Source: Rhytidiadelphus loreus
Taxonomy: Eukaryota > Streptophyta > Bryopsida > Hypnales > Hylocomiaceae
DNA length: 64,000 bases
Direction: 5' to 3'
NCBI GenBank assembly: GCA_947034895.1
Contig: OX344763.1
Span: 78,015,093 to 78,079,092, forward strand
Program-made: the position numbers and the translations under genes
Part shown: positions 1-64,000 of the stretch, in pieces
How the letters are laid out: the number at the start of each line of letters is the position of its first letter
Numbering within the stretch: position 1 is the stretch's first letter
Notes under the pieces: model-generated
What the model saw: only the letters and a program-made list of their open reading frames with translations
Database searches by the model: none
Told to the model about the DNA's origin: nothing

Positions 1-1
1 T

Positions 2-733
2 CGTCCAAGTTTAGCACCGACCAACAACACTGCAACAGAAACTAGGGTGTACGATTCAGATGCGCCATTGCTAGTGGTATTCAACGAGACCCGTACCTGT
101 GGGTCCAATCGCCCTGCAAGTGTAGACATTGCCACAACATCGAGGATAGTACCAACTCCTCTAACAAGGTCGCCGACACATAATGATCTACGACAAATCG
201 TTGATGAAGGAGTGCATGGCTCAGCTCCACAACCTACTCCGGCCTCGTTGATGTCAAGCCCTAGAGAATCATCCAGGCGATCACGTGAACACTCCAAATC
301 AGGAAATAAACGAACCCGCAAGACGCAAGACAGATTGACACGGATCCCCAAGCGTCAAAACCATGCGATCCATCCATTTGTCATTGGAGAACGAAATTCC
401 ACTCGTAATCCTTGGCCATCAAGCGTAGTAGCGAGAGTAGAGCATCAACATATTGGGCAGCAGGTGCTTGAGCGACTGACTGGCCCTATTATCAATGGAA
501 CCACTAATGCATTGAGGCCGACAAAGCGATTAGTGCTAGCCGAAGTTGTTGGTGGTTTAGAAACGCAAGTGCGAAATTTGAACTCTGAGGTGGAACGTGA
601 GGTGATCCTTCAACCTACAAGCAGAGAGGATGATGAAAACGAGGTCTCAGGAGCTAGTGACAGTAGTGGGCCACATGAAGATACCGACCCCAATGCAAAT
701 GAAGCGGAAAGCGATTCTACCTTCACAATGTAA
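2..733 (+). CDS. Partial hypothetical protein, open at the left window edge
   Basis: An open frame enters from the left edge and ends at a TAA at 731-733, giving about 243 codons. I do not recognise the family. The protein is polar and low in hydrophobic residues: Ser/Arg-rich in the middle (residues such as SSPRESSRRSREHSKSG), then basic (RTRKTQDRL.RIPKRQ), with an acidic Asp/Glu-rich tail before the stop. That composition suggests a nuclear, largely disordered region. No membrane segment or signal peptide is seen. It lies about 500 bp left of the GC-rich array of a hAT-like right end whose left end is not in the window, so it may be sequence carried inside that element, as in the complete element at 17140-22405. 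It could equally be the 3' exon of a resident gene. Confidence 0.45.
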   Translation, partial: RPSLAPTNNTATETRVYDSDAPLLVVFNETRTCGSNRPASVDIATTSRIVPTPLTRSPTHNDLRQIVDEGVHGSAPQPTPASLMSSPRESSRRSREHSKSGNKRTRKTQDRLTRIPKRQNHAIHPFVIGERNSTRNPWPSSVVARVEHQHIGQQVLERLTGPIINGTTNALRPTKRLVLAEVVGGLETQVRNLNSEVEREVILQPTSREDDENEVSGASDSSGPHEDTDPNANEAESDSTFTM

Positions 734-1246
734 TGTGCTGCATTATAGATGTGGAGGCCTTCAAATAGTACTATAAGGATTTAACATCAATGCCTTGTAG
801 TGAAGATTTGTTGCCAAAGCTTGTAATGAAATAGGTAGATTTTGAATTTTGTGTAGTCCATCACTTGGCTTCACAAAGTCAGGAAGATTGTAAAAGGTAC
901 TTTGGTGTTGACGATGATGATTAATGAAGGTATTCGTATTTTTTGCAAATAAGTGTGCAATTTCAAACAGGAGTGGTCTTGGTACTCAATTGTGAAGATC
1001 ATCCCTATGTATGTACGCAGTTCCATTTAAAATAATATGATTATTGTGTTTGTTTTTATAATTATTATGTTGAGGCTTATGAATTGATTGTCCCATGATA
1101 TATCATTACATAATGCATGTTCATTTGCTTTGGTACGTACCGAGCATATAATTCAATGCTTATATATTGCCGATTTGCCGTGGAATGTGTTGGTTGAAGA
1201 ATAAATATTGGAAATAAAATGTTGTGGGGGCCCCAGACTTGTAGCC

Positions 1247-1654
1247 CATGAAATAGGACCCACGGTCGCCCTGGATTTCGGACCCGCAGTCGCCCTGGAT
1301 TTCGGACCCGCGGTCGCCCTGGATTCGGACCCGCAGTCGCCCAGGATTTTGGACTCGAGGTCGCCCTACCCATGGTCGCCCCCCTACTCGCGGTTGCCCC
1401 TACCCGTGGTTGCCCCTACCCGTGGTCGCCCCCCTACCCGCGGTCGCCCCTACCCGTGGTCGCCCCTTAGGAAGCACGCCATGTCATAGCCACGTAGGAC
1501 AGTCCGTTTTACCAAGGGGTAAAAAAATTTGAAATCCGAAATGCGTACACGACAACAAAAACCGCCCTTACTCGACAACTTGACAATTCGACATGCGACA
1601 TGCGACGTCTATTAGACACAAAAACTCGAAATTCTGTCAGACAAGACAACCCTA
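1247..1654. mobile_element. Right end of a hAT-like DNA transposon (left end not in window)
   Basis: From left to right there is the GC-rich array, a CCACGTAGGAC segment with a GGGGTAAAA tract, a run of short CGACA/GCGAC motifs, and the terminus GTCAGACAAGACAACCCTA ending at 1654. The complete element at 17140-22405 has the same order and nearly the same last 20 bases (GTCAGACAAGACAACCCTG). By analogy the target duplication would be GCGGTTGG at 1655-1662. I find no matching left terminus in 1-1240, so the element either starts before the window or has lost its left end. Confidence 0.75.
1252..1476. repeat. GC-rich subterminal array, CGCAGTCGCCC family
   Basis: About a dozen imperfect copies of a 15-17 bp unit of the form GACCCGCAGTCGCCC (also CGCGGTCGCCC, CGTGGTCGCCC, CGAGGTCGCCC) lie head to tail in a region otherwise rich in A and T. 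The same unit forms the arrays at 17283-17915, 18555-19210 and 21862-22215 inside a complete hAT-like element. Here it sits just inside that element type's right terminus, as it does there. Confidence 0.85.
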
Positions 1655-1697
1655 GCGGTTGGTCCACAATCCTCAGAAGGAACAGATGCTGCTTTAA

Positions 1698-2726
1698 ATG
1701 TGCAACATGAAGTTGACATGCAGCATGGTGCTAAACGAGGCTGAGCAAATGCAGCGTGAAGTGAGGAGAGTGGCTGCGGAATTCAATGATGGCAGTCAAC
1801 GTTATTTTGGCTTAACCTCGTGGCCTCGGGTAGAAGAAATGTTCACCGACGATTTGCCAATGTTCGTCGAGAATTCAAGCATCAATTGGAATGCCCGTGC
1901 AGACTTGGAATTCCAGTACAATATCGAGCGCCAACGGTACGGGCCACCCAACCGCGATGGCATTACACCACTAGTGTGGCCTTCCGTTCCAGCTTTTGTA
2001 CAAGATGGAACAACATGTATAATTTGCCAAGAACCGTTTGGCCCAGAGGGTGGATGGAATCTTGGTACATGTGGCCATCTATACCATCCCATGTGCCTCA
2101 TTCTACACATGGTCACCAGAAGGAGATGTGCGCAATGCAAGGCTCCATTTCATACACGACTGTACAAAATGTTTGGCCTTCAAGACCACATGCCTGCACA
2201 TTATGAGTACAATGAAGAAAATTTACTAGGCCTCGGTAATAGAGTACATTGGGGGTTGGACGTGACATGGCTTTGGAAGTGGGGCCACGACAACCGACAC
2301 CTCCCGGTAGGAACGGTCACTGAGATACATTGGCAGAGTGACGCCCAAGTGACAGAGGTGATCAGGAGGGTGTTTGGAGACGGTGATCCAGGGCATCGAC
2401 TATATTTTGATCAGATTGCCGGTGGACATTGGGACCAAGACCGCTTCATTTTTGTGCGTGCGCCACATCCATAGCGCATCATGTTTAACTCTCAAGGCGC
2501 ACCAATCGGATTTGAGGGTGAACTGAGTTTTGAGGAACAAGTGACGTACATTGAAGACAATACCTTCCATGAGCCAGCTCTCGTGAGTGCCATTTATTCC
2601 CACTTACATGATAGATACGACATCGACGCATTTCAGCTTTTGACAACTTTGCAATCGCGACGAGAATTGCAACAATTTTTGAGAAACAACATAGTACGAG
2701 GCGTTGTAATCGAAAAAGTAGAATAG
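1698..2726 (+). pseudogene. RING-finger protein with one in-frame TAG
   Basis: One frame runs from ATG 1698 to TAG 2724-2726 (about 342 codons) and is broken only by a TAG at 2472-2474. The continuation (RIMFNSQGAP...) stays in frame, so a point nonsense change is likelier than two genes. Residues 107-147 form a C3H2C3 RING: CIIC, then TCGHLYHPMC, then CAQC, the zinc-binding layout of E3 ubiquitin ligases. The region after it (WGLDVTWLWKWG, FDQIAGGHWDQDRFIFVRA) is Trp-rich and unknown to me. Directly upstream, frame 2 (1655 to about 1741) also looks coding (AVGPQSSEGTDAALNVQHEV), so the true N terminus may lie beyond the hAT terminus and be joined by a frameshift. A similar finger (CKHVYHPWC) occurs in the decayed frame at 44544-45998. 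Confidence 0.65.
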
Positions 2727-4567
2727 ATAGTTTTGGACTAGATTGTGTATAACTAGATAGATGTATAGAATTAAATACCGGAAGTTGTACAAAGCGAATA
2801 TATGTAATTATATAAAGCCTTTATTAGTTTACTATGTACTTCAGCGGATTTATAAAATATGTACATTTATCATTTTCTTTCCACCTTGTGTATTGTTGCT
2901 TCGCCTTTGTCTATTTTTGTAATCTATTGGACCTTTTTGTAATAGTATAGAAGAAGCTTGTATGCTTAGATGGTAGGTAAAAGATTGTTCTATCTTTATT
3001 TTGGGTGTTGCCCTAAAGTCCGAAGTCCATTTTTTGGCCCAAACCACCCTAAACCACCCCTTTTGCTATGTTCACCTATGAATTAAATTTTCCAATTTTT
3101 TTTTTAATTGAACCAAAGGATCTTGTTCTACACTTGTCTTAGATGACGTGATAAAAAATTTGTGATGTTTGACCATATGGATTGAAAGTTATTAGCATTC
3201 GAAGTGAAAGCTCCAAATCTATTTAAAGAAGTTGCTAGGATTGCCCTCTCCATAGAAAAATCCATAACTTTTCCATTCCTAATCCAAATGGGATGAATGA
3301 AAGCCTCCCATTTAAAAGAAAATATAATGCAACTAGAAAAAAATATACAAATTTGTATTTCATTTTTTTGTGGATTTTTTTGTCTACCCGGAGTCCTGGA
3401 CCACCCAGTGTCCCGATCTCCCCTGTTTGAGGTTATTCCGTTATTGTGGCATATCCCTAACCCTTTGCTCCTAGGCACCGATTGGAATAGAAATTGTATT
3501 ATGAATAAACTCATAAGTTTATATATCATTCTATTTTATCATTCTTATGAAAAAGTTTTCAAAAGTTTGATTAAAAAATTAGATCATGGGCGCCTATCGA
3601 AAATCCATTTTGTCCCTTGCAGCAAGGACAATGAGAGTATGTTACTTTAGGGTCTAAGAAATAAAAACAATGGAAATTCTTTACCAAAGCCTAAAATAAT
3701 AAACAAATTATTTTATTGTTTCATATTTGATGAAATCTCCTTTAAGTCTTTAGAATAAACGCTAAATAATTCACGTTTTGTAACTTCTTTTCTATTAGTT
3801 TGAATCTTGTTTTAGTTGGACACATGATTGACTACTCCCTCATTTTTTTTTTAAATCCACAGTTTACAAATTAAAGTATTTAACATTTTCCATTTTTTCT
3901 CAAATGGCATTATGGCATTATTGAACAAAATGTCAACATTTTTGATTAGGAGACTAGGTGTATCAATTTGCAAAAAATTGTAACCGTATAAATTCAAACA
4001 AGACATGTTAGCAATCTCATAGGTTGCTAAAACACAACAATATCACTTATAGAGTAAAAGATTATAATGTTTGAACATGAGGGTGTTAAAACTACAAAAA
4101 TAATGTGAAGTCTTCCAATCCTCTTTTCAGTTTTCACAAGTAAAATTTAAAATAATTTAGACCCAAAAAATATGAGGTTAAATTGCCTAACATGTATAAC
4201 CCCAAACAATTTATGGCTTTTAAAAGTATACTCCATATTTTTTTTTTAATTAAAAAAAAAATTTGAATGTGATGTTTTCTCCAAGATCTTGTTGTGTTTT
4301 CGAGGCACATTTCCAAAAGCTCTCAATGCTACAAGAAGTCAAGATTGCAATGGGTACCCTTGCACAAAGTCTTGAAACGATAAATCACTATCATTTATTT
4401 TTAAGAATAGACTATTGATGCTATAACTAGACTTCAAGAAGAACTTCCTAAAAATAGCAACTTGGATACTACTAAAAATAGCAATTTGGTTAGGTTTTAT
4501 TTAACTTCGAAGTTTTGCCAACACCAAATTTGGGTGCTTCGGTCATTTAGGCAAAAAATCCAATCCC
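2727..4567. other. AT-rich non-coding stretch, diverged transposon interior
   Basis: No convincing coding frame is present. Around 3170-3215 and 4060-4090 there are phrases (GGATTGAAAG..TATTAG/TATAATG.TTTGAA) also seen at 53215-53250 in the hAT-like element 50946-56533, so much of this is probably interior sequence of a related element whose right end is at 5161. The part 4060-4400 has an inverted, diverged copy at about 33030-33300. Confidence 0.45.
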
Positions 4568-5161
4568 ACCCGTCTAGATGCCCGTCTATTTTTCCGTCCA
4601 TAGAACCGTCCACTTACCCGTCCACCCGCCCGTCCACCCGCCCGTCCACATGCCCGTCCACTTACCCGTCCACATGCCCGTCCACCTGCCCGTCCAGTTA
4701 CCCATCCACCCTTCCGTCCAGTTTTCCGTCCAAATACCCGTCCATCCCGCCCGTCCAGATACCCGTCCACACAACCGCCCACCCTTCCGTCCACATGCCC
4801 GTCCAGATGCCCGTCCAATTTTCCGTCCACATACCCGTCCATCCCGCCCGTCCAGATACCCGTCCACACAACCGCCCACCCTCCCGTCCACATGCCCGTC
4901 CACACAACCGCCCACCCTCCCGTCCACATGCCCATCCACCCGCCCGTCCAGATACCCGTCCATCACGCCCGTTCCGTACCCGTCGACGGAAGCTCGCCCG
5001 TCCAGCTCGCCCGTCGACGAAGAACGTCCATCCATTTCCGTAGTTTTCATCCTCTGTAAACGGTTCTCGTCCAGATTTCATCCTGACGGACGCCGGGGTT
5101 GAATCCTGACGTCCGTCTGGACATCCTGATGGATGGACAGGACGTGACGGGGACAACCTTG
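4568..5161. mobile_element. CGTCC-rich array and right terminus of a second hAT-like type
   Basis: From 4568 to about 5035 a degenerate 11-12 bp unit of the form CCCGTCCACNN is repeated some 35-40 times (variants CCCGTCCAGAT, CCGTCCAATTTT). This produces spurious Pro/Ser/Thr-rich frames on one strand and Gly/Trp/Arg-rich frames on the other. It is followed by inverted GACGGACG / CGTCCGTC motifs and a terminus GGGGACAACCTTG ending at 5161. That matches the ends of 50946-56533, which also begin and end in GGACGG/CCGTCC sequence next to GTTGTC/GACAAC. The terminus abuts a pseudogene frame that stops being homologous to its paralog exactly here. The left terminus and a matching target duplication (expected CTTGACGA) were not found. 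Confidence 0.6.
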
Positions 5162-7335
5162 CTTGACGACTTGTTCTTCGCTTTGCCAAAGTAGGCTTCC
5201 CTTGGTCTGTCGAGTAGTACATCCATCGTGGTGCTGGAGAAGAATCGTTCCTTTTTAAAGGCCTTCTAGTTCTCACTGATGATCTTGTTACGTGCATTCA
5301 TGAGCCCAAGTTGAGGTTTGATTTCATGAAGCTCCTTGATCACGAGGTTCTTCCGCTTACGATGTTCAACCCACTCTTTTGTGCTGAAGCAGTCATCCTG
5401 GACAGAGGTGATACTCTTCACCGTGACCTTCGGGTAAGCATGAGTGCGTTTTCCACCTGACTGATTCAACAGATGTTTTGCAAGTTTTGCAATTTCATCA
5501 TAGCTCAAATTACCCAAGTGCTTAAAAAATTCATGATTCAACATGCAACTCTCAAGATTCCAACCCGACTTTGCATTAAACATTACATCCGTGTTGGGAT
5601 TGACGAGCTCTCCGTGCGCGGCAGCATTGATCACCTCACTCTAGAGTTTGTACACCTCATTGGGCGCCGTGATGAGTCTTAGTTCGTTTGTCAACTTTAG
5701 CTTCTCCTCCTTCGACTTCAATTTTGAGATCTTTAGATTCTTTATGACGTCAATCATGGAGAACCTCACATACATTGCCCTCTCGAACACTTGAAAGATA
5801 TTGAGGTGAATGTAGTCAGAAACAAAAACACACGTTCATATATCAAGAGAATGTTCACGAGAATGATCATATATCAATATTGCAATTTAGCGCGCCTCGC
5901 GCTAAAACGCACCTAGAATGCTTCTCTCTTGTGCCGGTTCTCGACGGTCCTTCTTGTGGCCGCAAGAGATCCAATTGACTTTGTTGGCGTTGGATTTTCA
6001 GGCCTGCCCATATCCTCCCATACTTTTCGTGCTCCCAAGATATTGGTCGCCCAGAATGGTTGGACCGCCACAAAATGATTTGTGTGGTTGTAATAGGCGA
6101 AGATGGATCGCAACTTCTCAGCGTCCTGTGACCACACGACGAAGCAATTCCATTTATGGAAATGCTCCCTCTCACCACGTCCACATTGTTTTCGTCATTG
6201 AACATGTATTTGTTGGCTTCAACACTATGTTGTCCGTTTATGATGTAAAATTTCCCGGCCTCAATTTCCTCCCAACTTGAGGGCTTTTTGCTAAAGCTGA
6301 CAGGCATAACGCATAGCGTTTGTTTAGTACTCTTGTCAGGAATATTGAGAAGCCAGTTGACCATGTCTTCAACAATGCAGTTTTCTTTTGAACGGATGTT
6401 ATAAGTAGCAAGTGCCTCAATGAGCTGGGAAATGTCGATCTCCTTCTCCTCATCAACAGTGAAGACATAAGCATCGTCGCAGGTGCTCCAAAATTTCTTG
6501 TACACCTGGCTTACATGCTCATAGTCTGGTATCTTCTCTATTGCCGGGAGTGTGGCACATTTTCCATTTCATCCACGTAGCTTCCTTCCTCGACTTCTGA
6601 TGTTTCTGATTTTCTTGCTACCTTGGACTTCTGAGGCTTTGGGATAGCAGGTTGTTTCCCCTTTCACAATTGAGCCTTCGATGTTGGTGTAGCAGGCTTT
6701 CTCTGACTTCTATTGGCACCGGGCTCATGCTTAACTTTGAATTTTGATGTCTAGCTGACTTCGAGATGCATAATCTCCTTCGATATTGACCGAGGTCTAT
6801 TATTCTCTTGCTGCATCTCCAACTTTCCCTTGAGAGTGTGAAAGTCGTTAAAAAACATTCAAATTTTACTACATAGTCTTTTCCAAGAGAGAGGAGTTCC
6901 ATTGGCATTCTTCCACTCATTATTGTCTAGCTTTTTTTCCAACTCCTTGATCTCATCGCAGTATGGAGTAGGTTCCAGACTTGAGAGGAACAGGCTGAGA
7001 TGAAAGGGTATAATAATGGAGTTAATGCAAATAGCGAAATGGTATTGATCTTGTTTGCATGATCCAGGAATGGTTGTCATACATTTGACTTTGATCATGG
7101 GATGCGTATCTGCTTCTACATCCTTGATTTTCTCATGGAAGGAGAGATGCAGTTGGCACTGTGCATTTTTGAACTTGTAAGAGAAACAGATTTGGTTTAT
7201 AAATGGAATCATGAAGAAGCTCCATGATTCTACCATGTCTGGCTCTTTGAACTCCCAATATTCTCCTTCGATGAGGTTCTCGTCTGCACTATTATCGTCC
7301 TCGAGAAGTTGCACTTCACACTTCTTGAAGAACAT
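5162..7335 (-). pseudogene. Decayed paralog of the ParB/DGQHR-like element gene
   Basis: Minus-strand blocks at about 7335-6859, 6505-5927 and 5790-5162 align collinearly with the gene at 22406-26493. Examples are EGEYWEF vs EGEFWEF, KQTLCVMP in both, NGQHSVEA vs NGQHSVTA, MGRPENP vs MGRPRNP, and HEFFKHLGNLSYDE vs HEFFKWLGNLSYDD. The NGQHS-x2-A motif resembles the nucleotide-binding box of ParB/DGQHR-type domains; this assignment is tentative. Damage includes a TAG replacing the Trp of xLWSEV (5641-5643), a TAG replacing the Trp of xxW(K/R)xFK near 5270, a TAG at the exon end where the paralog has Gln (KFQ), and a frameshift near 6150. An intron at about 5790-5926 occupies the same position as the paralog's 24952-25054 intron. 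The copy is cut at 5161 by a hAT-like terminus. Confidence 0.75.
5886..5906. promoter_or_regulatory. 21-bp palindrome, CG-type, in intron
   Basis: TTTAGCGCG-CCT-CGCGCTAAA is a perfect inverted repeat with 9-bp arms and a 3-bp centre. It lies in the pseudogene's intron at the same position where the paralog's intron (24952-25054) carries a GT-type palindrome. Its function is unknown. Confidence 0.7.
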
Positions 7336-7411
7336 TTCCAGAGCCTCGGTCTAGTTTTCCATTCTGCAATGTGACGACAGACAAGGGAGGTAAGTTATGA
7401 TGTTCTTGCTA

Positions 7412-7726
7412 TTTAGCGCGGACCACGCTAAAGTGTCTCGGGAGAGATACATTTATTCTCTTGCGAGAGAAACATTCTATTTTGTGAGTACACAGTCTAT
7501 GATGTGGAAGGGTTTCGGCAATTGTACAAGCAGCTTGCAAGGGTTTAAAGAAGGTCATGATACAATAGGCAGGCAGGGGTTTTCGACCAAGGTTTATCTT
7601 CGTGTACGTAGGGGATGTGCTGTTTAGCACGACTCACACTAAACATGCACATTGGAGCAGGGTTTTTATTTCGGACGTGGTGTTTTCGTCGGGGTGTTGT
7701 TGTCATTTAGTGCGAGCCGCGCTAAA
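7412..7726. promoter_or_regulatory. Three CG-type 21-bp palindromes upstream of the ParB/DGQHR-like pseudogene
   Basis: Sites at 7412-7432 (TTTAGCGCG-GAC-CACGCTAAA), 7623-7643 (TTTAGCACG-ACT-CACACTAAA) and 7706-7726 (TTTAGTGCG-AGC-CGCGCTAAA) share the layout TTTAG-CG-CG-N3-CG-CG-CTAAA with the intron site at 5886-5906. Nearly all departures are CG to CA or TG, as expected from deamination of methylated CpG. They lie 80-400 bp 5' of the minus-strand gene. Candidate roles are operator, transposase/ParB-like binding site or subterminal repeat. Confidence 0.65.
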
Positions 7727-7739
7727 ATGACTGATTTTT

Positions 7740-8850
7740 TACTACTGGCAGTCTTTGAATTTAGATTAGGGCTTACTGTTTTTTTGGGTAACTCCTAAAA
7801 ATTTCTACAAATAGCGGTTTAAGGCTAGGACTTCAATCTAAGATTTTAGGGTTTCCCTTTGACTAGAGAATTTGAACCAATTTTGCTAGCAATGGAGTTC
7901 CAATTGCTAAACAAAGGTTGGATCCTGCAAATTCAATCTGACCGTGGAATTAAGTGCGTATTCGAGCTCTCTGTCTATTAGTGGACAATAGATTGGGAAT
8001 GTGCTTGAATGAGAAATCTGACTGAATCTCAAACCCTAAGCGTTTGAATCAGAAATGTAACTGAATAACGAACCCTAAACCGAAATTCACGCTTACAATG
8101 CAGTAGACAACAAAAACTCACATATGTATCACGAGAGTAGCAGCAACTCTCGTATGATTCAAAAAAGCAACGAAACAACCTTGCGAACGTGCCACCTGGA
8201 AACCTTAAAACAAATTTTTTAAAAGCATGAAGTTCCCACAAATTCCATCTCAAGTCCAGCAATGAGTGTCGAAGTCTAGAAACTTAGAAAGTGTAGAAAT
8301 AGATTAGAATAGAATTAGAATAGGATTAAATTCTTCAATTTTTTAGTAAGGTGTAGACATTACGGATTAGTTAGGAGTACTAGAGAATAGTCAGTTTCCG
8401 GGATCCTAGAATTGTTAAAGATGTTAAGGATCCGGATGGAAGACGGATCCGGAATCTGAATAGTTCCAAAATTTGGACTGATCTGGAATCCGGAATAGAT
8501 CCGTAATTTTAGGGATTTCCGAATGTGGGACCCACTGTTCCGGAATTCTAGGAGGTTAACGGCTTTCTGCTTTTCCCGGAACGGTCACTTGGCCGTTGGC
8601 CGCGTTTTTCTTTTGACCGTTTGGTCGTGTTGTTTTGCTTTTTAAGGGCAAGTTGGCTTGTGGCTTGTCATTCCATTTTGTGTCATTCAATCTAAGCACC
8701 CAAGAACAAACACTTTGGGAATCATTATCTTGCGTATCGCGTCTTGATTACTTGAATGTGGGTGTGTATGGGAGAGTGTGCAAGGTAGGAATCTGGATTG
8801 GTTGGTATCCGGATTCAGGCTAAGGGTGCCTTGCAAATAAGTTTAGAGTG
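7740..8850. other. Non-coding, GGATCCGGAAT-rich
   Basis: No supported gene. From about 8400 the sequence is rich in variants of GGATCCGGAAT and may be part of a repeat or LTR-like sequence, but no paired ends, primer-binding site or polyprotein could be found. Confidence 0.3.
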
Positions 8851-9272
8851 CAAGTGAGGAGCTATGCGCGGTGCCTTTAAATTGCCATAACGGTGATCCG
8901 ATGGGATCCGGTAGTGGTCAAGGAGCTAGTCCGGAACTCGAGAGTAGTTCTGTGCGGAAGTCAGCAGCCGCCAAGTGGAACATTCCCAAAACATCAGAAG
9001 GTCTTCCAACCTCAAGAGCAGTCAATAGCTAGGAAGCAAATCCTTTAGTTCTGGAATCCAACTATCCGCAGTTGTTTTGCGGTTGAGTCTAGTTGGCAAG
9101 TGAGGAACTGTGCGCAGTGCCTTTAAATTGCCGTAACGGTGATCCAGTGGGATCCAGTAGTAGTCAGGGAGCTAGTCTGGAACTCGAGAGTAGTTCTGTG
9201 CGGAAGTTAGCAGCCATCAAGTGGAATATTTCCAAACCATCGGAAGGTCTGCCAACCTCAAGAGTAGGTGAA
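8851..9272 (+). repeat. Tandem duplication, about 175-bp copies, period 246 bp
   Basis: The segments 8851-9026 and 9097-9272 match along their length (for example GTGAGGA.CT.TGCGC, GCCTTTAAATTGCC, AACTCGAGAGTAGTTCTG, CCAACCTCAAGAG), with roughly one difference per ten bases and no coding constraint that I can see. Confidence 0.8.
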
Positions 9273-9299
9273 AGCTTGATCCGGAAAGCAACTGGGTGT

Positions 9300-11160
9300 C
9301 GTTGTAGTAAGGGCGGGTTAGGGTTTATCTCTGTGTGACCTACCTTCCAGGTGGCCACCCGGAAAGTTGTGAGAGTAACAATCTTTCCTCCTTACCGGAC
9401 TAAGAACTTTGAGACGGATGTGTGTGTGTTGTTTAGAAGTTGATGTGTGTGTTACTTGAGTGGTGATGTTCCCTACCCCTCGGAAAGAGCAAGTGAGGAC
9501 CCTCCGAGGGTAAAACAGAGGTACCAAAAATCGGTGTGACGGATAGTGGAAGTAGAAATCCGAATCAAGACGAATCCGGGTAGATCCGTAACTCCAGAAA
9601 TCTATCTATCAAGATAACATCTAGAATTCCCTAGGACGATAACTCGTGTCATCTTAACACTTTTGTGGTGTTAAAGATACCTACACCTAGACTGCGTATA
9701 CGACAATGAGGAGTGAAATTTTGTACCTCACAAGCTTCCAAGTTGGTGTGCCGAGCTCCTCAAAGTCCAAAAACGTCCTCCAAAACCTACCAGCTTCACG
9801 AATTACCTTCCTTTGCAAGCCCTTGAGCTCTGATTCTGAAATAAAAAAACCATATCCACAATAAATCAAAAACTCAGTGACCCGCCACAAGGCACACTAT
9901 AAGCTGTGCAGCACTAGGTGTTTCTCCAGGCATGTTTACATTGCAAAGATCACAAGCATAAGAACAAAAGCATAAGAATACTACATGATCACAAGCTCTA
10001 AGAACAGAAGGGAGGGACTCAGTGATCAAAAGTTCACAAGCACTAAGGGAGGGACTCAGTGATCAGAAGTTCACAAGCACTAAGGGAGGGACTCAATGAT
10101 CACAAGATCACAAGCATAAGAACACAAACACATTTGAACCCTAGATGATAATTAGAGCAAACTGAAGACCTCAAACGGCTCAACAGAAGAACAAAAATGG
10201 CTCAACCAAAGAACGAAAATGAACCCACCGTGCAATTTCAGGGCAGACAATGTGACATGGGAAAATGAAGAATTCTGAAAGAATGGAACAGTTCAATTTT
10301 CAAAAGCAGAGGCTTTCCAACTAGACAGGTCGACCGGATCATACACAAGATCCCGTGCACAATTTTCATTTACCAACTAGACAAATCGACCTCATGCAAG
10401 TTGATTTGTGTAGAAAATTGAGTGCTCAACGTGCACCGAAATTCACGAACTCGTAGTTGCTCGACATGCTCAGAAAATTCACAATCCCGATGTGCTCAGA
10501 AAATTGAGGGCTCACAAACATCTCGTACACAAGATCCCAACGTGCACAGCAAACTTGAAAACTTTAACACACAATTTCTTCAACTGAACACACAAGACTG
10601 CCACATTCACAACAATGAAGAGAAAAATTGCGTCTACTTGCTAAGCATGAAACTATTGAAGCAGAAGCAAATCCTAAACCAAATCCGATAATGTGAGAAG
10701 TACTTACTTCACAAATCAGCTGCGTCGAGTTCACAAATTAGTTTCCCGAGAGGTTGGCTGAACACACAAGCTGTGCCGAGTTCCTTGATGGCCGCCAACC
10801 TTTGCAAACCTTTGCCACGACCTCAAATTTCCATGCAATTCAGCTTCCCGAGAGTCGTCCAAGCTGCGCCAAGTTCCTCGATGGCCGCCAACTTTCTCAA
10901 ACCTCCGCCAAGACCTCAAATTTCCATGCAAATCAGAAAGACGTGAACCCAACAATTGCAGCGCCAAACCCTAACGCGCACTCCCCATTCACAAGACACC
11001 TGATCTAGGTCTGCATACCCGCCTGACTCAGCAATGTTGGTACCTGCCCGATGTAGCGATGTTGATACCTGCTTGACGCTTTTATTCGCGTAACGACACA
11101 CAATGTGCGCTTTCAATTGAACCCTCCTTCATACGTAGGCCTTCTTGATCGATATTTAAC
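9300..11160. other. Non-coding with two small tandem repeats
   Basis: No supported gene is seen. Three 37-bp units beginning GGGAGGGACTC start at 10010, 10047 and 10084. A second duplication with a 92-bp period (units starting about 10750 and 10842, each with GATGGCCGCCAAC and GACCTCAAATTTCCATGCAA) covers about 10750-10934. Small minus-strand frames at 9687-9890 and 10731-10967 look accidental. Confidence 0.5.
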
Positions 11161-12539
11161 CCCTTAACAAATAGATCCTTTTTGAAATTTTAACACGTTT
11201 TTGCTTATGCTTTTGAACAGTAACACCATTTTACCAAATTGCTTATATCTTTATACAGTAACACCATTTACCAAAATTTCATGCAATTGGGTATAAAAGA
11301 AGGTTCTCTTCTCAAGATTCAAGTATTACATTGGATGAATGAGAAGGTACTTGGATGAAACAACGCATGCAAGACCTGTGTTCATCGTCCAGAATATAAA
11401 CATAAAAGGTTAATGTATGCTGTAACCTTTGATTGTGGACCACTTTGCCCTGTAATGCTATCGTGGACACTAAATGTCCAATGCATAATAGTTTTAATTC
11501 TTCTATATAGAATAGAAATGCAACTATTCATCCTCGAAATTGTGTAAAAATAAAGGAACATCTTGTACAGTATTTTCACTTTCAATTAATTCTTTTCTAT
11601 TTAAAAAAAAAATTGATTCCACAATATTGATTTCTTTAAAAAACACCTTCAATCTCTTTCTAAATTTAAGCAATCTACGCATGTGTTTTTGCCGTATGAG
11701 GTATAAAAATTTTGTACCACGTATTAAGAAGATTTTCATTGGAAACATTTCATTTTATGTAATTATATTATTTCTACAATTGACATTATCTAGAGTACTC
11801 AAAGACGATAAGTAGTTGAAATCTATAGCTGATATTTATAATTTTCGAATATCGATTGGTAAAGAAGTACTAAACTTTCCACTCTAGAGACCATACCTGA
11901 ACCCCCAAATATGGGAATTTTATTTTAATTTTACCCCAATGAACCCCCAAATTACTCTATTGGCCCACTTCGACACTTTGTAACAAAGCATGATTTAGTG
12001 TCTTCCGAGAAAGAACACATTGAAAAATTATAAAGTAGAAAAAAAAGATAAAGAACATTAGAATTGTTGTACTTTTCATTACATGATGTTCTCAAAAATT
12101 GGTGAAAAAAGAATCCAAGTTAGGTACGTATATAAGAAAATTAGGGAATGTAAAGGCAAGATCAAATGTTAGTCCATAATTCTTCCAAATAAACTTCAAA
12201 CCTCTACATAAACAAAATTTGATTCCACACTATTTTTATTTTTTAAAAGGATTTTGGCTCTTCATTATCCTTAATTGTGAATTCTAAATGGTTTTCTTTT
12301 TTCTATTCTACATGAACTACAAAGTGTCCATTGAAAAATATAAACCAATGAAATTGACTATTTTCAAATAAATAAGACATTGTTCTTTAGAAATTAGAAA
12401 TAATTGAATAATTGTTATTCTTTTAGGGTTATTTTGTTTCTAATGTGGTTGCTATTATGGCGCTTTTTCAGCAATTTAGATTTGTAGTTCACTTTGACGA
12501 CATGGATAGTTAAAAATTGTTATTCTTTAGTGTTATTTC
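11161..12539. other. AT-rich non-coding stretch
   Basis: No gene supported. A short duplication with a period near 100 bp (TTGTTATTCTTT.AG.GTTATTT..TGTC, about 12412-12462 and 12512-12565) precedes the B3-like relic. Confidence 0.4.
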
Positions 12540-13089
12540 ATGTCCAGTGTGGTTGCTACTAAGATTGCTACTGAAAAAAATTATTTTCTTCATCGAAAGA
12601 TGAGTTCCAGTGCAAACCATGCGTCGGATGGAAAACTGGTAAACAACACCTTCCGGAAGACCTTGACAAAGACCACAATGTTTGTAATGGTGTTTAACTT
12701 ATCCATTATGAATCATACATTTTTCAACCTTTCATGTTTCTACTTATCTCTCATATTTGGTTTGTATGGACAAATTGTGCCATCATGCTTCGTGCAGAAG
12801 TACAAAGATGATTTTGAAAATCATATACTCCTTCATGGCGTGACCAAGGAATATTGGTGGAAAGTTAGAGCAAGAACAAATATATTCAAATGTAGACAAT
12901 CACAAGTCTTGTTGGGCAAAGGGTAGAAAGACTACATCAACCACCACAAATTTGTGGAGGGCGATTGAATCATGTTTACTCGCCTCGACAAGTGCTTGTA
13001 TGATGTTAGTGTTGAAAAAAACTCTAGCTCGGATACACTTGATGTAGTTATACATGAGGATTTAGCTAGTTGGGGGGAACCGTTGTAGT
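12540..13089 (+). pseudogene. Decayed B3-domain-like (REM type) frame
   Basis: From about 12777 the frame reads SCFVQKYKDDFENHILLHG, then WWKVRARTNIF, then a conserved-looking block G-stop-KDYINHHKFVEGD-stop-IMFTRLDKCLYDVSV, ending at a TAG at 13087-13089. The spacing of the aromatic residue, W.V, (W)K.YI...H..VEGD and IMF.RL fits the plant B3 DNA-binding fold. In that reading the TAG at 12924-12926 replaces the expected Trp and the TGA at 12966-12968 an Arg-type position, both explicable by C-to-T changes. A second decayed B3-like frame is at 40102-40400. Nearby DNA (13200-13260) resembles 40490-40560 next to that copy, so both probably come from one repeated unit. The assignment rests on motif spacing only. 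Confidence 0.45.
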
Positions 13090-13371
13090 ACTCTATGAAT
13101 GAAACAACATAAATATAAATTAAAGCCTACATGTAGGCTATGCCGCCACTATGCGTAATTTTGCTTTGCACAATCCGGAAACTGTGCATTAAACTTTTCT
13201 TTTGTAAGTATCAATAGATACTTTTTGTCCAACTATATATTCTTTGTACCAATTTGTACTCATTTATTTTTGTCGATAGGCATACTTTTAGATGGCGTTG
13301 TAATGGTATCCATTGGTTGCCGCTTTTACATCGTTGTCGTTGCTTTCTCGTGGATGGACCATATTCCTGTT

Positions 13372-13605
13372 AAGTTTTACTGTGAATTGGAGGCATTGCA
13401 GACAGCAACTTCATTGCCTTCTCATTTTGGCTCATTTCAATTGCATTGGTGTTTGCTTTTGTGTTTGGTGTTTCATTTGTTTTGATCTTGTCAAGTTTTT
13501 TTGTGAATTAGGGGCATCGAGGATAACAACTTTGTTGCCTTCTCACTTTGTCTCATTTAAACTACGTCGATTTTTACTTTGGTGTTTGATGCTTCATTTG
13601 CTTTG
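13372..13605 (+). repeat. Tandem duplication, period 121 bp
   Basis: 13372-13484 and 13493-13605 are near copies (AAGTTTT..TGTGAATT.G.GGCAT, TTGCCTTCTCA.TTTG.CTCATTT, TTTGGTGTTT.ATG/TTTCATTTG). Confidence 0.75.
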
Positions 13606-13619
13606 TTGTTTGGTATAGG

Positions 13620-14539
13620 AGGGTTCTAGTTCAAGTGGGCTTCTAGTTTAAGTGCCCAGTCTAAGGTCCTTATTTTTATCCTATTCTGCAGTAGTTGAAC
13701 TTCCTCGCTATGTCTAACCCTCTATTTCGTAACTCAGTACTTGTTCAACAATGCATCACTTCGTATTTTCCCTTTTGTACGACTACACTTGTTCACCACT
13801 AATTCTAGGCTAAAGATTATGGAGAACACTATATTCATTAAAATGAGAGTTTTCCAATGAAATGGGAGTCTATTTTCAACATGTTGCGGATTTGTGGAGA
13901 CATCCAAACCTAAAACAAAGATTTTTTTTTCTCAATGATCACGACAAAAGCAATTGATTGGCATCCCAAACAATATATTTCATAGAACAATGCAGTGATT
14001 GTGTTATGCACCATCAACAAAAGAAGATTTCCATAAAATATACACACAATGGATGAACACATAGTAAAACGTGCGGGATAAAAAGCATTGCCTAAGATTT
14101 CATTCCAGGCCGCGAAGTACCGCATTCCCATTTCCCATACTATGTAGTGATTTTGAAGTGTGCGAAGAGTATATCATGGTATATGAGCCCATGACCACAA
14201 GGTCTTGGAACCACTGAAGTCAACAGCTGAGAAGTACTCTGCAAAGCAGTAGCCCGGAAACCATATAAACAAACCCTCATATCCCCCCCGGATTCACTAT
14301 AAAGCGGCTTCAACACCTTCTTGTAACGATTACTTTGCATACTAGAGAAGGCAGTAGCGCATAATACTCCACTCGTTGCCTTAGAACATATGTGATTCCA
14401 AGTGCTATTAACAATTTAAGTTCGCTCATTAGCTACAAAATAGTAGAGCACCATGAATGCACTACTTTGGGTTCTATACAGTAACTGCACAACTTCTTTG
14501 AATGTGTAGACCGTGCATGAACAATATGAACAAGTACTA
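13620..14539. other. No supported gene; short minus-strand frames of unknown value
   Basis: Minus-strand frames at 14140-14340 (66 codons) and 13910-14131 (73 codons) have fairly even composition and could be exons, but neither has a recognisable domain and no clear splice pair joins them. Confidence 0.3.
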
Positions 14540-15149
14540 CATGTGTGTTTTACTCTTCAACATTTCCATCGCCCGAAAGATCTCCGGACCCCGGTTGTAT
14601 CCATTGTCTCGTTTTTTATACTCTCGCAGCATCTGCCGCTTCTGGAGCTGAATGAGCTTTCGATCCCATGTGTCCAGATATGGGGGTATGCACCGAGTTG
14701 GCAGTGTTCCATTGTGAGTCTTCGACTTCCGCGCGCTAGAGGACCTAACACTGTCTCGTGGATGTGGTGGTCTACGAGAAGGAGGGACGACCACATTTTC
14801 TACAATTTTTCCAGGCACCTCTTCCTGCAGCATAGGGAGAATTGAGGTTCCAGCTTCTTCGTATAATCTTCTTTGTGGCACTCTCTCTGAAGCAGTCAGC
14901 GACACTTGAGACGTGAATGGAGGTCTGGATCGAAGGGGAGAAGGGGAACATGATTTCGGCGGACGAGGAGTTCTACTTGGCGGACTGTCAACGACATCGT
15001 CATCCACTGGCTTCAGAGAGAAATCCATAGTGGAATTGGCGGTTGCAGTAGAGCATAGGAAATTCCCAATGCTCAGAATTGCATTCTGTCCATATTCCCA
15101 TATTGAATCTATTGACGCAACGCATTCAAGACTTGCATTCGGATCTGAG
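14540..15149 (-). CDS. Hypothetical exon, Pro/Ser/Arg-rich
   Basis: A minus-strand frame opens after a good acceptor (CTTCACGTCCTCAG, exon from about 15149) and runs to a TAG near 14537, about 200 codons. It has a short ordered start (SIDSIWEYGQNAILSIGNF), a long Pro/Ser/Arg-rich middle (PPSRTPRPPKSCSPSPLRSRPP) and a basic C-terminal part (KLIQLQKRQMLREYKKRDNGYN). I do not recognise it. It lies 3' of the FCP1-like gene on the same strand and may be a further exon or a neighbouring gene of the same mobile element. A palindrome-like site (15438-15452) lies between the two. Confidence 0.4.
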
Positions 15150-15437
15150 GACGTGAAGATACGAATACTTTGTAAAAACAAAACATTCAGAAAATATTCA
15201 TATTGAAGACACAGAGGGTCCACAATGAAAACATCACATTATGAGAACTGAGAATTACTCAACTAATATAGGCAAATGACATCGCCTGAAACAAAAAGAC
15301 AAAGACATTTTGAAATTGAAATGCTTTCCAGTTTTATTAAAAACATCACAATATGTACAAGGAAGTCGAAATCAACCACAGTCGACTACTATCTATAAAA
15401 CAGTTTCACTCCATCTAAAGTTGGCAGTCCTCGAAAG

Positions 15438-15452
15438 AGGTCGACTCGAGCT
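15438..15452. promoter_or_regulatory. Palindrome, GT-type, one mismatch
   Basis: AGGTCG-ACT-CGAGCT differs at one base from the AGGTCG-N3-CGACCT consensus seen 14 times between 16957 and 34919. It lies just 3' of the FCP1-like stop codon. Confidence 0.4.
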
Positions 15453-15508
15453 AATCCTCGCAGTCGTCGAAATGGCCCTAAAATTATTGCCTAATACGAC
15501 TATTAGAC

Positions 15509-17131
15509 TCATGTCAGAGTCTTAGACACTCTAACCACGTCCATGAGCCTGTTGTACTCTCGCCTATTGCGCTCGTCGCATAGCATTCGCTGACCAATTT
15601 TTGCTGAACTTTTAGCCCCAAATGATTTGAGGTCAACTTCACGACTGCAGTGAAGGTGCCTCAACCACGGCAGTAGGACATCCAAGAGGAACGTATCCTT
15701 AGGACCATTCCCCCTGTTCGTCCAAGTGTCAGGGAGAATTACATTCTCGCTCTTGTTCATAATTTGCTTACTTGGACTGTCGTCCACTATGATAGTATTA
15801 TCCGACGTAAAATTCCCACGTGAGCCATTGAACAAGGCACTCAAGTTCTTGAGGAAGAAGTCCTTATTTGTACCCAGCTCTTTGAAAGTAACGACCCTTC
15901 CAAAACCATCCCTGCACTTAAGAGTCATGCAGGTGTCTTGAGCAAGTACAATTATGGGGCTCTGTAGACCATCGAAAAGATGCTTGACTACGCGTTTAGT
16001 GTTGGCCATAACCATGGAGCTCCACACTGAAATAGTAGCTATCTTTCCTAATTCACTCAGGAACTGAGAACAGTGCGGCCTCACATAAACTTCTTTCAAT
16101 CCTAGAATGGTGGGATTTGTGGCTGACTGGCCTTGCGAAGGATCTAGTACGTGACTATAATAGCCCTTCGATTTCAAATCTGTAGTCGCACATAAAATCC
16201 CATTCAGGTCAAGGATGACGTTGAGCCACTTCTCCGTCACCCCGGACCTAGATGGAATAGTTCCCTCCCTTGACGGCTCTTCACGCAGACGTGGAGGATC
16301 CGGACCCTGCTATCAAAGATACAAATGTGCAGCTAGTTACTAGCCTGCACTAACACATTTACGAACCGAACGCCAAAATACAAAATGAATGAAAAAAAAG
16401 AAAAAACAAGATGAACTTTGGCTATTGCATGGAGTATGACAATCGAGATTACGGCAATTTTAATTTACAGTTACAAAAGTAATACCTGATTAGGATTTGA
16501 GTTCCGCAACATTTTGACGACATCGGACACCTTCATTAGAGATTGCTGAATTGCGACCTCCCCGGGCATAATCTCGGGAAAGGCTAAATCATCATTCTCA
16601 ACTTCCGGTTCTGCTGAGGGTAGGATTTTTGCTTCAAGGGCTGGCAACTCCGTGACTTCCTGGGGGATGTCCATAATATCATCGTGATCAACATGAAGAA
16701 CATCATGCTCTTCATTTGGATTGAGATTGGAGGAGGAAGGCATAACATCAACAGCAACTGGGCCTGCCATTTAGAATTATAGAAAAAGGGAAATGTAAGA
16801 ACATATTATATTAATTCCGCAGAAAACAGACAATACAATACAAGACATATTGATCAAAATTATGAACTTCGTCGTTCCATTCACAAAGAGTTTTCATTCA
16901 CCAAAAAATAGTATTTGTCTCTGATTTAAAAACTATACCTACGTTTGATACAAATCAGGTCGAGACGACCTAAAACTACACATTTTCACCAAGTGATTAT
17001 ATTGATCAACCTGCAGTTTCATCTGATTCATCCGAATGGACATTTCGCTGGTCGACATTCATTGGTGATCGGTCCACAACAACATCCAAATCAACAGAGA
17101 CGGAAGGATCCACTTCAGGTGATACAATCGA
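15509..17131 (-). pseudogene. 3' exons of the ParB/DGQHR-like gene: FCP1-like HAD phosphatase domain
   Basis: Three exon blocks, 17131-17011, 16763-16486 and 16306-15509, join in phase with GT-AG introns 16764-17010 (phase 1) and 16307-16485 (phase 0). The last exon encodes an FCP1/SCP-like HAD domain. It has WLNVILDLNGI (DxDxT box with the second Asp replaced by Asn), VRPHCSQFLSELGKIATISVWSSM, TNKDFFLKNLSALF, and the typical TIIVDDSPSKQI box. FCP1-family enzymes dephosphorylate proteins such as the RNA polymerase II tail. The lost second Asp suggests weak or no catalysis here, although DLNG variants are known in plants. The frame ends at TGA 15509-15511. The first block starts right at the hAT target duplication and continues the frame from 22406, so this is the same gene as 22406-26493. 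Confidence 0.75.
16957..16971. promoter_or_regulatory. Palindrome, GT-type, in intron
   Basis: AGGTCG-AGA-CGACCT fits AGGTCG-N3-CGACCT exactly and lies within intron 16764-17010 of the ParB/DGQHR-FCP1 gene. Confidence 0.65.
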
Positions 17132-17282
17132 GTCCCTCGCAGGGTTGTTCGCTGCGACAGCGCGACACCGCGACAGACAGACGTCACGCGACGTCTAGTA
17201 GAGCCCGCGCGACGTCACGAAAAGTCAAATTTACCTTTGACTTTACAGGAAATTACCCCCCTCCAGGTGGATGCCACATGGC

Positions 17283-17915
17283 ATCCACTTGGCAAACTGG
17301 AAGGCGCGTACGGGTAGGAGAGTGCGGGTAGGGGCGACTGAGGGTGGGCGACTACGGGTGGACGAGGGCGACTGCGGGTGGGCGACTGCGGGTGGACGAG
17401 GGCGACTGCGGGTGGGCGACTACGGGTGGGCGAGGGCGACTGCGGATTTCTGAGGGAGACCGCGGGTGGGCGACTGCGGGTTTGGCAGGGAGACCGCGGG
17501 TTCAGGAAGTGTTCTTGGGTGGGCGACCGCGAGACCGCCCGATCCGACTTCGGGTTTGAGGAGGGGCGACTGCGGGTCTGAAGACAGCGGGAATGGGCGA
17601 CTGCGCGTTTTTGGAGCGCTGAAATGGGCGACTGCGCATCAAGGGCGACTGCGGATCGTGGGCGACCGCGGGTACCAACTAAACCATCCCAAAACTTGCA
17701 CACGCGGTCGCCCACAAAGAAGTCTCTTCGACCCGTAGTCGCCCCACTGGAGATTGAGTTTGCATTTTCCAGAAAATTAGTCTCCCTCCTTGACCCGCAG
17801 TCGCCCCCTACGCGCAGTCGCCCCCTACGCGCAGTCGCCCTGATTCAAATGTGTTTTTTGCTTCGTCGATGACCCGCGGTCGCCCCTGACCCGAGGTCGC
17901 CCTAAACCAACAACC
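17283..17915. repeat. Left subterminal CGCAGTCGCCC array
   Basis: About 25 copies of the GGGCGACTGCGGGT unit run in one direction from 17283 to about 17670. The opposite orientation (CCCGCAGTCGCCC) takes over from about 17700 to 17915. They lie just inside the element's left terminus. Confidence 0.85.
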
Positions 17916-18210
17916 AATCTGACCCAACACTAATTAGCATCTGCAGCATATTCTAATTGATTTTTCCTTATCTCACATTCAAAATTGGTAATAAATGTTA
18001 GGCGTCAGTTCATATCAAAGACATAGCAAGGCAATGGAAGAATTATTCTCACAATGTGAAGGGGTTCCCAAACCCTAAACCCTAGACCCTAGACCTTGGA
18101 AAACAATAATACAACTTTTATCTAGAATCAAATCCTTAAACCTACATAAAATACTTACACATCCTACACGAGATGTAGTGTTTTAGACCTAAAACAGAAT
18201 CATGTCTTTT

Positions 18211-18562
18211 TTGTCTTGTTGAATTTGTAAACAAAATGGAGGAAGTAACATATGATTAAAGGGAATTAGAAACAATAAGGGAGAGGTCCAAAAAAAAAAA
18301 CCATCTCGTGAAACATGCCCAAATAAATCTAATCATGCCCAAATAAATCTAATTACACCTCCCCACTATTAGAATGTACATAAAACTTTCATTTGGAACT
18401 TCTTGCCAAAGGAGTGTTGGAGAGCTAATGCAAAACCTAGGATTTGTTTGTCTTGTTGAATTTGTAAATAAAATGGAGGAAGTAACATATGATTAAAGGG
18501 AATTAGAAACAATAAGGGAGAGGGGTCCCAAAAAAAAAATTAATCTTGTGAAACATGCCCAT
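18211..18562 (+). repeat. Direct repeat, about 112-bp copies, period 237 bp
   Basis: 18211-18322 and 18448-18562 match nearly base for base (TTGTCTTGTTGAATTTGTAA.., GGAGGAAGTAACATATGATT..). Between them CATGCCCAAATAAATCTAAT is repeated twice head to tail at 18314-18353. Confidence 0.85.
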
Positions 18563-19210
18563 ACCCGCAGTCGCCCAAAGCGCAGTCGCCCTAGAACCCC
18601 AGGTCTGATTTTGGAAGTGATCTGGGGACCCGCAGTCGCCCCCTACGCGCAGTCGCCCTGATGGAAGGGGGGAGATTGCATTTTCGAAATTTCTGGTGTC
18701 TCCCACCTTGACCCGCAATCGCCCCCTACGCGCAGTCACCCTGATGGAAGGGGGGAGATTGCATTTTCGAAATTTCTGGTGTCTCCCACCTTGACCCGCA
18801 GTCGCCCCCTACGTGCAATCGCCCTGATAGAGGGCGGAAAAGTATTTGGTGTCTCCCTCCCCTTCCATATGGGCGACTGCGCGTAGGGGGCGACTGCGGG
18901 TCAAGGAGTTTGCATTTTCTCCTTGACCTGTAGTCGCCCCCTATGCGCAGTCGCCCTGATGGAGGGGGGATTTTGAAATGTGTTTCCCCTTCGAGGACCC
19001 GAGGTCGCCCTGACCCGCGGTCGCCCTGATCCGAGGTCGCCCTCACCCGAGGTCGCCCTTGAAAGACGCGAGGGATCCTTGGACCGGACCCGCGGTCGCC
19101 CCACGCGCAGTCGCCCCACGCGCAGTCGCCCCACGCGCAGTCGCCCCATACGCAGTCGCCCCATGCGCTGTCGCCCTAGTATCCGTGTTAGGGTTAGCGC
19201 ATGCGCCCCT
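18555..19210. repeat. Internal CGCAGTCGCCC array with an 83-bp higher-order unit
   Basis: CGCAGTCGCCC copies occur in pairs. From 18627 a composite unit (GACCCGCAGTCGCCCC..TACGCGCAGTCGCCC + GATGGAAGGGGGGAGATTG + AATTTCTGGTGTCTCCCACC) repeats with starts at 18627, 18710 and 18793, period 83 bp. From 19085 five shorter units (GCCCCACGCGCAGTC) follow. Confidence 0.85.
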
Positions 19211-19932
19211 GGCGACCGCGGGTATTTCATGGGCTGTTCCAGCCTGTGGTCCATAATTTTCATAACTGCGCCTTGTAGTTCACCTACCTTGTAGTGGCTG
19301 AATGTGGGCCCAATGTTGTGGAGGTCTCGTGTTTTTTTTGGTTTCCAACAAACATCCAATAATCCAGCAAACACTTCTTGTATACTTCAATGAACCCAAA
19401 ATCTTTTCCATTAGTTTAGGATAGTGAGAATATCAAAGCCATTTGATGTAGAGGGCCTTGAAACGGCAATTGCATTCATTGTGGCAAAGTTGTTGAATAA
19501 TAAGGATGCACATACAAATGGGTGTGAAGTCACCGAAAAAGGGTACACTGAATTTACATTTAAAACAATTAGCAATTCAAATGAAAATGATTCATTTGGT
19601 TCTTCATTGATTCTCTTTCATTTTTGGGTGTTATAGTAACGTAGGGGGGCCTCAATTGTTATGTAGCCTATTCAAATTTAATCTTCTTGCATTGCTAATG
19701 ATTAGTTATTTGGCTTCTTACAAGCTTAATGGCAGGTGTTCAATTTAGCAAGTGCTCAGAGGAAGTCAGAATTATTCTCGACCATGAATATTTCCGGTAA
19801 AAATTTGTTTAGTTTGCCTTTGACTTCCTTATTGTCATCCACTTGTATTGTAGACAATGTCTTTTTAATAGGTGGCAGAATCACCATGACAATGACTATT
19901 CTATTGGAATTGATTTGTGATCTTTGAAATAG

Positions 19933-20739
19933 GATTAAGGACTTTTGGAAAGGCTACAAATTGTATTGCTTTGCTCATTATGGCCAGTGCAATGAGTCCA
20001 AAGGCCATTTCCAAGCTAGCAAAATGGGTGAGTAAAATATTGCCCTTCATTTTGTATAGGTGATTTGAATCCTTGAATAATGAAATGAACATGTATTAAT
20101 GAACATTTCTAGTTGGATAGTTAGTGGTGGACATTTCATCTCACTATTAGTGCTTATTTGCTGCAGGACGAGTGATGTGTTTGATACAAAACACACGCGA
20201 TATTGTTTGGGGAGCCAAATTTGATGAGGCCATTAGGGAGGGGTGGGCCATGATGGAAGAATATGTGTGGGTTCGGCAAGGAAAAGATTGCACAAACCTC
20301 AGGTTCGGTTGTTCTAGTATAGAACTTGTATTATAAGATTATATGCTAAAAATACCCATATGTAGTTGTTATGTTTTAATATTCATTGATATGGGGGGCC
20401 AGGAGATGCAGGGCTTTATTAGAAAAATTTGAGGATGTCGAGAAACTTTCCGAGTCTGAGAATGGATGCTTGTTGTTACAATTCATTAAGGTTAGTGCAA
20501 TACCACAACACGAGTTAATATACTTGCTAGGTTAGTATTGTTTGTACCCTATTCTGTGAATATCATATGTACTAATGACAATTCCACCTTAGGATGATGA
20601 GCACGGGACGGAACGCGCATTTACACAATCTCTGAGCGTTCAAATCAACACCACGGATATCTTTGAGCAGACCAATAATAGGTTAAACCAAGCTCGCGCA
20701 AACTTGGACAACCTTGTGCCACGGGCAAATCGTTCGTGA
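19933..20739 (+). CDS. Spliced gene carried inside the hAT-like element, unknown function
   Basis: Four exons join cleanly in one frame: 19933-20027, 20167-20302, 20403-20490 and 20593-20739 (TGA). All introns start with GT and end with AG, and phases 1, 2 and 0 match at each junction. The joined protein contains KDFWKGYKLYCFAHYGQCN, then GRVMCLIQNTRDIVWGAKF, EGWAMMEEYVWVRQGKDC, a helical segment (ALLEKFEDVEKLSESENG) and a final Gln/Asn-rich helix ending ARANLDNLVPRANRS. The frame around 19430-19610 (ISKPFDVEGLETAIAFIVAKLL) may be an upstream exon. I do not recognise the family and it is not a hAT transposase. Intact splice signals and open exons suggest a host gene segment captured with its introns by genomic transduplication, possibly still functional. 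Its start codon is not identified. Confidence 0.65.
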
Positions 20740-21861
20740 CTAGAGACATTGTTGTGGTGCATCAAACGGCAGCCTTGTACCATGGCATAAGACCCTATTT
20801 TGATTTTTGAGTTGGGATCATAAAAAAAAATAAGTTATTTATGAAGATAATAGTACTAAAGTCATGCTAGACATGTGAAATAGCAATGTGCTTGACAAAG
20901 AATTTCATTTTACATTTCTATACTATGATTTTGCTAAACAATGCATGGATTGTTTATCTCAGATGGATGATCATATTTTGCTAAACAGTCCATGGTATAT
21001 GAATGTTTAATTGATTAGTGCCCAATACTTTAATGGTTTACATATGTGACCCCTCCCAAAAAATATATACCCATAAATGTGACCCCCCCAATAAAATATA
21101 TACCCATAAATGTTGTGGCTTGTTATTCTTGGTTCACAAGTTTGAAATCCTCAAATATTGAAAATGTACAAATGTATGCCCTTGATTTAATCCCTTTGTT
21201 TGTAAATATGATGGCTACACTTTTAATTAATATGAAACAAGTTTTATTGTTTGGATACCTATGAATGTACAGATAAATAAAATTTGAACAAAACCATGAA
21301 ATCAGCTGGGAAATAGCTATGACAATTAATTGTGACAATTAGTTCCCAACTACACCTTCACGGTGCTTGATGAAGCACATGATGAAAGTTATATGGGAGC
21401 TCATGCTGTCACACCCAATCCTTATGAGATATTTGAACAACCATCTTACTACACCTATCCTATGCATTGTATAATTGATTATATTGAGTTTTGTTCTCTC
21501 ACGCAATTTATAATGTGTCAATCACATTTAGGTATTAGTTCTAATTGGTAGGCAGTTAGGTGATGACTGCAACGAGGTTATAAAAGTGCAATGCAAGTAT
21601 GGCTACATTTGAAGTCCGCCTCAAAGCAATATCGATGACTAATTAATATAATCGTTGTTGACATTATTATTGTGGCCTTATACTGGGTGAATTTTTGGGA
21701 TTAGAGAAGTTTGTCCAATTTACATTTCATGGGCTCTATTATTTGCACTTGTAAATTGTAAACCCCAATATAACGTAGCACCTAATTTTGCGCTTATAAA
21801 ACACCTATGTGACGTGTTACTTCAAAGACTGAATATGCCAAACTCAAATCCTAAATTGAAC
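20740..21861. other. AT-rich interior of the hAT-like element, no gene
   Basis: Only short accidental frames. CAATAAAATATATACCCATAAATGT occurs as two near copies around 21045-21115. Confidence 0.4.
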
Positions 21862-22215
21862 CTGCGGTCGCCCTGAAACACGCGGTCGTTGTCTGCTGCT
21901 CCGACCCGCAGTCGCCCTGTAACCCGCAGTCGCCCCTACCTGTCGGACCCGTGGTCGCCCTCAGTACCCGAAGCCGCGGTCGCCCCTTCACCTGAAGTCG
22001 CCCTAAAGCCCCTGACCCGCAGTCGCCCACTCACCCGCAGTCGCCTTCAAGCCTAAATCCGCAGTCGCCTCTATTTTTTCCACCCGCGGTCGCCCCTTCA
22101 CCCGAAGTCGCCCTAGCGCCCCAGACCCGCAGTCGCCCCTTCACCCGTAGTCGCCTCAATTTTTCCACCTGAGGTCGCCCAAGGCAGACTTGCACGCGCC
22201 CACACCCGCAGTCGC
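21862..22215. repeat. Right subterminal CGCAGTCGCCC array
   Basis: About 17 copies of the CCCGCAGTCGCCC unit, mostly in one orientation, lie just inside the right terminus and are followed by CCACGTAGGC and a GGGGTAAAA/TTTTACCCC hairpin. This mirrors the order at 1247-1654. Confidence 0.85.
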
Positions 22216-23431
22216 CCACGCTGGTTGTCCACGTCAATTCTGAAGCCCTGCCACGTAGGCAAAATCTATTTACCATGGGGTAAAATTTTTTACCCCTCCG
22301 CGACGCGATGTCAAGTAAACTCGACACTTCGTGACACGCGACACGCAACGTCAGACGTCATACACGACGCCTAAACCCAAAAATATGTCAGACAAGACAA
22401 CCCTGGTCCCTTGTTCCAGTAGCCTCCAATTTAATCTCGGGTGGTGGCGCTGGAGTGTCGGGGACAATGTCGCTCGGGGGAGGCGGGGGAGGAATGTCTG
22501 GGATGAGTTTTGTCGGGGGAAGCGGCGGTAGAACATCAAGCCTAATGTCGCTCAAGGGCTGCGGCGGAGGTACGTCTGCTCTTGTAGGTGGTCGTGTTGG
22601 ATTCGGGTTCGTCACCTTGCGTTGAGATTGACCAGCGTCAACAGTAGATGCCCCTACAACATCCACCGGATTAGAAGACTAACTTTGGATCATCAATTGC
22701 GAAGCAGTCTGTGCGGGCTCTATCGATGCCAGAGGAACTACACCACTTATCTTGTTCATGATGGCTTCAAACTGGTTACCCGACCGCGTTGTATAATCGC
22801 AAATTAGATTTTGGAGTTGATCTAGTCGCACATTTGTCTCCGCATACATTGCAAGATTTGATGCCCTATCTTGAATCCTCTCTGCTTGCAACTGTGCGAT
22901 TTGCGAACCGTAGTCCTCCTGGTCGAAGGCGGCCCTCCTCCGCTTCCCATGGTGCACGGGTGGTGGCGTGCTCGATGGTTGAGTCTCGACCATTTCCACG
23001 CGAACCGGTTGCCCTGACGACGCAGATGATGTCCCCACATTCTGGGACAAATTAATGGGAGTGTAATCCTCCTCGAGCGCAAAGTCATCAGAATTGTCGT
23101 CATCGTCGTCCTCAGTGTCTAAATCAACACTCTCTCGTTGTGATGGCCCTGGTTGCGATGAAGGAGTCTGTGTCAAATTCCATGCAGACTTACGCCTTCT
23201 TTTAGACGATAATGGCGTTGAAGGACCACCAGGTTTCCTACTATGGTACATCTCGTCCACGTAGTATCCCCCCAGAAGAAAGTCATTCTTGTCTAACGAT
23301 TTTCCCAGATTGACAATTGATGTCCAGGGATCCGACTCGTCAGATGTCCCGACAGTGTAGACATTAAACCCTAGCATCTGCACAGGCAATTCAAATATTG
23401 GATATTAGTGAATTGATGATTCATGCAGTTT

Positions 23432-23585
23432 AGGTCGTGCCGACCTAAACATCTCAAAGACTGCACAGTAATTCAGATAATCAGCATTAAATTGCTGAAC
23501 TCCATATCCCTGTTATTTGAATGAATCGACGTAGGAATTCAAATCACAATATGCTATCCACGCAATAATCAGCTCGACTCGACCT
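23432..23585. promoter_or_regulatory. Two GT-type palindromes in intron
   Basis: AGGTCG-TGC-CGACCT at 23432-23446 (flanked by TTT and AAA, so the full 21-bp form) and AGCTCG-ACT-CGACCT at 23571-23585 (one mismatch) both fall in the 221-bp intron 23378-23598. Confidence 0.65.
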
Positions 23586-24976
23586 AAATACAACATACCA
23601 TTGCAGCGCATGTGAATTTCACCCCTACAAACAATGACATGACACTCCTACAGCCGATTGAGTAGCGCCTAAGGATGTTTATGTAAAACTCCATGCGCAA
23701 CTCAGTATTGTGAATGCGGTACTCCAGCTCATTGTATGCCCGCGGCTTATTGAAGACGTCGGTGTTGGGAGCACGGTAGGCTGGTTTGGGAGGAATGATT
23801 GTTGCCTTATCCGGATGCTGCAGAAAGGTCAAATACACTTTCTCGACTGCCTGGCTATTACTCGCAGAATAATCTCCCATTCGTTCATGCTTCGCTGGCA
23901 CGTAGTCCGCATAATCCATGTGGTATGTCTTGAGGACCTCATCGCTCTGTATATAGTGCAAGGCTTGAGTTTGCTCAACTAGATTAGAACAGATGAAGAG
24001 CCAGGTCTGAATTTCATGAAGCAAGGGCTTCTTCATTGCCTGAAACGAATTCATAACCGCAAAAAAATACGGCATCGCTGGAGTGCATTTGCTTTTGTTG
24101 AGCACAACTGGAGTGTATCGAAAATCTAATATGCCGAATTTTATCCCAGACAAAGTGCTCTCCGTCCACGCACGTACAGGCCAATTCAAGTGTTCATCCT
24201 TGTTGATGTCATATGGTCGGTAATGCGCCACCGCAATGGGTTTTACAAATGCTGCACACTGAGCTAAGAAGACCTTAAAGAACTCTGCTGCGTAGGGTGA
24301 AATAACATCTGTCTTCTTATTCCGTGACTTCGTCTGCTTGGCCTCTTTCCAGTAGTCATCCTCCGGTTGCTCTAGAAGAACATTCATCATCGCTCTAGTA
24401 ATGGAGCGACTGTTTTTGAACTCTCTCCACTTTTGGGTGTTGAGTTCATTGAAGGCGTTCAACAAGCCCAGGCTGGGGTCAATGTTGTTCAACTCCTTCT
24501 TCACGAGGTACTTCCTCTTTCGGCGCTCAACCCACTCCTTGCATGTATAACAGCTTTCCAAAACGGAGGATGCCTGTTTTATTGTCACCTTCGGGTGACT
24601 GTGCTTTCTCTTCACTCTATCTTGGTGAAGAATGTGCTTCGCCAATTTACTCATGTCGTCATACGAGAGGTTGCCAAGCCACTTAAAGAATTCATGCGTC
24701 AGATTTCCTGACTCTGACTTCCACCCTGCCTTCTTATTAAATTTGACAAGAGTGTCGGGGTCAATGAGTTTGCCGTGAGCGTTACTGGAAATGACTTCGC
24801 TCCACAATGCAAATACAGGATCTGGAGCGGTTATGATTTTCAGTTCATTCCTAATCTGCAGCTTCTCCTCAGCATCCTTCCCTCGGGATGCTCTTTGCGA
24901 CTTGACAACATCCAACATCACGAATCGCTTGTTCATAGCCTTCACAAATTCCTGTGAACATCATACAATCACATTT

Positions 24977-24991
24977 AGGTCGAGTCGATCT
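24977..24991. promoter_or_regulatory. GT-type palindrome in intron
   Basis: AGGTCG-AGT-CGATCT (one mismatch) lies in the 103-bp intron 24952-25054, the same intron position where the 5.2-7.3 kb paralog carries a CG-type palindrome. Confidence 0.6.
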
Positions 24992-26525
24992 GAATTGCTA
25001 GCATGTTCTAAAACGACATTCACATTTTATTGAAGCAGGCAGTTTGTTAGCTACCTGAAATTTCGCTTTGTTCGCTTTGTTCTCAGCATTTCTTCGAGCA
25101 TTTGATTGCGTTCCGATTGGATTGGCATCCTTCGGGTTCCTTGGTCTTCCCATTGCCTCCCAAACAGTTCTGGCTCCTGGGATATTTGTTGACCAAGACG
25201 GCTTCATCGCTATGAAATGGTTTACTCGGTTATAATAGGCAGAGATGGCCCTCAATTTTGTAGTATCTTGAGACCACACCACGTAGCAATCCCACTGCCG
25301 GAAGTTTTTGACAATGGACTCGTCTAAATTCATGTCCACCATCTTCTTGCTAGCCGTCACGCTGTGCTGACCATTACTTAAAAAGAACTCCCCATTTTTT
25401 ATTTCCTCCCATGACTCTTTACTAGGTTTTAGTGCCTGATTTGTTGGCATTACGCATAGAGTCTGCTTCGTAGTATGATCTGGCATATGTACTAGAAAGT
25501 GCAACATGTCCGTTGCCAGTCGATCTTCGTGGCTTCTAATATTCATCTCTGCTGGCGCCACGATCAATTGTGAGATATGGATCGACTTCTTTTCTTCTAT
25601 TTCAAATATGTACGCATCAGTACATGTTGCCCAGTAGTTTTTGTACGCCTCCGCCGATTTCTTGTAATCGTGTTTCCTTTTTGGATCGTGCGCCTCGGGA
25701 ACATCGGTCACTTCGGAGGCGAAGCTAGGTTCCACGTTGGCAGAGGCAGCCACATTCAGCTCTACAACTCTCTTCGATGAACTGGACGCCAGATTGCTCT
25801 TTCTTGGCCCGGGCGGAGGTGTCGCGCTATTGAGGATTCTTCTTGTTCCTCTGCTGGACTGTGTGCCGAGGGTACCCAATGAACCCTGTCCTTCTCCTCC
25901 TTGGCTTGGAACGTCCTGTGATACCGATCTGGGTGCCATTTCTTTTCGTTTCAACTCCAGCTTTGCTGCTAGCACAGTGAAATTGGTGAACATCTTCCTC
26001 AGTTTGTTACACAATGTCTTCCCAGTGAATGTCTTACCAGTAGTGGACCTAAAAAAGTTATCGTCAATCTTTTTCTTTAACTCTGGAATCTCATCTCTAT
26101 ACTCTGTGGGCTCAAGCGTAACTAAAAAGGGCGTGATGTTGAATGAAATTTTCGCGGAGTCTACAATGAATGTGAAATGGTATTGTTCTTTCTCCGGTAC
26201 CCCAGACAATGCCGTCACACAGTGAATTTTTACAATGGTACCAGTGTCTGGAGCGATATCCTTGATCTTCTCTTCAAATGAGACAGAGTAATATGGTTCA
26301 CTGTCTACATACGTGTAAGTAAAGCAGATCAGATTTTTCAGGGAATCATCTTTAGACTCCAATATTGCATTTTTTCAGGGTTCTGAAACTCCCAAAATTC
26401 TCCTTCGTTGTCGATGTCATCTCCATCATCTTCTTCTCTTTCACGTTGGGATCACTTGAAGAAGGCTTCAAGTTTTGGCACTTGAACGTCCATATTGCAC
26501 AACAAGTGAGTTGTCCAACATATTT

Positions 26526-27127
26526 AGGTCGATCTAAATTTCTCCATTCATAGATGGAGCTCCAATATTTCAGTATCTTATTGTTTCGATTATTGCTGAG
26601 GACTGGTCGGGTCTATTGTTGATACTTTTTAGGTCGAATCGACCTGATTTGTTATATTCTAAATTCCTCATTTATTTTAGAAATTATATTCTTGAATTAT
26701 TTTGAATTTTATCTTGGTCTCTTCTTTGTGTGAAAGATTTGGTAATCTCTAGAGTTCGGGATCAGGTCGAGTCGACCTAAGTTGTATTAGTTTTTTTTGT
26801 TAATGCATTTCATGCTCAAGCTTTAACACGGTCTTCTTTTAAAGATATTTCTCGTTTTCTGATTCATTATTTATTGAGTATCGGCTGTTTAGGTCGACCC
26901 GACCTAAACAGATTTGATTTCATTTAATCATAGGAAATTCTTAGTGTTGTTCTACTGCTACCATGTTGTTATTTTAGGTCGGCTCGACCTGAATTGAGTT
27001 CATCTGCAAATTTCTTCTGTGCTTAGTGACTGCTATGTCACATCTCATTTTAGGTCGACCGACCTAAACGAACGTCTTCAATCACGAGGAACAACTGTAA
27101 TCGACCTAAAAGGACAGTAGTCGACCT
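26526..27127. promoter_or_regulatory. Cluster A of GT-type palindromes, 5' of the minus-strand gene
   Basis: AGGTCG-N3-CGACCT sites occur at 26631-26645 (centre AAT), 26764-26778 (AGT), 26891-26905 (ACC) and 26976-26990 (GCT, G in place of A at the arm edge). A 2-bp-centre version is at 27052-27065, with partial sites at 26526-26535, 27101-27107 and 27121-27127. Spacing is 75-135 bp. Most are extended by T/A flanks. They begin 33 bp upstream of the gene's ATG at 26493. Confidence 0.75.
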
Positions 27128-29229
27128 AAAATTACTGTAAATGACTGCACATTCCACTAAACGTTAGCATTTCCTAAACCCCGAAATGCACTGGCAATGA
27201 ATTCAGAGTTCCTAAAAGATACAAAACTTACAGCAAGAAGTCATACCTTTCCGAGAATGGGAACACAAACGCACTTCAATCACCAAGAATGAAGAAACAA
27301 TCCCAAACCCGGTACACGTACCTGCGCACATTACACATATGTAAACATTAAAAGACGGTTTAACAGAAACTGAAGCATGAAGTACGATTAGAAGGAACCG
27401 GGAAGTTCTGAAATTGTTAAATAAGGGAATTTTTTACATTTACAGTTTGAAAATCAATGAAATGCACAACAAATTTTTCAATCTAACTAAACCACGAACT
27501 ACAACAGAAGGTCGAATGTAACAAAAAATCGTCAACACAAGCATAAACCACTCACACAAAAATGTGCAAGCAGTCAAACGTAGAAAACATGAAATGAGAG
27601 CAGAAACCGTAAACCCTAGATCAGCGTTATGAAATGAAGCTATAACCAAGCATAATGAATTGAACCCTAAACCCAGCATAATGAAATGAAGCCAAATGAA
27701 ATGAAGCACAAACCCTAAACCCAGCGTAATGTCCAAATGAAGCAGAAACCACAGAAATTTAAACGTGGATGCAATTAACCCTAAAGCTGGGAGCACTGAA
27801 ACTAGGAGCACTCAAGCTGGGAGCACTCAAACTTTCACAAACTCTAAATACCTCCAACTGGAGCACTCAAACATGGAGCACTTAAACATGGACCACTCAA
27901 ACTTCCGAATAACTCTAACACCTGTAGGAAGCACTTAAACATGGACCACTCAAACTGCCGAATAACTCTAACACCTGCAGCAAGCCTTGACCCTAAACCA
28001 CAATGAACTCACCCTAAACCACAATAAACCTCTTGAAAGTCTCACCGTAAACCACAACGACATGAACGTCAGGGATGCACGTGAACTCACTGAACTTTCT
28101 TGCGCGCGCTCCGCAGCAGCGGCGTACTTCAGCAACAGCGGTGACCCTAAACTACTTGAGCAGCAACTGCGCGCACTCCACCAGCAACAGCGTACTTGAG
28201 CAGCAGCGGCGGCCGACTTCACCAGCACCGGCGATCACACCCCACTTCAACAACACCCCACAACGGCGATCGCACCCCACTCCGATTCAAATGTCAAACC
28301 AATTTCACAGATGTTCCTCCCCTACTGATACTCGCCTCCTCCCCAGACTCGACGAATGTAGAAGCAACGCGCTCCAAACAAATAGAATAACTTCAACTTA
28401 GCCGATTTCTGGGAACAACTTCAACTTGAACAATTGCTGGAACAACTTGGACAGTGCTAGTACGTCAACAATAGCACCTCTCCTTCCCCCAACACCCAAA
28501 GTTAACATCCAATAGCTTGCACATCCATGAAAACGCCAACAAGAACACTCAATTGCTGGAAAATTACAGCTCGAGCGCGCATCCACAATGTCGTCAATTT
28601 CAATCGTTCCAACGCCCAACCAAATCCAACCATACAGTAAAGCAGCACTATTGTATGATAATTTGGGTGTCTAGCTTGCCATTGCCACACCCCAACCAGC
28701 CAATTGCTGAGCTCAATCAATGATTCCTCATCAAGACTCTGGATTGAAGAGACCGTTTGCAAGTGAGCGTTGGGAGAGAGGCTTTGTGAGGAAATCTATC
28801 AATGGCGCTTCCTCCTCCTCAGACTCGACGAATGTAGAAGCAACGCGCTCCAAACAAACAGAATAACGCAATTCACGCACGACCAGACTTCAGCAACACC
28901 AGCATCGAATTCAAAGCCACAGCATGAGAATCACAAGCACAACATCGGAATTTTTCGGCGCCAAAACCTAACAACAATTTCGCAGATTGTCCTCCCTGCA
29001 TCCTCCCATCATCCTCCCATCCCTCTCCCGAGACCCGCCTTTCTCACGCGACCCGGACCCTCCCGAGACCCACCCTGAAACCGAGACCCGCCCTCCTCCC
29101 CAGACCCGGCCCCTCCCGAGACCCGACCCCTTCCGAGACCCACCCTCTCCCGAGCTTCGCCTGCCTCACCAGACCCATTCCCATTCCAAAATCCAACATG
29201 TATTCGGGGATCAAAGTAGATTGACCCCC
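27128..29229. other. Non-coding stretch with small repeats
   Basis: No supported gene. 27600-27740 repeats AACCCTAAACCCAGC.TAATG with GAAATGAAGC. 27790-27975 repeats GGAGCACTCAAAC about eight times plus a 57-bp unit (ACATGGACCACTCAAACT.CCGAATAACTC). 28337-28391 and 28811-28866 are near-identical 55-bp copies (CAGACTCGACGAATGTAGAA..). 29030-29150 is rich in CCCGAGACCC. Frames over these are Pro/Ser-rich and unconvincing. Confidence 0.5.
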
Positions 29230-32200
29230 TCGCTCGTCCTTATTAGGGGTGCATTTAAAAAAAAACGTACTTTGGGCCGTTCTAGAGTATACTCTTGACC
29301 TCCCTAGACTAATTTGGGTATTTGATCGCAAAAATGAATTAAAATTTTGCAGAAAAATTCATGTGCAGAAAAAAAAAAAATTACAGGGTTTGCCCGTAGG
29401 GCCGAGCAAGGGGGTCATTTCTCCCTGGCCCTATTCGGGAAGTTTAGGAATAAGTGTTACAGTAATCATACTAACTCATTAGTGTTGTTGTTTTTCCAAT
29501 AAGAAGACTGAAAACAAACAAAAAAATTAGAAAAAATTAGAGATGAAATAGTGTAAAAAGTAAAATACACATCTTAGATGACATCTAGATTTTGCATCAC
29601 TCTTTGAAATCCATTTGCCTTTGATTGCACCAATCTAAAACATGAAATTGTCAAAGATGTTTTTTTAGGTTTTGTTTTCAAGCCATAGAACTCTAAAAGT
29701 TTCATAACTTGAAGGTACATCCTAAACCAAAAATAAATTTGAAAGCGCCCAACCTTAGACACTTACTTCTTATTTAGAGACCACATGTAGATTCCCTTAA
29801 AATGAAAAAAAAAAAATTAATGAAAATAACTTTGCACAAATTCATACTGATCACAATATTGGTGAAATTTTAGTACGAATTCGTACCCATCTATTAAAAA
29901 AATATGAATCTTAAGTATGAATTCATACGCATTACAACATTTTCGCAACTAAAGTATGAACCGTCCATTGAAAATTGAAATTAGGGTGCCTTACTATGAA
30001 TGAAGAATATTTTGTAGTATATAAATACTTGCAGTTTCTTTATTATATAAATAAAAATAGTTTCCTTACAAGTTTTAACCACACTAAATTATGAATGTTC
30101 TATAGTATATAAATAAATGTACTTTAGGATTACATTTTGAATACTTTTAATTCTATCACTATTGTAATTAAGAGTCATGAATCTCTCTTAGAAAAATCTC
30201 AAATATATGTATGTATATTGAATGACTTTAATGGCTTTTAAAGTACATTTCTTCTAGTAAGGCTACTTAATTGTCAAAGAAACCTAATTTTTTTTTCCAG
30301 GAAATGTAATTAAAGATCTCATATTGTCCTCCTAAAAATTAGAGGTAATACATGTCTTCCTCATTCATATTCTAGCACTTCATCAATAACCTTATATAGT
30401 CTTTTCGAATTGTACAGTTCATATGACTCTTCCCTATTCATAATGTGCCCCTTCCTCATGTGCAAATTGTTGTGTAAAGCATATGCGAAATAGTGAAAAT
30501 GGATTGCTACACTCTATGTAATTTATAAGTATCTCACATTAGATTAATATTTTAATTTAGAGTATTGTAATTCAATATGATTCCGGAATGCATCCGTACG
30601 TTTAGTTGACATCATCTATCTACCTCTACGAAAATAATAATTAGCACTGTAGTTCATACTGCTTTATAATAAATAAAAATTGGCCCACTATACTATGCAA
30701 GGATAAACAATTCGACTCCTATTGTACATTAAACAATTCTTAGTTAGCCATTGGTTGGAAATAAACTATATCATCATTAAATAAGTATTTTAGGAAGTTT
30801 TGTTAATTACTTGGACCTACTAGCTTTTAGCTTGCAAAACAAAGAAGCACACATGATGTCATGTGTGCCCTAATTCATGAAATGTATTTTAAAGGACATA
30901 ATTGATTAAAGGCATAGAAGTCCCATTGAAATGCATAGTAAAATAATTCTCAATAAGTTTCTAGAATTAGAATTCTTTATAAAATTTAGAAGTTCTAGAG
31001 GTTCTATTTGAACACGACTCACTAATAATTGGGATACTTCTCACATTTAAAAGATCTAATTAAAGTTCAACGCATATAGAAATGTATGTGTTCTCCTTCT
31101 TTATTTACATTAATAAGAATTAGTTCAATGGTTTTATGAATTTCAATTCATTCAATTGTTGTCAATTGTAGAGAAACAAATTTCGTTGAACATTTCCATG
31201 AATTATAACTTTTGAAATTATAAACAACTCGGCAACAATTACAAGAATTGTACTAAAGTTAAAATATCTGAAAGTACAATGAATGAAAACGTGACTTGCT
31301 TTAATGTCTTGTTTACAATGAAAGAAATAGTAGTTACATGATTCTAAAAATATATGCTTTTCATACGAATAATCAGAATTTCATTGGGAAATTTCAACGC
31401 ATAATGACATTGCTTAGGGTGATTTTTGTTTAGTATAAAATCTAAAATATGTGGAATGAATAAGTGACTAAATGCCTTCTTCTATGAAATGAATGTTTCC
31501 ATGATCTTTGTGACTTCGTGATATTCAAAACATGTATGAATCTTTTTCCACGCATTCATACATTAATTCTATGAGTTCTACTATGAACTACATGTCAATT
31601 TTAAAGAATACATAAAGTAAAGCGCATTAATATAAAATTTAATTGTTATAAAAGTAAGTAAGCCTTTCCCAAGAAAGTGTACAGTTATGCTTGATGATAA
31701 TTGGTATAATTCCGAAAAGCAATTAGGCAGTTTGGGCATAAGTACATAACATTAATAAATCCTAAACCATCAATCATTTTCATTCATTCATGGCTTTTTA
31801 CAATGAATGCTTCAATTGATGGCCTACTCATACTCTAAAACAAAGTAATCATTAATTATAACTATAGGATACATCATGTTTAAGACTATGATTTGTAATT
31901 ACCAAATTCATTCACTTAAGAATAATCATGAGAAATTCAAAGTCTAACTTCTGAATGTGTCTTACATTAGTATGTTTTGCAATTATGTCCGCATGTGAAG
32001 TGCATGAATAAATAAGGTATAATGCACCTTTCAAAAGTTAGTAGGAGCCATACAATTGCACGTCACCATTTTAGAATTTAACCTTTCAAGCTATAATTAC
32101 TAAAACTTTAGTAAAAGAAATAATGTACTACAAGTATACTGTCCCTCTGTCTAATAAGAGAAATAATTATGGATGACGCACATTCTTATTTTTTATCAAG

Positions 32201-33613
32201 TATTTTTTTCTAAATAACAACATATGAATATACAAGGTACTAGGGTATATACAAATTAAAGTGGATGTTCAATGACCTTTTTTTTAACTTTGAAGATGTA
32301 ATGAACACAAAAATGGACCATCAAAGATCTTGATTTTAATCTTCATTCGTGAATATTAATTAGCTTTTGTGAGCTTCTATTACAAGTTTTCATGTGATGG
32401 TTTTGTCAAATATCTTGATATGACAATATCTATATCTTGGGATGTGTTTCTTAGTCTACTACTTTATTTATTAGAAAGCTTATGGAAGGCCTTTTATAGG
32501 AATGTCCCCCTTCCACACATGAAGGTGCCTCAAACCTATATGGCCCTCAAACCTCGAACTTTAGACTCTACACTTTGTGATGGAGAATGTAGTTCATAAA
32601 ATCGAATATAGAATAAGACTACTACTTATATTTATATTTTATATCATACATATATATACTGTTTGTTTGTTGACTTTTTGTTCACATTTGGGTAAGTCAA
32701 GTAATTGGACAACTCTAAACAAGAATCACATTCTTGATGAATTTAAAAAATATATATTGTGCTACCTTTTCAAGAATTTATTGACTTGCATTTGGGCTAT
32801 AAATATCCCTAAACGTTGTTGAGGTTGTCTTGCATATATATAGCCCAAGTGCAAGTCAACTTATTGTTTAACTTCTAAATGCCCGAGGCACCAAAATCTA
32901 GTATTTGCAAAACACCGAAGTAAAATTAATCCTATTTAGTAGTTCATACTTTTCAATAACACTTCTAGAAGTTTAGTTTTAGCATCAAAATATCGATCGA
33001 AAAAATAATAATATTGATTATTCTATTCAAGATTTTGAGCAAGGGTACCCATTGCAATCTTCAGTACCCTTAGTGTTGAGAGATCTTGAAATGAGTCTCA
33101 CAAACACTAGACTTTGGACTAAAATCACACCGAAAATTCAATTTTAAAACATTATAGAATAGATTTGAAGAAGCCATCAATTGTTTGGGGTTATACCAAT
33201 TAGGCCCTTAAACCTCATATTTTCTCGGTTACCAAGTTCTTACATCCTCACTTTTGTAAAGAGCATTGAAAGACTTCACATCACTCTTGCGATTTTCACA
33301 CCTTACCCGTAAACCCTAAACCCTAAACCCTAAACCCTAAATTCTGTACGGTTACAATTCATAAAACAATCATACAACTTATTAAAATGATGGCATTTTG
33401 TTCAAATTGGAGCAAATTCCAAAAAGCTCAGAATAGGCCTCGGGTAATTAGGAGTACAAATAGTTAAGGGAATGAAGAAAAAGTCCGGCCAATTATAGAA
33501 ACAGTATAGCACATTGCAGTCCAAGATAAGAAAGAGAATTTTAGGAAGCTGAAAAAAAAAGTTCAAAAAAAGTTCATTCTAAACTAAAATACCTAAACCC
33601 AAAATAATTTAGA
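29230..33613. other. AT-rich stretch without genes
   Basis: About 4.4 kb with no frame above about 80 codons, no recognisable domain and no strong repeat structure. It may be the interior of an old element: 33030-33300 is a diverged inverted copy of 4060-4400 (GGGTACCCATTGCAATCTT, AATTGTTTGGGGTTATA, AACCTCATATTTT). Confidence 0.5.
33314..33341 (+). repeat. Interstitial plant telomere-type repeat, CCCTAAA x4
   Basis: Four perfect CCCTAAA units in tandem, preceded by one degenerate unit (CCGTAAA). Short CCCTAAA doublets recur at 18065-18090 and 27660-27720. Confidence 0.9.
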
Positions 33614-33925
33614 CTATGAACTGTCAGTCCTAAATAAGGTGAAGGAATAAAGAAAGCTACCAGCTGCCCATGTCGTTTTCCTAGTGAACAGTACCTTACT
33701 CCAGGAATTTCGAGGAAAAGCACGAATGTTGTTGGCATGGCATCTTAGAATTCGAAATTCGGTGTTGTAGTTGCCGCCATCCCCATTCCCGCCTAGAAGT
33801 AGTTGAGTACTATCGACTTTTGGCTTCTTCATTTTCCTTTTCTCCTCTAAAGCGACTGTGAAGCTCCGCTTACGCACTGCTCCTTTGTTTTCCACCACTA
33901 TTGATTTCCGTGAAGAGTTGTTCAA
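33614..33925 (-). CDS. Short basic hypothetical exon
   Basis: A minus-strand ATG frame of 103 codons with a basic, nuclear-signal-like start (RKSIVVENKGAVRKRSFTV, EEKRKMKKPK). A plausible donor (AAG then GTACTG) lies after NSWSK, so the true exon may be about 75 codons. No family is recognised, and it may be chance. Confidence 0.25.
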   Translation of the reverse strand: MNNSSRKSIVVENKGAVRKRSFTVALEEKRKMKKPKVDSTQLLLGGNGDGGNYNTEFRILRCHANNIRAFPRNSWSKVLFTRKTTWAAGSFLYSFTLFRTDSS

Positions 33926-34309
33926 TCACAGACCGTGCACGATTGTACTATTGTAGTTCGTTGACGCGCTTCACATTTTTGGTATGACATGCAGGAATCC
34001 TTAGTGTCTCGGGAAGTTTCCATTGAAATGTACCATAGGGTTCACGGTTTTGCTTATGATTATCCTCCTCCTCACTCAAGAATTTCTTTGTATTTCAAGT
34101 TAGTCAGAGTCGTCTGCAGAGTACATATTTCGCGAGATGGTACACTTGCAACTGCTACATTGTGTACTGCTTTCATATACGGACCAGTTCATTATATTTC
34201 AGAGTCGTACAGTAGTAGTTTAAAAACATCCGAATATGTCGCCGGAAATCACAGAATACGACATTAAGAGAAAACAACATTTGAAGTTCCTGAATTTCCG
34301 GAGACATTC

Positions 34310-34919
34310 AGGTCGTGTCGACCTAATTGAACATGAAGAGGAGCCTCATCGTGGTGATCATGTTTTAAACAGAGTGAAGGAACTTTATTACTAACATTGA
34401 GATTCAGGTCGACTCGACCTGAATGACGATCTTGTATTTAGTGATGTCAGTATCTATACCAATATAAATTCATAACCCTATAAATTTCAGGTCGAGTCAA
34501 CCTGAAAGATAGATTAGTGAATGTTATGTTTATTTAAATCTCACAATGAAATTGTTCCAAATTCGAAACAATCTAATACCAAAATTATAAGAAATTGATA
34601 AATAATTCATGAATTATTTTTTATTCAGAATTTTTAGGTTGATTCGACCTAAATGAAATTATGGTACTGAATTCAGAATTAGAATTAACTTGAGGTGCAA
34701 ATGTAGACAATACATGTAATGACCTTTGCAACTATTTGAACTTATCCTTTTTTTATTTTACAAAACATTCAGTGGTCCTGGGACTTAATTACATGTGGAC
34801 ATTAGGTCGACTCGACCTAAAAAAATCTTCGTGCATATGAATTAGTATTAGGTTCGTAGTTATTTAAATCATTTTCTATGCAATAATCTATGTATTTATT
34901 GTTCAGGTCGATTCGACCT
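34310..34919. promoter_or_regulatory. Cluster B of GT-type palindromes, 5' of the DUF7869-like gene
   Basis: Six sites: 34310-34324 (AGGTCG-TGT-CGACCT), 34406-34420 (centre ACT), 34489-34503 (AGT, one CG to CA), 34636-34650 (ATT, one CG to TG), 34804-34818 (ACT) and 34905-34919 (ATT). Spacing is 83-168 bp and the last ends 89 bp before the candidate ATG at 35009. The consensus is the same as in cluster A and in introns of the divergent gene. Confidence 0.75.
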
Positions 34920-35008
34920 AATAATTTCAATAACTGCTTATTGTTTAAACAAGCACATTCGGGGATTTGTCTTCTAACTATACATCACATTGTTTATGTG
35001 TAGATACT

Positions 35009-37849
35009 ATGGGCTCCATGATTGATCCTTTCAACAATATACTCTGGTTTGACGATGATGGGGATAGCGGACATGATATAATTGTTGACATTCCTGAGTG
35101 TGAGGGAATTCCTCGACATTTGTGGAATACAAGTGTTGTTATTCTCTATAATGAGGAAGGTACTCTTATTGGTGATGGTGTATGTCACAGTGTGAATTTT
35201 GAGCTCGTGCTCGATGCCGACGGTCCTCTCGGCGATACTCATGTAGCAGTGCACATTTCCAAGACTCATTCTAAAGTAGATATCCCCCAGGAGAGGGTAC
35301 GTGAGTTGGTAGCATGGCCTATTCGCCTAGTCCATTGCTGTGGAGCAAGTCTGCATGACCATGATGCCAGGGATAATCACAATCGATTACTATCAAGTCG
35401 TATGAACCCACCTTCCTTGAAGTCCAACCAATCATATACAAGTAGCATTCGAAATCCGCCTCGCGAGACTTGCATCAAAATGAAGGACCTTCTCAGTCAA
35501 GAATCCATCAATTTGGTGTCTAGTAAATTGTGCTGCAGTAGAAATTGTGTGCAGCCTTTTCTAAGAGAAAAAATCCGAGCTTTCCGGCAGCGCATGTACC
35601 AAAACACATCGTTCAAGCATAGAGCTTTTATGAAAACTGAAGTGCATAGACAAGTGCATCAAAACTCGTGAGGTAGAAGGGTGGTTACAATTGATGAGAT
35701 AGATGTTTGCATGAGAGCTTGGATGCATATTGCCGGGGTCCTTGAGTCTACTTTTTATCGCTATCAAAAATATGCTTTGAAGGATGGTCGTGAAGCCAGG
35801 GAGCATGGTAATTTGGAATTGATGAAGCCAAGAAAGCACACAGAACAAGCTGCTGTTACTCTGAAATGTATCTTAGAAAGAGAAGCGGATCACATGCCAC
35901 ATCGTACCCGAACTTTGAAGTCCGGGGACAAGGTCGTCTCCAAAATCTTACCAACTACTTTTCAATGGAAAGGTCAAATGGCAAAAATCAACGAGACCAA
36001 TGTTGCATTTGGGCTGAAGGAAGTGTCCACATCTAACTTGAGCAAAATCAGGTCTACTCGGTTCTCTGAGTACGATGTGAAGCAACCTGGAGATAATTTT
36101 GCTCGTTGTGGTACTTGTGACAAGTTGCAAGAGCTCATGAAGAGCGCTCTTGCGGGCTCTGAAACCGCTATGTTATGGTCTCGGAGGTTGGACAAACACC
36201 TAGCCATTGCTCGGGCTCATAGAGAGATCTATTATGCGAATCCATATTGGTCGCACAATTCTCCCCATGAATGTCTTACAATCATGCATGACAAAATGGA
36301 TCATGCAAAAACGGCTTCGCCTGTCTTCTCTCACAAAAGTAAGGAACTCGATGGCCTTATGAAGTTGCCCGTGTCAGTCACTGGTATGATTGCGCATGGT
36401 CACGCTGATGTCCGGTATGCACATTATGGCTTGGATCTCTTTCCCCATGATTCAAACTACACCATTGGTTCAATGGCAAAGTTGTTGCGAGACCTTGAAC
36501 AACCACCAAAGTCTTCTTCTAGACAGTTGTTTGTCAATGCAGGCTCGTCACCATTGTTTGAAGCAGTGTTGAAGGGCAAAGAGATGTGTCAAGCGTCGCT
36601 TCCTAAACCACCGATAACCTTAGAGCCTGCAACGCCGTTGCCACCTATTCTTAATGTGCAAATGGATAATACCACGGGGGACAACAAAAACAGATATGTG
36701 TTTTGTTTTTGGTCTCTACTTGTTGCGAACAAGATCTTTCGTGAAGTATATGTGAACTTCATGATCGTTGGTCATACGCACGACGATATTGGTGCATTGT
36801 TTGGGAGATGGAGCATGCTATTGAAGAAGGAGAGTTTCCCAACAGTTCTTGCGTTTATGAAGTCTTTCATGGATGTGAAATCCATTCCTACTATTCCTCA
36901 CCTAATTGAAGAGGTGCCCAATTTCAAGGGCTTCATTGCAAGTTCATTTCTTGACGGTGGCAACATCCTCGTAGGACATACGAGACCACAACAAGTCAAA
37001 TTCTATTTAGATTCACATGGAACTCCGGTCATAAAGTACAAGCTACTGTGCACTGACGTGGACTGGTTGGGGGAAGATGGAAGAGGCATTAAGTTGTGGA
37101 AAGAAGACGCTGAAGGGCTTAGTTTGTGGCCGCGTGGAGTACCTTCGGCAGTTCAACAAAGAGCCATGAGAGGCGCACAAGACATTATGAAAGGTATATT
37201 TGGATTTGAGAAGTATTGGGAAAACATGTGCAATGCGGACGTGACTGGGGAGTACCGAAGGCGCTATGAACATTTAGTGCACTACTGGCATGATGTGAGG
37301 GTGGCAATGCAAAACCCTGGACTGAGCACTACTGTTCTGCGAGATGGTTTTTGGCCGATAACGCGTGTTCAAGCGACTCTAGTGGATCAGTTAGGCAAAG
37401 ATGGGGAGGATCGTGAAGAGTTTGCTGAGGATGATGCCTATGTTGGGCCTTTGTCCGGTCGCCCACAACCATCCTTCAGGGTGGGATGTGATCTCTTCAA
37501 TGGCTATTTCGTTGCAGTTCGACCTGCAGATGGTGACAGTCGACCAGTTTGGATTGCAAGGGCATTGTCTGATCCAAACTGTAATGCAGAGAAACCGAAT
37601 TGTGTATTCATTCAATACTTCCGTCCAACATCTCAAAATCAAGATGTTCAAGACTACTACACTGGGTGGGATAGCGAAAGAGGTTTGCGTTGGAAGGTCG
37701 ATGAAAATGAGCCGCCAGTTTGGGAGCATACAAACGCTCTGATGACAACATGGAGGTCACAAATCAAAAAAGATGTCGTGCGGTGGATGATCAAGATCCC
37801 GGCTGTTCAAATTGAAGTAATCAACCAGAGTCTTGCATCATACACTTGA
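35009..37849 (+). pseudogene. DUF7869-like, probable transposase-related protein with one in-frame TGA
   Basis: One plus-strand frame from ATG 35009 (just after a likely acceptor, ATGTGTAG) to TGA 37847-37849 spans 946 codons and is broken only by TGA at 35669-35671 (codon 221). Before it there is a Cys cluster (SSKLCCSRNCVQPF) and after it VVTIDEIDVCMRAWMHI..STFYRYQKYAL. Then come ARCGTCDKLQ, a short Asp/His-rich motif (IMHDKMDHAKT), QMDNTTGDNKNRYVFCFW at codon about 551 and FMIVGHTHDDIGALFGRW at about 585. The N-terminal zinc-type cluster and the MHDKMDH, MDN..GDNKN and GHTHDD blocks match what I know of plant and algal DUF7869 proteins. Those are repeated, transposon-associated and probably RNase-H-fold. 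The rest of the frame has no further stop or frameshift, so decay is recent or the TGA is tolerated. Alternatively the TGA lies in an unrecognised intron. Confidence 0.75.
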
Positions 37850-38685
37850 TATCTAATGATAAGTGTGCATGCATGTTGGATGTTTCCTAATTATATTATA
37901 GTACATTGTCATGTTTTGTAGAATTGATGGAATTCTAATATAGAAAAATATGTGGAATTTCTTTAGGGCGATAGAATTTATATTATGAATGTTTGCTAAT
38001 GCATAAATCTTTCAAATTGTATGTTTTTTATTTAGAAAAAATAATGCATTTACATCTAGTATTCATATCTTTTGTAATATATTATGGTACTTTGTTTTCT
38101 CTATTTCTCATTCGATTCATTTTTTTATTTCACATTGTGTATATTTCATTTGGAATTGTACTTTGAATAATAACCAAAAAAGTAGTGGGTATACCCACTT
38201 TTTTATTTGTTAACATGTTAAGCACTTGTCACATTTAGGATAGGGGGCCGGTTGGAGGTTACAACTTTTCTGCTTGTAAAGCTCACTTAGCACCACCAAG
38301 TCATGTACTTTTGTCATGCGCTCATACGAATTCAATGAGAATCGAACCCGGACCGCTTGGATGAGAAAAACGATCTTTTACAACCAACCGCAGATGTCAT
38401 GACTTGGTGTTCAGGATAGGAAATGATCTTCACTTATATGAATCAAAAATTGCTATTACAAAGAATGAAATGTATTGCAAGACTCTACAAGTAAAAAAAC
38501 TCTCATTTTAATGGAAATTGCTCTAATGACATGAATGAGTTCAGTGTATATCAACCTAAATTGTCTAAATCCAACATTCAATTTTTAGCATCTAAATAGA
38601 TATATTATTTTGAGAGGGTCCCAAACTCCCAAATTAATGAATATTGTGTTTGAGCATATGAATGTGTTTCTCTTTTTTTTCCTCA
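37850..38685. other. Non-coding, with a small inverted-repeat element at 38292-38409
   Basis: CACCAAGTCATG (38292-38303) and CATGACTTGGTG (38398-38409) are perfect inverted copies about 95 bp apart. Between them on the minus strand is GGTTCGATTCTC preceded by GGTCCG, which matches a tRNA B box. This could be a tRNA-derived SINE relic or a MITE. A TGGGTATACCCA palindrome occurs at about 38197-38208. Confidence 0.4.
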
Positions 38686-39108
38686 GTATTATCCTCGTGG
38701 ACAAGATGCAAAAGCTCAATTTGAATTCTTAAAAAACTATCAGTTTAAGCTAGACTCTTTAAAAGGAGTTCAATCAGCAGACATGCTTGCTAAAAAAGTT
38801 GTTCTTTTGGACGCCGCTATTTCTACTACTGTGACAAGCACCAAAGCTTTGTGACAGGTTTTAAAAGTGCACCCAACCAATTTGAGGGTGGCTATAACTT
38901 GTCGAAGTACTGTACATCTTCTTGATAAACCTTTTGCACTTACAAGATGAAAAAAGAGGCCAGGGCTGCCTAATGAAAAGAAGGACCTTGTGACAAAGTG
39001 GTGGACAGAGGAGACCCGCGTTAGCCCCAACACAATGGAATTTATACAAAAATGGAAGAGTGTGAATACGTATGACAAACATTGCACCCACTATTTACTA
39101 GAAAGTCA
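38686..39108 (+). pseudogene. Relic exon paralogous to the DDE-like gene at 59-62 kb
   Basis: After an acceptor (TTTTTTTTCCTCAG) one exon-length frame reads YYPRGQDAKAQFEFLKNYQ, VQSADMLAKKVVLLDA, DLVTKWWTEETRVSPN and NTYDKHCTHYLLESQ. It ends at a donor (CAG then GTACAA). All of this aligns with the minus-strand exon at about 61963-61535, including both splice junctions. TGA codons at about 38852 and 38948 replace Ser and Arg positions of the other copy. The flanking exons are not recognisable, so this is an isolated decayed fragment. Confidence 0.75.
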
Positions 39109-40101
39109 GGTACAACTCAATTGTGGATAGCAATGGTTTGAATATGTACTATATAGTTTTGAGATGTACTAATTAGTGTACATTAGAGTGATCGCACACT
39201 ACGGTCGCCCCTGGCCCGATGTACAACCAACAACAAACATTACAACGTGTACAACTTTTGGTATGCCGGGTATTTGGTGGCTATTCGGGTGGGCATCCAT
39301 AGCTACCAACGCTTCGGTGGATCACCTAGTGTTCGTATTTTGTACAATATGTACCTGAAAGTATGTATTTGTAATTTTACACAATATGCACCTTCTTTAT
39401 ATAGTTAGTGTTATGATAAGTACTTACTCGCCTTTGTGACTACTGAACTCTAAAGCTCACATCGGCAAAGTTTAATTTGAATTATCATCATCCCACACAT
39501 TAGTGTGAGTTGAGGTTTTAGAGTGGTATACTACATTTTCCTTCATGGAATAATCATTAGAATGATTGGTGGTTTAGGGTCCTTGCGCATCATCCTCAAT
39601 TAAAGGAGTAATACAAATTAATGGCCATCTCCCCCAAAGAGGAGAAGTCTCTTTTTGCATTTTTGGGCCAATGCATGCTTTCGGCAAGGTACGTTGTAGA
39701 GCCACTGCCATGGCAACGAGCGAAGTGACTGGGCCTGTCTAGACATTGTTGAGGAAGCCATGTAGCCGGGAGTTCTTCCAGATGTACCTGAAGAAGTCGT
39801 CCATGCAGAATTTGGTAAGCATTTCGGGTCTTAGTGTGTTTACTTGTGCAGCCAATCATCTTATAGTTGATCAATATGTGAACAATCTATGTAGTTTCAT
39901 TCACAGTGAAATTAGTATTCGGTTCCCGTCTTGTCCATTTCGTTGGGTTTTTCCTTGTTTGCTTTATGTTATGATAATTTGTGAGAGTTCATGTAGATTT
40001 GTGCGGTGATTGCCGGGTCTACTCCAGTCTTGAACGTGATGTTTTATTGTATGTAATATATATGTGCTTATATTGTTGGACATGTTGCTGTGTGATTGCC
40101 T

Positions 40102-40400
40102 CAGCAAATCCCTACATGGTTCTTCCGCAAATTTCGTATTGACTTCCAACAAGATTTCATGGGACTTGTCCAGTTTCATTACGTCGGGAAACAATACGCA
40201 TTGTGGGTCCATGTCAATATCTATTACACCAAGAAGAAAAGGACACTATCAGCTAAGTTTGACAAATGATGGAAAAGTTTATGTTTGGTCCATAGCATTC
40301 AAGTTGGCGATCGGGTCATGATTCAACGCTTAGGGGAGTGAGGTTTTGAAATTAGTGTTCTAAAAGGTCCAACGTGCAAGTTTGATAAGGGTGGTGATAC
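40102..40400 (+). pseudogene. Decayed B3-domain-like frame
   Basis: In one frame the sequence reads PTWFFRKFRIDFQQDF, YALWVHVNIYYTKKKR, LSAKFDK-stop-WKSLCLVHSIQVGDRVMIQRLGE-stop-GFEISVLKG. The order W.V, (G)WKS, HSIQVGDRVMI and FEISVL is that of the plant B3 DNA-binding domain. TGA codons lie at 40267-40269 and 40339-40341. The DNA 3' of it resembles the DNA 3' of the other B3-like relic (12.5-13.1 kb). The assignment rests on motif order alone. Confidence 0.45.
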
Positions 40401-41369
40401 CAACTGACCTCCATTGTACTTGGAGAAAATTGGAAAATTCCTCTACCTTAGCATAGAAGCCACGGTTTGGAAGTTGTGCATCTAGAACTATACTTTTTGT
40501 AAGTACTAAGAGATACTTTTTATAAAATTTTGTACCTTTTGTACAATTTTGTACTCTATTATTATTGTCCATTTGGTATATCTGCCGTTGCATCTCTTGA
40601 GATGGCTACTCATGTGTATTAGAAGGATTTCCAAAGTAAATTTTATTCGGTTCTTAGTCTAGTTTTTATGTTCAAGGAAGTCAAATTGACATCACAACGG
40701 AGCAACCATTGCCTGCATCGTGCGGATTTTTGGTAGATCGGTGGGCTTTTCACTTGCCAAATTTTTTTGTTTGAACCCGAGGTACAATCTTCACGCGCGG
40801 CATTTTAAAAGAATTGAAAAAAATTTGGTGTGTCACTCGCGTACCGGTACTCGATTTAACAACTGAGAGGATCCAATGACGGTGACGATTTAAATTTACA
40901 GTTTTATTCTTGGAATCCTGCCTTTTCCCTTCTTTTGGTGAGTGCAGGCTGGAATGGTTTGACAATGGCGCCATTCACTTAATGTACACTCTGAGATTTT
41001 TGCAACGTTTTCTTGCTTTATGTACCAATCTATACACTCCATACCATCTTATACATGGGAAAACTTTGACAACTACTTATATAGTTTCACAGTTAGACGC
41101 TTTTTGAGGCCATGAATTTGAAGTGTCTACAATATTTGCATCTTGTAAACATAAAAAATGATTGTAGACTTGCATTTGCATCATATTCGCAAATATTGGT
41201 TTCTATGTTAAAAAATAAAACTCTGGAAACCAGTGTTCTTTGTTTGGAGACTTCCATTGCCACTCTCGAGTCGTACCTGAGTGTATACTTTGTATGCAAC
41301 AACCCATAACCTTCCGCCATTGTCTTGTCTAAAGACAGATTCACCATAAATCTACATCGAATTCCGCAC

Positions 41370-43370
41370 TATCCAAAAATAATAGGACCTTTATTCATAG
41401 TCAAGCATCCAAAGTTTGGCATCCCATGCGCCCCGAAACACGTTACCTAGCTGTACCAAAATATTATCTCCTACGTTTGTTTTCTGTTCACGATTCTCTT
41501 ATTGTAAAGTAGCATGTACCCCAAAAAACCCTAAGAAGCCTTACACATTTTATTTTGTCTCAGTGTTGTTTTCAAGATGATATGTGCCTATGAAATGAGA
41601 CATGTTTGTTTCAAACAATGTTTTGTTGATTTTCTCTCTTTGTATTTTTCTCTCTATTTTTTTCTCTCTCTACATATTTTCATTTGATTGGTTCAAGGCT
41701 TAAGCCTTGTAAGAATAAACATATATGTTTTGCATTTATTGTACATAGTTCAAAATTCAATTCTTAGCTTCTTTTAATGTTTGAAGATTTTAATTGTAGA
41801 AATAAGAACAAACTCTCCTTATTGATTTTTCTCTTTCATAATATCAGAAAAATATCAATTTATAAAAGTAAAAATTCCTTTTGAAGGCTTCAATAGTATG
41901 ATTATCCGCTTATCTTATTATCAATTTTTGTATATTAATAAAAGTGAAGTATTTTCTTTCATGAGAATAGGAATACCCATTTTTCTTTGTTCATAAGGTT
42001 TAGTTTGTCTTTATAAAAGTCAGAAGCACCTACTTCTTTCATTGAAGGTTTAAGAATAAAAACAAAACAAAATAATCTTTTTTCCTATCATTCATGGTTA
42101 AGTATTTTTTTGTTAAGAGCATCTTTTTTTTTCATTATAATGGTTGAGTATTTAAAAAAATAAAACAAAAATACCCATTCTTGCATTACTATTGTTCATT
42201 CGTATTTTTCTTACAAAAGTATTTGCAAAATACGTTCATATGCATCCTTACTATAGTTCAGTAGTTGTTTTGAACATAAGAATACCGATTTATTCATTAC
42301 TATATGGTTGAATATTTATCTTAGAAGAATAAAAATGCTCATTTTAAAAATTTCAATGTTTGATAATTTCCTTACAGGAATAAAAATATCCATTCATGCA
42401 TTCTTATTATGGTTGAATATTTCTATCAAGTAAGAATGCTAATTTTTTCCATTACTATGGTTGAATGTTTCTCTTATAAGAATAAAATTATCCATGTATG
42501 ACCACTTTTTTATATTTGAATATTTTTTTATGAGGACATCCATTTATTTAATTGCTTTAGTTGAATATTTCTTTTACAAGATTAGATATACTCATTTTCT
42601 TTTCATTACAATGGTTGAATATTTCCTTATAAGAATAAAAAATATCCATGTACATATATGCATCCTTCTTCAATGGTTGAATATTGATTTTGTAAGAATA
42701 TCAATTTTATTCATTACTATATGATCAGTAAACATTTTTTTTATAAGAATAGAAACATCCATTTCTTTACATTACCATGGTTTTGTTTATTTTTGGACAT
42801 GAATAATAATACCCAACGTAGGCATCCTTATTATGGTTGAATATTTCTTTCAAAAGTTCTAACACCTATTTCTTTTTCATTACTATGGTTGAATATTTTT
42901 TTTACAAGAATAATATTACCCATTTTTTTTGGTTTAAATGGTTGTACATTTTCTTACACAAATAAAATTAGCCATTGTTTTTTCATAGTGCAATTTTAAT
43001 TTTCTTTAATGAGACCTACAACACCTTTTTTTTCCATTAGTACGGTGAATATATCTTCTACAAAATATAGAAATAGCTACTTCGATCTAGGTTTAAAGAA
43101 TGTTTCTTTTACAAGATTAAGAACATTCATTTTTGTTACATTAGTATGATTCAATGCTATATTGTTAAGAATAAGGACACAATTGACCAATTTTTTAAAT
43201 GAGGAACCAATTGAAAACCATGAATTCATTTTTCATAAAACTTCCAATACATCATTTGGTAAAAATTCGATAAGATCAAATGCATGTTATTTATAATAAT
43301 TCCTTGCCTTCATTGGTAGTCATGAATATAACCGGTTTAGGTGGGCAAGCAGTCATGTCAACTTATGCGG
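41370..43370. repeat. Degenerate tandem array of an AT-rich unit near 60-70 bp
   Basis: From about 41990 to 43160 a unit of the form CTATGGTTGAATATTTCTT + TACAAGAATAAAAATA + CCCATTTTTTTCATTA repeats roughly 18-20 times with much drift. No coding frame is supported, and the flanks are simple AT-rich sequence. Confidence 0.65.
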
Positions 43371-43903
43371 TGACTGGTGGTACCCAGTTGGAGTTCCGGC
43401 GATTTCGAGTCTTTCTCGTCTGCTGACTCCAGTTTCACAGAGGCTTGCAACTCGGGAGGCCCCAGCTGTTTGTATGTTCAGTTTAGCGTTGTTGTGTTTA
43501 GGATTTTAGTAGAATTGTTCTCAATCTCTGATTTCAAGTTTGGGGTTATCTTGAGGATATCAATTCCATTTGTCGAAATGCGTTTGATTCTGAAGCCTTC
43601 GACCAACTTTGATGGTTGGCAAATTCTGGATCTTGGGCTAGCGGTTTGAAGGGAAATTCAGTTTGGCAAGGAGGACTAGGAGGGTAAAGAGGGCACGAAG
43701 TATTGTCGTGAGATATGTACAACGGATTGGGAAGGAAGAAGCTGAACTCTGTCAAGGCTTCTCCTCCTAGTAAAGCCATTGAACTGAGTATGTACTATGC
43801 GTAAGAGTTTTTGTTTGCTCTTGATGTTTTGAAAGGTCTACTACTCAGTTTCAACGGATTACAGTGCACCCATATTTGTCCATTACCTCTTATTTCATTC
43901 TTG

Positions 43904-44429
43904 AAGTAGGTGGTTTCTTACATTACTTTACTCTTTTTCTTCTTGAAGAGAGTAATCTGCGCGCTTAGATTTCAGATGTTCACGACATTGTTTCTGACAC
44001 AGCCTTTATGACCGAATCGGTTTAGGGTATACAGTTTCAAGGTGTGGAAGACAGGCAATGAGCAAACCCTACTTCGAGTTGTACTATGCGTACAATATTG
44101 ATGCGTTGTACTGAAATATGTTTTGTCTAGACTCCTTACGTACAAATTCTGTACCATACGTAGTGTTTTAGGAGGTGTAGGGTTTAGGAGTTGTTATTGC
44201 TAGAAAATGCTAAATGTTGTGGAGCTCGATCTTAGTAGAATCATTCTTCATTAAGTTGGTGGGTCTTCTACATTGTTTTATTATTTTTCCTCTTCAAAAG
44301 AATAACCTGCGTTTAAGGTTTAGGGTTCGATGACATTGTTCTCAATCACGTTTGTATGCTTTGATCGAATTAGTGAAGTCAAATTGAGGGTGTCAAAGAA
44401 CGAACCCCACTTCCCAGTTGTACTATGCA
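43904..44429 (+). repeat. Diverged tandem duplication, period about 345 bp
   Basis: 43904-44091 and 44254-44429 share TTCTTACATT, AAGAGAGTAA.CTGCG, GACATTGTT.CT and AGTTGTACTATGC in the same order. The second copy ends just upstream of the coiled-coil/RING frame at 44544. Confidence 0.55.
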
Positions 44430-44543
44430 AACATGAATGTGTGTGGTCAGTCCCACCTCTATGTCTGGCAGTCCATCTAATTTCTTTCAAAACGAGGGGG
44501 TTTAGGGTTTTAATTTTGTTGTTTTCTGTAGCTAAGGCAAGAA

Positions 44544-45998
44544 ATGACACGGTTTAGAGGCAGAGGTGTTCCCTTGGTGCTGCAGGCACAGTCACACGCT
44601 CAACCCCAAGTCCAACAAGCAGAACATGATGTCCAAAAAGGCAACGAGGGTTCCGACAGCGAGGAGAGGTCCAACAATGAAGAGATGTCTAGTAGTTAGT
44701 GTGAGGAGGGCAAGGAGGATGAGGAGGGCGACGAGGAGGAGGAGGGCAAGGAATTTAATGCCGATGATGTAGATGAAGAGCACCTGAAGCTCACAGATCC
44801 ACCACCCAAAATGACCAAAGCTGATTTTGTGAAGAAGTACGGCTTCAAGGATGAAGGATACTTGCCAAATCGGTTGACAAAGTGGAAAGGGAAGAAATTT
44901 GATAACAAGAAGTATTTCAAGTTATTTGGAAAGGCGGTGGGTAAGGATGGATGCTATGGATATAGCTGGAAGGACGTGAAGTCACCAAAGTTGCAAAAGA
45001 GGATAAAAGAGCTCTTACGAGCTCTTTATCAACGAAAAGAGCCCTGTCCTCTTCTTCCTCATAAGATGGCGCGCGGGATCGTTTTGGAGCAGGAAAATGT
45101 CCCAGTTAATTGGGCCACGTACGAGGAGGCTACTAATAAGACCCAACGTTTGTTGCATGAGCGCAATGTTTTCAAGCTAAACTAGATGAAGATGAAGGGG
45201 AAGAATAAGAAGATAGGGACGATGGGGGCTTGGCGGAAACTTCATGTTGACAAACAAAAATTGCCATCTGAAATTTGTGAGGGCAGAGGGAGTTCCATGG
45301 GTTAATTCGTGTTGATGGAAGAGGAATGTAAGTCCAAGTTGGAGTACTTGGGACGATTGTTGGCTGTGCAGAACTTGGAGTTGGAGGCTAGGGTGGAGGC
45401 TGAGTAGGAGGCAACTACAGTCAAGGAGAAGCGCACAAAAGCTCTTAATCATTACAAGGGGGTGGTGAGTATCATGAAGATGAATCAAAAGGGATACACG
45501 AAGAAATTGGAAGTAGCGACCACAGATGGGGTTGTGGCTTTGAAGCTAAGGGAGAAGGTAGAGGCGTGCAACGAATTAGTATGCAACGCACTCAAGAAAG
45601 TGAAGATGTTGGAGGGCAAAGTTGCTACATCTGAAGAGACTCTAAAGCTCCATTGCCAATGAGTTGTGAAGATGTGAATGCAAGTTCGTGCTTTGTAGAA
45701 GGATCATGCTTATTTGGGGCGTTCATCATGCGGATTTCATTTGAGGCCATTACCAATGGTATACGTCGGGGGAATATGCAATGGAGGAGTAGGCAGTGGA
45801 GAAGGAGATTCCTCTTGTGCCTTGTGTGGTTTCCCATTTCCGCATTTTGAGATGGTTGTTGCTGCATGTAAACACGTCTATCACCCATGGTGTGCATTGG
45901 TGAATTTCACCGAGGGCAGAGAATGCTCTGCTTCGAATTGCAGGCAAGTTCAACCCATTGAGTGGTCGTGGTTGTGGTCGCGTTGGAGGTGGGAGTGA
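44544..45998 (+). pseudogene. Coiled-coil plus RING-like frame with seven in-frame stops
   Basis: One frame of 485 codons keeps coherent protein character from ATG 44544 to TGA 45996-45998 without any frameshift. Stops interrupt it at 44697 (TAG), 45183 (TAG), about 45302 (TAA), about 45404 (TAG), two TGAs at about 45661-45675, and a TAG near 45697. The N-terminal quarter is Gln-rich, then very acidic. The next part is basic (DFVKKYGFKDEGYLPNRLTK, GKKFDNKKYFKLFGKAVG). A long heptad-like helix follows (LEYLGRLLAVQNLELEARVEAE, LKLREKVEACNELVCNALKK), then a RING-like finger CALC..ACKHVYHPWC...C at about 45816-45944. Three of the seven stops are TAG or TAA next to Glu/Gln-rich sequence, as CAG or CAA decay would give. 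It may be the 5' half of the same gene as 47657-50047. Confidence 0.65.
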
Positions 45999-47656
45999 AG
46001 AGTGGACGAAATTGGAAGCAGCATGTGCCACCGACATCACTGGAGGATTAGCATCTAGGAGTGATGCAACAACGGAAATTCGCACAGCCATCCAGCAGTG
46101 TAGAACAATCATCGAAGATGAAGAAGGTGGTATCCTGAAACTGCATTATCATTGGTACACCTTTGTATTCATTGGTACATGTAATATAGTTTTGTTAGAT
46201 TCTTTTGGTTTTCTTGGGATTGGGGGGATTGGGAGAAAGGTAGTTTTTGTAATATTGGTTTAATTGTTTGTATTATGTTATTTCAATTTCGTATAGTTCT
46301 ATTACGTTTCGTGTAGATCGTTATTGAAGGGGTGTTTGCAGATAAGTGATTTGTACTTGGTGCTTACTGTTATTTTGCCGATTGTATTGTCTGTATTTTT
46401 GTATCTCAAGTTTGTACATCCTGGTAAGATGTCGGATACATTGTTACTTGCAAGTGATATGGATTCCTTGATTTGTACTTCATGTTTATTGTCGTCCTTC
46501 TTATTGTACTTGATCTTTCAAGTTGCCCTTTCGGTTGGATTGTCTCTATTTTTGTATCTCAGGTTTGTACTATTTGGTAAAGTTTTAGATACATTGTCCC
46601 TTGTTTGTACTTCATGTTTACTGTGTTCCTGACGTTGTACCTATTGTAATATATTTGGAATAGTTTGTACAGGTTTCCATATTGTTAGTACTTAGGTAGT
46701 ACTTTAAGGAAGTTGTTTTATTCCAGTATTTCCTATTCTTATTGGAGTTGTACAATTTGTACAACTTGTATGTTCAACTTGTATGAAGTTGTACATTTTT
46801 GTACTATGACATGTAACATGCTAATATGTTTGTACCCAATTTAGATACAAAACTTGGTTTATAGGATATTAAAGACGGTGTATTTGTGCAACGTGTGTTT
46901 CCTCGGATGGAGGAGGAGGGGGAGATGGCAATGAAGAAGGGATCCCTGTGGAACAACCCAGCTTATTTTGGAGAAGCAGTGGAGTACATGGTCCTGCATC
47001 TAGGCTCGAAGAACGAGCACAGGCTGCATTATTAGCAAGAACAACAACAACAACTAGGTATTGATTTTGTTTCTTTGAGTACATTTGCTGATGTTTTTGG
47101 TTGTGTACTCGCTACAACACGTTGCGTATTGGGTTTAGAATATGCTCTGTCGGAATGTAGGATGGAGCCACTCTGATCCACTGTAGACACTACCAGAGAT
47201 GGAGAGGAGGGTTTGATAGTGCGGGGTTGTTGTGACAGTTTTTGTATGGGCTGTGAAGAATGTACGACGGCGATTCAGACATCCGGAGTGCACACAATTG
47301 GGTATAATCCGTGAACCTTACCTTATGTTGGTTCTTTCGATCCTTTCTTGTAGGGTCTTTGTATTTTTCACAACTTACTGACTAAATTGCAATGTGCGTT
47401 TTAGTTTCTACATATATTTGATGTGTGTTTTTGGGATGTAGGGAGGGTCAAAGGAAGAGACATAGGTCAAGATCCCTAGATGAAACCTGATAGATTTAAA
47501 TCATTCTTGCTAGATATTACATTTTTCAATGAAATCGGAACAAATGTATGAATCGAGAAAAATTTGTGAATGTATTCTGTTTTGAATGTAGAAGTATAGT
47601 GGTAAACTATATTTCGTGTACCTCTTTTGTATATATTTTACTAAATACGAGGATAA
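45999..47656. other. Non-coding, dense in TTTGTAC motifs
   Basis: Between 46140 and 46840 TTGTAC or its complement recurs about every 40-80 bp (for example TTGTACAATTTGTACAACTTG near 46747). The stretch may be intronic for the SET gene downstream. Frames such as 45958-46263 and 46324-46632 are hydrophobic and unconvincing. Confidence 0.45.
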
Positions 47657-50047
47657 ATGCATTTTGAAAATCTGCTCTTTCTAAAATGTAGACCTATATC
47701 CAGAAAATGTATATTGTATACAAACCTATACAATTCGTTGTATTTGGATTGTGTAAGCCAGTCCACTTTCCGGACAGTATTTTGGAAAACAAACCAAGAT
47801 GGTGATGGTGGATGCTGTGGAAATGAGGAACACCTTGGTAGTGAGGGGAGGATCGAGGCCACCGATGTTGAAGAACACCCTAGCAAAGAAGGGAGGGTTG
47901 AGTCCACCGCTGTAGAAGGGGCTTACGACGGCGAGGGGAGGGTCGAGGCCACCGCTGTTGAAGAACACCTTAGCAAAGAGGGGAGGGTTGAGTCCACTGT
48001 TGTGGAAGGGGCTTACGACGGCGAGGGGAGGGTCGAGGCCATTGTTGTGGAAGGGGCTTCAATGGATTGCATGCCACAAGTCATTGATTGTGAAGCCATT
48101 GTTCCCGTTCATGATGAATGCAATGTCACCTCTGTTGACGGAGCCTATGTAACAGTCACCGTTGCTGTTGAAGCCAATGTTAGGAGCTTGGGAGAAGAGG
48201 CCATTGTCGGGGCGGTAGAGGGCATGTTAGTGGTCAGTCGGGGAGGTGTTATTGAAGAAGCCCCTGCTGGCACAGGGGATGTCGTGTACGGTTTAGGAGG
48301 GGAAGTTGGAGGGGAAGAAGGCCTTAACACCGAGAAAGACAGGGATGACAAAACCATGGGTGGAATTGGGGGAGGTGAGGACACTAATATCAGAGAGGGA
48401 GGGGATGCAGAAGCCCGCAGAAAAGAAGGCAAAGATGAGGCTGCTAAATCAACATCGGAAAAAAAATCTGGGTAATCTATCCTTTGAGACCTTTGTCATT
48501 TTTTTATGTCTACAACATACAAGCAAAATGTACAAGTGTTATAGATATGCTTTCTGTGGAATGTAGGAAGAAGAGGCCAAAATCTAAAGATACAGGGCAG
48601 AAACCATGGACTAAGACAAAGTTGAAGTCCAAAAGATCCAAAGTGAGCAAATCAACACCAGTCTCGACGCCAACCTCTTGCCCTCATAATGTTTAATTTA
48701 CAGTTCCCTTAACCTAGAATATTAAATTCTCTACTAGAAGCTTACATGTTTTTGAGGGTGTATTTTTGTCCATAGGAACGATTTTGGTATGATGCAAGCG
48801 ACTTGTCCAATGGATTAGAAAGAGTTCCAATCATGGTATGTGTGACAAGCATGGAATTCCATGCTTTAAAAGAATTTACATATTATTCTCGGTCCAGACT
48901 ATCTACGGTTGCATCTAAGAATCTGGCTGAAGTAAAAGCCGATCTCCCTGATCCTTGCCAATGTGCTGAGCGTACTTGTCATGGGCATGCATGCTGCTAT
49001 GGGGTGAAAAAACTTTCTTGTTTGGCGTATGACAAACGAGGTCGTTTACGAACATCCATCCTAAACCAAAATGTAAGTTTTTCTTGAATAGAAAGGGCAG
49101 AGCTAATTTCGTAGTTGTATACATTTTTTATTGGCTACCTTTACAATCATACAATGTAGCTTGCATATTGATATTGTAGTGATTTGTATAATTGGTACAA
49201 TTAGTATTGACTGTAATAACTTGTACAAGTATTGTTGGAAGAGACGTCCTTCTGCAATGGACAATGTTTTGGGGAGCAGGGTTCTGCTTGTCCTGGTCAT
49301 ATCAACAGGGTTTTTGTTCAAGAATGCAATGACTCTTGTAGCTGCGGTAGTTCCTATGGCAACAGAGTTTTTCAGAAGGGATTGTGCATTCCCATCAAGG
49401 TTTTTTGGGCTGGAGAGAAGGGCTGGGGCTTACGGACAAAGAAGTGAATCAACAAGGGGACTTTTCTCTTCGAATATGTAGGAGAGATTGTTACAAATGC
49501 CGAGCTCATGCAACGTAGGGCTTTTTCAAAGTTGGGAAAATCGGAGGATTTCACGCTAGCACTTGATGCTGATTGGAAATCTGAGCAAGTGGCGACCGAT
49601 GAGGTGGCATTGTGCATAGACAACATTTTGTTGGGAAATGTCAGTAGATTTCTCAACCACAGGTATTTGCCATACTTTGTACTTTGTGATTTTGAATTGT
49701 TTTTGTTGCGACGAGTATTGTGCAAATTCAGGATTGAATGTACTTGTGTTGTTCTGAATCTCATTATATGTACTAGTGGCTTGTTTGTACATAGATGTGA
49801 AGATGCCAACCTCGTTGATGTGCCAGTCAAAATGAGCTGCTTAGACCCAAGACTCTACCGTGTTGCATTCTTTGCACAAGTAGACATTCCACCGTTGGAA
49901 GAATTGACTTGGGATTATGGCTGTAGCTTCAAAATGCCAGAAATCAAAGCTATAGATGCTGTAGTTCCCTTCCATTGTAAGTGTGGTAGCACTCACTGCC
50001 GTGACACAGTAATTGACGATCACTCAATTCATGCACTGATGCTGTAG
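47657..50047 (+). pseudogene. SUVR-like H3K9 methyltransferase (pre-SET/SET/post-SET) with one in-frame TGA
   Basis: Exons are about 47780-48472, 48568-48690, 48775-49072, about 49232-49662 and 49795-50047. The first is acidic and repetitive, the second Lys-rich (KKRPKSKDTGQKPW). Then come Cys-rich pre-SET segments (DPCQCAERTCHGHACCYG, FVQECNDSCSCGSSYGNRVFQKG) and the SET core: VFWAGEKGWGLRTKK, FEYVGEIVTNAEL, LALDADW, LCIDNILLGNVSRFLNHRCEDANL, EELTWDYG, plus post-SET CKCGSTHCRD. The GNVSRFLNHRC..ANL block and post-SET CxCxxxxC are those of plant SUVR4-type enzymes, which methylate histone H3 Lys9 at transposons. Intron 49663-49794 splits NHR/CED in phase. A single TGA at 49445-49447 separates LRTKK from INKGTF. 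Catalytic Tyr and NH motifs are intact. Confidence 0.8.
47870..48049 (+). repeat. In-frame 90-bp tandem repeat in the SET gene's first exon
   Basis: GAAGAACACC.TAGCAAAG starts at 47870 and again at 47960, encoding about two 30-residue units (EEH.SKEGRVEST.VEGAYDGEGRVEA). A third partial unit lies on each side. Confidence 0.8.
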
Positions 50048-50680
50048 GCTGTATTGTGGAGAATCTATTGTGGTGAATTTCTGAATGGACAATAATTTCA
50101 GATGTATGGGTAACCGCCAAAAACATGTTGATATTTGTGTTACTTTTGAAAGGCTTCAACGTTGAAAGACACGACGTTCCTATGCCAACAATAAGGCAGC
50201 TAATGACAAGGATTGCTTACAGAAGGCATTGCCATGTTTCGTTTTGTACATCTTAGTAAGGTTTGTATATTTTGTACAAAATGGTACGTAGGTTATAGTA
50301 TATGCATGAGTTGCAAAGGACCATGACAACTCAAACTTGTGAACAACGTGTATTCACATACTCCAAATATATGTTTATTGAAGTGTCAAAAATTTACTGA
50401 TGAATTCTAAACATACATGCACTCTACGAACCAACTCTGCAACTTTTTTGAGATTGAACTTTAAAAAAACAAAATCACCCTACCCTATGAGTCATAGTGA
50501 GGGGCATTTTGACCCTTTTGCTACTGCATCCCATACTACAAAATCTACCAATAATTGTTGTTAAGGTGTATAAGGATGGGGAAGTACCGTTGTAGCCCCC
50601 CTGTGATAGTCATTGAAAAAGTACTTTGATTCCCTATGCTCAAACACCTTGTCTTCATAGCTTGGTACATTCCTATCGTC
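50048..50680. other. Intergenic between convergent genes
   Basis: No supported gene. Contains TTTTGTACAT and TTTTGTACAAAATGGTACG near 50240-50290. Confidence 0.4.
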
Positions 50681-50937
50681 TTACTGAATGTTTGTGCATA
50701 ATTCTATAGACCTGAACTCGTTAGTCGCAGCTGCTGTCCTCTCTAATTTCTCTCCGTCTCCTCTCAATAGAAGCGCTCTGAATTCATCAGAACAAAAATA
50801 GGGAAGTTTTCCCTTGCACCTCTCCACCTCTGGAAGGTACCAACGCAACTGAGTCTTCCAGTTGGAAAGGGGAGACATTGTAACCTTCACAGCGATCTGT
50901 CCAACGGCAAAATCAAAGAAGACAAAACAAGGTTAGC
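50681..50937 (-). CDS. Isolated minus-strand exon, unknown
   Basis: On the minus strand a frame reads VTMSPLSNWKTQLRWYLPEVERCKGKLPYFCSDEFRALLLRGDGEKLERTAAATNEFR and then meets a possible donor (CAG then GTCTATAG) near 50705. The residues are well mixed and look coding, but I recognise no family. The sequence just upstream is broken by the hAT-like element at 50946. The far side (56542-56640, minus) holds a polypyrimidine tract, so the insertion is probably intronic. Confidence 0.35.
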
Positions 50938-53900
50938 CTCGCAATTAGGGTTGTCATACCGGACGGACGTCCAGTTCGGCCGTCCGATAGAGGTCTCGCC
51001 CGTCCGATAGAGGTCTCGCCCGTCCGATAGAGGTCTCGCCCGTCCGATGTGGTCAACACTAAGTTGACTTTTTTTAACCCTTAAAGGACCGTCACTATGC
51101 TTTCACCAAAAACTCTCCAAAACTGCCATTTCTAGTACAACTACCAAAATTTTGAAAAAAAAACTTCTTTTGACATATCTAACCATAGGATGTTGTATTA
51201 TATAGTATTAAAAACATGTAGTAAAAATTTCAGACATTTCCACCGGGTGGATTGCAAGATATAAGCATTCAAATTAACTAAAATCATTTTTTGACCCTGC
51301 GAAAAGCAGGGCAGCTGCACTTCACAAGCTCACATTTCTATGAAAAAATGACCTAAATGGTGGTGCTTCTTTGGATTTTTTTTCCTAGACAAGTTGGCCA
51401 CATGCTTGAAAAATTTCAGATCATTTGGAATAGTACAAAATATAGGAAAAAAATAGTAAGTAGGTAGTAGTAGAGAATGATTAAAAATACTAAATTATTT
51501 ACAATTTAAATATGGAATTGAAAATTTCCAATCCCAATGGTCAAAATTTTGTCATAATGTATCTACATCCTATAATTTTATTTTTGTCCAAAAATATTGA
51601 AAATTGGATAAGATAAAGGATGTCAAAGTTTATTTTAGAGTAGGAAATCCAAAACTGCCCGCAAACAAAAAATCCTCATAATTTTTGACTCATTGATCAA
51701 AACGGAATGATTCTAAGCTTTTTGTGTATATCAAACTCTAGAAAATCAATTTCAAACATGATTAGTTGTTTGCTACTTTGTTTACTACACATTCATAAAT
51801 TCATAGAAGTCATACAACTGTCATGATGGAAGAAAGACCAAATTGCATATTACAAGATTTTCACCATATGTCCGTATCTTTATGTATGAAATTTGTAGCA
51901 ACCGTGAAATACACATGCTTGATGCTCTTCTAAGCAAAAATGTGTCATCATGTCATCATGTATCTAAGCAATAATGTATCATCATGTTTTGCATTTGAGA
52001 GTAGAAATGGGAGTTCATTATATATTTATATGCATATGAGGTGGTACTATGGTAGGATCACTAGGATGTACAACAACGCACATGAGAATGATGAGGTATA
52101 TAAATTAAAATTAGTGCTCAAGAGTTCCATTCCCAGGGGGAACACTTACGGATTTTAGAAAACTACGTGAGTTAAAAGATAGGGTTCATTTAATTCAAAG
52201 GGGGCAAATTTTATATAATTTGTACAGCTACTATAAGGTTCATGAAATGCTACACACTCTAATATATATAAATTAGGGTATGTAAAAACATCATATAATA
52301 GGAATTTTTATTAATAAGTTAGCCTTGACAAATAGAAGTCATGCAAATTTTTCATAATATGATGAGTATAGATGTAGACAAATAATTTCATATGGGTGAT
52401 AAAATGGACATATTCAAGAAAATCTATGATGAAAGGCGGTCCACTAAAATTGTGCCATGGTACTTGTAGTGTATATATAAAAACAAACTAAATGTAAATG
52501 TAAGACATCAACTAAAAGTGGAAAAATTGTCACATTGTATGAATAGGAAGATTTACCTTAGTGGGTTCAACAAACTGAAAATTGTACAATATGAAGATAG
52601 AATTAATAGTTCATTTAACTCTAAGCTTTGAAGCCATAAGGTAGCAATGCCCATAACCATTAGTGTACCCATACTTCGATAGTAGAGTTCCCTTAAAGTG
52701 TCTCCAAATGTACTTTGAAACCGTGCCAATTCTTAATTGTGGTTGGTAGGCTCTGATTTTTTTAGATTTTGGAACTACAATCAAGGCAACTTTAGTAGAG
52801 TGTGGTTTAGGGTGCCTTAGTGAGTTCTACTTTGAAAATTCACAGAAATTAGATGCCTTATCCAAAAATTCTAATTCTTTTTTTGAAAATTCATGATTTT
52901 CAGTTGCTAATACTAAAAAAATATTTTTTCTAGAAAAAAGTGCCTCCAACTATGTTGAATTGCTTAATTTGACGGTTATGGGTGTTGCTACCTTATGTGT
53001 TAATCACACCCATATTGAATGAGATTTTCATGGAATAGTTTCATTAGGAATTCTAAAGTGTTCAATGTTATTAACCCCTAAAGACTAGAGGGTGTTTTGG
53101 AAGAAGATGAATCCAAAATTGCTAATTTTGATGCATTGTCTAAAATAAAAAATTATTTGAAAAAAATCCAATTGTATAAAAGTGTATTATGTAGTTATAA
53201 CAACGTGTAGAAACAATTTCAGCCTATTTGACCATGTGGATTGAAAGATTATAATGTTTGAAGTGAGAAAAAAAATCTTTATTTTCATTCTTGCAAACTA
53301 GGATCAACAAACTTCAAGCCCTCTTAGAGTAAAATATTTGGTCTACACAAAAATGAGGATTTTGACTATTCATAAATATATGATGTTGGATTCACTCATA
53401 AAAAATCTGAATCAACTTACAATGAAAAGAGGTCAATACACTAGTCTTTTTTTGATGATTTCTTGTGCAAAGAGATATTTTTTAATTTGGAATCCAAATG
53501 GTTAAAAATTAGAGACAAATATTTAGAATATTTGGGAAAATTTTCAAAAACTTTGACTTCACATATTGCAAGATAATAGGGCTTGAGGTTAGAAGAAAAG
53601 GTTATTTTTCTTGAAGCCACCCTAACATAGCTAATAAAGTTTGACTCTTTTGAGAATGTGATTTGAGAACTAAATTATTTTTTATAATTTTATGCCATAT
53701 TTTATTAGTAACATAAATGCCAAATTTCAATAGTTGATGAGATTTTTTGCAAAAGACGCCCCAAAGATGCTCAAATTGCAAGGGCTACCAAAAAAATTTA
53801 GGGCAGAAAGAAATTATATTTCCACTAAGAAGATACATGTTCACATCTTGTGTCAAAATTTTATGAACATTTGACCAAAATTGACTTCATAGGGACCTAC

Positions 53901-54954
53901 CCAAAGTTTCAATTGTTCATTCAATGGACAATTGGCCTTTATGGGTTAAAAATTGCCACTTGAATTCAATTGATTATTGTTAATTTCACAATGTCTACCC
54001 CATACATAGTTGCAGTAGATGGAAGAGAAAATTTGTGAAGAAGGGTGGGGGTGGGAGAAAATTGGACATTTAAATTTTATATGTAAGATAGATCCATTTA
54101 AAAACTTGCATGAATGAATTTATAAAAACTATAGGGTATTGGAAATGTGCCCTTTTCAGCTTTTTATGTAAAAATACGGTCATCTTAAATGCAATAATTA
54201 AGGTAAATAGCCCCACATAAAATACCCTCTTAACTCAAGTGTATACCTTAAATTACAAGGAGTGATCCCCCTGAGTTTCAAAACTTTGTTTCCTTTCCAA
54301 ATCCTTGTAGCCTCTATTTTCAAAAATAACCCTTAAACTACATTTGAATACATTGTAATACATTAATGATGTGAATTCAAAACCCTTGTAGATCCAATTA
54401 TCAAAAATAATTGAGAAGTATTAGAACTCTACAAAATATAACTTGTGTTTCATTTTTTTAGGGAACTCCAAACCCTTTTAGTTTCTATTTGGAGAACTCT
54501 AAAATTCATTCTTTAAGTCTTCAACTTGAATTTTAAAAAATGTGTACCTTGTTTTCCGTTACGAATCCAAAAACTTCTAGCATCTAATTATATTTGTTTT
54601 CTTGAAAGTGTGCAAGTTAGTTTTAATTTTCTAGAAATCTCATTTTTTGGGTGTGGGGACTATTTCTCAAGTCCTTGAAGAAGTGAAGAAGGACAAGGGC
54701 GACACATGAAAGGAGACACATCCTTCCATGAATTGTCTTTCAACTCAAAAAGTAGTTGGACCTCTTAATACAACCATTGACTTCAAGATATTCCCCGAGC
54801 TCAAATAAATGGTTGACTACATTAATTGGTTTCCCACTTTCCCTCTCTCCATGGGAAGGAAGAATCCCATGCCAATTTCAAATCTGAAGGTCAATTTCAC
54901 TCCCCCCCATCATTGGTGGACGGAATTCTTACATATTTTTTCCTTCGAGGATTA

Positions 54955-55060
54955 GGGCACGGACGTATGGACAGGGGCGTGGACATGTGGACAAGGGCGT
55001 GGACGTCTGGACAGGGTGTGGACGTCCCGTCAGGGCGGGGACGCCGGGGCGCAGACGTCC
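54955..55060. repeat. GGGCGTGGAC internal repeat in the hAT-like element
   Basis: Four to five copies of a 22-bp unit of the form GTGGAC.T.TGGACAGGGGC lie in otherwise AT-rich DNA. Confidence 0.7.
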
Positions 55061-55086
55061 ATTCAAAATTCCAATTTTAAAGCAAG

Positions 55087-55168
55087 TCTTCAACTCCCTC
55101 CAAGCCAATTTTGAACTCTCTCCAAGCCAATTTTGAACTCCCTCCAAGCCAATTTTGAACTCCCTCCA
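55087..55168. repeat. About 21-bp tandem repeat
   Basis: CTTCAACTCCCTCCAAGCCAATTTTGAACT-type units (TTTTGAACTC.CTCCAAGCCAA) occur about four times in tandem. Confidence 0.7.
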
Positions 55169-56172
55169 AGGGTTTGAAGATTCCATGCCCAAAATAATTA
55201 AATAAATCGTTGACTATGAATTAAAAAATCAATTAATTAGTTTTTCATTTCAATACCCACCCCTCCTAAGTCCTAGACTTTAGACTTTAGAGTTCTAGGA
55301 TTCCATTACACAAATTAAAGGGTGGAGTCCAATGATTGAATATTTGAAATTGTAAACAATTTGGGTAATGCTTCATTTCATTCCCAAAGACCCAAACCGC
55401 TTTGCTATCCTCATATGCAAAATAAATCATTGCCCTTGAATTAAAAAATCACTTAACTAGTATTTCATTTCAATACCCACCCCTTTTATTTTTCCCATGA
55501 CAAGAATTTGTTGTTAAAGTCTTCAAGACCTAAATCTTTGTAGCCTTTTTTCCGGAAAAAAACCCTTCAAGCATATTTAAAAGCATTATAATTTGTATTT
55601 GATTTAAATCTGAAACCTTGTAGCTTCGTATTGAAAAAATGAAGACTTAAACCAAAAGCTTGAGAAGTATACGTTGGTAATGGTTTGATTTGTAAACTTC
55701 GAATCCAAAATCACAAATACCTTTTCTTTAGAAGAATAAAATATAAACCCTTAAACTCAAATTTAAACAAATATGTACCTTGACTTTCATTAGGACTCCA
55801 AACCCTTTGGGATTTTTTTCACACAAATTTTGTACTTCTTGTTTGGAAGTTCAATTTCATTTTCTAATTTTTTTTTGGTTTCCAACTTTACATGGGTCCT
55901 ACTTCTCAAGTGCTTGATGAAGGCAAGAACTTGAAGTCCGGTCTCAAGAAGGGAGTGACATGCTTCAATACGTTGTTTTTGAATTCAAAAAGTGGTTGGA
56001 CCTCTTAATGTAGCCATTGACTTGAAGATATTCCCCGTGCTCAAATTAAGGGCTGATTACATTAATTGGTTCTACTTCCTCTATGGGAAGGAAGAATCCC
56101 ATGACTAAATTCATACCAAAGTTTAGTATAGGACCTCCATTCCCTGCCGTCCGGGAACGTGACAAGGGCGGG

Positions 56173-56298
56173 GCGGGGACGCATCTTGCCCGGGGTGGGA
56201 ACGCGACGTGTCGGGCGGGGCCATGAAGGGGCCGGGCGGGGATGCATCTTGCCCGGGGCGGGAACGCGACGTGTCGGGCGGGGCCATGAAGGGGCCGG
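56173..56298. repeat. Two 63-bp GC-rich tandem units near the right end
   Basis: GCGGGGA.GCATCTTGCC begins at 56173 and again at 56236. A third partial unit starts at 56299. Confidence 0.85.
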
Positions 56299-56541
56299 GC
56301 GGGGACGCAAAAGGGACGGGTCGGGGACGTGTAGGAATGACGTGACGTTCGCGCCTTGCCGTCCGTGCCCCGGTAGACTAAAACTGCCCTTTGTTGATGT
56401 CCCCACCCTTAACGGAAACATTCGCACTTTGATTTCAGTGTTGGAAAATTTCAAAAATGAAAGGTGTCTAAAGCGTCCGGACCGTCCATCTGTCTGGTCT
56501 GATCACTCCAACCCGTCCTGTATGACAACCCTGCTCGCAAT

Positions 56542-59017
56542 TTGGAAGGGAAGGCAAAAGAAAAAAAAGGGCATCAGAGTAGAAAAAAAGGAACCAAGAA
56601 CCACGTACTAAGACATCTCCTTGGCAGAAATTGAATGTCACCTGCAATTCCAAATCCACAAGAAAAATAATAGACTGTGAGTGCAAGCTTCCCGACAATG
56701 GACATTCCACTTGTACTTGGTGTACTAGTACTAGAAGTTCATTTTGTACTACTACTAGTATGATAAGGTCTAACTCAATATACTTTAAAACATACATCTA
56801 CAGTTTTCGTACTCTAATTGTTCCCTGAGGATTGACTAGTACTAAAGTAAGTACAAATACTACAGACATTACAATAATGTAGTTCAAGAACTGTGGACTT
56901 TGAACCTCTGTTACAATTCATACCATATTTACTATTGGAAGCATATAATGGTAGTACAACAACGTATGAACATTCCTTTCACTCACTATTATCAGTACAA
57001 ATGCAATTGTCCTACTACAAACACTACGAACACTACAATTTTAGAATTGATGGTATTCCAGCAATTCTAAATCCTAATACAAACACTACGAACACTACAA
57101 TTTCAGATTTGAATGTTTTCTAACCATTCTGAATCCTAATACAAACACTACAAACATTGCAATTAATTGAATGTATTACAACAATTTTGAATGTTGAACT
57201 TCAGTTACAATTAGTACATTCCTTTTGTTGGAACCACTGGATGATAGTGTAGCACTCTAAGAACATTCTTTTCATTCACTACTACGATACAAATGACGTA
57301 GTCACAATACAACAAGTATCCCACATATGAAACTAGTACATGAACCAATACAAAAATTGACGACGTATAAGGAGATGAGGGAACTGACATAGTGGTTATA
57401 GATACTACGTCCCAAACCTTACCTCCACTCCTGCCAATGTACAGTGAATAAGCACTTGAAAGTATACGCTTTGATCATCCTACATTCAAGCTCACTCAAG
57501 TTCAATGCAATGAATGACTACAATGGGTATAGCATAGCACCCTAAAAATTAATGCAATAGGTAAGTTGAAATTTAAGTGAAATGAAACTAATAGGAATTG
57601 CGTATACAAACCTTTACATACTCTGATTAACGGACTCAGGCATGACTGTAGGGTCTTCAGTCGCCATTGCTCGCTCAAACAGTGCCTCGTTGCTTTTGAC
57701 AACAGTAGTAGTAGACATGTGTCTAGGACTACAAAGTCCTAGGTAGTACGCAATGTTGCCTTACTGGGACCTTGGTGTTTCTGAAACATACGATCCTTCT
57801 GTTGAAGTAACCAAAGAATCAAACTCTCTAGTACTACAAAATGGGAAGTAAGCCGTGATGCATTGTTGAACTAGTCTAGTGGTACGAAATGGAAAGTAAT
57901 CCGTGATGCATTGTTGAACAAGTGTACAATTACGGCTAGACATCTCCACACCGCAAATTCAACTACTAAAAGATTGCAAATAAGAAGCCAAACTCAAGTA
58001 CAAGACTAGAAATGAAAAGGCAAATACCGAAGCGAATGACGTATCTAAAGCAGCGACGACGGTGAGTCGGAAACGAGAAGGCGAACACCAGTTAGTGGTG
58101 AGTAGGAAGCAAGAAGGCACATGGGGCGTGGTGAGGGCTCGGTTTGCCTTCCCACACCTGAGGCGGGACCCACCGACCTCGCTCCAACTCAGACGGCCTG
58201 AAGCTGCGGGTTTTTTTCACCCGCCCTATTTGCACGCCACCTGGTTTCGATGTGCGAAGGTAATTTGCATTTCCCATGTCAGCCCAGAATCCGGAATGAC
58301 GCTGTGTTTCCTTTGTAACTTTACTAAGCAGAACTCAAATAAATGGGAGCTTTGCTGGTTGGAGTTTGGAAGAGTGGTTTTGAGTTCAGTTTTGAGCCCT
58401 GTGCTCTGTGCTACAAGAAGATAGAAACTAAGGAAGAGAGACGCAGTGAGGAGTCTTCTGAGAAGGCCAAGTTTAGTATGCAGGGTTTCACCTTTGTCAA
58501 ATTTGTGGAAAGAGTACAAAACTGTAGATGAAGAGTTAGACAGGATCGTAAGTTGAATTGGAAACGAGTGAATATTACTTTGGACGTCCTCCACTGTACG
58601 TGATCAGCCAGATTAGGAGTTGCAATGGTAGATTCAACAAATAGACAATAATAACGAGTACAGTTGTATACAAAGAGTATAGAATTGTGTAAAATGTATG
58701 GAATTGCATAAAACATATCTCTTAGTATTTAAAAAAAAACAGTTGTGCATAGTTTCCACACCATGCAAAGAAAAATTCAATGCACTGGTGGACACCACAA
58801 TCCTACCTATTGAATTGATTTATTCCGTGTCTTTTCCATCGCATTTGGTTTAAAAAGCACATAGACATGAACAACAATTAAGCTTTGGAGTTGCAACCTT
58901 AGACTCAGCGGACAGACCCAAATAATCAAGTACACAATTTTACAAAGCATATAAATTTATAAAAAATGTAAGGAATTGTATACAAAGTATTTCTAAGTAC
59001 TTATAGAAGTAAAGTCA
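56542..59017. other. Non-coding with frequent GTAC motifs
   Basis: No supported gene. AATCCTAATACAAACACTAC-type phrases recur at 57010-57160. TAGTACTA, TTGTAC and GTACAA motifs are frequent from 56700 to 57400. Frames at 58062-58424 and 58226-58594 overlap on opposite strands and show no domain. Confidence 0.4.
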
Positions 59018-62000
59018 CTAGTCCTCTTCCTCCATGAACCGATGTAATCCGGCTCTGATAGTAGCAAGATTGTCGTCACTTATGTCATAAATAACCTCCC
59101 CACCTTTCCGCCTACTTGGCTTCGGAATCATAACAAATTTTCTATGCACCACAAGGTGTGCATCAATATGGGTTGGTTGTGAATTGCCTAGATGAACATA
59201 CCCATTGTTCCACTTTTGATAGTAAGTACCCCGTATGATGAAGTCACCAACTTCAAACTCCAGGCCCCAAGCACATTTGAATCCATGTTCTACCTCATAC
59301 TTTCTCCTAGTACACTGTAAAATATAGACCTCCACTCCTTCGCTATTGCCTTCTGTAGAAGGGACAACAAAGTTGTCACCTGGCCGAATGAGATCGCCAA
59401 ATGCCTCGTCTTCCACGCCCTCCTCCCAATCTTCACCATCTGCAGCGTTGTGGTCCGTCATATGGTCAACAACTAGTTGGAGATCGTATGGCTTCAACTT
59501 TACCAAATCCCAGTTCTCAACATGAGACTTGTTAACGCAGTTGATGAAATTGCCGTCAATGCAATCAACACAGAAGCACGATAATTTATGCACAAAAAGT
59601 TGCGTTGGACCCTCAACAACAAAAGAGTAAATTGAATGCAAGGCCTGGGAGCCTGAGACAGTCTTGCAATGGTAACTGCGCTCTCTTGTGGTGTCCTTCG
59701 GTATTTCCCAGAAGTATTTTTGAACCTCTTTGATGCCAATCTTTTCGAAGTTTGTATCCACAATCCTTCCCATAGTCTCATTCAAAAACGCCATTGCATC
59801 GTGGGCGTTTTGCATCCTCCTCCAAGTATTGTGCAATTGGGATTGCCTTAGAGCGCGCTTCACGACAACACCAACTCCGTCCCACTCTCCCTTCTTGTGA
59901 CCCGTTCCAAAAAAATTCCAGTTCATAGTGCATCCATTTGTTAGGCTGGGATATCTGGCTACAAAATAAAATGGTCGGGCACCTTTGAACTGCCCCGCAC
60001 AGCCGTCGGACCAAACGACATGGTGCTTCAGTCGAATTCCTGTCAATGCAATCTACAAATATCAATACACTCCGTAACATTTACAAATGTTATACAAAAT
60101 CTGTACAGAGCAGAACTTTTACATTACACACGCATCATAGTCAAAGAGTTCCGTGCCACCCACAATTAACTATTACATGTAAGAACTACGCATGTAGAGC
60201 AAATGAAAAAGCGATATGGTCAATGCAAAACTTGGGGCAATGTTAAGCGTACCTTGAGACTCTAGCCATCGCCAGTGTTGCATCAAGCAATGCTGTACAA
60301 AAAAGGAATCATGCTTTTCATCATCAGTTATGTAGAAGTGAAATTCCTTCACCATAACTCCGTCTGGTTTAAAGCGATATGTGATGTGGACAAGGATATT
60401 GATATGTGTGAAGCACCAATATATGCTCTGGATCTGATTTTGAATCTCAAAAGTGTAGTCCTCAGCGAAATCAATGTGTGAAAAAATCACATCTTTGCCC
60501 AAACTCTGCATAGCACGTTTGCAGTGGTTGTCCTACCACCTCGCAACGAAGTTGTGCTTCACGAACTGGGGCAGTTTGGACTTAAAGTATTCAAAGAACA
60601 CTTGTGGAGAGGTCTCTTTGTATACCTCGACAATCCTCTTTCGGGGCTTTCCATCCCATGTCACCCCAATGATTTCATTTTCAAAACACTTCCAACTGAC
60701 ATTTGAAGACGATGATAACTCAAGTGCGCAAATCGGAAGCTTTGAAATACCACAATTTCCTCATGTACCCATGACACATTGCAAAGCATGCTACTCTTCG
60801 TCCTCAGGCTTAGGGCAAACAACTTGTTGCCACAACGCTGTTGTGCCTGCATATGTCTTCAGATGCGCTTGACACTTTGCTTCTTCTTCCAGTCGAAAGA
60901 GGCAGACATCACACATGCATTGACAATTCTCAATGAAGTGGATTCCTTTTGTGCCATCCCAAATCCGATTGAACCCCTTCCTGAGCATGTCGATCTCCAC
61001 GTGGTATCTACAATAGCAGATGTTCCTCTTGTTGCATGCTTTAACAAAGTAAGGCTTCAGTTTTTCAAAGGCTCTCTGTTTGATTGGCACGTCCGGGTGC
61101 ACCACCTTAAATCGCTGGTAGAATGCGGCCTACAAGAATGCAAATGTTTTTGAGAAAGCAAAGCAGGTAATACAAAAGAGGTAATGAAAAGTACAAAGGT
61201 TGTTCAAAAAGTAACCTAGATCGTAATACCCAGTAGAATACATCAAGTACAAACCTCCAACAAAGTAGATCACCCGACAGCAAAGGCTTTCTGATTACTC
61301 AAATGTGAGACCCCATGGTACCCTTCGTACATGATGTACAGTTACTAAGACAATATGTATCTGCAACATTGTAATCAACGTATTCTAGAGTACACATTCT
61401 AACCATCAGAGAAAAGGGAGATACAACAAGGTGTGTAGCATACATGATGGATGGAAACAATGTTTAGGATAGTATATTTGACAATGCAACGATTGTACAT
61501 GGGGCTACAACACTGCAGTCAAATCAATTTGTACCTGACTTTCGAGCAAATAATGAGTGCAATGTTTGTCATAAGTATTCGGACTAATCCACTTCTGTAC
61601 AATTTCCTTCCTGTTGGGACTTACACGGGTCTCTTCTGTCCACCACTTTGTAACGAGGTCTTTAATCTCACTAGACAATCCTGACCTCTTTCTACGTCTT
61701 ATAAGTACAAAAGGTGAACCTTGCAATCTTACAGTATTGCAACGGGTTATAGCCACCCTCAAATTAGATGGGTGAACTTTCAAAACCTGTGACAAAGCTT
61801 TTGTGCTTGTAATTCGAGTATAGACAACCGCATCCAGGAGAACAGCCTTTCTAGCGAGCATATCTGCCGATTGGACATCCTTGACAACATCTAACTCCAA
61901 TTGATAGTTTTTTAGGAATTCAAATTGAGCCTTGGCATCTTGACCCCGAGGATAATATACTCAGGAAGAAAAGGAGAAACACTCTCATCCTCCAAAAATC

Positions 62001-62310
62001 GTTCCATAATTTTTAATCTAAACAATGCCTTCGGACAACCTTGCATCTTCATTGTGAAGAAATCCACAATTTCGGACAAAACCTCCACAAGTTGTCGAGA
62101 AGACATCTCCTTTCCAACTTCCAACTCATCCTACATAGCAAGTAACCTTACTGCTTTTTCTCTCTCCCTCAACAACTCTCTACGTTTACGTTGCCTTTCT
62201 GCATCCCCGTCTCTTAGATTGTCCCTCACCGCATTGTAATCCTCCACCCTTCCACGAGGTCCCTTCCTCTTAAACCCAGCACGTTGCTCTCCAAGTCTTT
62301 TATTCGCCAT
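59018..62310 (-). pseudogene. Multi-exon DDE-like transposase-related gene with four in-frame stops
   Basis: ATG at 62310 opens a basic N terminus (MANKRLGEQRAGFKRKGPRG, then RQRKRRELLREREKAVRLL). Exons about 62310-61963, 61963-61535, 61129-60253 and 60039-59018 follow, with GT-AG junctions at 61535/61129 (phase 0) and 60253/60039 (phase 1), ending in TAG. The third exon has Cys/His-rich motifs (CQCMCDVC, CGISKLPICALE). The last exon holds VVWSDGCAGQFKGARPFYF and FFGTGHKKGEWDGVGVVVKRAL, the D.G..GQFK ... GHxKGexDG signature of a widespread RNase-H-like transposase family. Stops: TAG 62131-62133, TAG 60791-60793, TGA 60761-60763 and TAG 60533-60535. Most sit where Gln or Trp would be expected, and I saw no frameshift. 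An exon copy exists at 38686-39108. Confidence 0.75.
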
Positions 62311-62736
62311 TACAAGAAATTGTCACGCAAACCTTTACAAAAGAATCCAAAACTAACTGAAACAATGGAAAACAGTGAAGAATCAAAGCATTCCAGGCGA
62401 CTATCTGAGACGCCGGAGTTCATGGTTCCGTTGCCCAAGTTCATGGGTCCTTTGTCAGGGTACCAGAGAAAATGCCGGTGTACTAGGCGTACCAAGTTTG
62501 TACTGTTCGCACTTGTTTGTACATCGGGCCAAGAGGATAATGTAGTTTGCGATCATTCAAGCAAGTACTATAATGTATGAAACTGTGAACGGAGAGTTTG
62601 GAGAACCGTAAGTTGAATTGAAACCAAAGTTTCAAAATTATCTATAGGTTCCAAACCTGAATTTCATTGATGAACAAAAAGAAGTAAAACCTCCTGGAAT
62701 TGAACTAAATTGATCTCAAGTAACACTCACCCTCCT
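62311..62736. other. 5' region of the DDE-like gene
   Basis: No separate gene supported. TTTGTACTG and TTTGTACATCG motifs occur at about 62497-62525. Confidence 0.35.
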
Positions 62737-63031
62737 CTACCTGTTTGAAACTTTGAAACTCTGAATTCCTAAAACCCATAACCTCCTTCTCACATTCTTG
62801 CCAACTACGGTACAGTCATGGGTGATAGCCACGTCTAATAGCGTAAATTTGTTCGTGTTCACTACACGCGCCGATGAAGAAATTTCATTGTGAATCTCAC
62901 CCTCCGGGTTAGCTTTTTCTTCCATTATGTGAAGATGGGTTGAACCTTGCATTTTGGCAAATTGTCCAAGGCAGAAATCAAAGACTCGTTGAAGAACTTT
63001 CAAGAACAAAGCTAGCATCAAAATCTCCACC
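62737..63031 (-). CDS. Possible exon of unknown function
   Basis: After a good acceptor (CCTTGTAG then GTGGAG) a minus-strand frame of about 98 codons runs VEILMLALFLKVLQRVFDF, MQGSTHLHIMEEKANPEGE, FTLLDVAITHDCTVVG and KNVRRRLWVLG to a TAG. The composition looks coding, but no family is recognised and no start is visible. It lies 5' of the DDE-like gene on the same strand and may belong to the same element. Confidence 0.3.
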
Positions 63032-64000
63032 TACAAGGCAACCAAACATCCAATTAGTAATTAATTGCATCTTTGAATCTTATAACTACTTGATTCACGT
63101 TCTTTGAATACTCACCACATTCATGTTTGCGATCTGTGCTATCAACTGGATCTATCTCTCACTTCAACGTCGAAATACGATATTCTAATCCTATTCCGTG
63201 GTTTTCTGGCCCTCCGATCGGCTGCGAGTTTCCAGAGTGTTCTTAGCTTGCACAACAGGTTTCCCATAGTGTTCCCAGCTTTTGCAGCAACTGCTTGACG
63301 TGGCCAAGCGACGTCATTTTTTTTTAAATAAAAAGAAATGCTTCTTTGCTTTGCGTGTTCTCGGGCTCTGAACATACTTTGAGGCAATAATTTTTTGTGT
63401 TACAGGATGCAAGTATTTTATACACTTCAAATTCATGACCTAAACAAATGTCTACCTATAAACTAAATAAATAATTGTCAATGTTTTCTTTGTACAAGAC
63501 GGTATGCAATGTACTAATTGGTACATAAAGCCAATTTTAGTTGTAGAAATATCGGAGTGCATAGTAATTCAATGGTGCTAGATCATTGAATTCCAACTTG
63601 TGCTTACTAAAATAGGAAAAAAGTTAGGACTCCGGTACATTCAGTTTCATTGGATCTTCTCAAAAATACCTTGTATTAACATGATGTAAAAAAAGGCTAA
63701 CCAGTAATGACACAAAGCACCAAACACACTCATAACAATACGCATCATGACATTTTTAAGCAATTCTAAATCACACACTGATTACAAATGTACACATCGG
63801 TACATTATGTATTATACAAGGTAAATACATACCAATGGTTTATAGAGCAGCTGTCAGCTTAGTGTTTTCACTAAACCCTCAAGTTTTCCGTTTTTCCTGA
63901 AGCTTTCTCCTTGCATCCACTTCGCAATGGCACAAGTCAAAACGGCTCCCTGGGTCCGGTGGTCGAGGAAATTGACATTGGAAGTGCGGTAGGGCATTGA
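63032..64000. other. No supported gene
   Basis: Short overlapping frames on both strands around 63104-63387 show no domain. TTTGTACAAG, AATGTACTAATTGGTACAT and AATGTACACATCGGTACAT (63490-63530, 63785-63805) continue the GTAC-rich pattern. Confidence 0.35.

Follow-up and report, generated by a model that had tools for sequence, protein, structure and literature searches.

What maintains a 21-bp palindrome in the non-coding parts of a moss gene, and why should its bases differ between copies of that gene? The question is raised by a 64,000-nucleotide stretch of the Rhytidiadelphus loreus genome (hereafter the window), in which two copies of a gene designated NGQHS are accompanied by such palindromes. 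A first-pass annotation of the window described the difference as a symmetric switch of one dinucleotide pair, attributed it to a change in the specificity of an element-encoded DNA-binding protein, and knew of no plant element arranged in this way.

A close functional precedent does exist, in the VANDAL transposons of Arabidopsis. According to PMC5735166, VANC21 and VANC6 are transposon-encoded, sequence-specific proteins acting in trans, which bring about a loss of DNA methylation in copies bearing their motifs; these motifs, located in introns and in intergenic and terminal non-coding parts, differ between related families and even subfamilies, and are short, non-palindromic, in the same orientation and spread mainly by tandem repeats. 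The arrangement is thus not unheard of in plants, although the VANC proteins are unrelated to those of the moss. In maize, TnpA of Spm/En is characterized in PMC10398659 as a binding protein, encoded by the element, that lifts the inactivity linked to its methylation.

Here we show that palindrome classes track gene lineage in a family of moss transposons and that sites have been retuned in place. We consider it somewhat better than even (a probability of about 0.55) that an element-encoded protein with two-fold symmetry, most likely NGQHS, occupies the palindromes and protects the element from silencing, and that shifts in its preference retuned the sites.

Results

A GT-type element and a CG-type remnant in the window

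The transposon family comprises three genes (NIF/CTD-phosphatase-like, NGQHS and a divergent DUF7869); its terminal repeats are imperfect and its target duplications 4 bp long. One GT-type copy (13.8-38.7 kb) and one broken CG-type remnant (5.2-12 kb) are present in the window. The GT element extends from 13825 to 38650, between a left terminal repeat on the plus strand (13825..13849, AACACTATATTCATTAAAATGAGAG), also found at the ends of loci L009 and L010, and a right terminal repeat on the minus strand (38626..38650); its flanks, GGAG and TGAG, form no exact duplication. The NIF/CTD-phosphatase-like gene (15509..16240, minus strand; Pfam NIF E 1.9e-16) has 57% identity to the CG-element gene in L011. 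This third gene travels with the element, being present at 2387-3130 of L011 and 5293-6003 of L024 as well as in the window.

NGQHS lies on the minus strand. Exon 1 (25001..26362), frame-broken at its 5' end in this copy, encodes a predicted ParB-like domain; exon 2 (23584..24945) encodes a part modelled as helical (residues 1-235) and a predicted degenerate amino-methyltransferase fold (236-453), the final codons of its open reading frame extending into intron 2; exon 3 (22679..23389) is an open reading frame weakly matching other copies. The DUF7869 gene (34967..37849, plus strand; Pfam DUF7869 E 2.5e-39) is split in the window into two frames, 34967-35671 and 35681-37849. In the CG-type remnant, NGQHS (5159..7335, minus strand) has stops and frame breaks in exon 1 and a truncated exon 2, with 85% DNA identity to the CG element over 2279 bases, and further pieces from the element centre (11103..11975) show 78-84% identity.

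Elsewhere in the window, overlapping frames of short PST/GRV-type repeats occupy both strands at 4462-5102, beside the remnant, and a minus-strand frame at 59018-60046 has an SDGCAGQFK motif without a Pfam match, perhaps belonging to another transposase-like protein.

Palindromes around both copies

A 21-bp palindrome is present at each of the four remnant coordinates given in the annotation, one in the first NGQHS intron (5886..5906) and three upstream of the gene (7412..7432, 7623..7643 and 7706..7726), as had been claimed. The statement that CG/CG had been switched symmetrically in all four stands strictly for two, 5886 and 7412, the latter with one inner C changed to T. The others read CA/TG (7623, one inner change) and TG/CG (7706) and differ by CpG transitions: CG is found in 5/8 half-sites, and the remaining 3/8, TG or CA, are each a single such transition away from it.

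The GT element has GT/GT sites near its NIF gene (16954..16974) and in NGQHS intron 2 (23429..23449, the second site there), the first site of that intron being CT/GT with one odd arm (23568..23588). The intron-1 site, placed by the annotation at 24977 and taken to have GT arms, starts at 24974 (24974..24994) and reads GT/AT. Upstream of NGQHS are four palindromes, all GT/GT (26628..26993; starts 26628, 26761, 26888 and 26973), and upstream of the DUF7869 gene six more, again all GT/GT (34307..34922; starts 34307, 34403, 34486, 34633, 34801 and 34902).

The skeleton TTTAGNNCGNNNCGNNCTAAA has 16 matches in the window at up to two mismatches, against 0.22 expected (100 shuffles, largest 3), and a relaxed rule gives 18 sites against none in the reversed window. 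Across the moss's own genome (407 Mb, 489 contigs), 392 exact matches compare with 5 for the reversed control. Chance and low complexity are ruled out as the source of the palindromes by these shuffle, reversed-window and reversed-pattern controls.

Element ends and non-coding relatives

Among the matches listed, contig C1 accounts for all 50 distinct sites, which defined 17 regions, examined together with one region lacking sites. NGQHS or DUF7869 matches occur in 15 of the 17 site regions, the other two (L009 and L010) being non-coding relatives. A CG-type copy at C1:22458103-22476132 is 18,030 bp long, with ends AACRYTATATTC and the duplication ATTT; a second, at C1:69294629-69311260, is flanked by ACAA. 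The non-coding relatives (L009 4351-4804 and L010 4505-4951) are 450-bp elements with the family's terminal repeats, CT-type palindromes and the duplications AACA and ATAG, respectively. The L009 relative has 15 near-full-length places in the genome; sites were read in L009 and L010. Family ends start AACRY.

More than 1 kb separates the outermost listed sites of the full-length CG element from its ends: the first is at L011 2269, with the repeat at 1104, and the last at L012 5328, with the repeat at 9133. The palindromes are not terminal repeats, since they lie inside the element and its ends have another sequence. Tandem site arrays also occur, of six sites at 57-bp steps (L012 4812-5117) and of five at 41-bp steps (L046).

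CACTA (En/Spm) elements have ends starting CACTA and 3-bp duplications, whereas the moss family, with its AACRY ends and 4-bp duplications, falls outside that group; we know of no palindromic 21-bp sites in Spm/En. The palindromes could nevertheless serve transposition, an accessory protein binding them and joining the element ends as TnpA of maize Spm does at subterminal repeats. Both non-coding relatives, with terminal repeats, palindromes and clear target duplications, accord with such a role, and TnpA, according to PMC10398659, also activates a methylated element; but sites in introns and before genes, more than 1 kb from the ends of a full-length element, make this reading rather unlikely.

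Site classes and retuning in place

Under the relaxed rule, the window and 19 loci, 20 sources in all, contain 155 sites, and the reversed sequences none. Their 310 half-sites fall into at least three classes (114 CT, 111 CG and 65 GT, with 20 others), rather than the two palindrome types first described, and a scheme of only two was rejected. In 276 of 310 cases the class of a half-site is the one that prevails at its locus, compared with at most 180 in 10,000 permutations. The two arms are equal in 127/155 sites overall and in 9/18 in the mixed loci L013 and L015, a lineage in which CT and CG half-sites occur together. Mixing of types around the same gene copies, which the annotation had named as counting against its reading, is seen in L013, L015 and some odd single arms, in a minority of sites. 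Within the half-site, bases 2, 4, 5, 8 and 9 hardly vary; most spacers are of the ACT/AGT type, and in most classes TGCA is preferred immediately outside the palindrome.

The palindromes are located in introns and promoters and are absent from exons. In 11 copies from the window's genome, allowing up to three mismatches, a single site in intron 1 and a pair in intron 2 occur at comparable positions, of GT, CT or CG class by lineage; this bears out the earlier claim that sites at equivalent intron positions differ in dinucleotide between lineages. Because these positions are kept across the GT, CT and CG lineages, the sites have been retuned in place. Each class step amounts to one base per arm. 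One odd arm is found in two winA-lineage intron sites and one of the CT lineage (GT/CT, AT/GT and CT/GT), which is what a change of one arm before the other would produce. With a typing rule relaxed for the inner CG, and without a reversed control of its own, the intron-1 site reads AT/GT throughout the A clade and GT/CT with altered inner bases in the B clade. Together with the mixing in L013 and L015, these off-type sites indicate that single sites can remain off-type for long.

This distribution bears on an operator role, in which an activator or a repressor would use the palindromes for ordinary autoregulation of the transcription of the three genes. In its favour, GT, CT and CG elements have clusters immediately before NGQHS and DUF7869; sites in both NGQHS introns of every copy in the comparison, and their retention in non-coding relatives with no gene to regulate, render it quite unlikely.

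Site class follows gene lineage

Exon 1 has 93 places in the genome, of which 91 were sampled (85 as small stretches, 6 in larger loci); with 8 others this gave 99 copies, 97 with a usable exon-2 start and 89 of those with an intron-1 site. The exon-2 DNA tree of the 89 labelled copies is short and weakly supported (14/90 inner branches starred); site type changes six times on it, and none of 200 label shuffles needed fewer than 44 changes. An exon-1 tree of 34 rows, of which 22 bear labels, can be explained by three class changes, with CG nested within CT and GT outside, in two branches. NGQHS-end and DUF7869-end sites are of the same class in five elements: the window, L011/L012, L018/L019, L016/L017 and L008/L139. 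L008/L139 was chosen as an agreement test, with CT in 9/10 half-sites; of the three element ends fetched for such tests, the other two, L140 and L141, yielded neither gene nor sites. The prediction that palindrome class tracks gene lineage is borne out by these comparisons, and part of the tracking, among close copies, is plain common descent.

The order of the class changes is not firm, since GT rows are rejected as one clade on exon 2 (AU p 5e-49), but winA and L006 share 41 private residues that point the opposite way. This exon-2 clade test and the exon-1 tree were computed on real alignments rather than on window-projected sequences. A nearest-reference classifier using about 60 exon-2 residues performed poorly (92/142 half-sites as expected, many close calls), assigned L027-like copies to a CG reference, and was abandoned in favour of the exon-2 DNA tree.

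At exon-2 position 62 (window numbering), D is found in 26/27 GT-type copies and N in all 52 CT/CG copies, which makes this residue a candidate reader of half-site base 6, as a correlation across few independent changes. In the Physcomitrium patens protein A0A2K1IHY2 the equivalent stretch, GELYNPDT, has N, and half-sites with C at base 6 would be expected there. Exon-1 positions 18, 130 and 224 are private to GT rows and eight positions to CG rows, again as correlations with few independent changes.

The reader could instead be a host protein, or the DUF7869 or NIF product. The three genes are linked, and their linkage therefore does not tell which product it would be. Yet a host protein common to all copies in one genome would not maintain three lineage-specific classes, and DUF7869 is far more conserved between classes than NGQHS; we consider such a reader quite unlikely.

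Predicted proteins

Predicted structures of NGQHS comprise a ParB-like domain, with a ParB N-terminal fold in exon 1, and a degenerate amino-methyltransferase fold of the beta class of DNA methyltransferases. NGQHSV is invariant in 34 rows, at a stretch that may, as judged by eye, correspond in position to the ParB GERR-type CTP-binding box. Sequence comparison of NGQHS with known families gave no confident match, and Foldseek no E below 0.001. The DUF7869 gene, a likely transposase, has conserved residues D204/D207, D329 and D369/D371, and forms one 951-aa frame in L012.

That NGQHS is an active enzyme marking the palindrome as self, by methylation of adenine or of cytosine at N4, is very unlikely: the predicted fold is of the right kind and D274 is invariant (60/60 rows), but D-F-R stands for the catalytic DPPY/W-type motif in most of 60 rows and G-x-K for the glycine motif (K443 in 52/54 rows), both assigned by fold and the usual motifs rather than by alignment to solved enzymes.

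Relatives in other organisms

The named relatives come from mosses (Physcomitrium and Ceratodon). Two contigs of a Synechococcales bin (AVDCRST_MAG81; L023 and L024) contain an intron-bearing NGQHS gene of about 39% identity, with eight sites each, both introns included; all 32 half-sites are CT, the outer arms TTCAG or ATCAG, and L024 also has the NIF/CTD-phosphatase-like gene. We infer that these contigs are plant contamination. A scan of viral contigs with the exon-2 alignment found no viral relatives (29 pattern-matching stretches, none confirmed), which limits a viral origin of the family without excluding it.

Discussion

The reading that best accommodates these observations is that of a self-recognising protein acting against silencing; NGQHS as the reader, its dimeric action and the anti-silencing effect are what we infer. 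A two-fold symmetric protein from the transposon itself, most likely NGQHS, would recognise the palindromes. As these lie in front of genes and in introns, the protein would coat the element's non-coding parts and shield them from silencing, and may act in trans on short non-coding relatives that retain sites. When its preference shifted at the sixth or seventh half-site base, selection would exchange that base in one site, and in one arm, after another; an order GT to CT to CG would yield new self-recognition groups. Symmetric sites, their intron and promoter placement, the non-coding relatives and the lineage-wise retuning are probably the traces that such a protein would leave.

Lineage-specific motifs in the non-coding parts of the element are shared with VANDAL/VANC as described in PMC5735166, and the L012 and L046 arrays resemble VANDAL targets. 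Unlike VANC proteins, which have DUF1985/DUF287 in Mutator-like VANDALs, the moss family has a ParB- and methyltransferase-like protein and a DUF7869 transposase candidate; DUF1985 and DUF287 gave no Pfam match in the window exons or in any of 60 and 34 family members. The moss site also differs in being a 21-bp palindrome whose intron positions are kept while bases change in place, although tandem arrays occur too. On the best explanation, the moss protein would work like Arabidopsis VANC without belonging to the VANC family. Spm/En TnpA, as presented in PMC10398659, would be a further parallel, an element-encoded binding protein against methylation-linked inactivity, which in the moss is proposed.

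On predicted structure, NGQHS may also be compared with bacterial ParB-parS, with which it would share a ParB-like N domain, symmetric palindromes and several sites per replicon or element; it would differ in having NGQHS in place of the GERR/GxHR-type box, a fusion to a methyltransferase-like fold, and residence in a eukaryotic transposon. Cytosine methyltransferases are reportedly carried by eukaryotic retrotransposons, those of streptophytes included. The moss family resembles these in being a transposon with a DNA-methyltransferase-derived protein, but differs from such C5 enzymes in its predicted amino-methyltransferase fold with altered catalytic motifs and in being a DNA transposon. A search of the literature found no description of a eukaryotic transposon in which a ParB-like domain is joined to a methyltransferase fold of inactive appearance, the combination that the models suggest here.

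A bolder and distinctly speculative extension is a ParB-like clamp acting as an epigenetic shield, which would load at the parS-like intron and promoter palindromes, spread and block silencing, one-base-per-half-site retuning splitting the self-recognition groups. If true, a ParB-parS-like system would exist in a eukaryote, and sequence-specific anti-silencing would have arisen a second time, independently.

If the broader reading of an element-encoded anti-silencing protein is right, plants evolved sequence-specific anti-silencing on more than one occasion, with unrelated proteins. One genome would then preserve every step of a change in protein-DNA specificity, from the class at the outset through half-converted sites and mixed lineages to completed classes, and the old question of how one protein can change in concert with a dozen scattered sites would become directly testable with natural variants.
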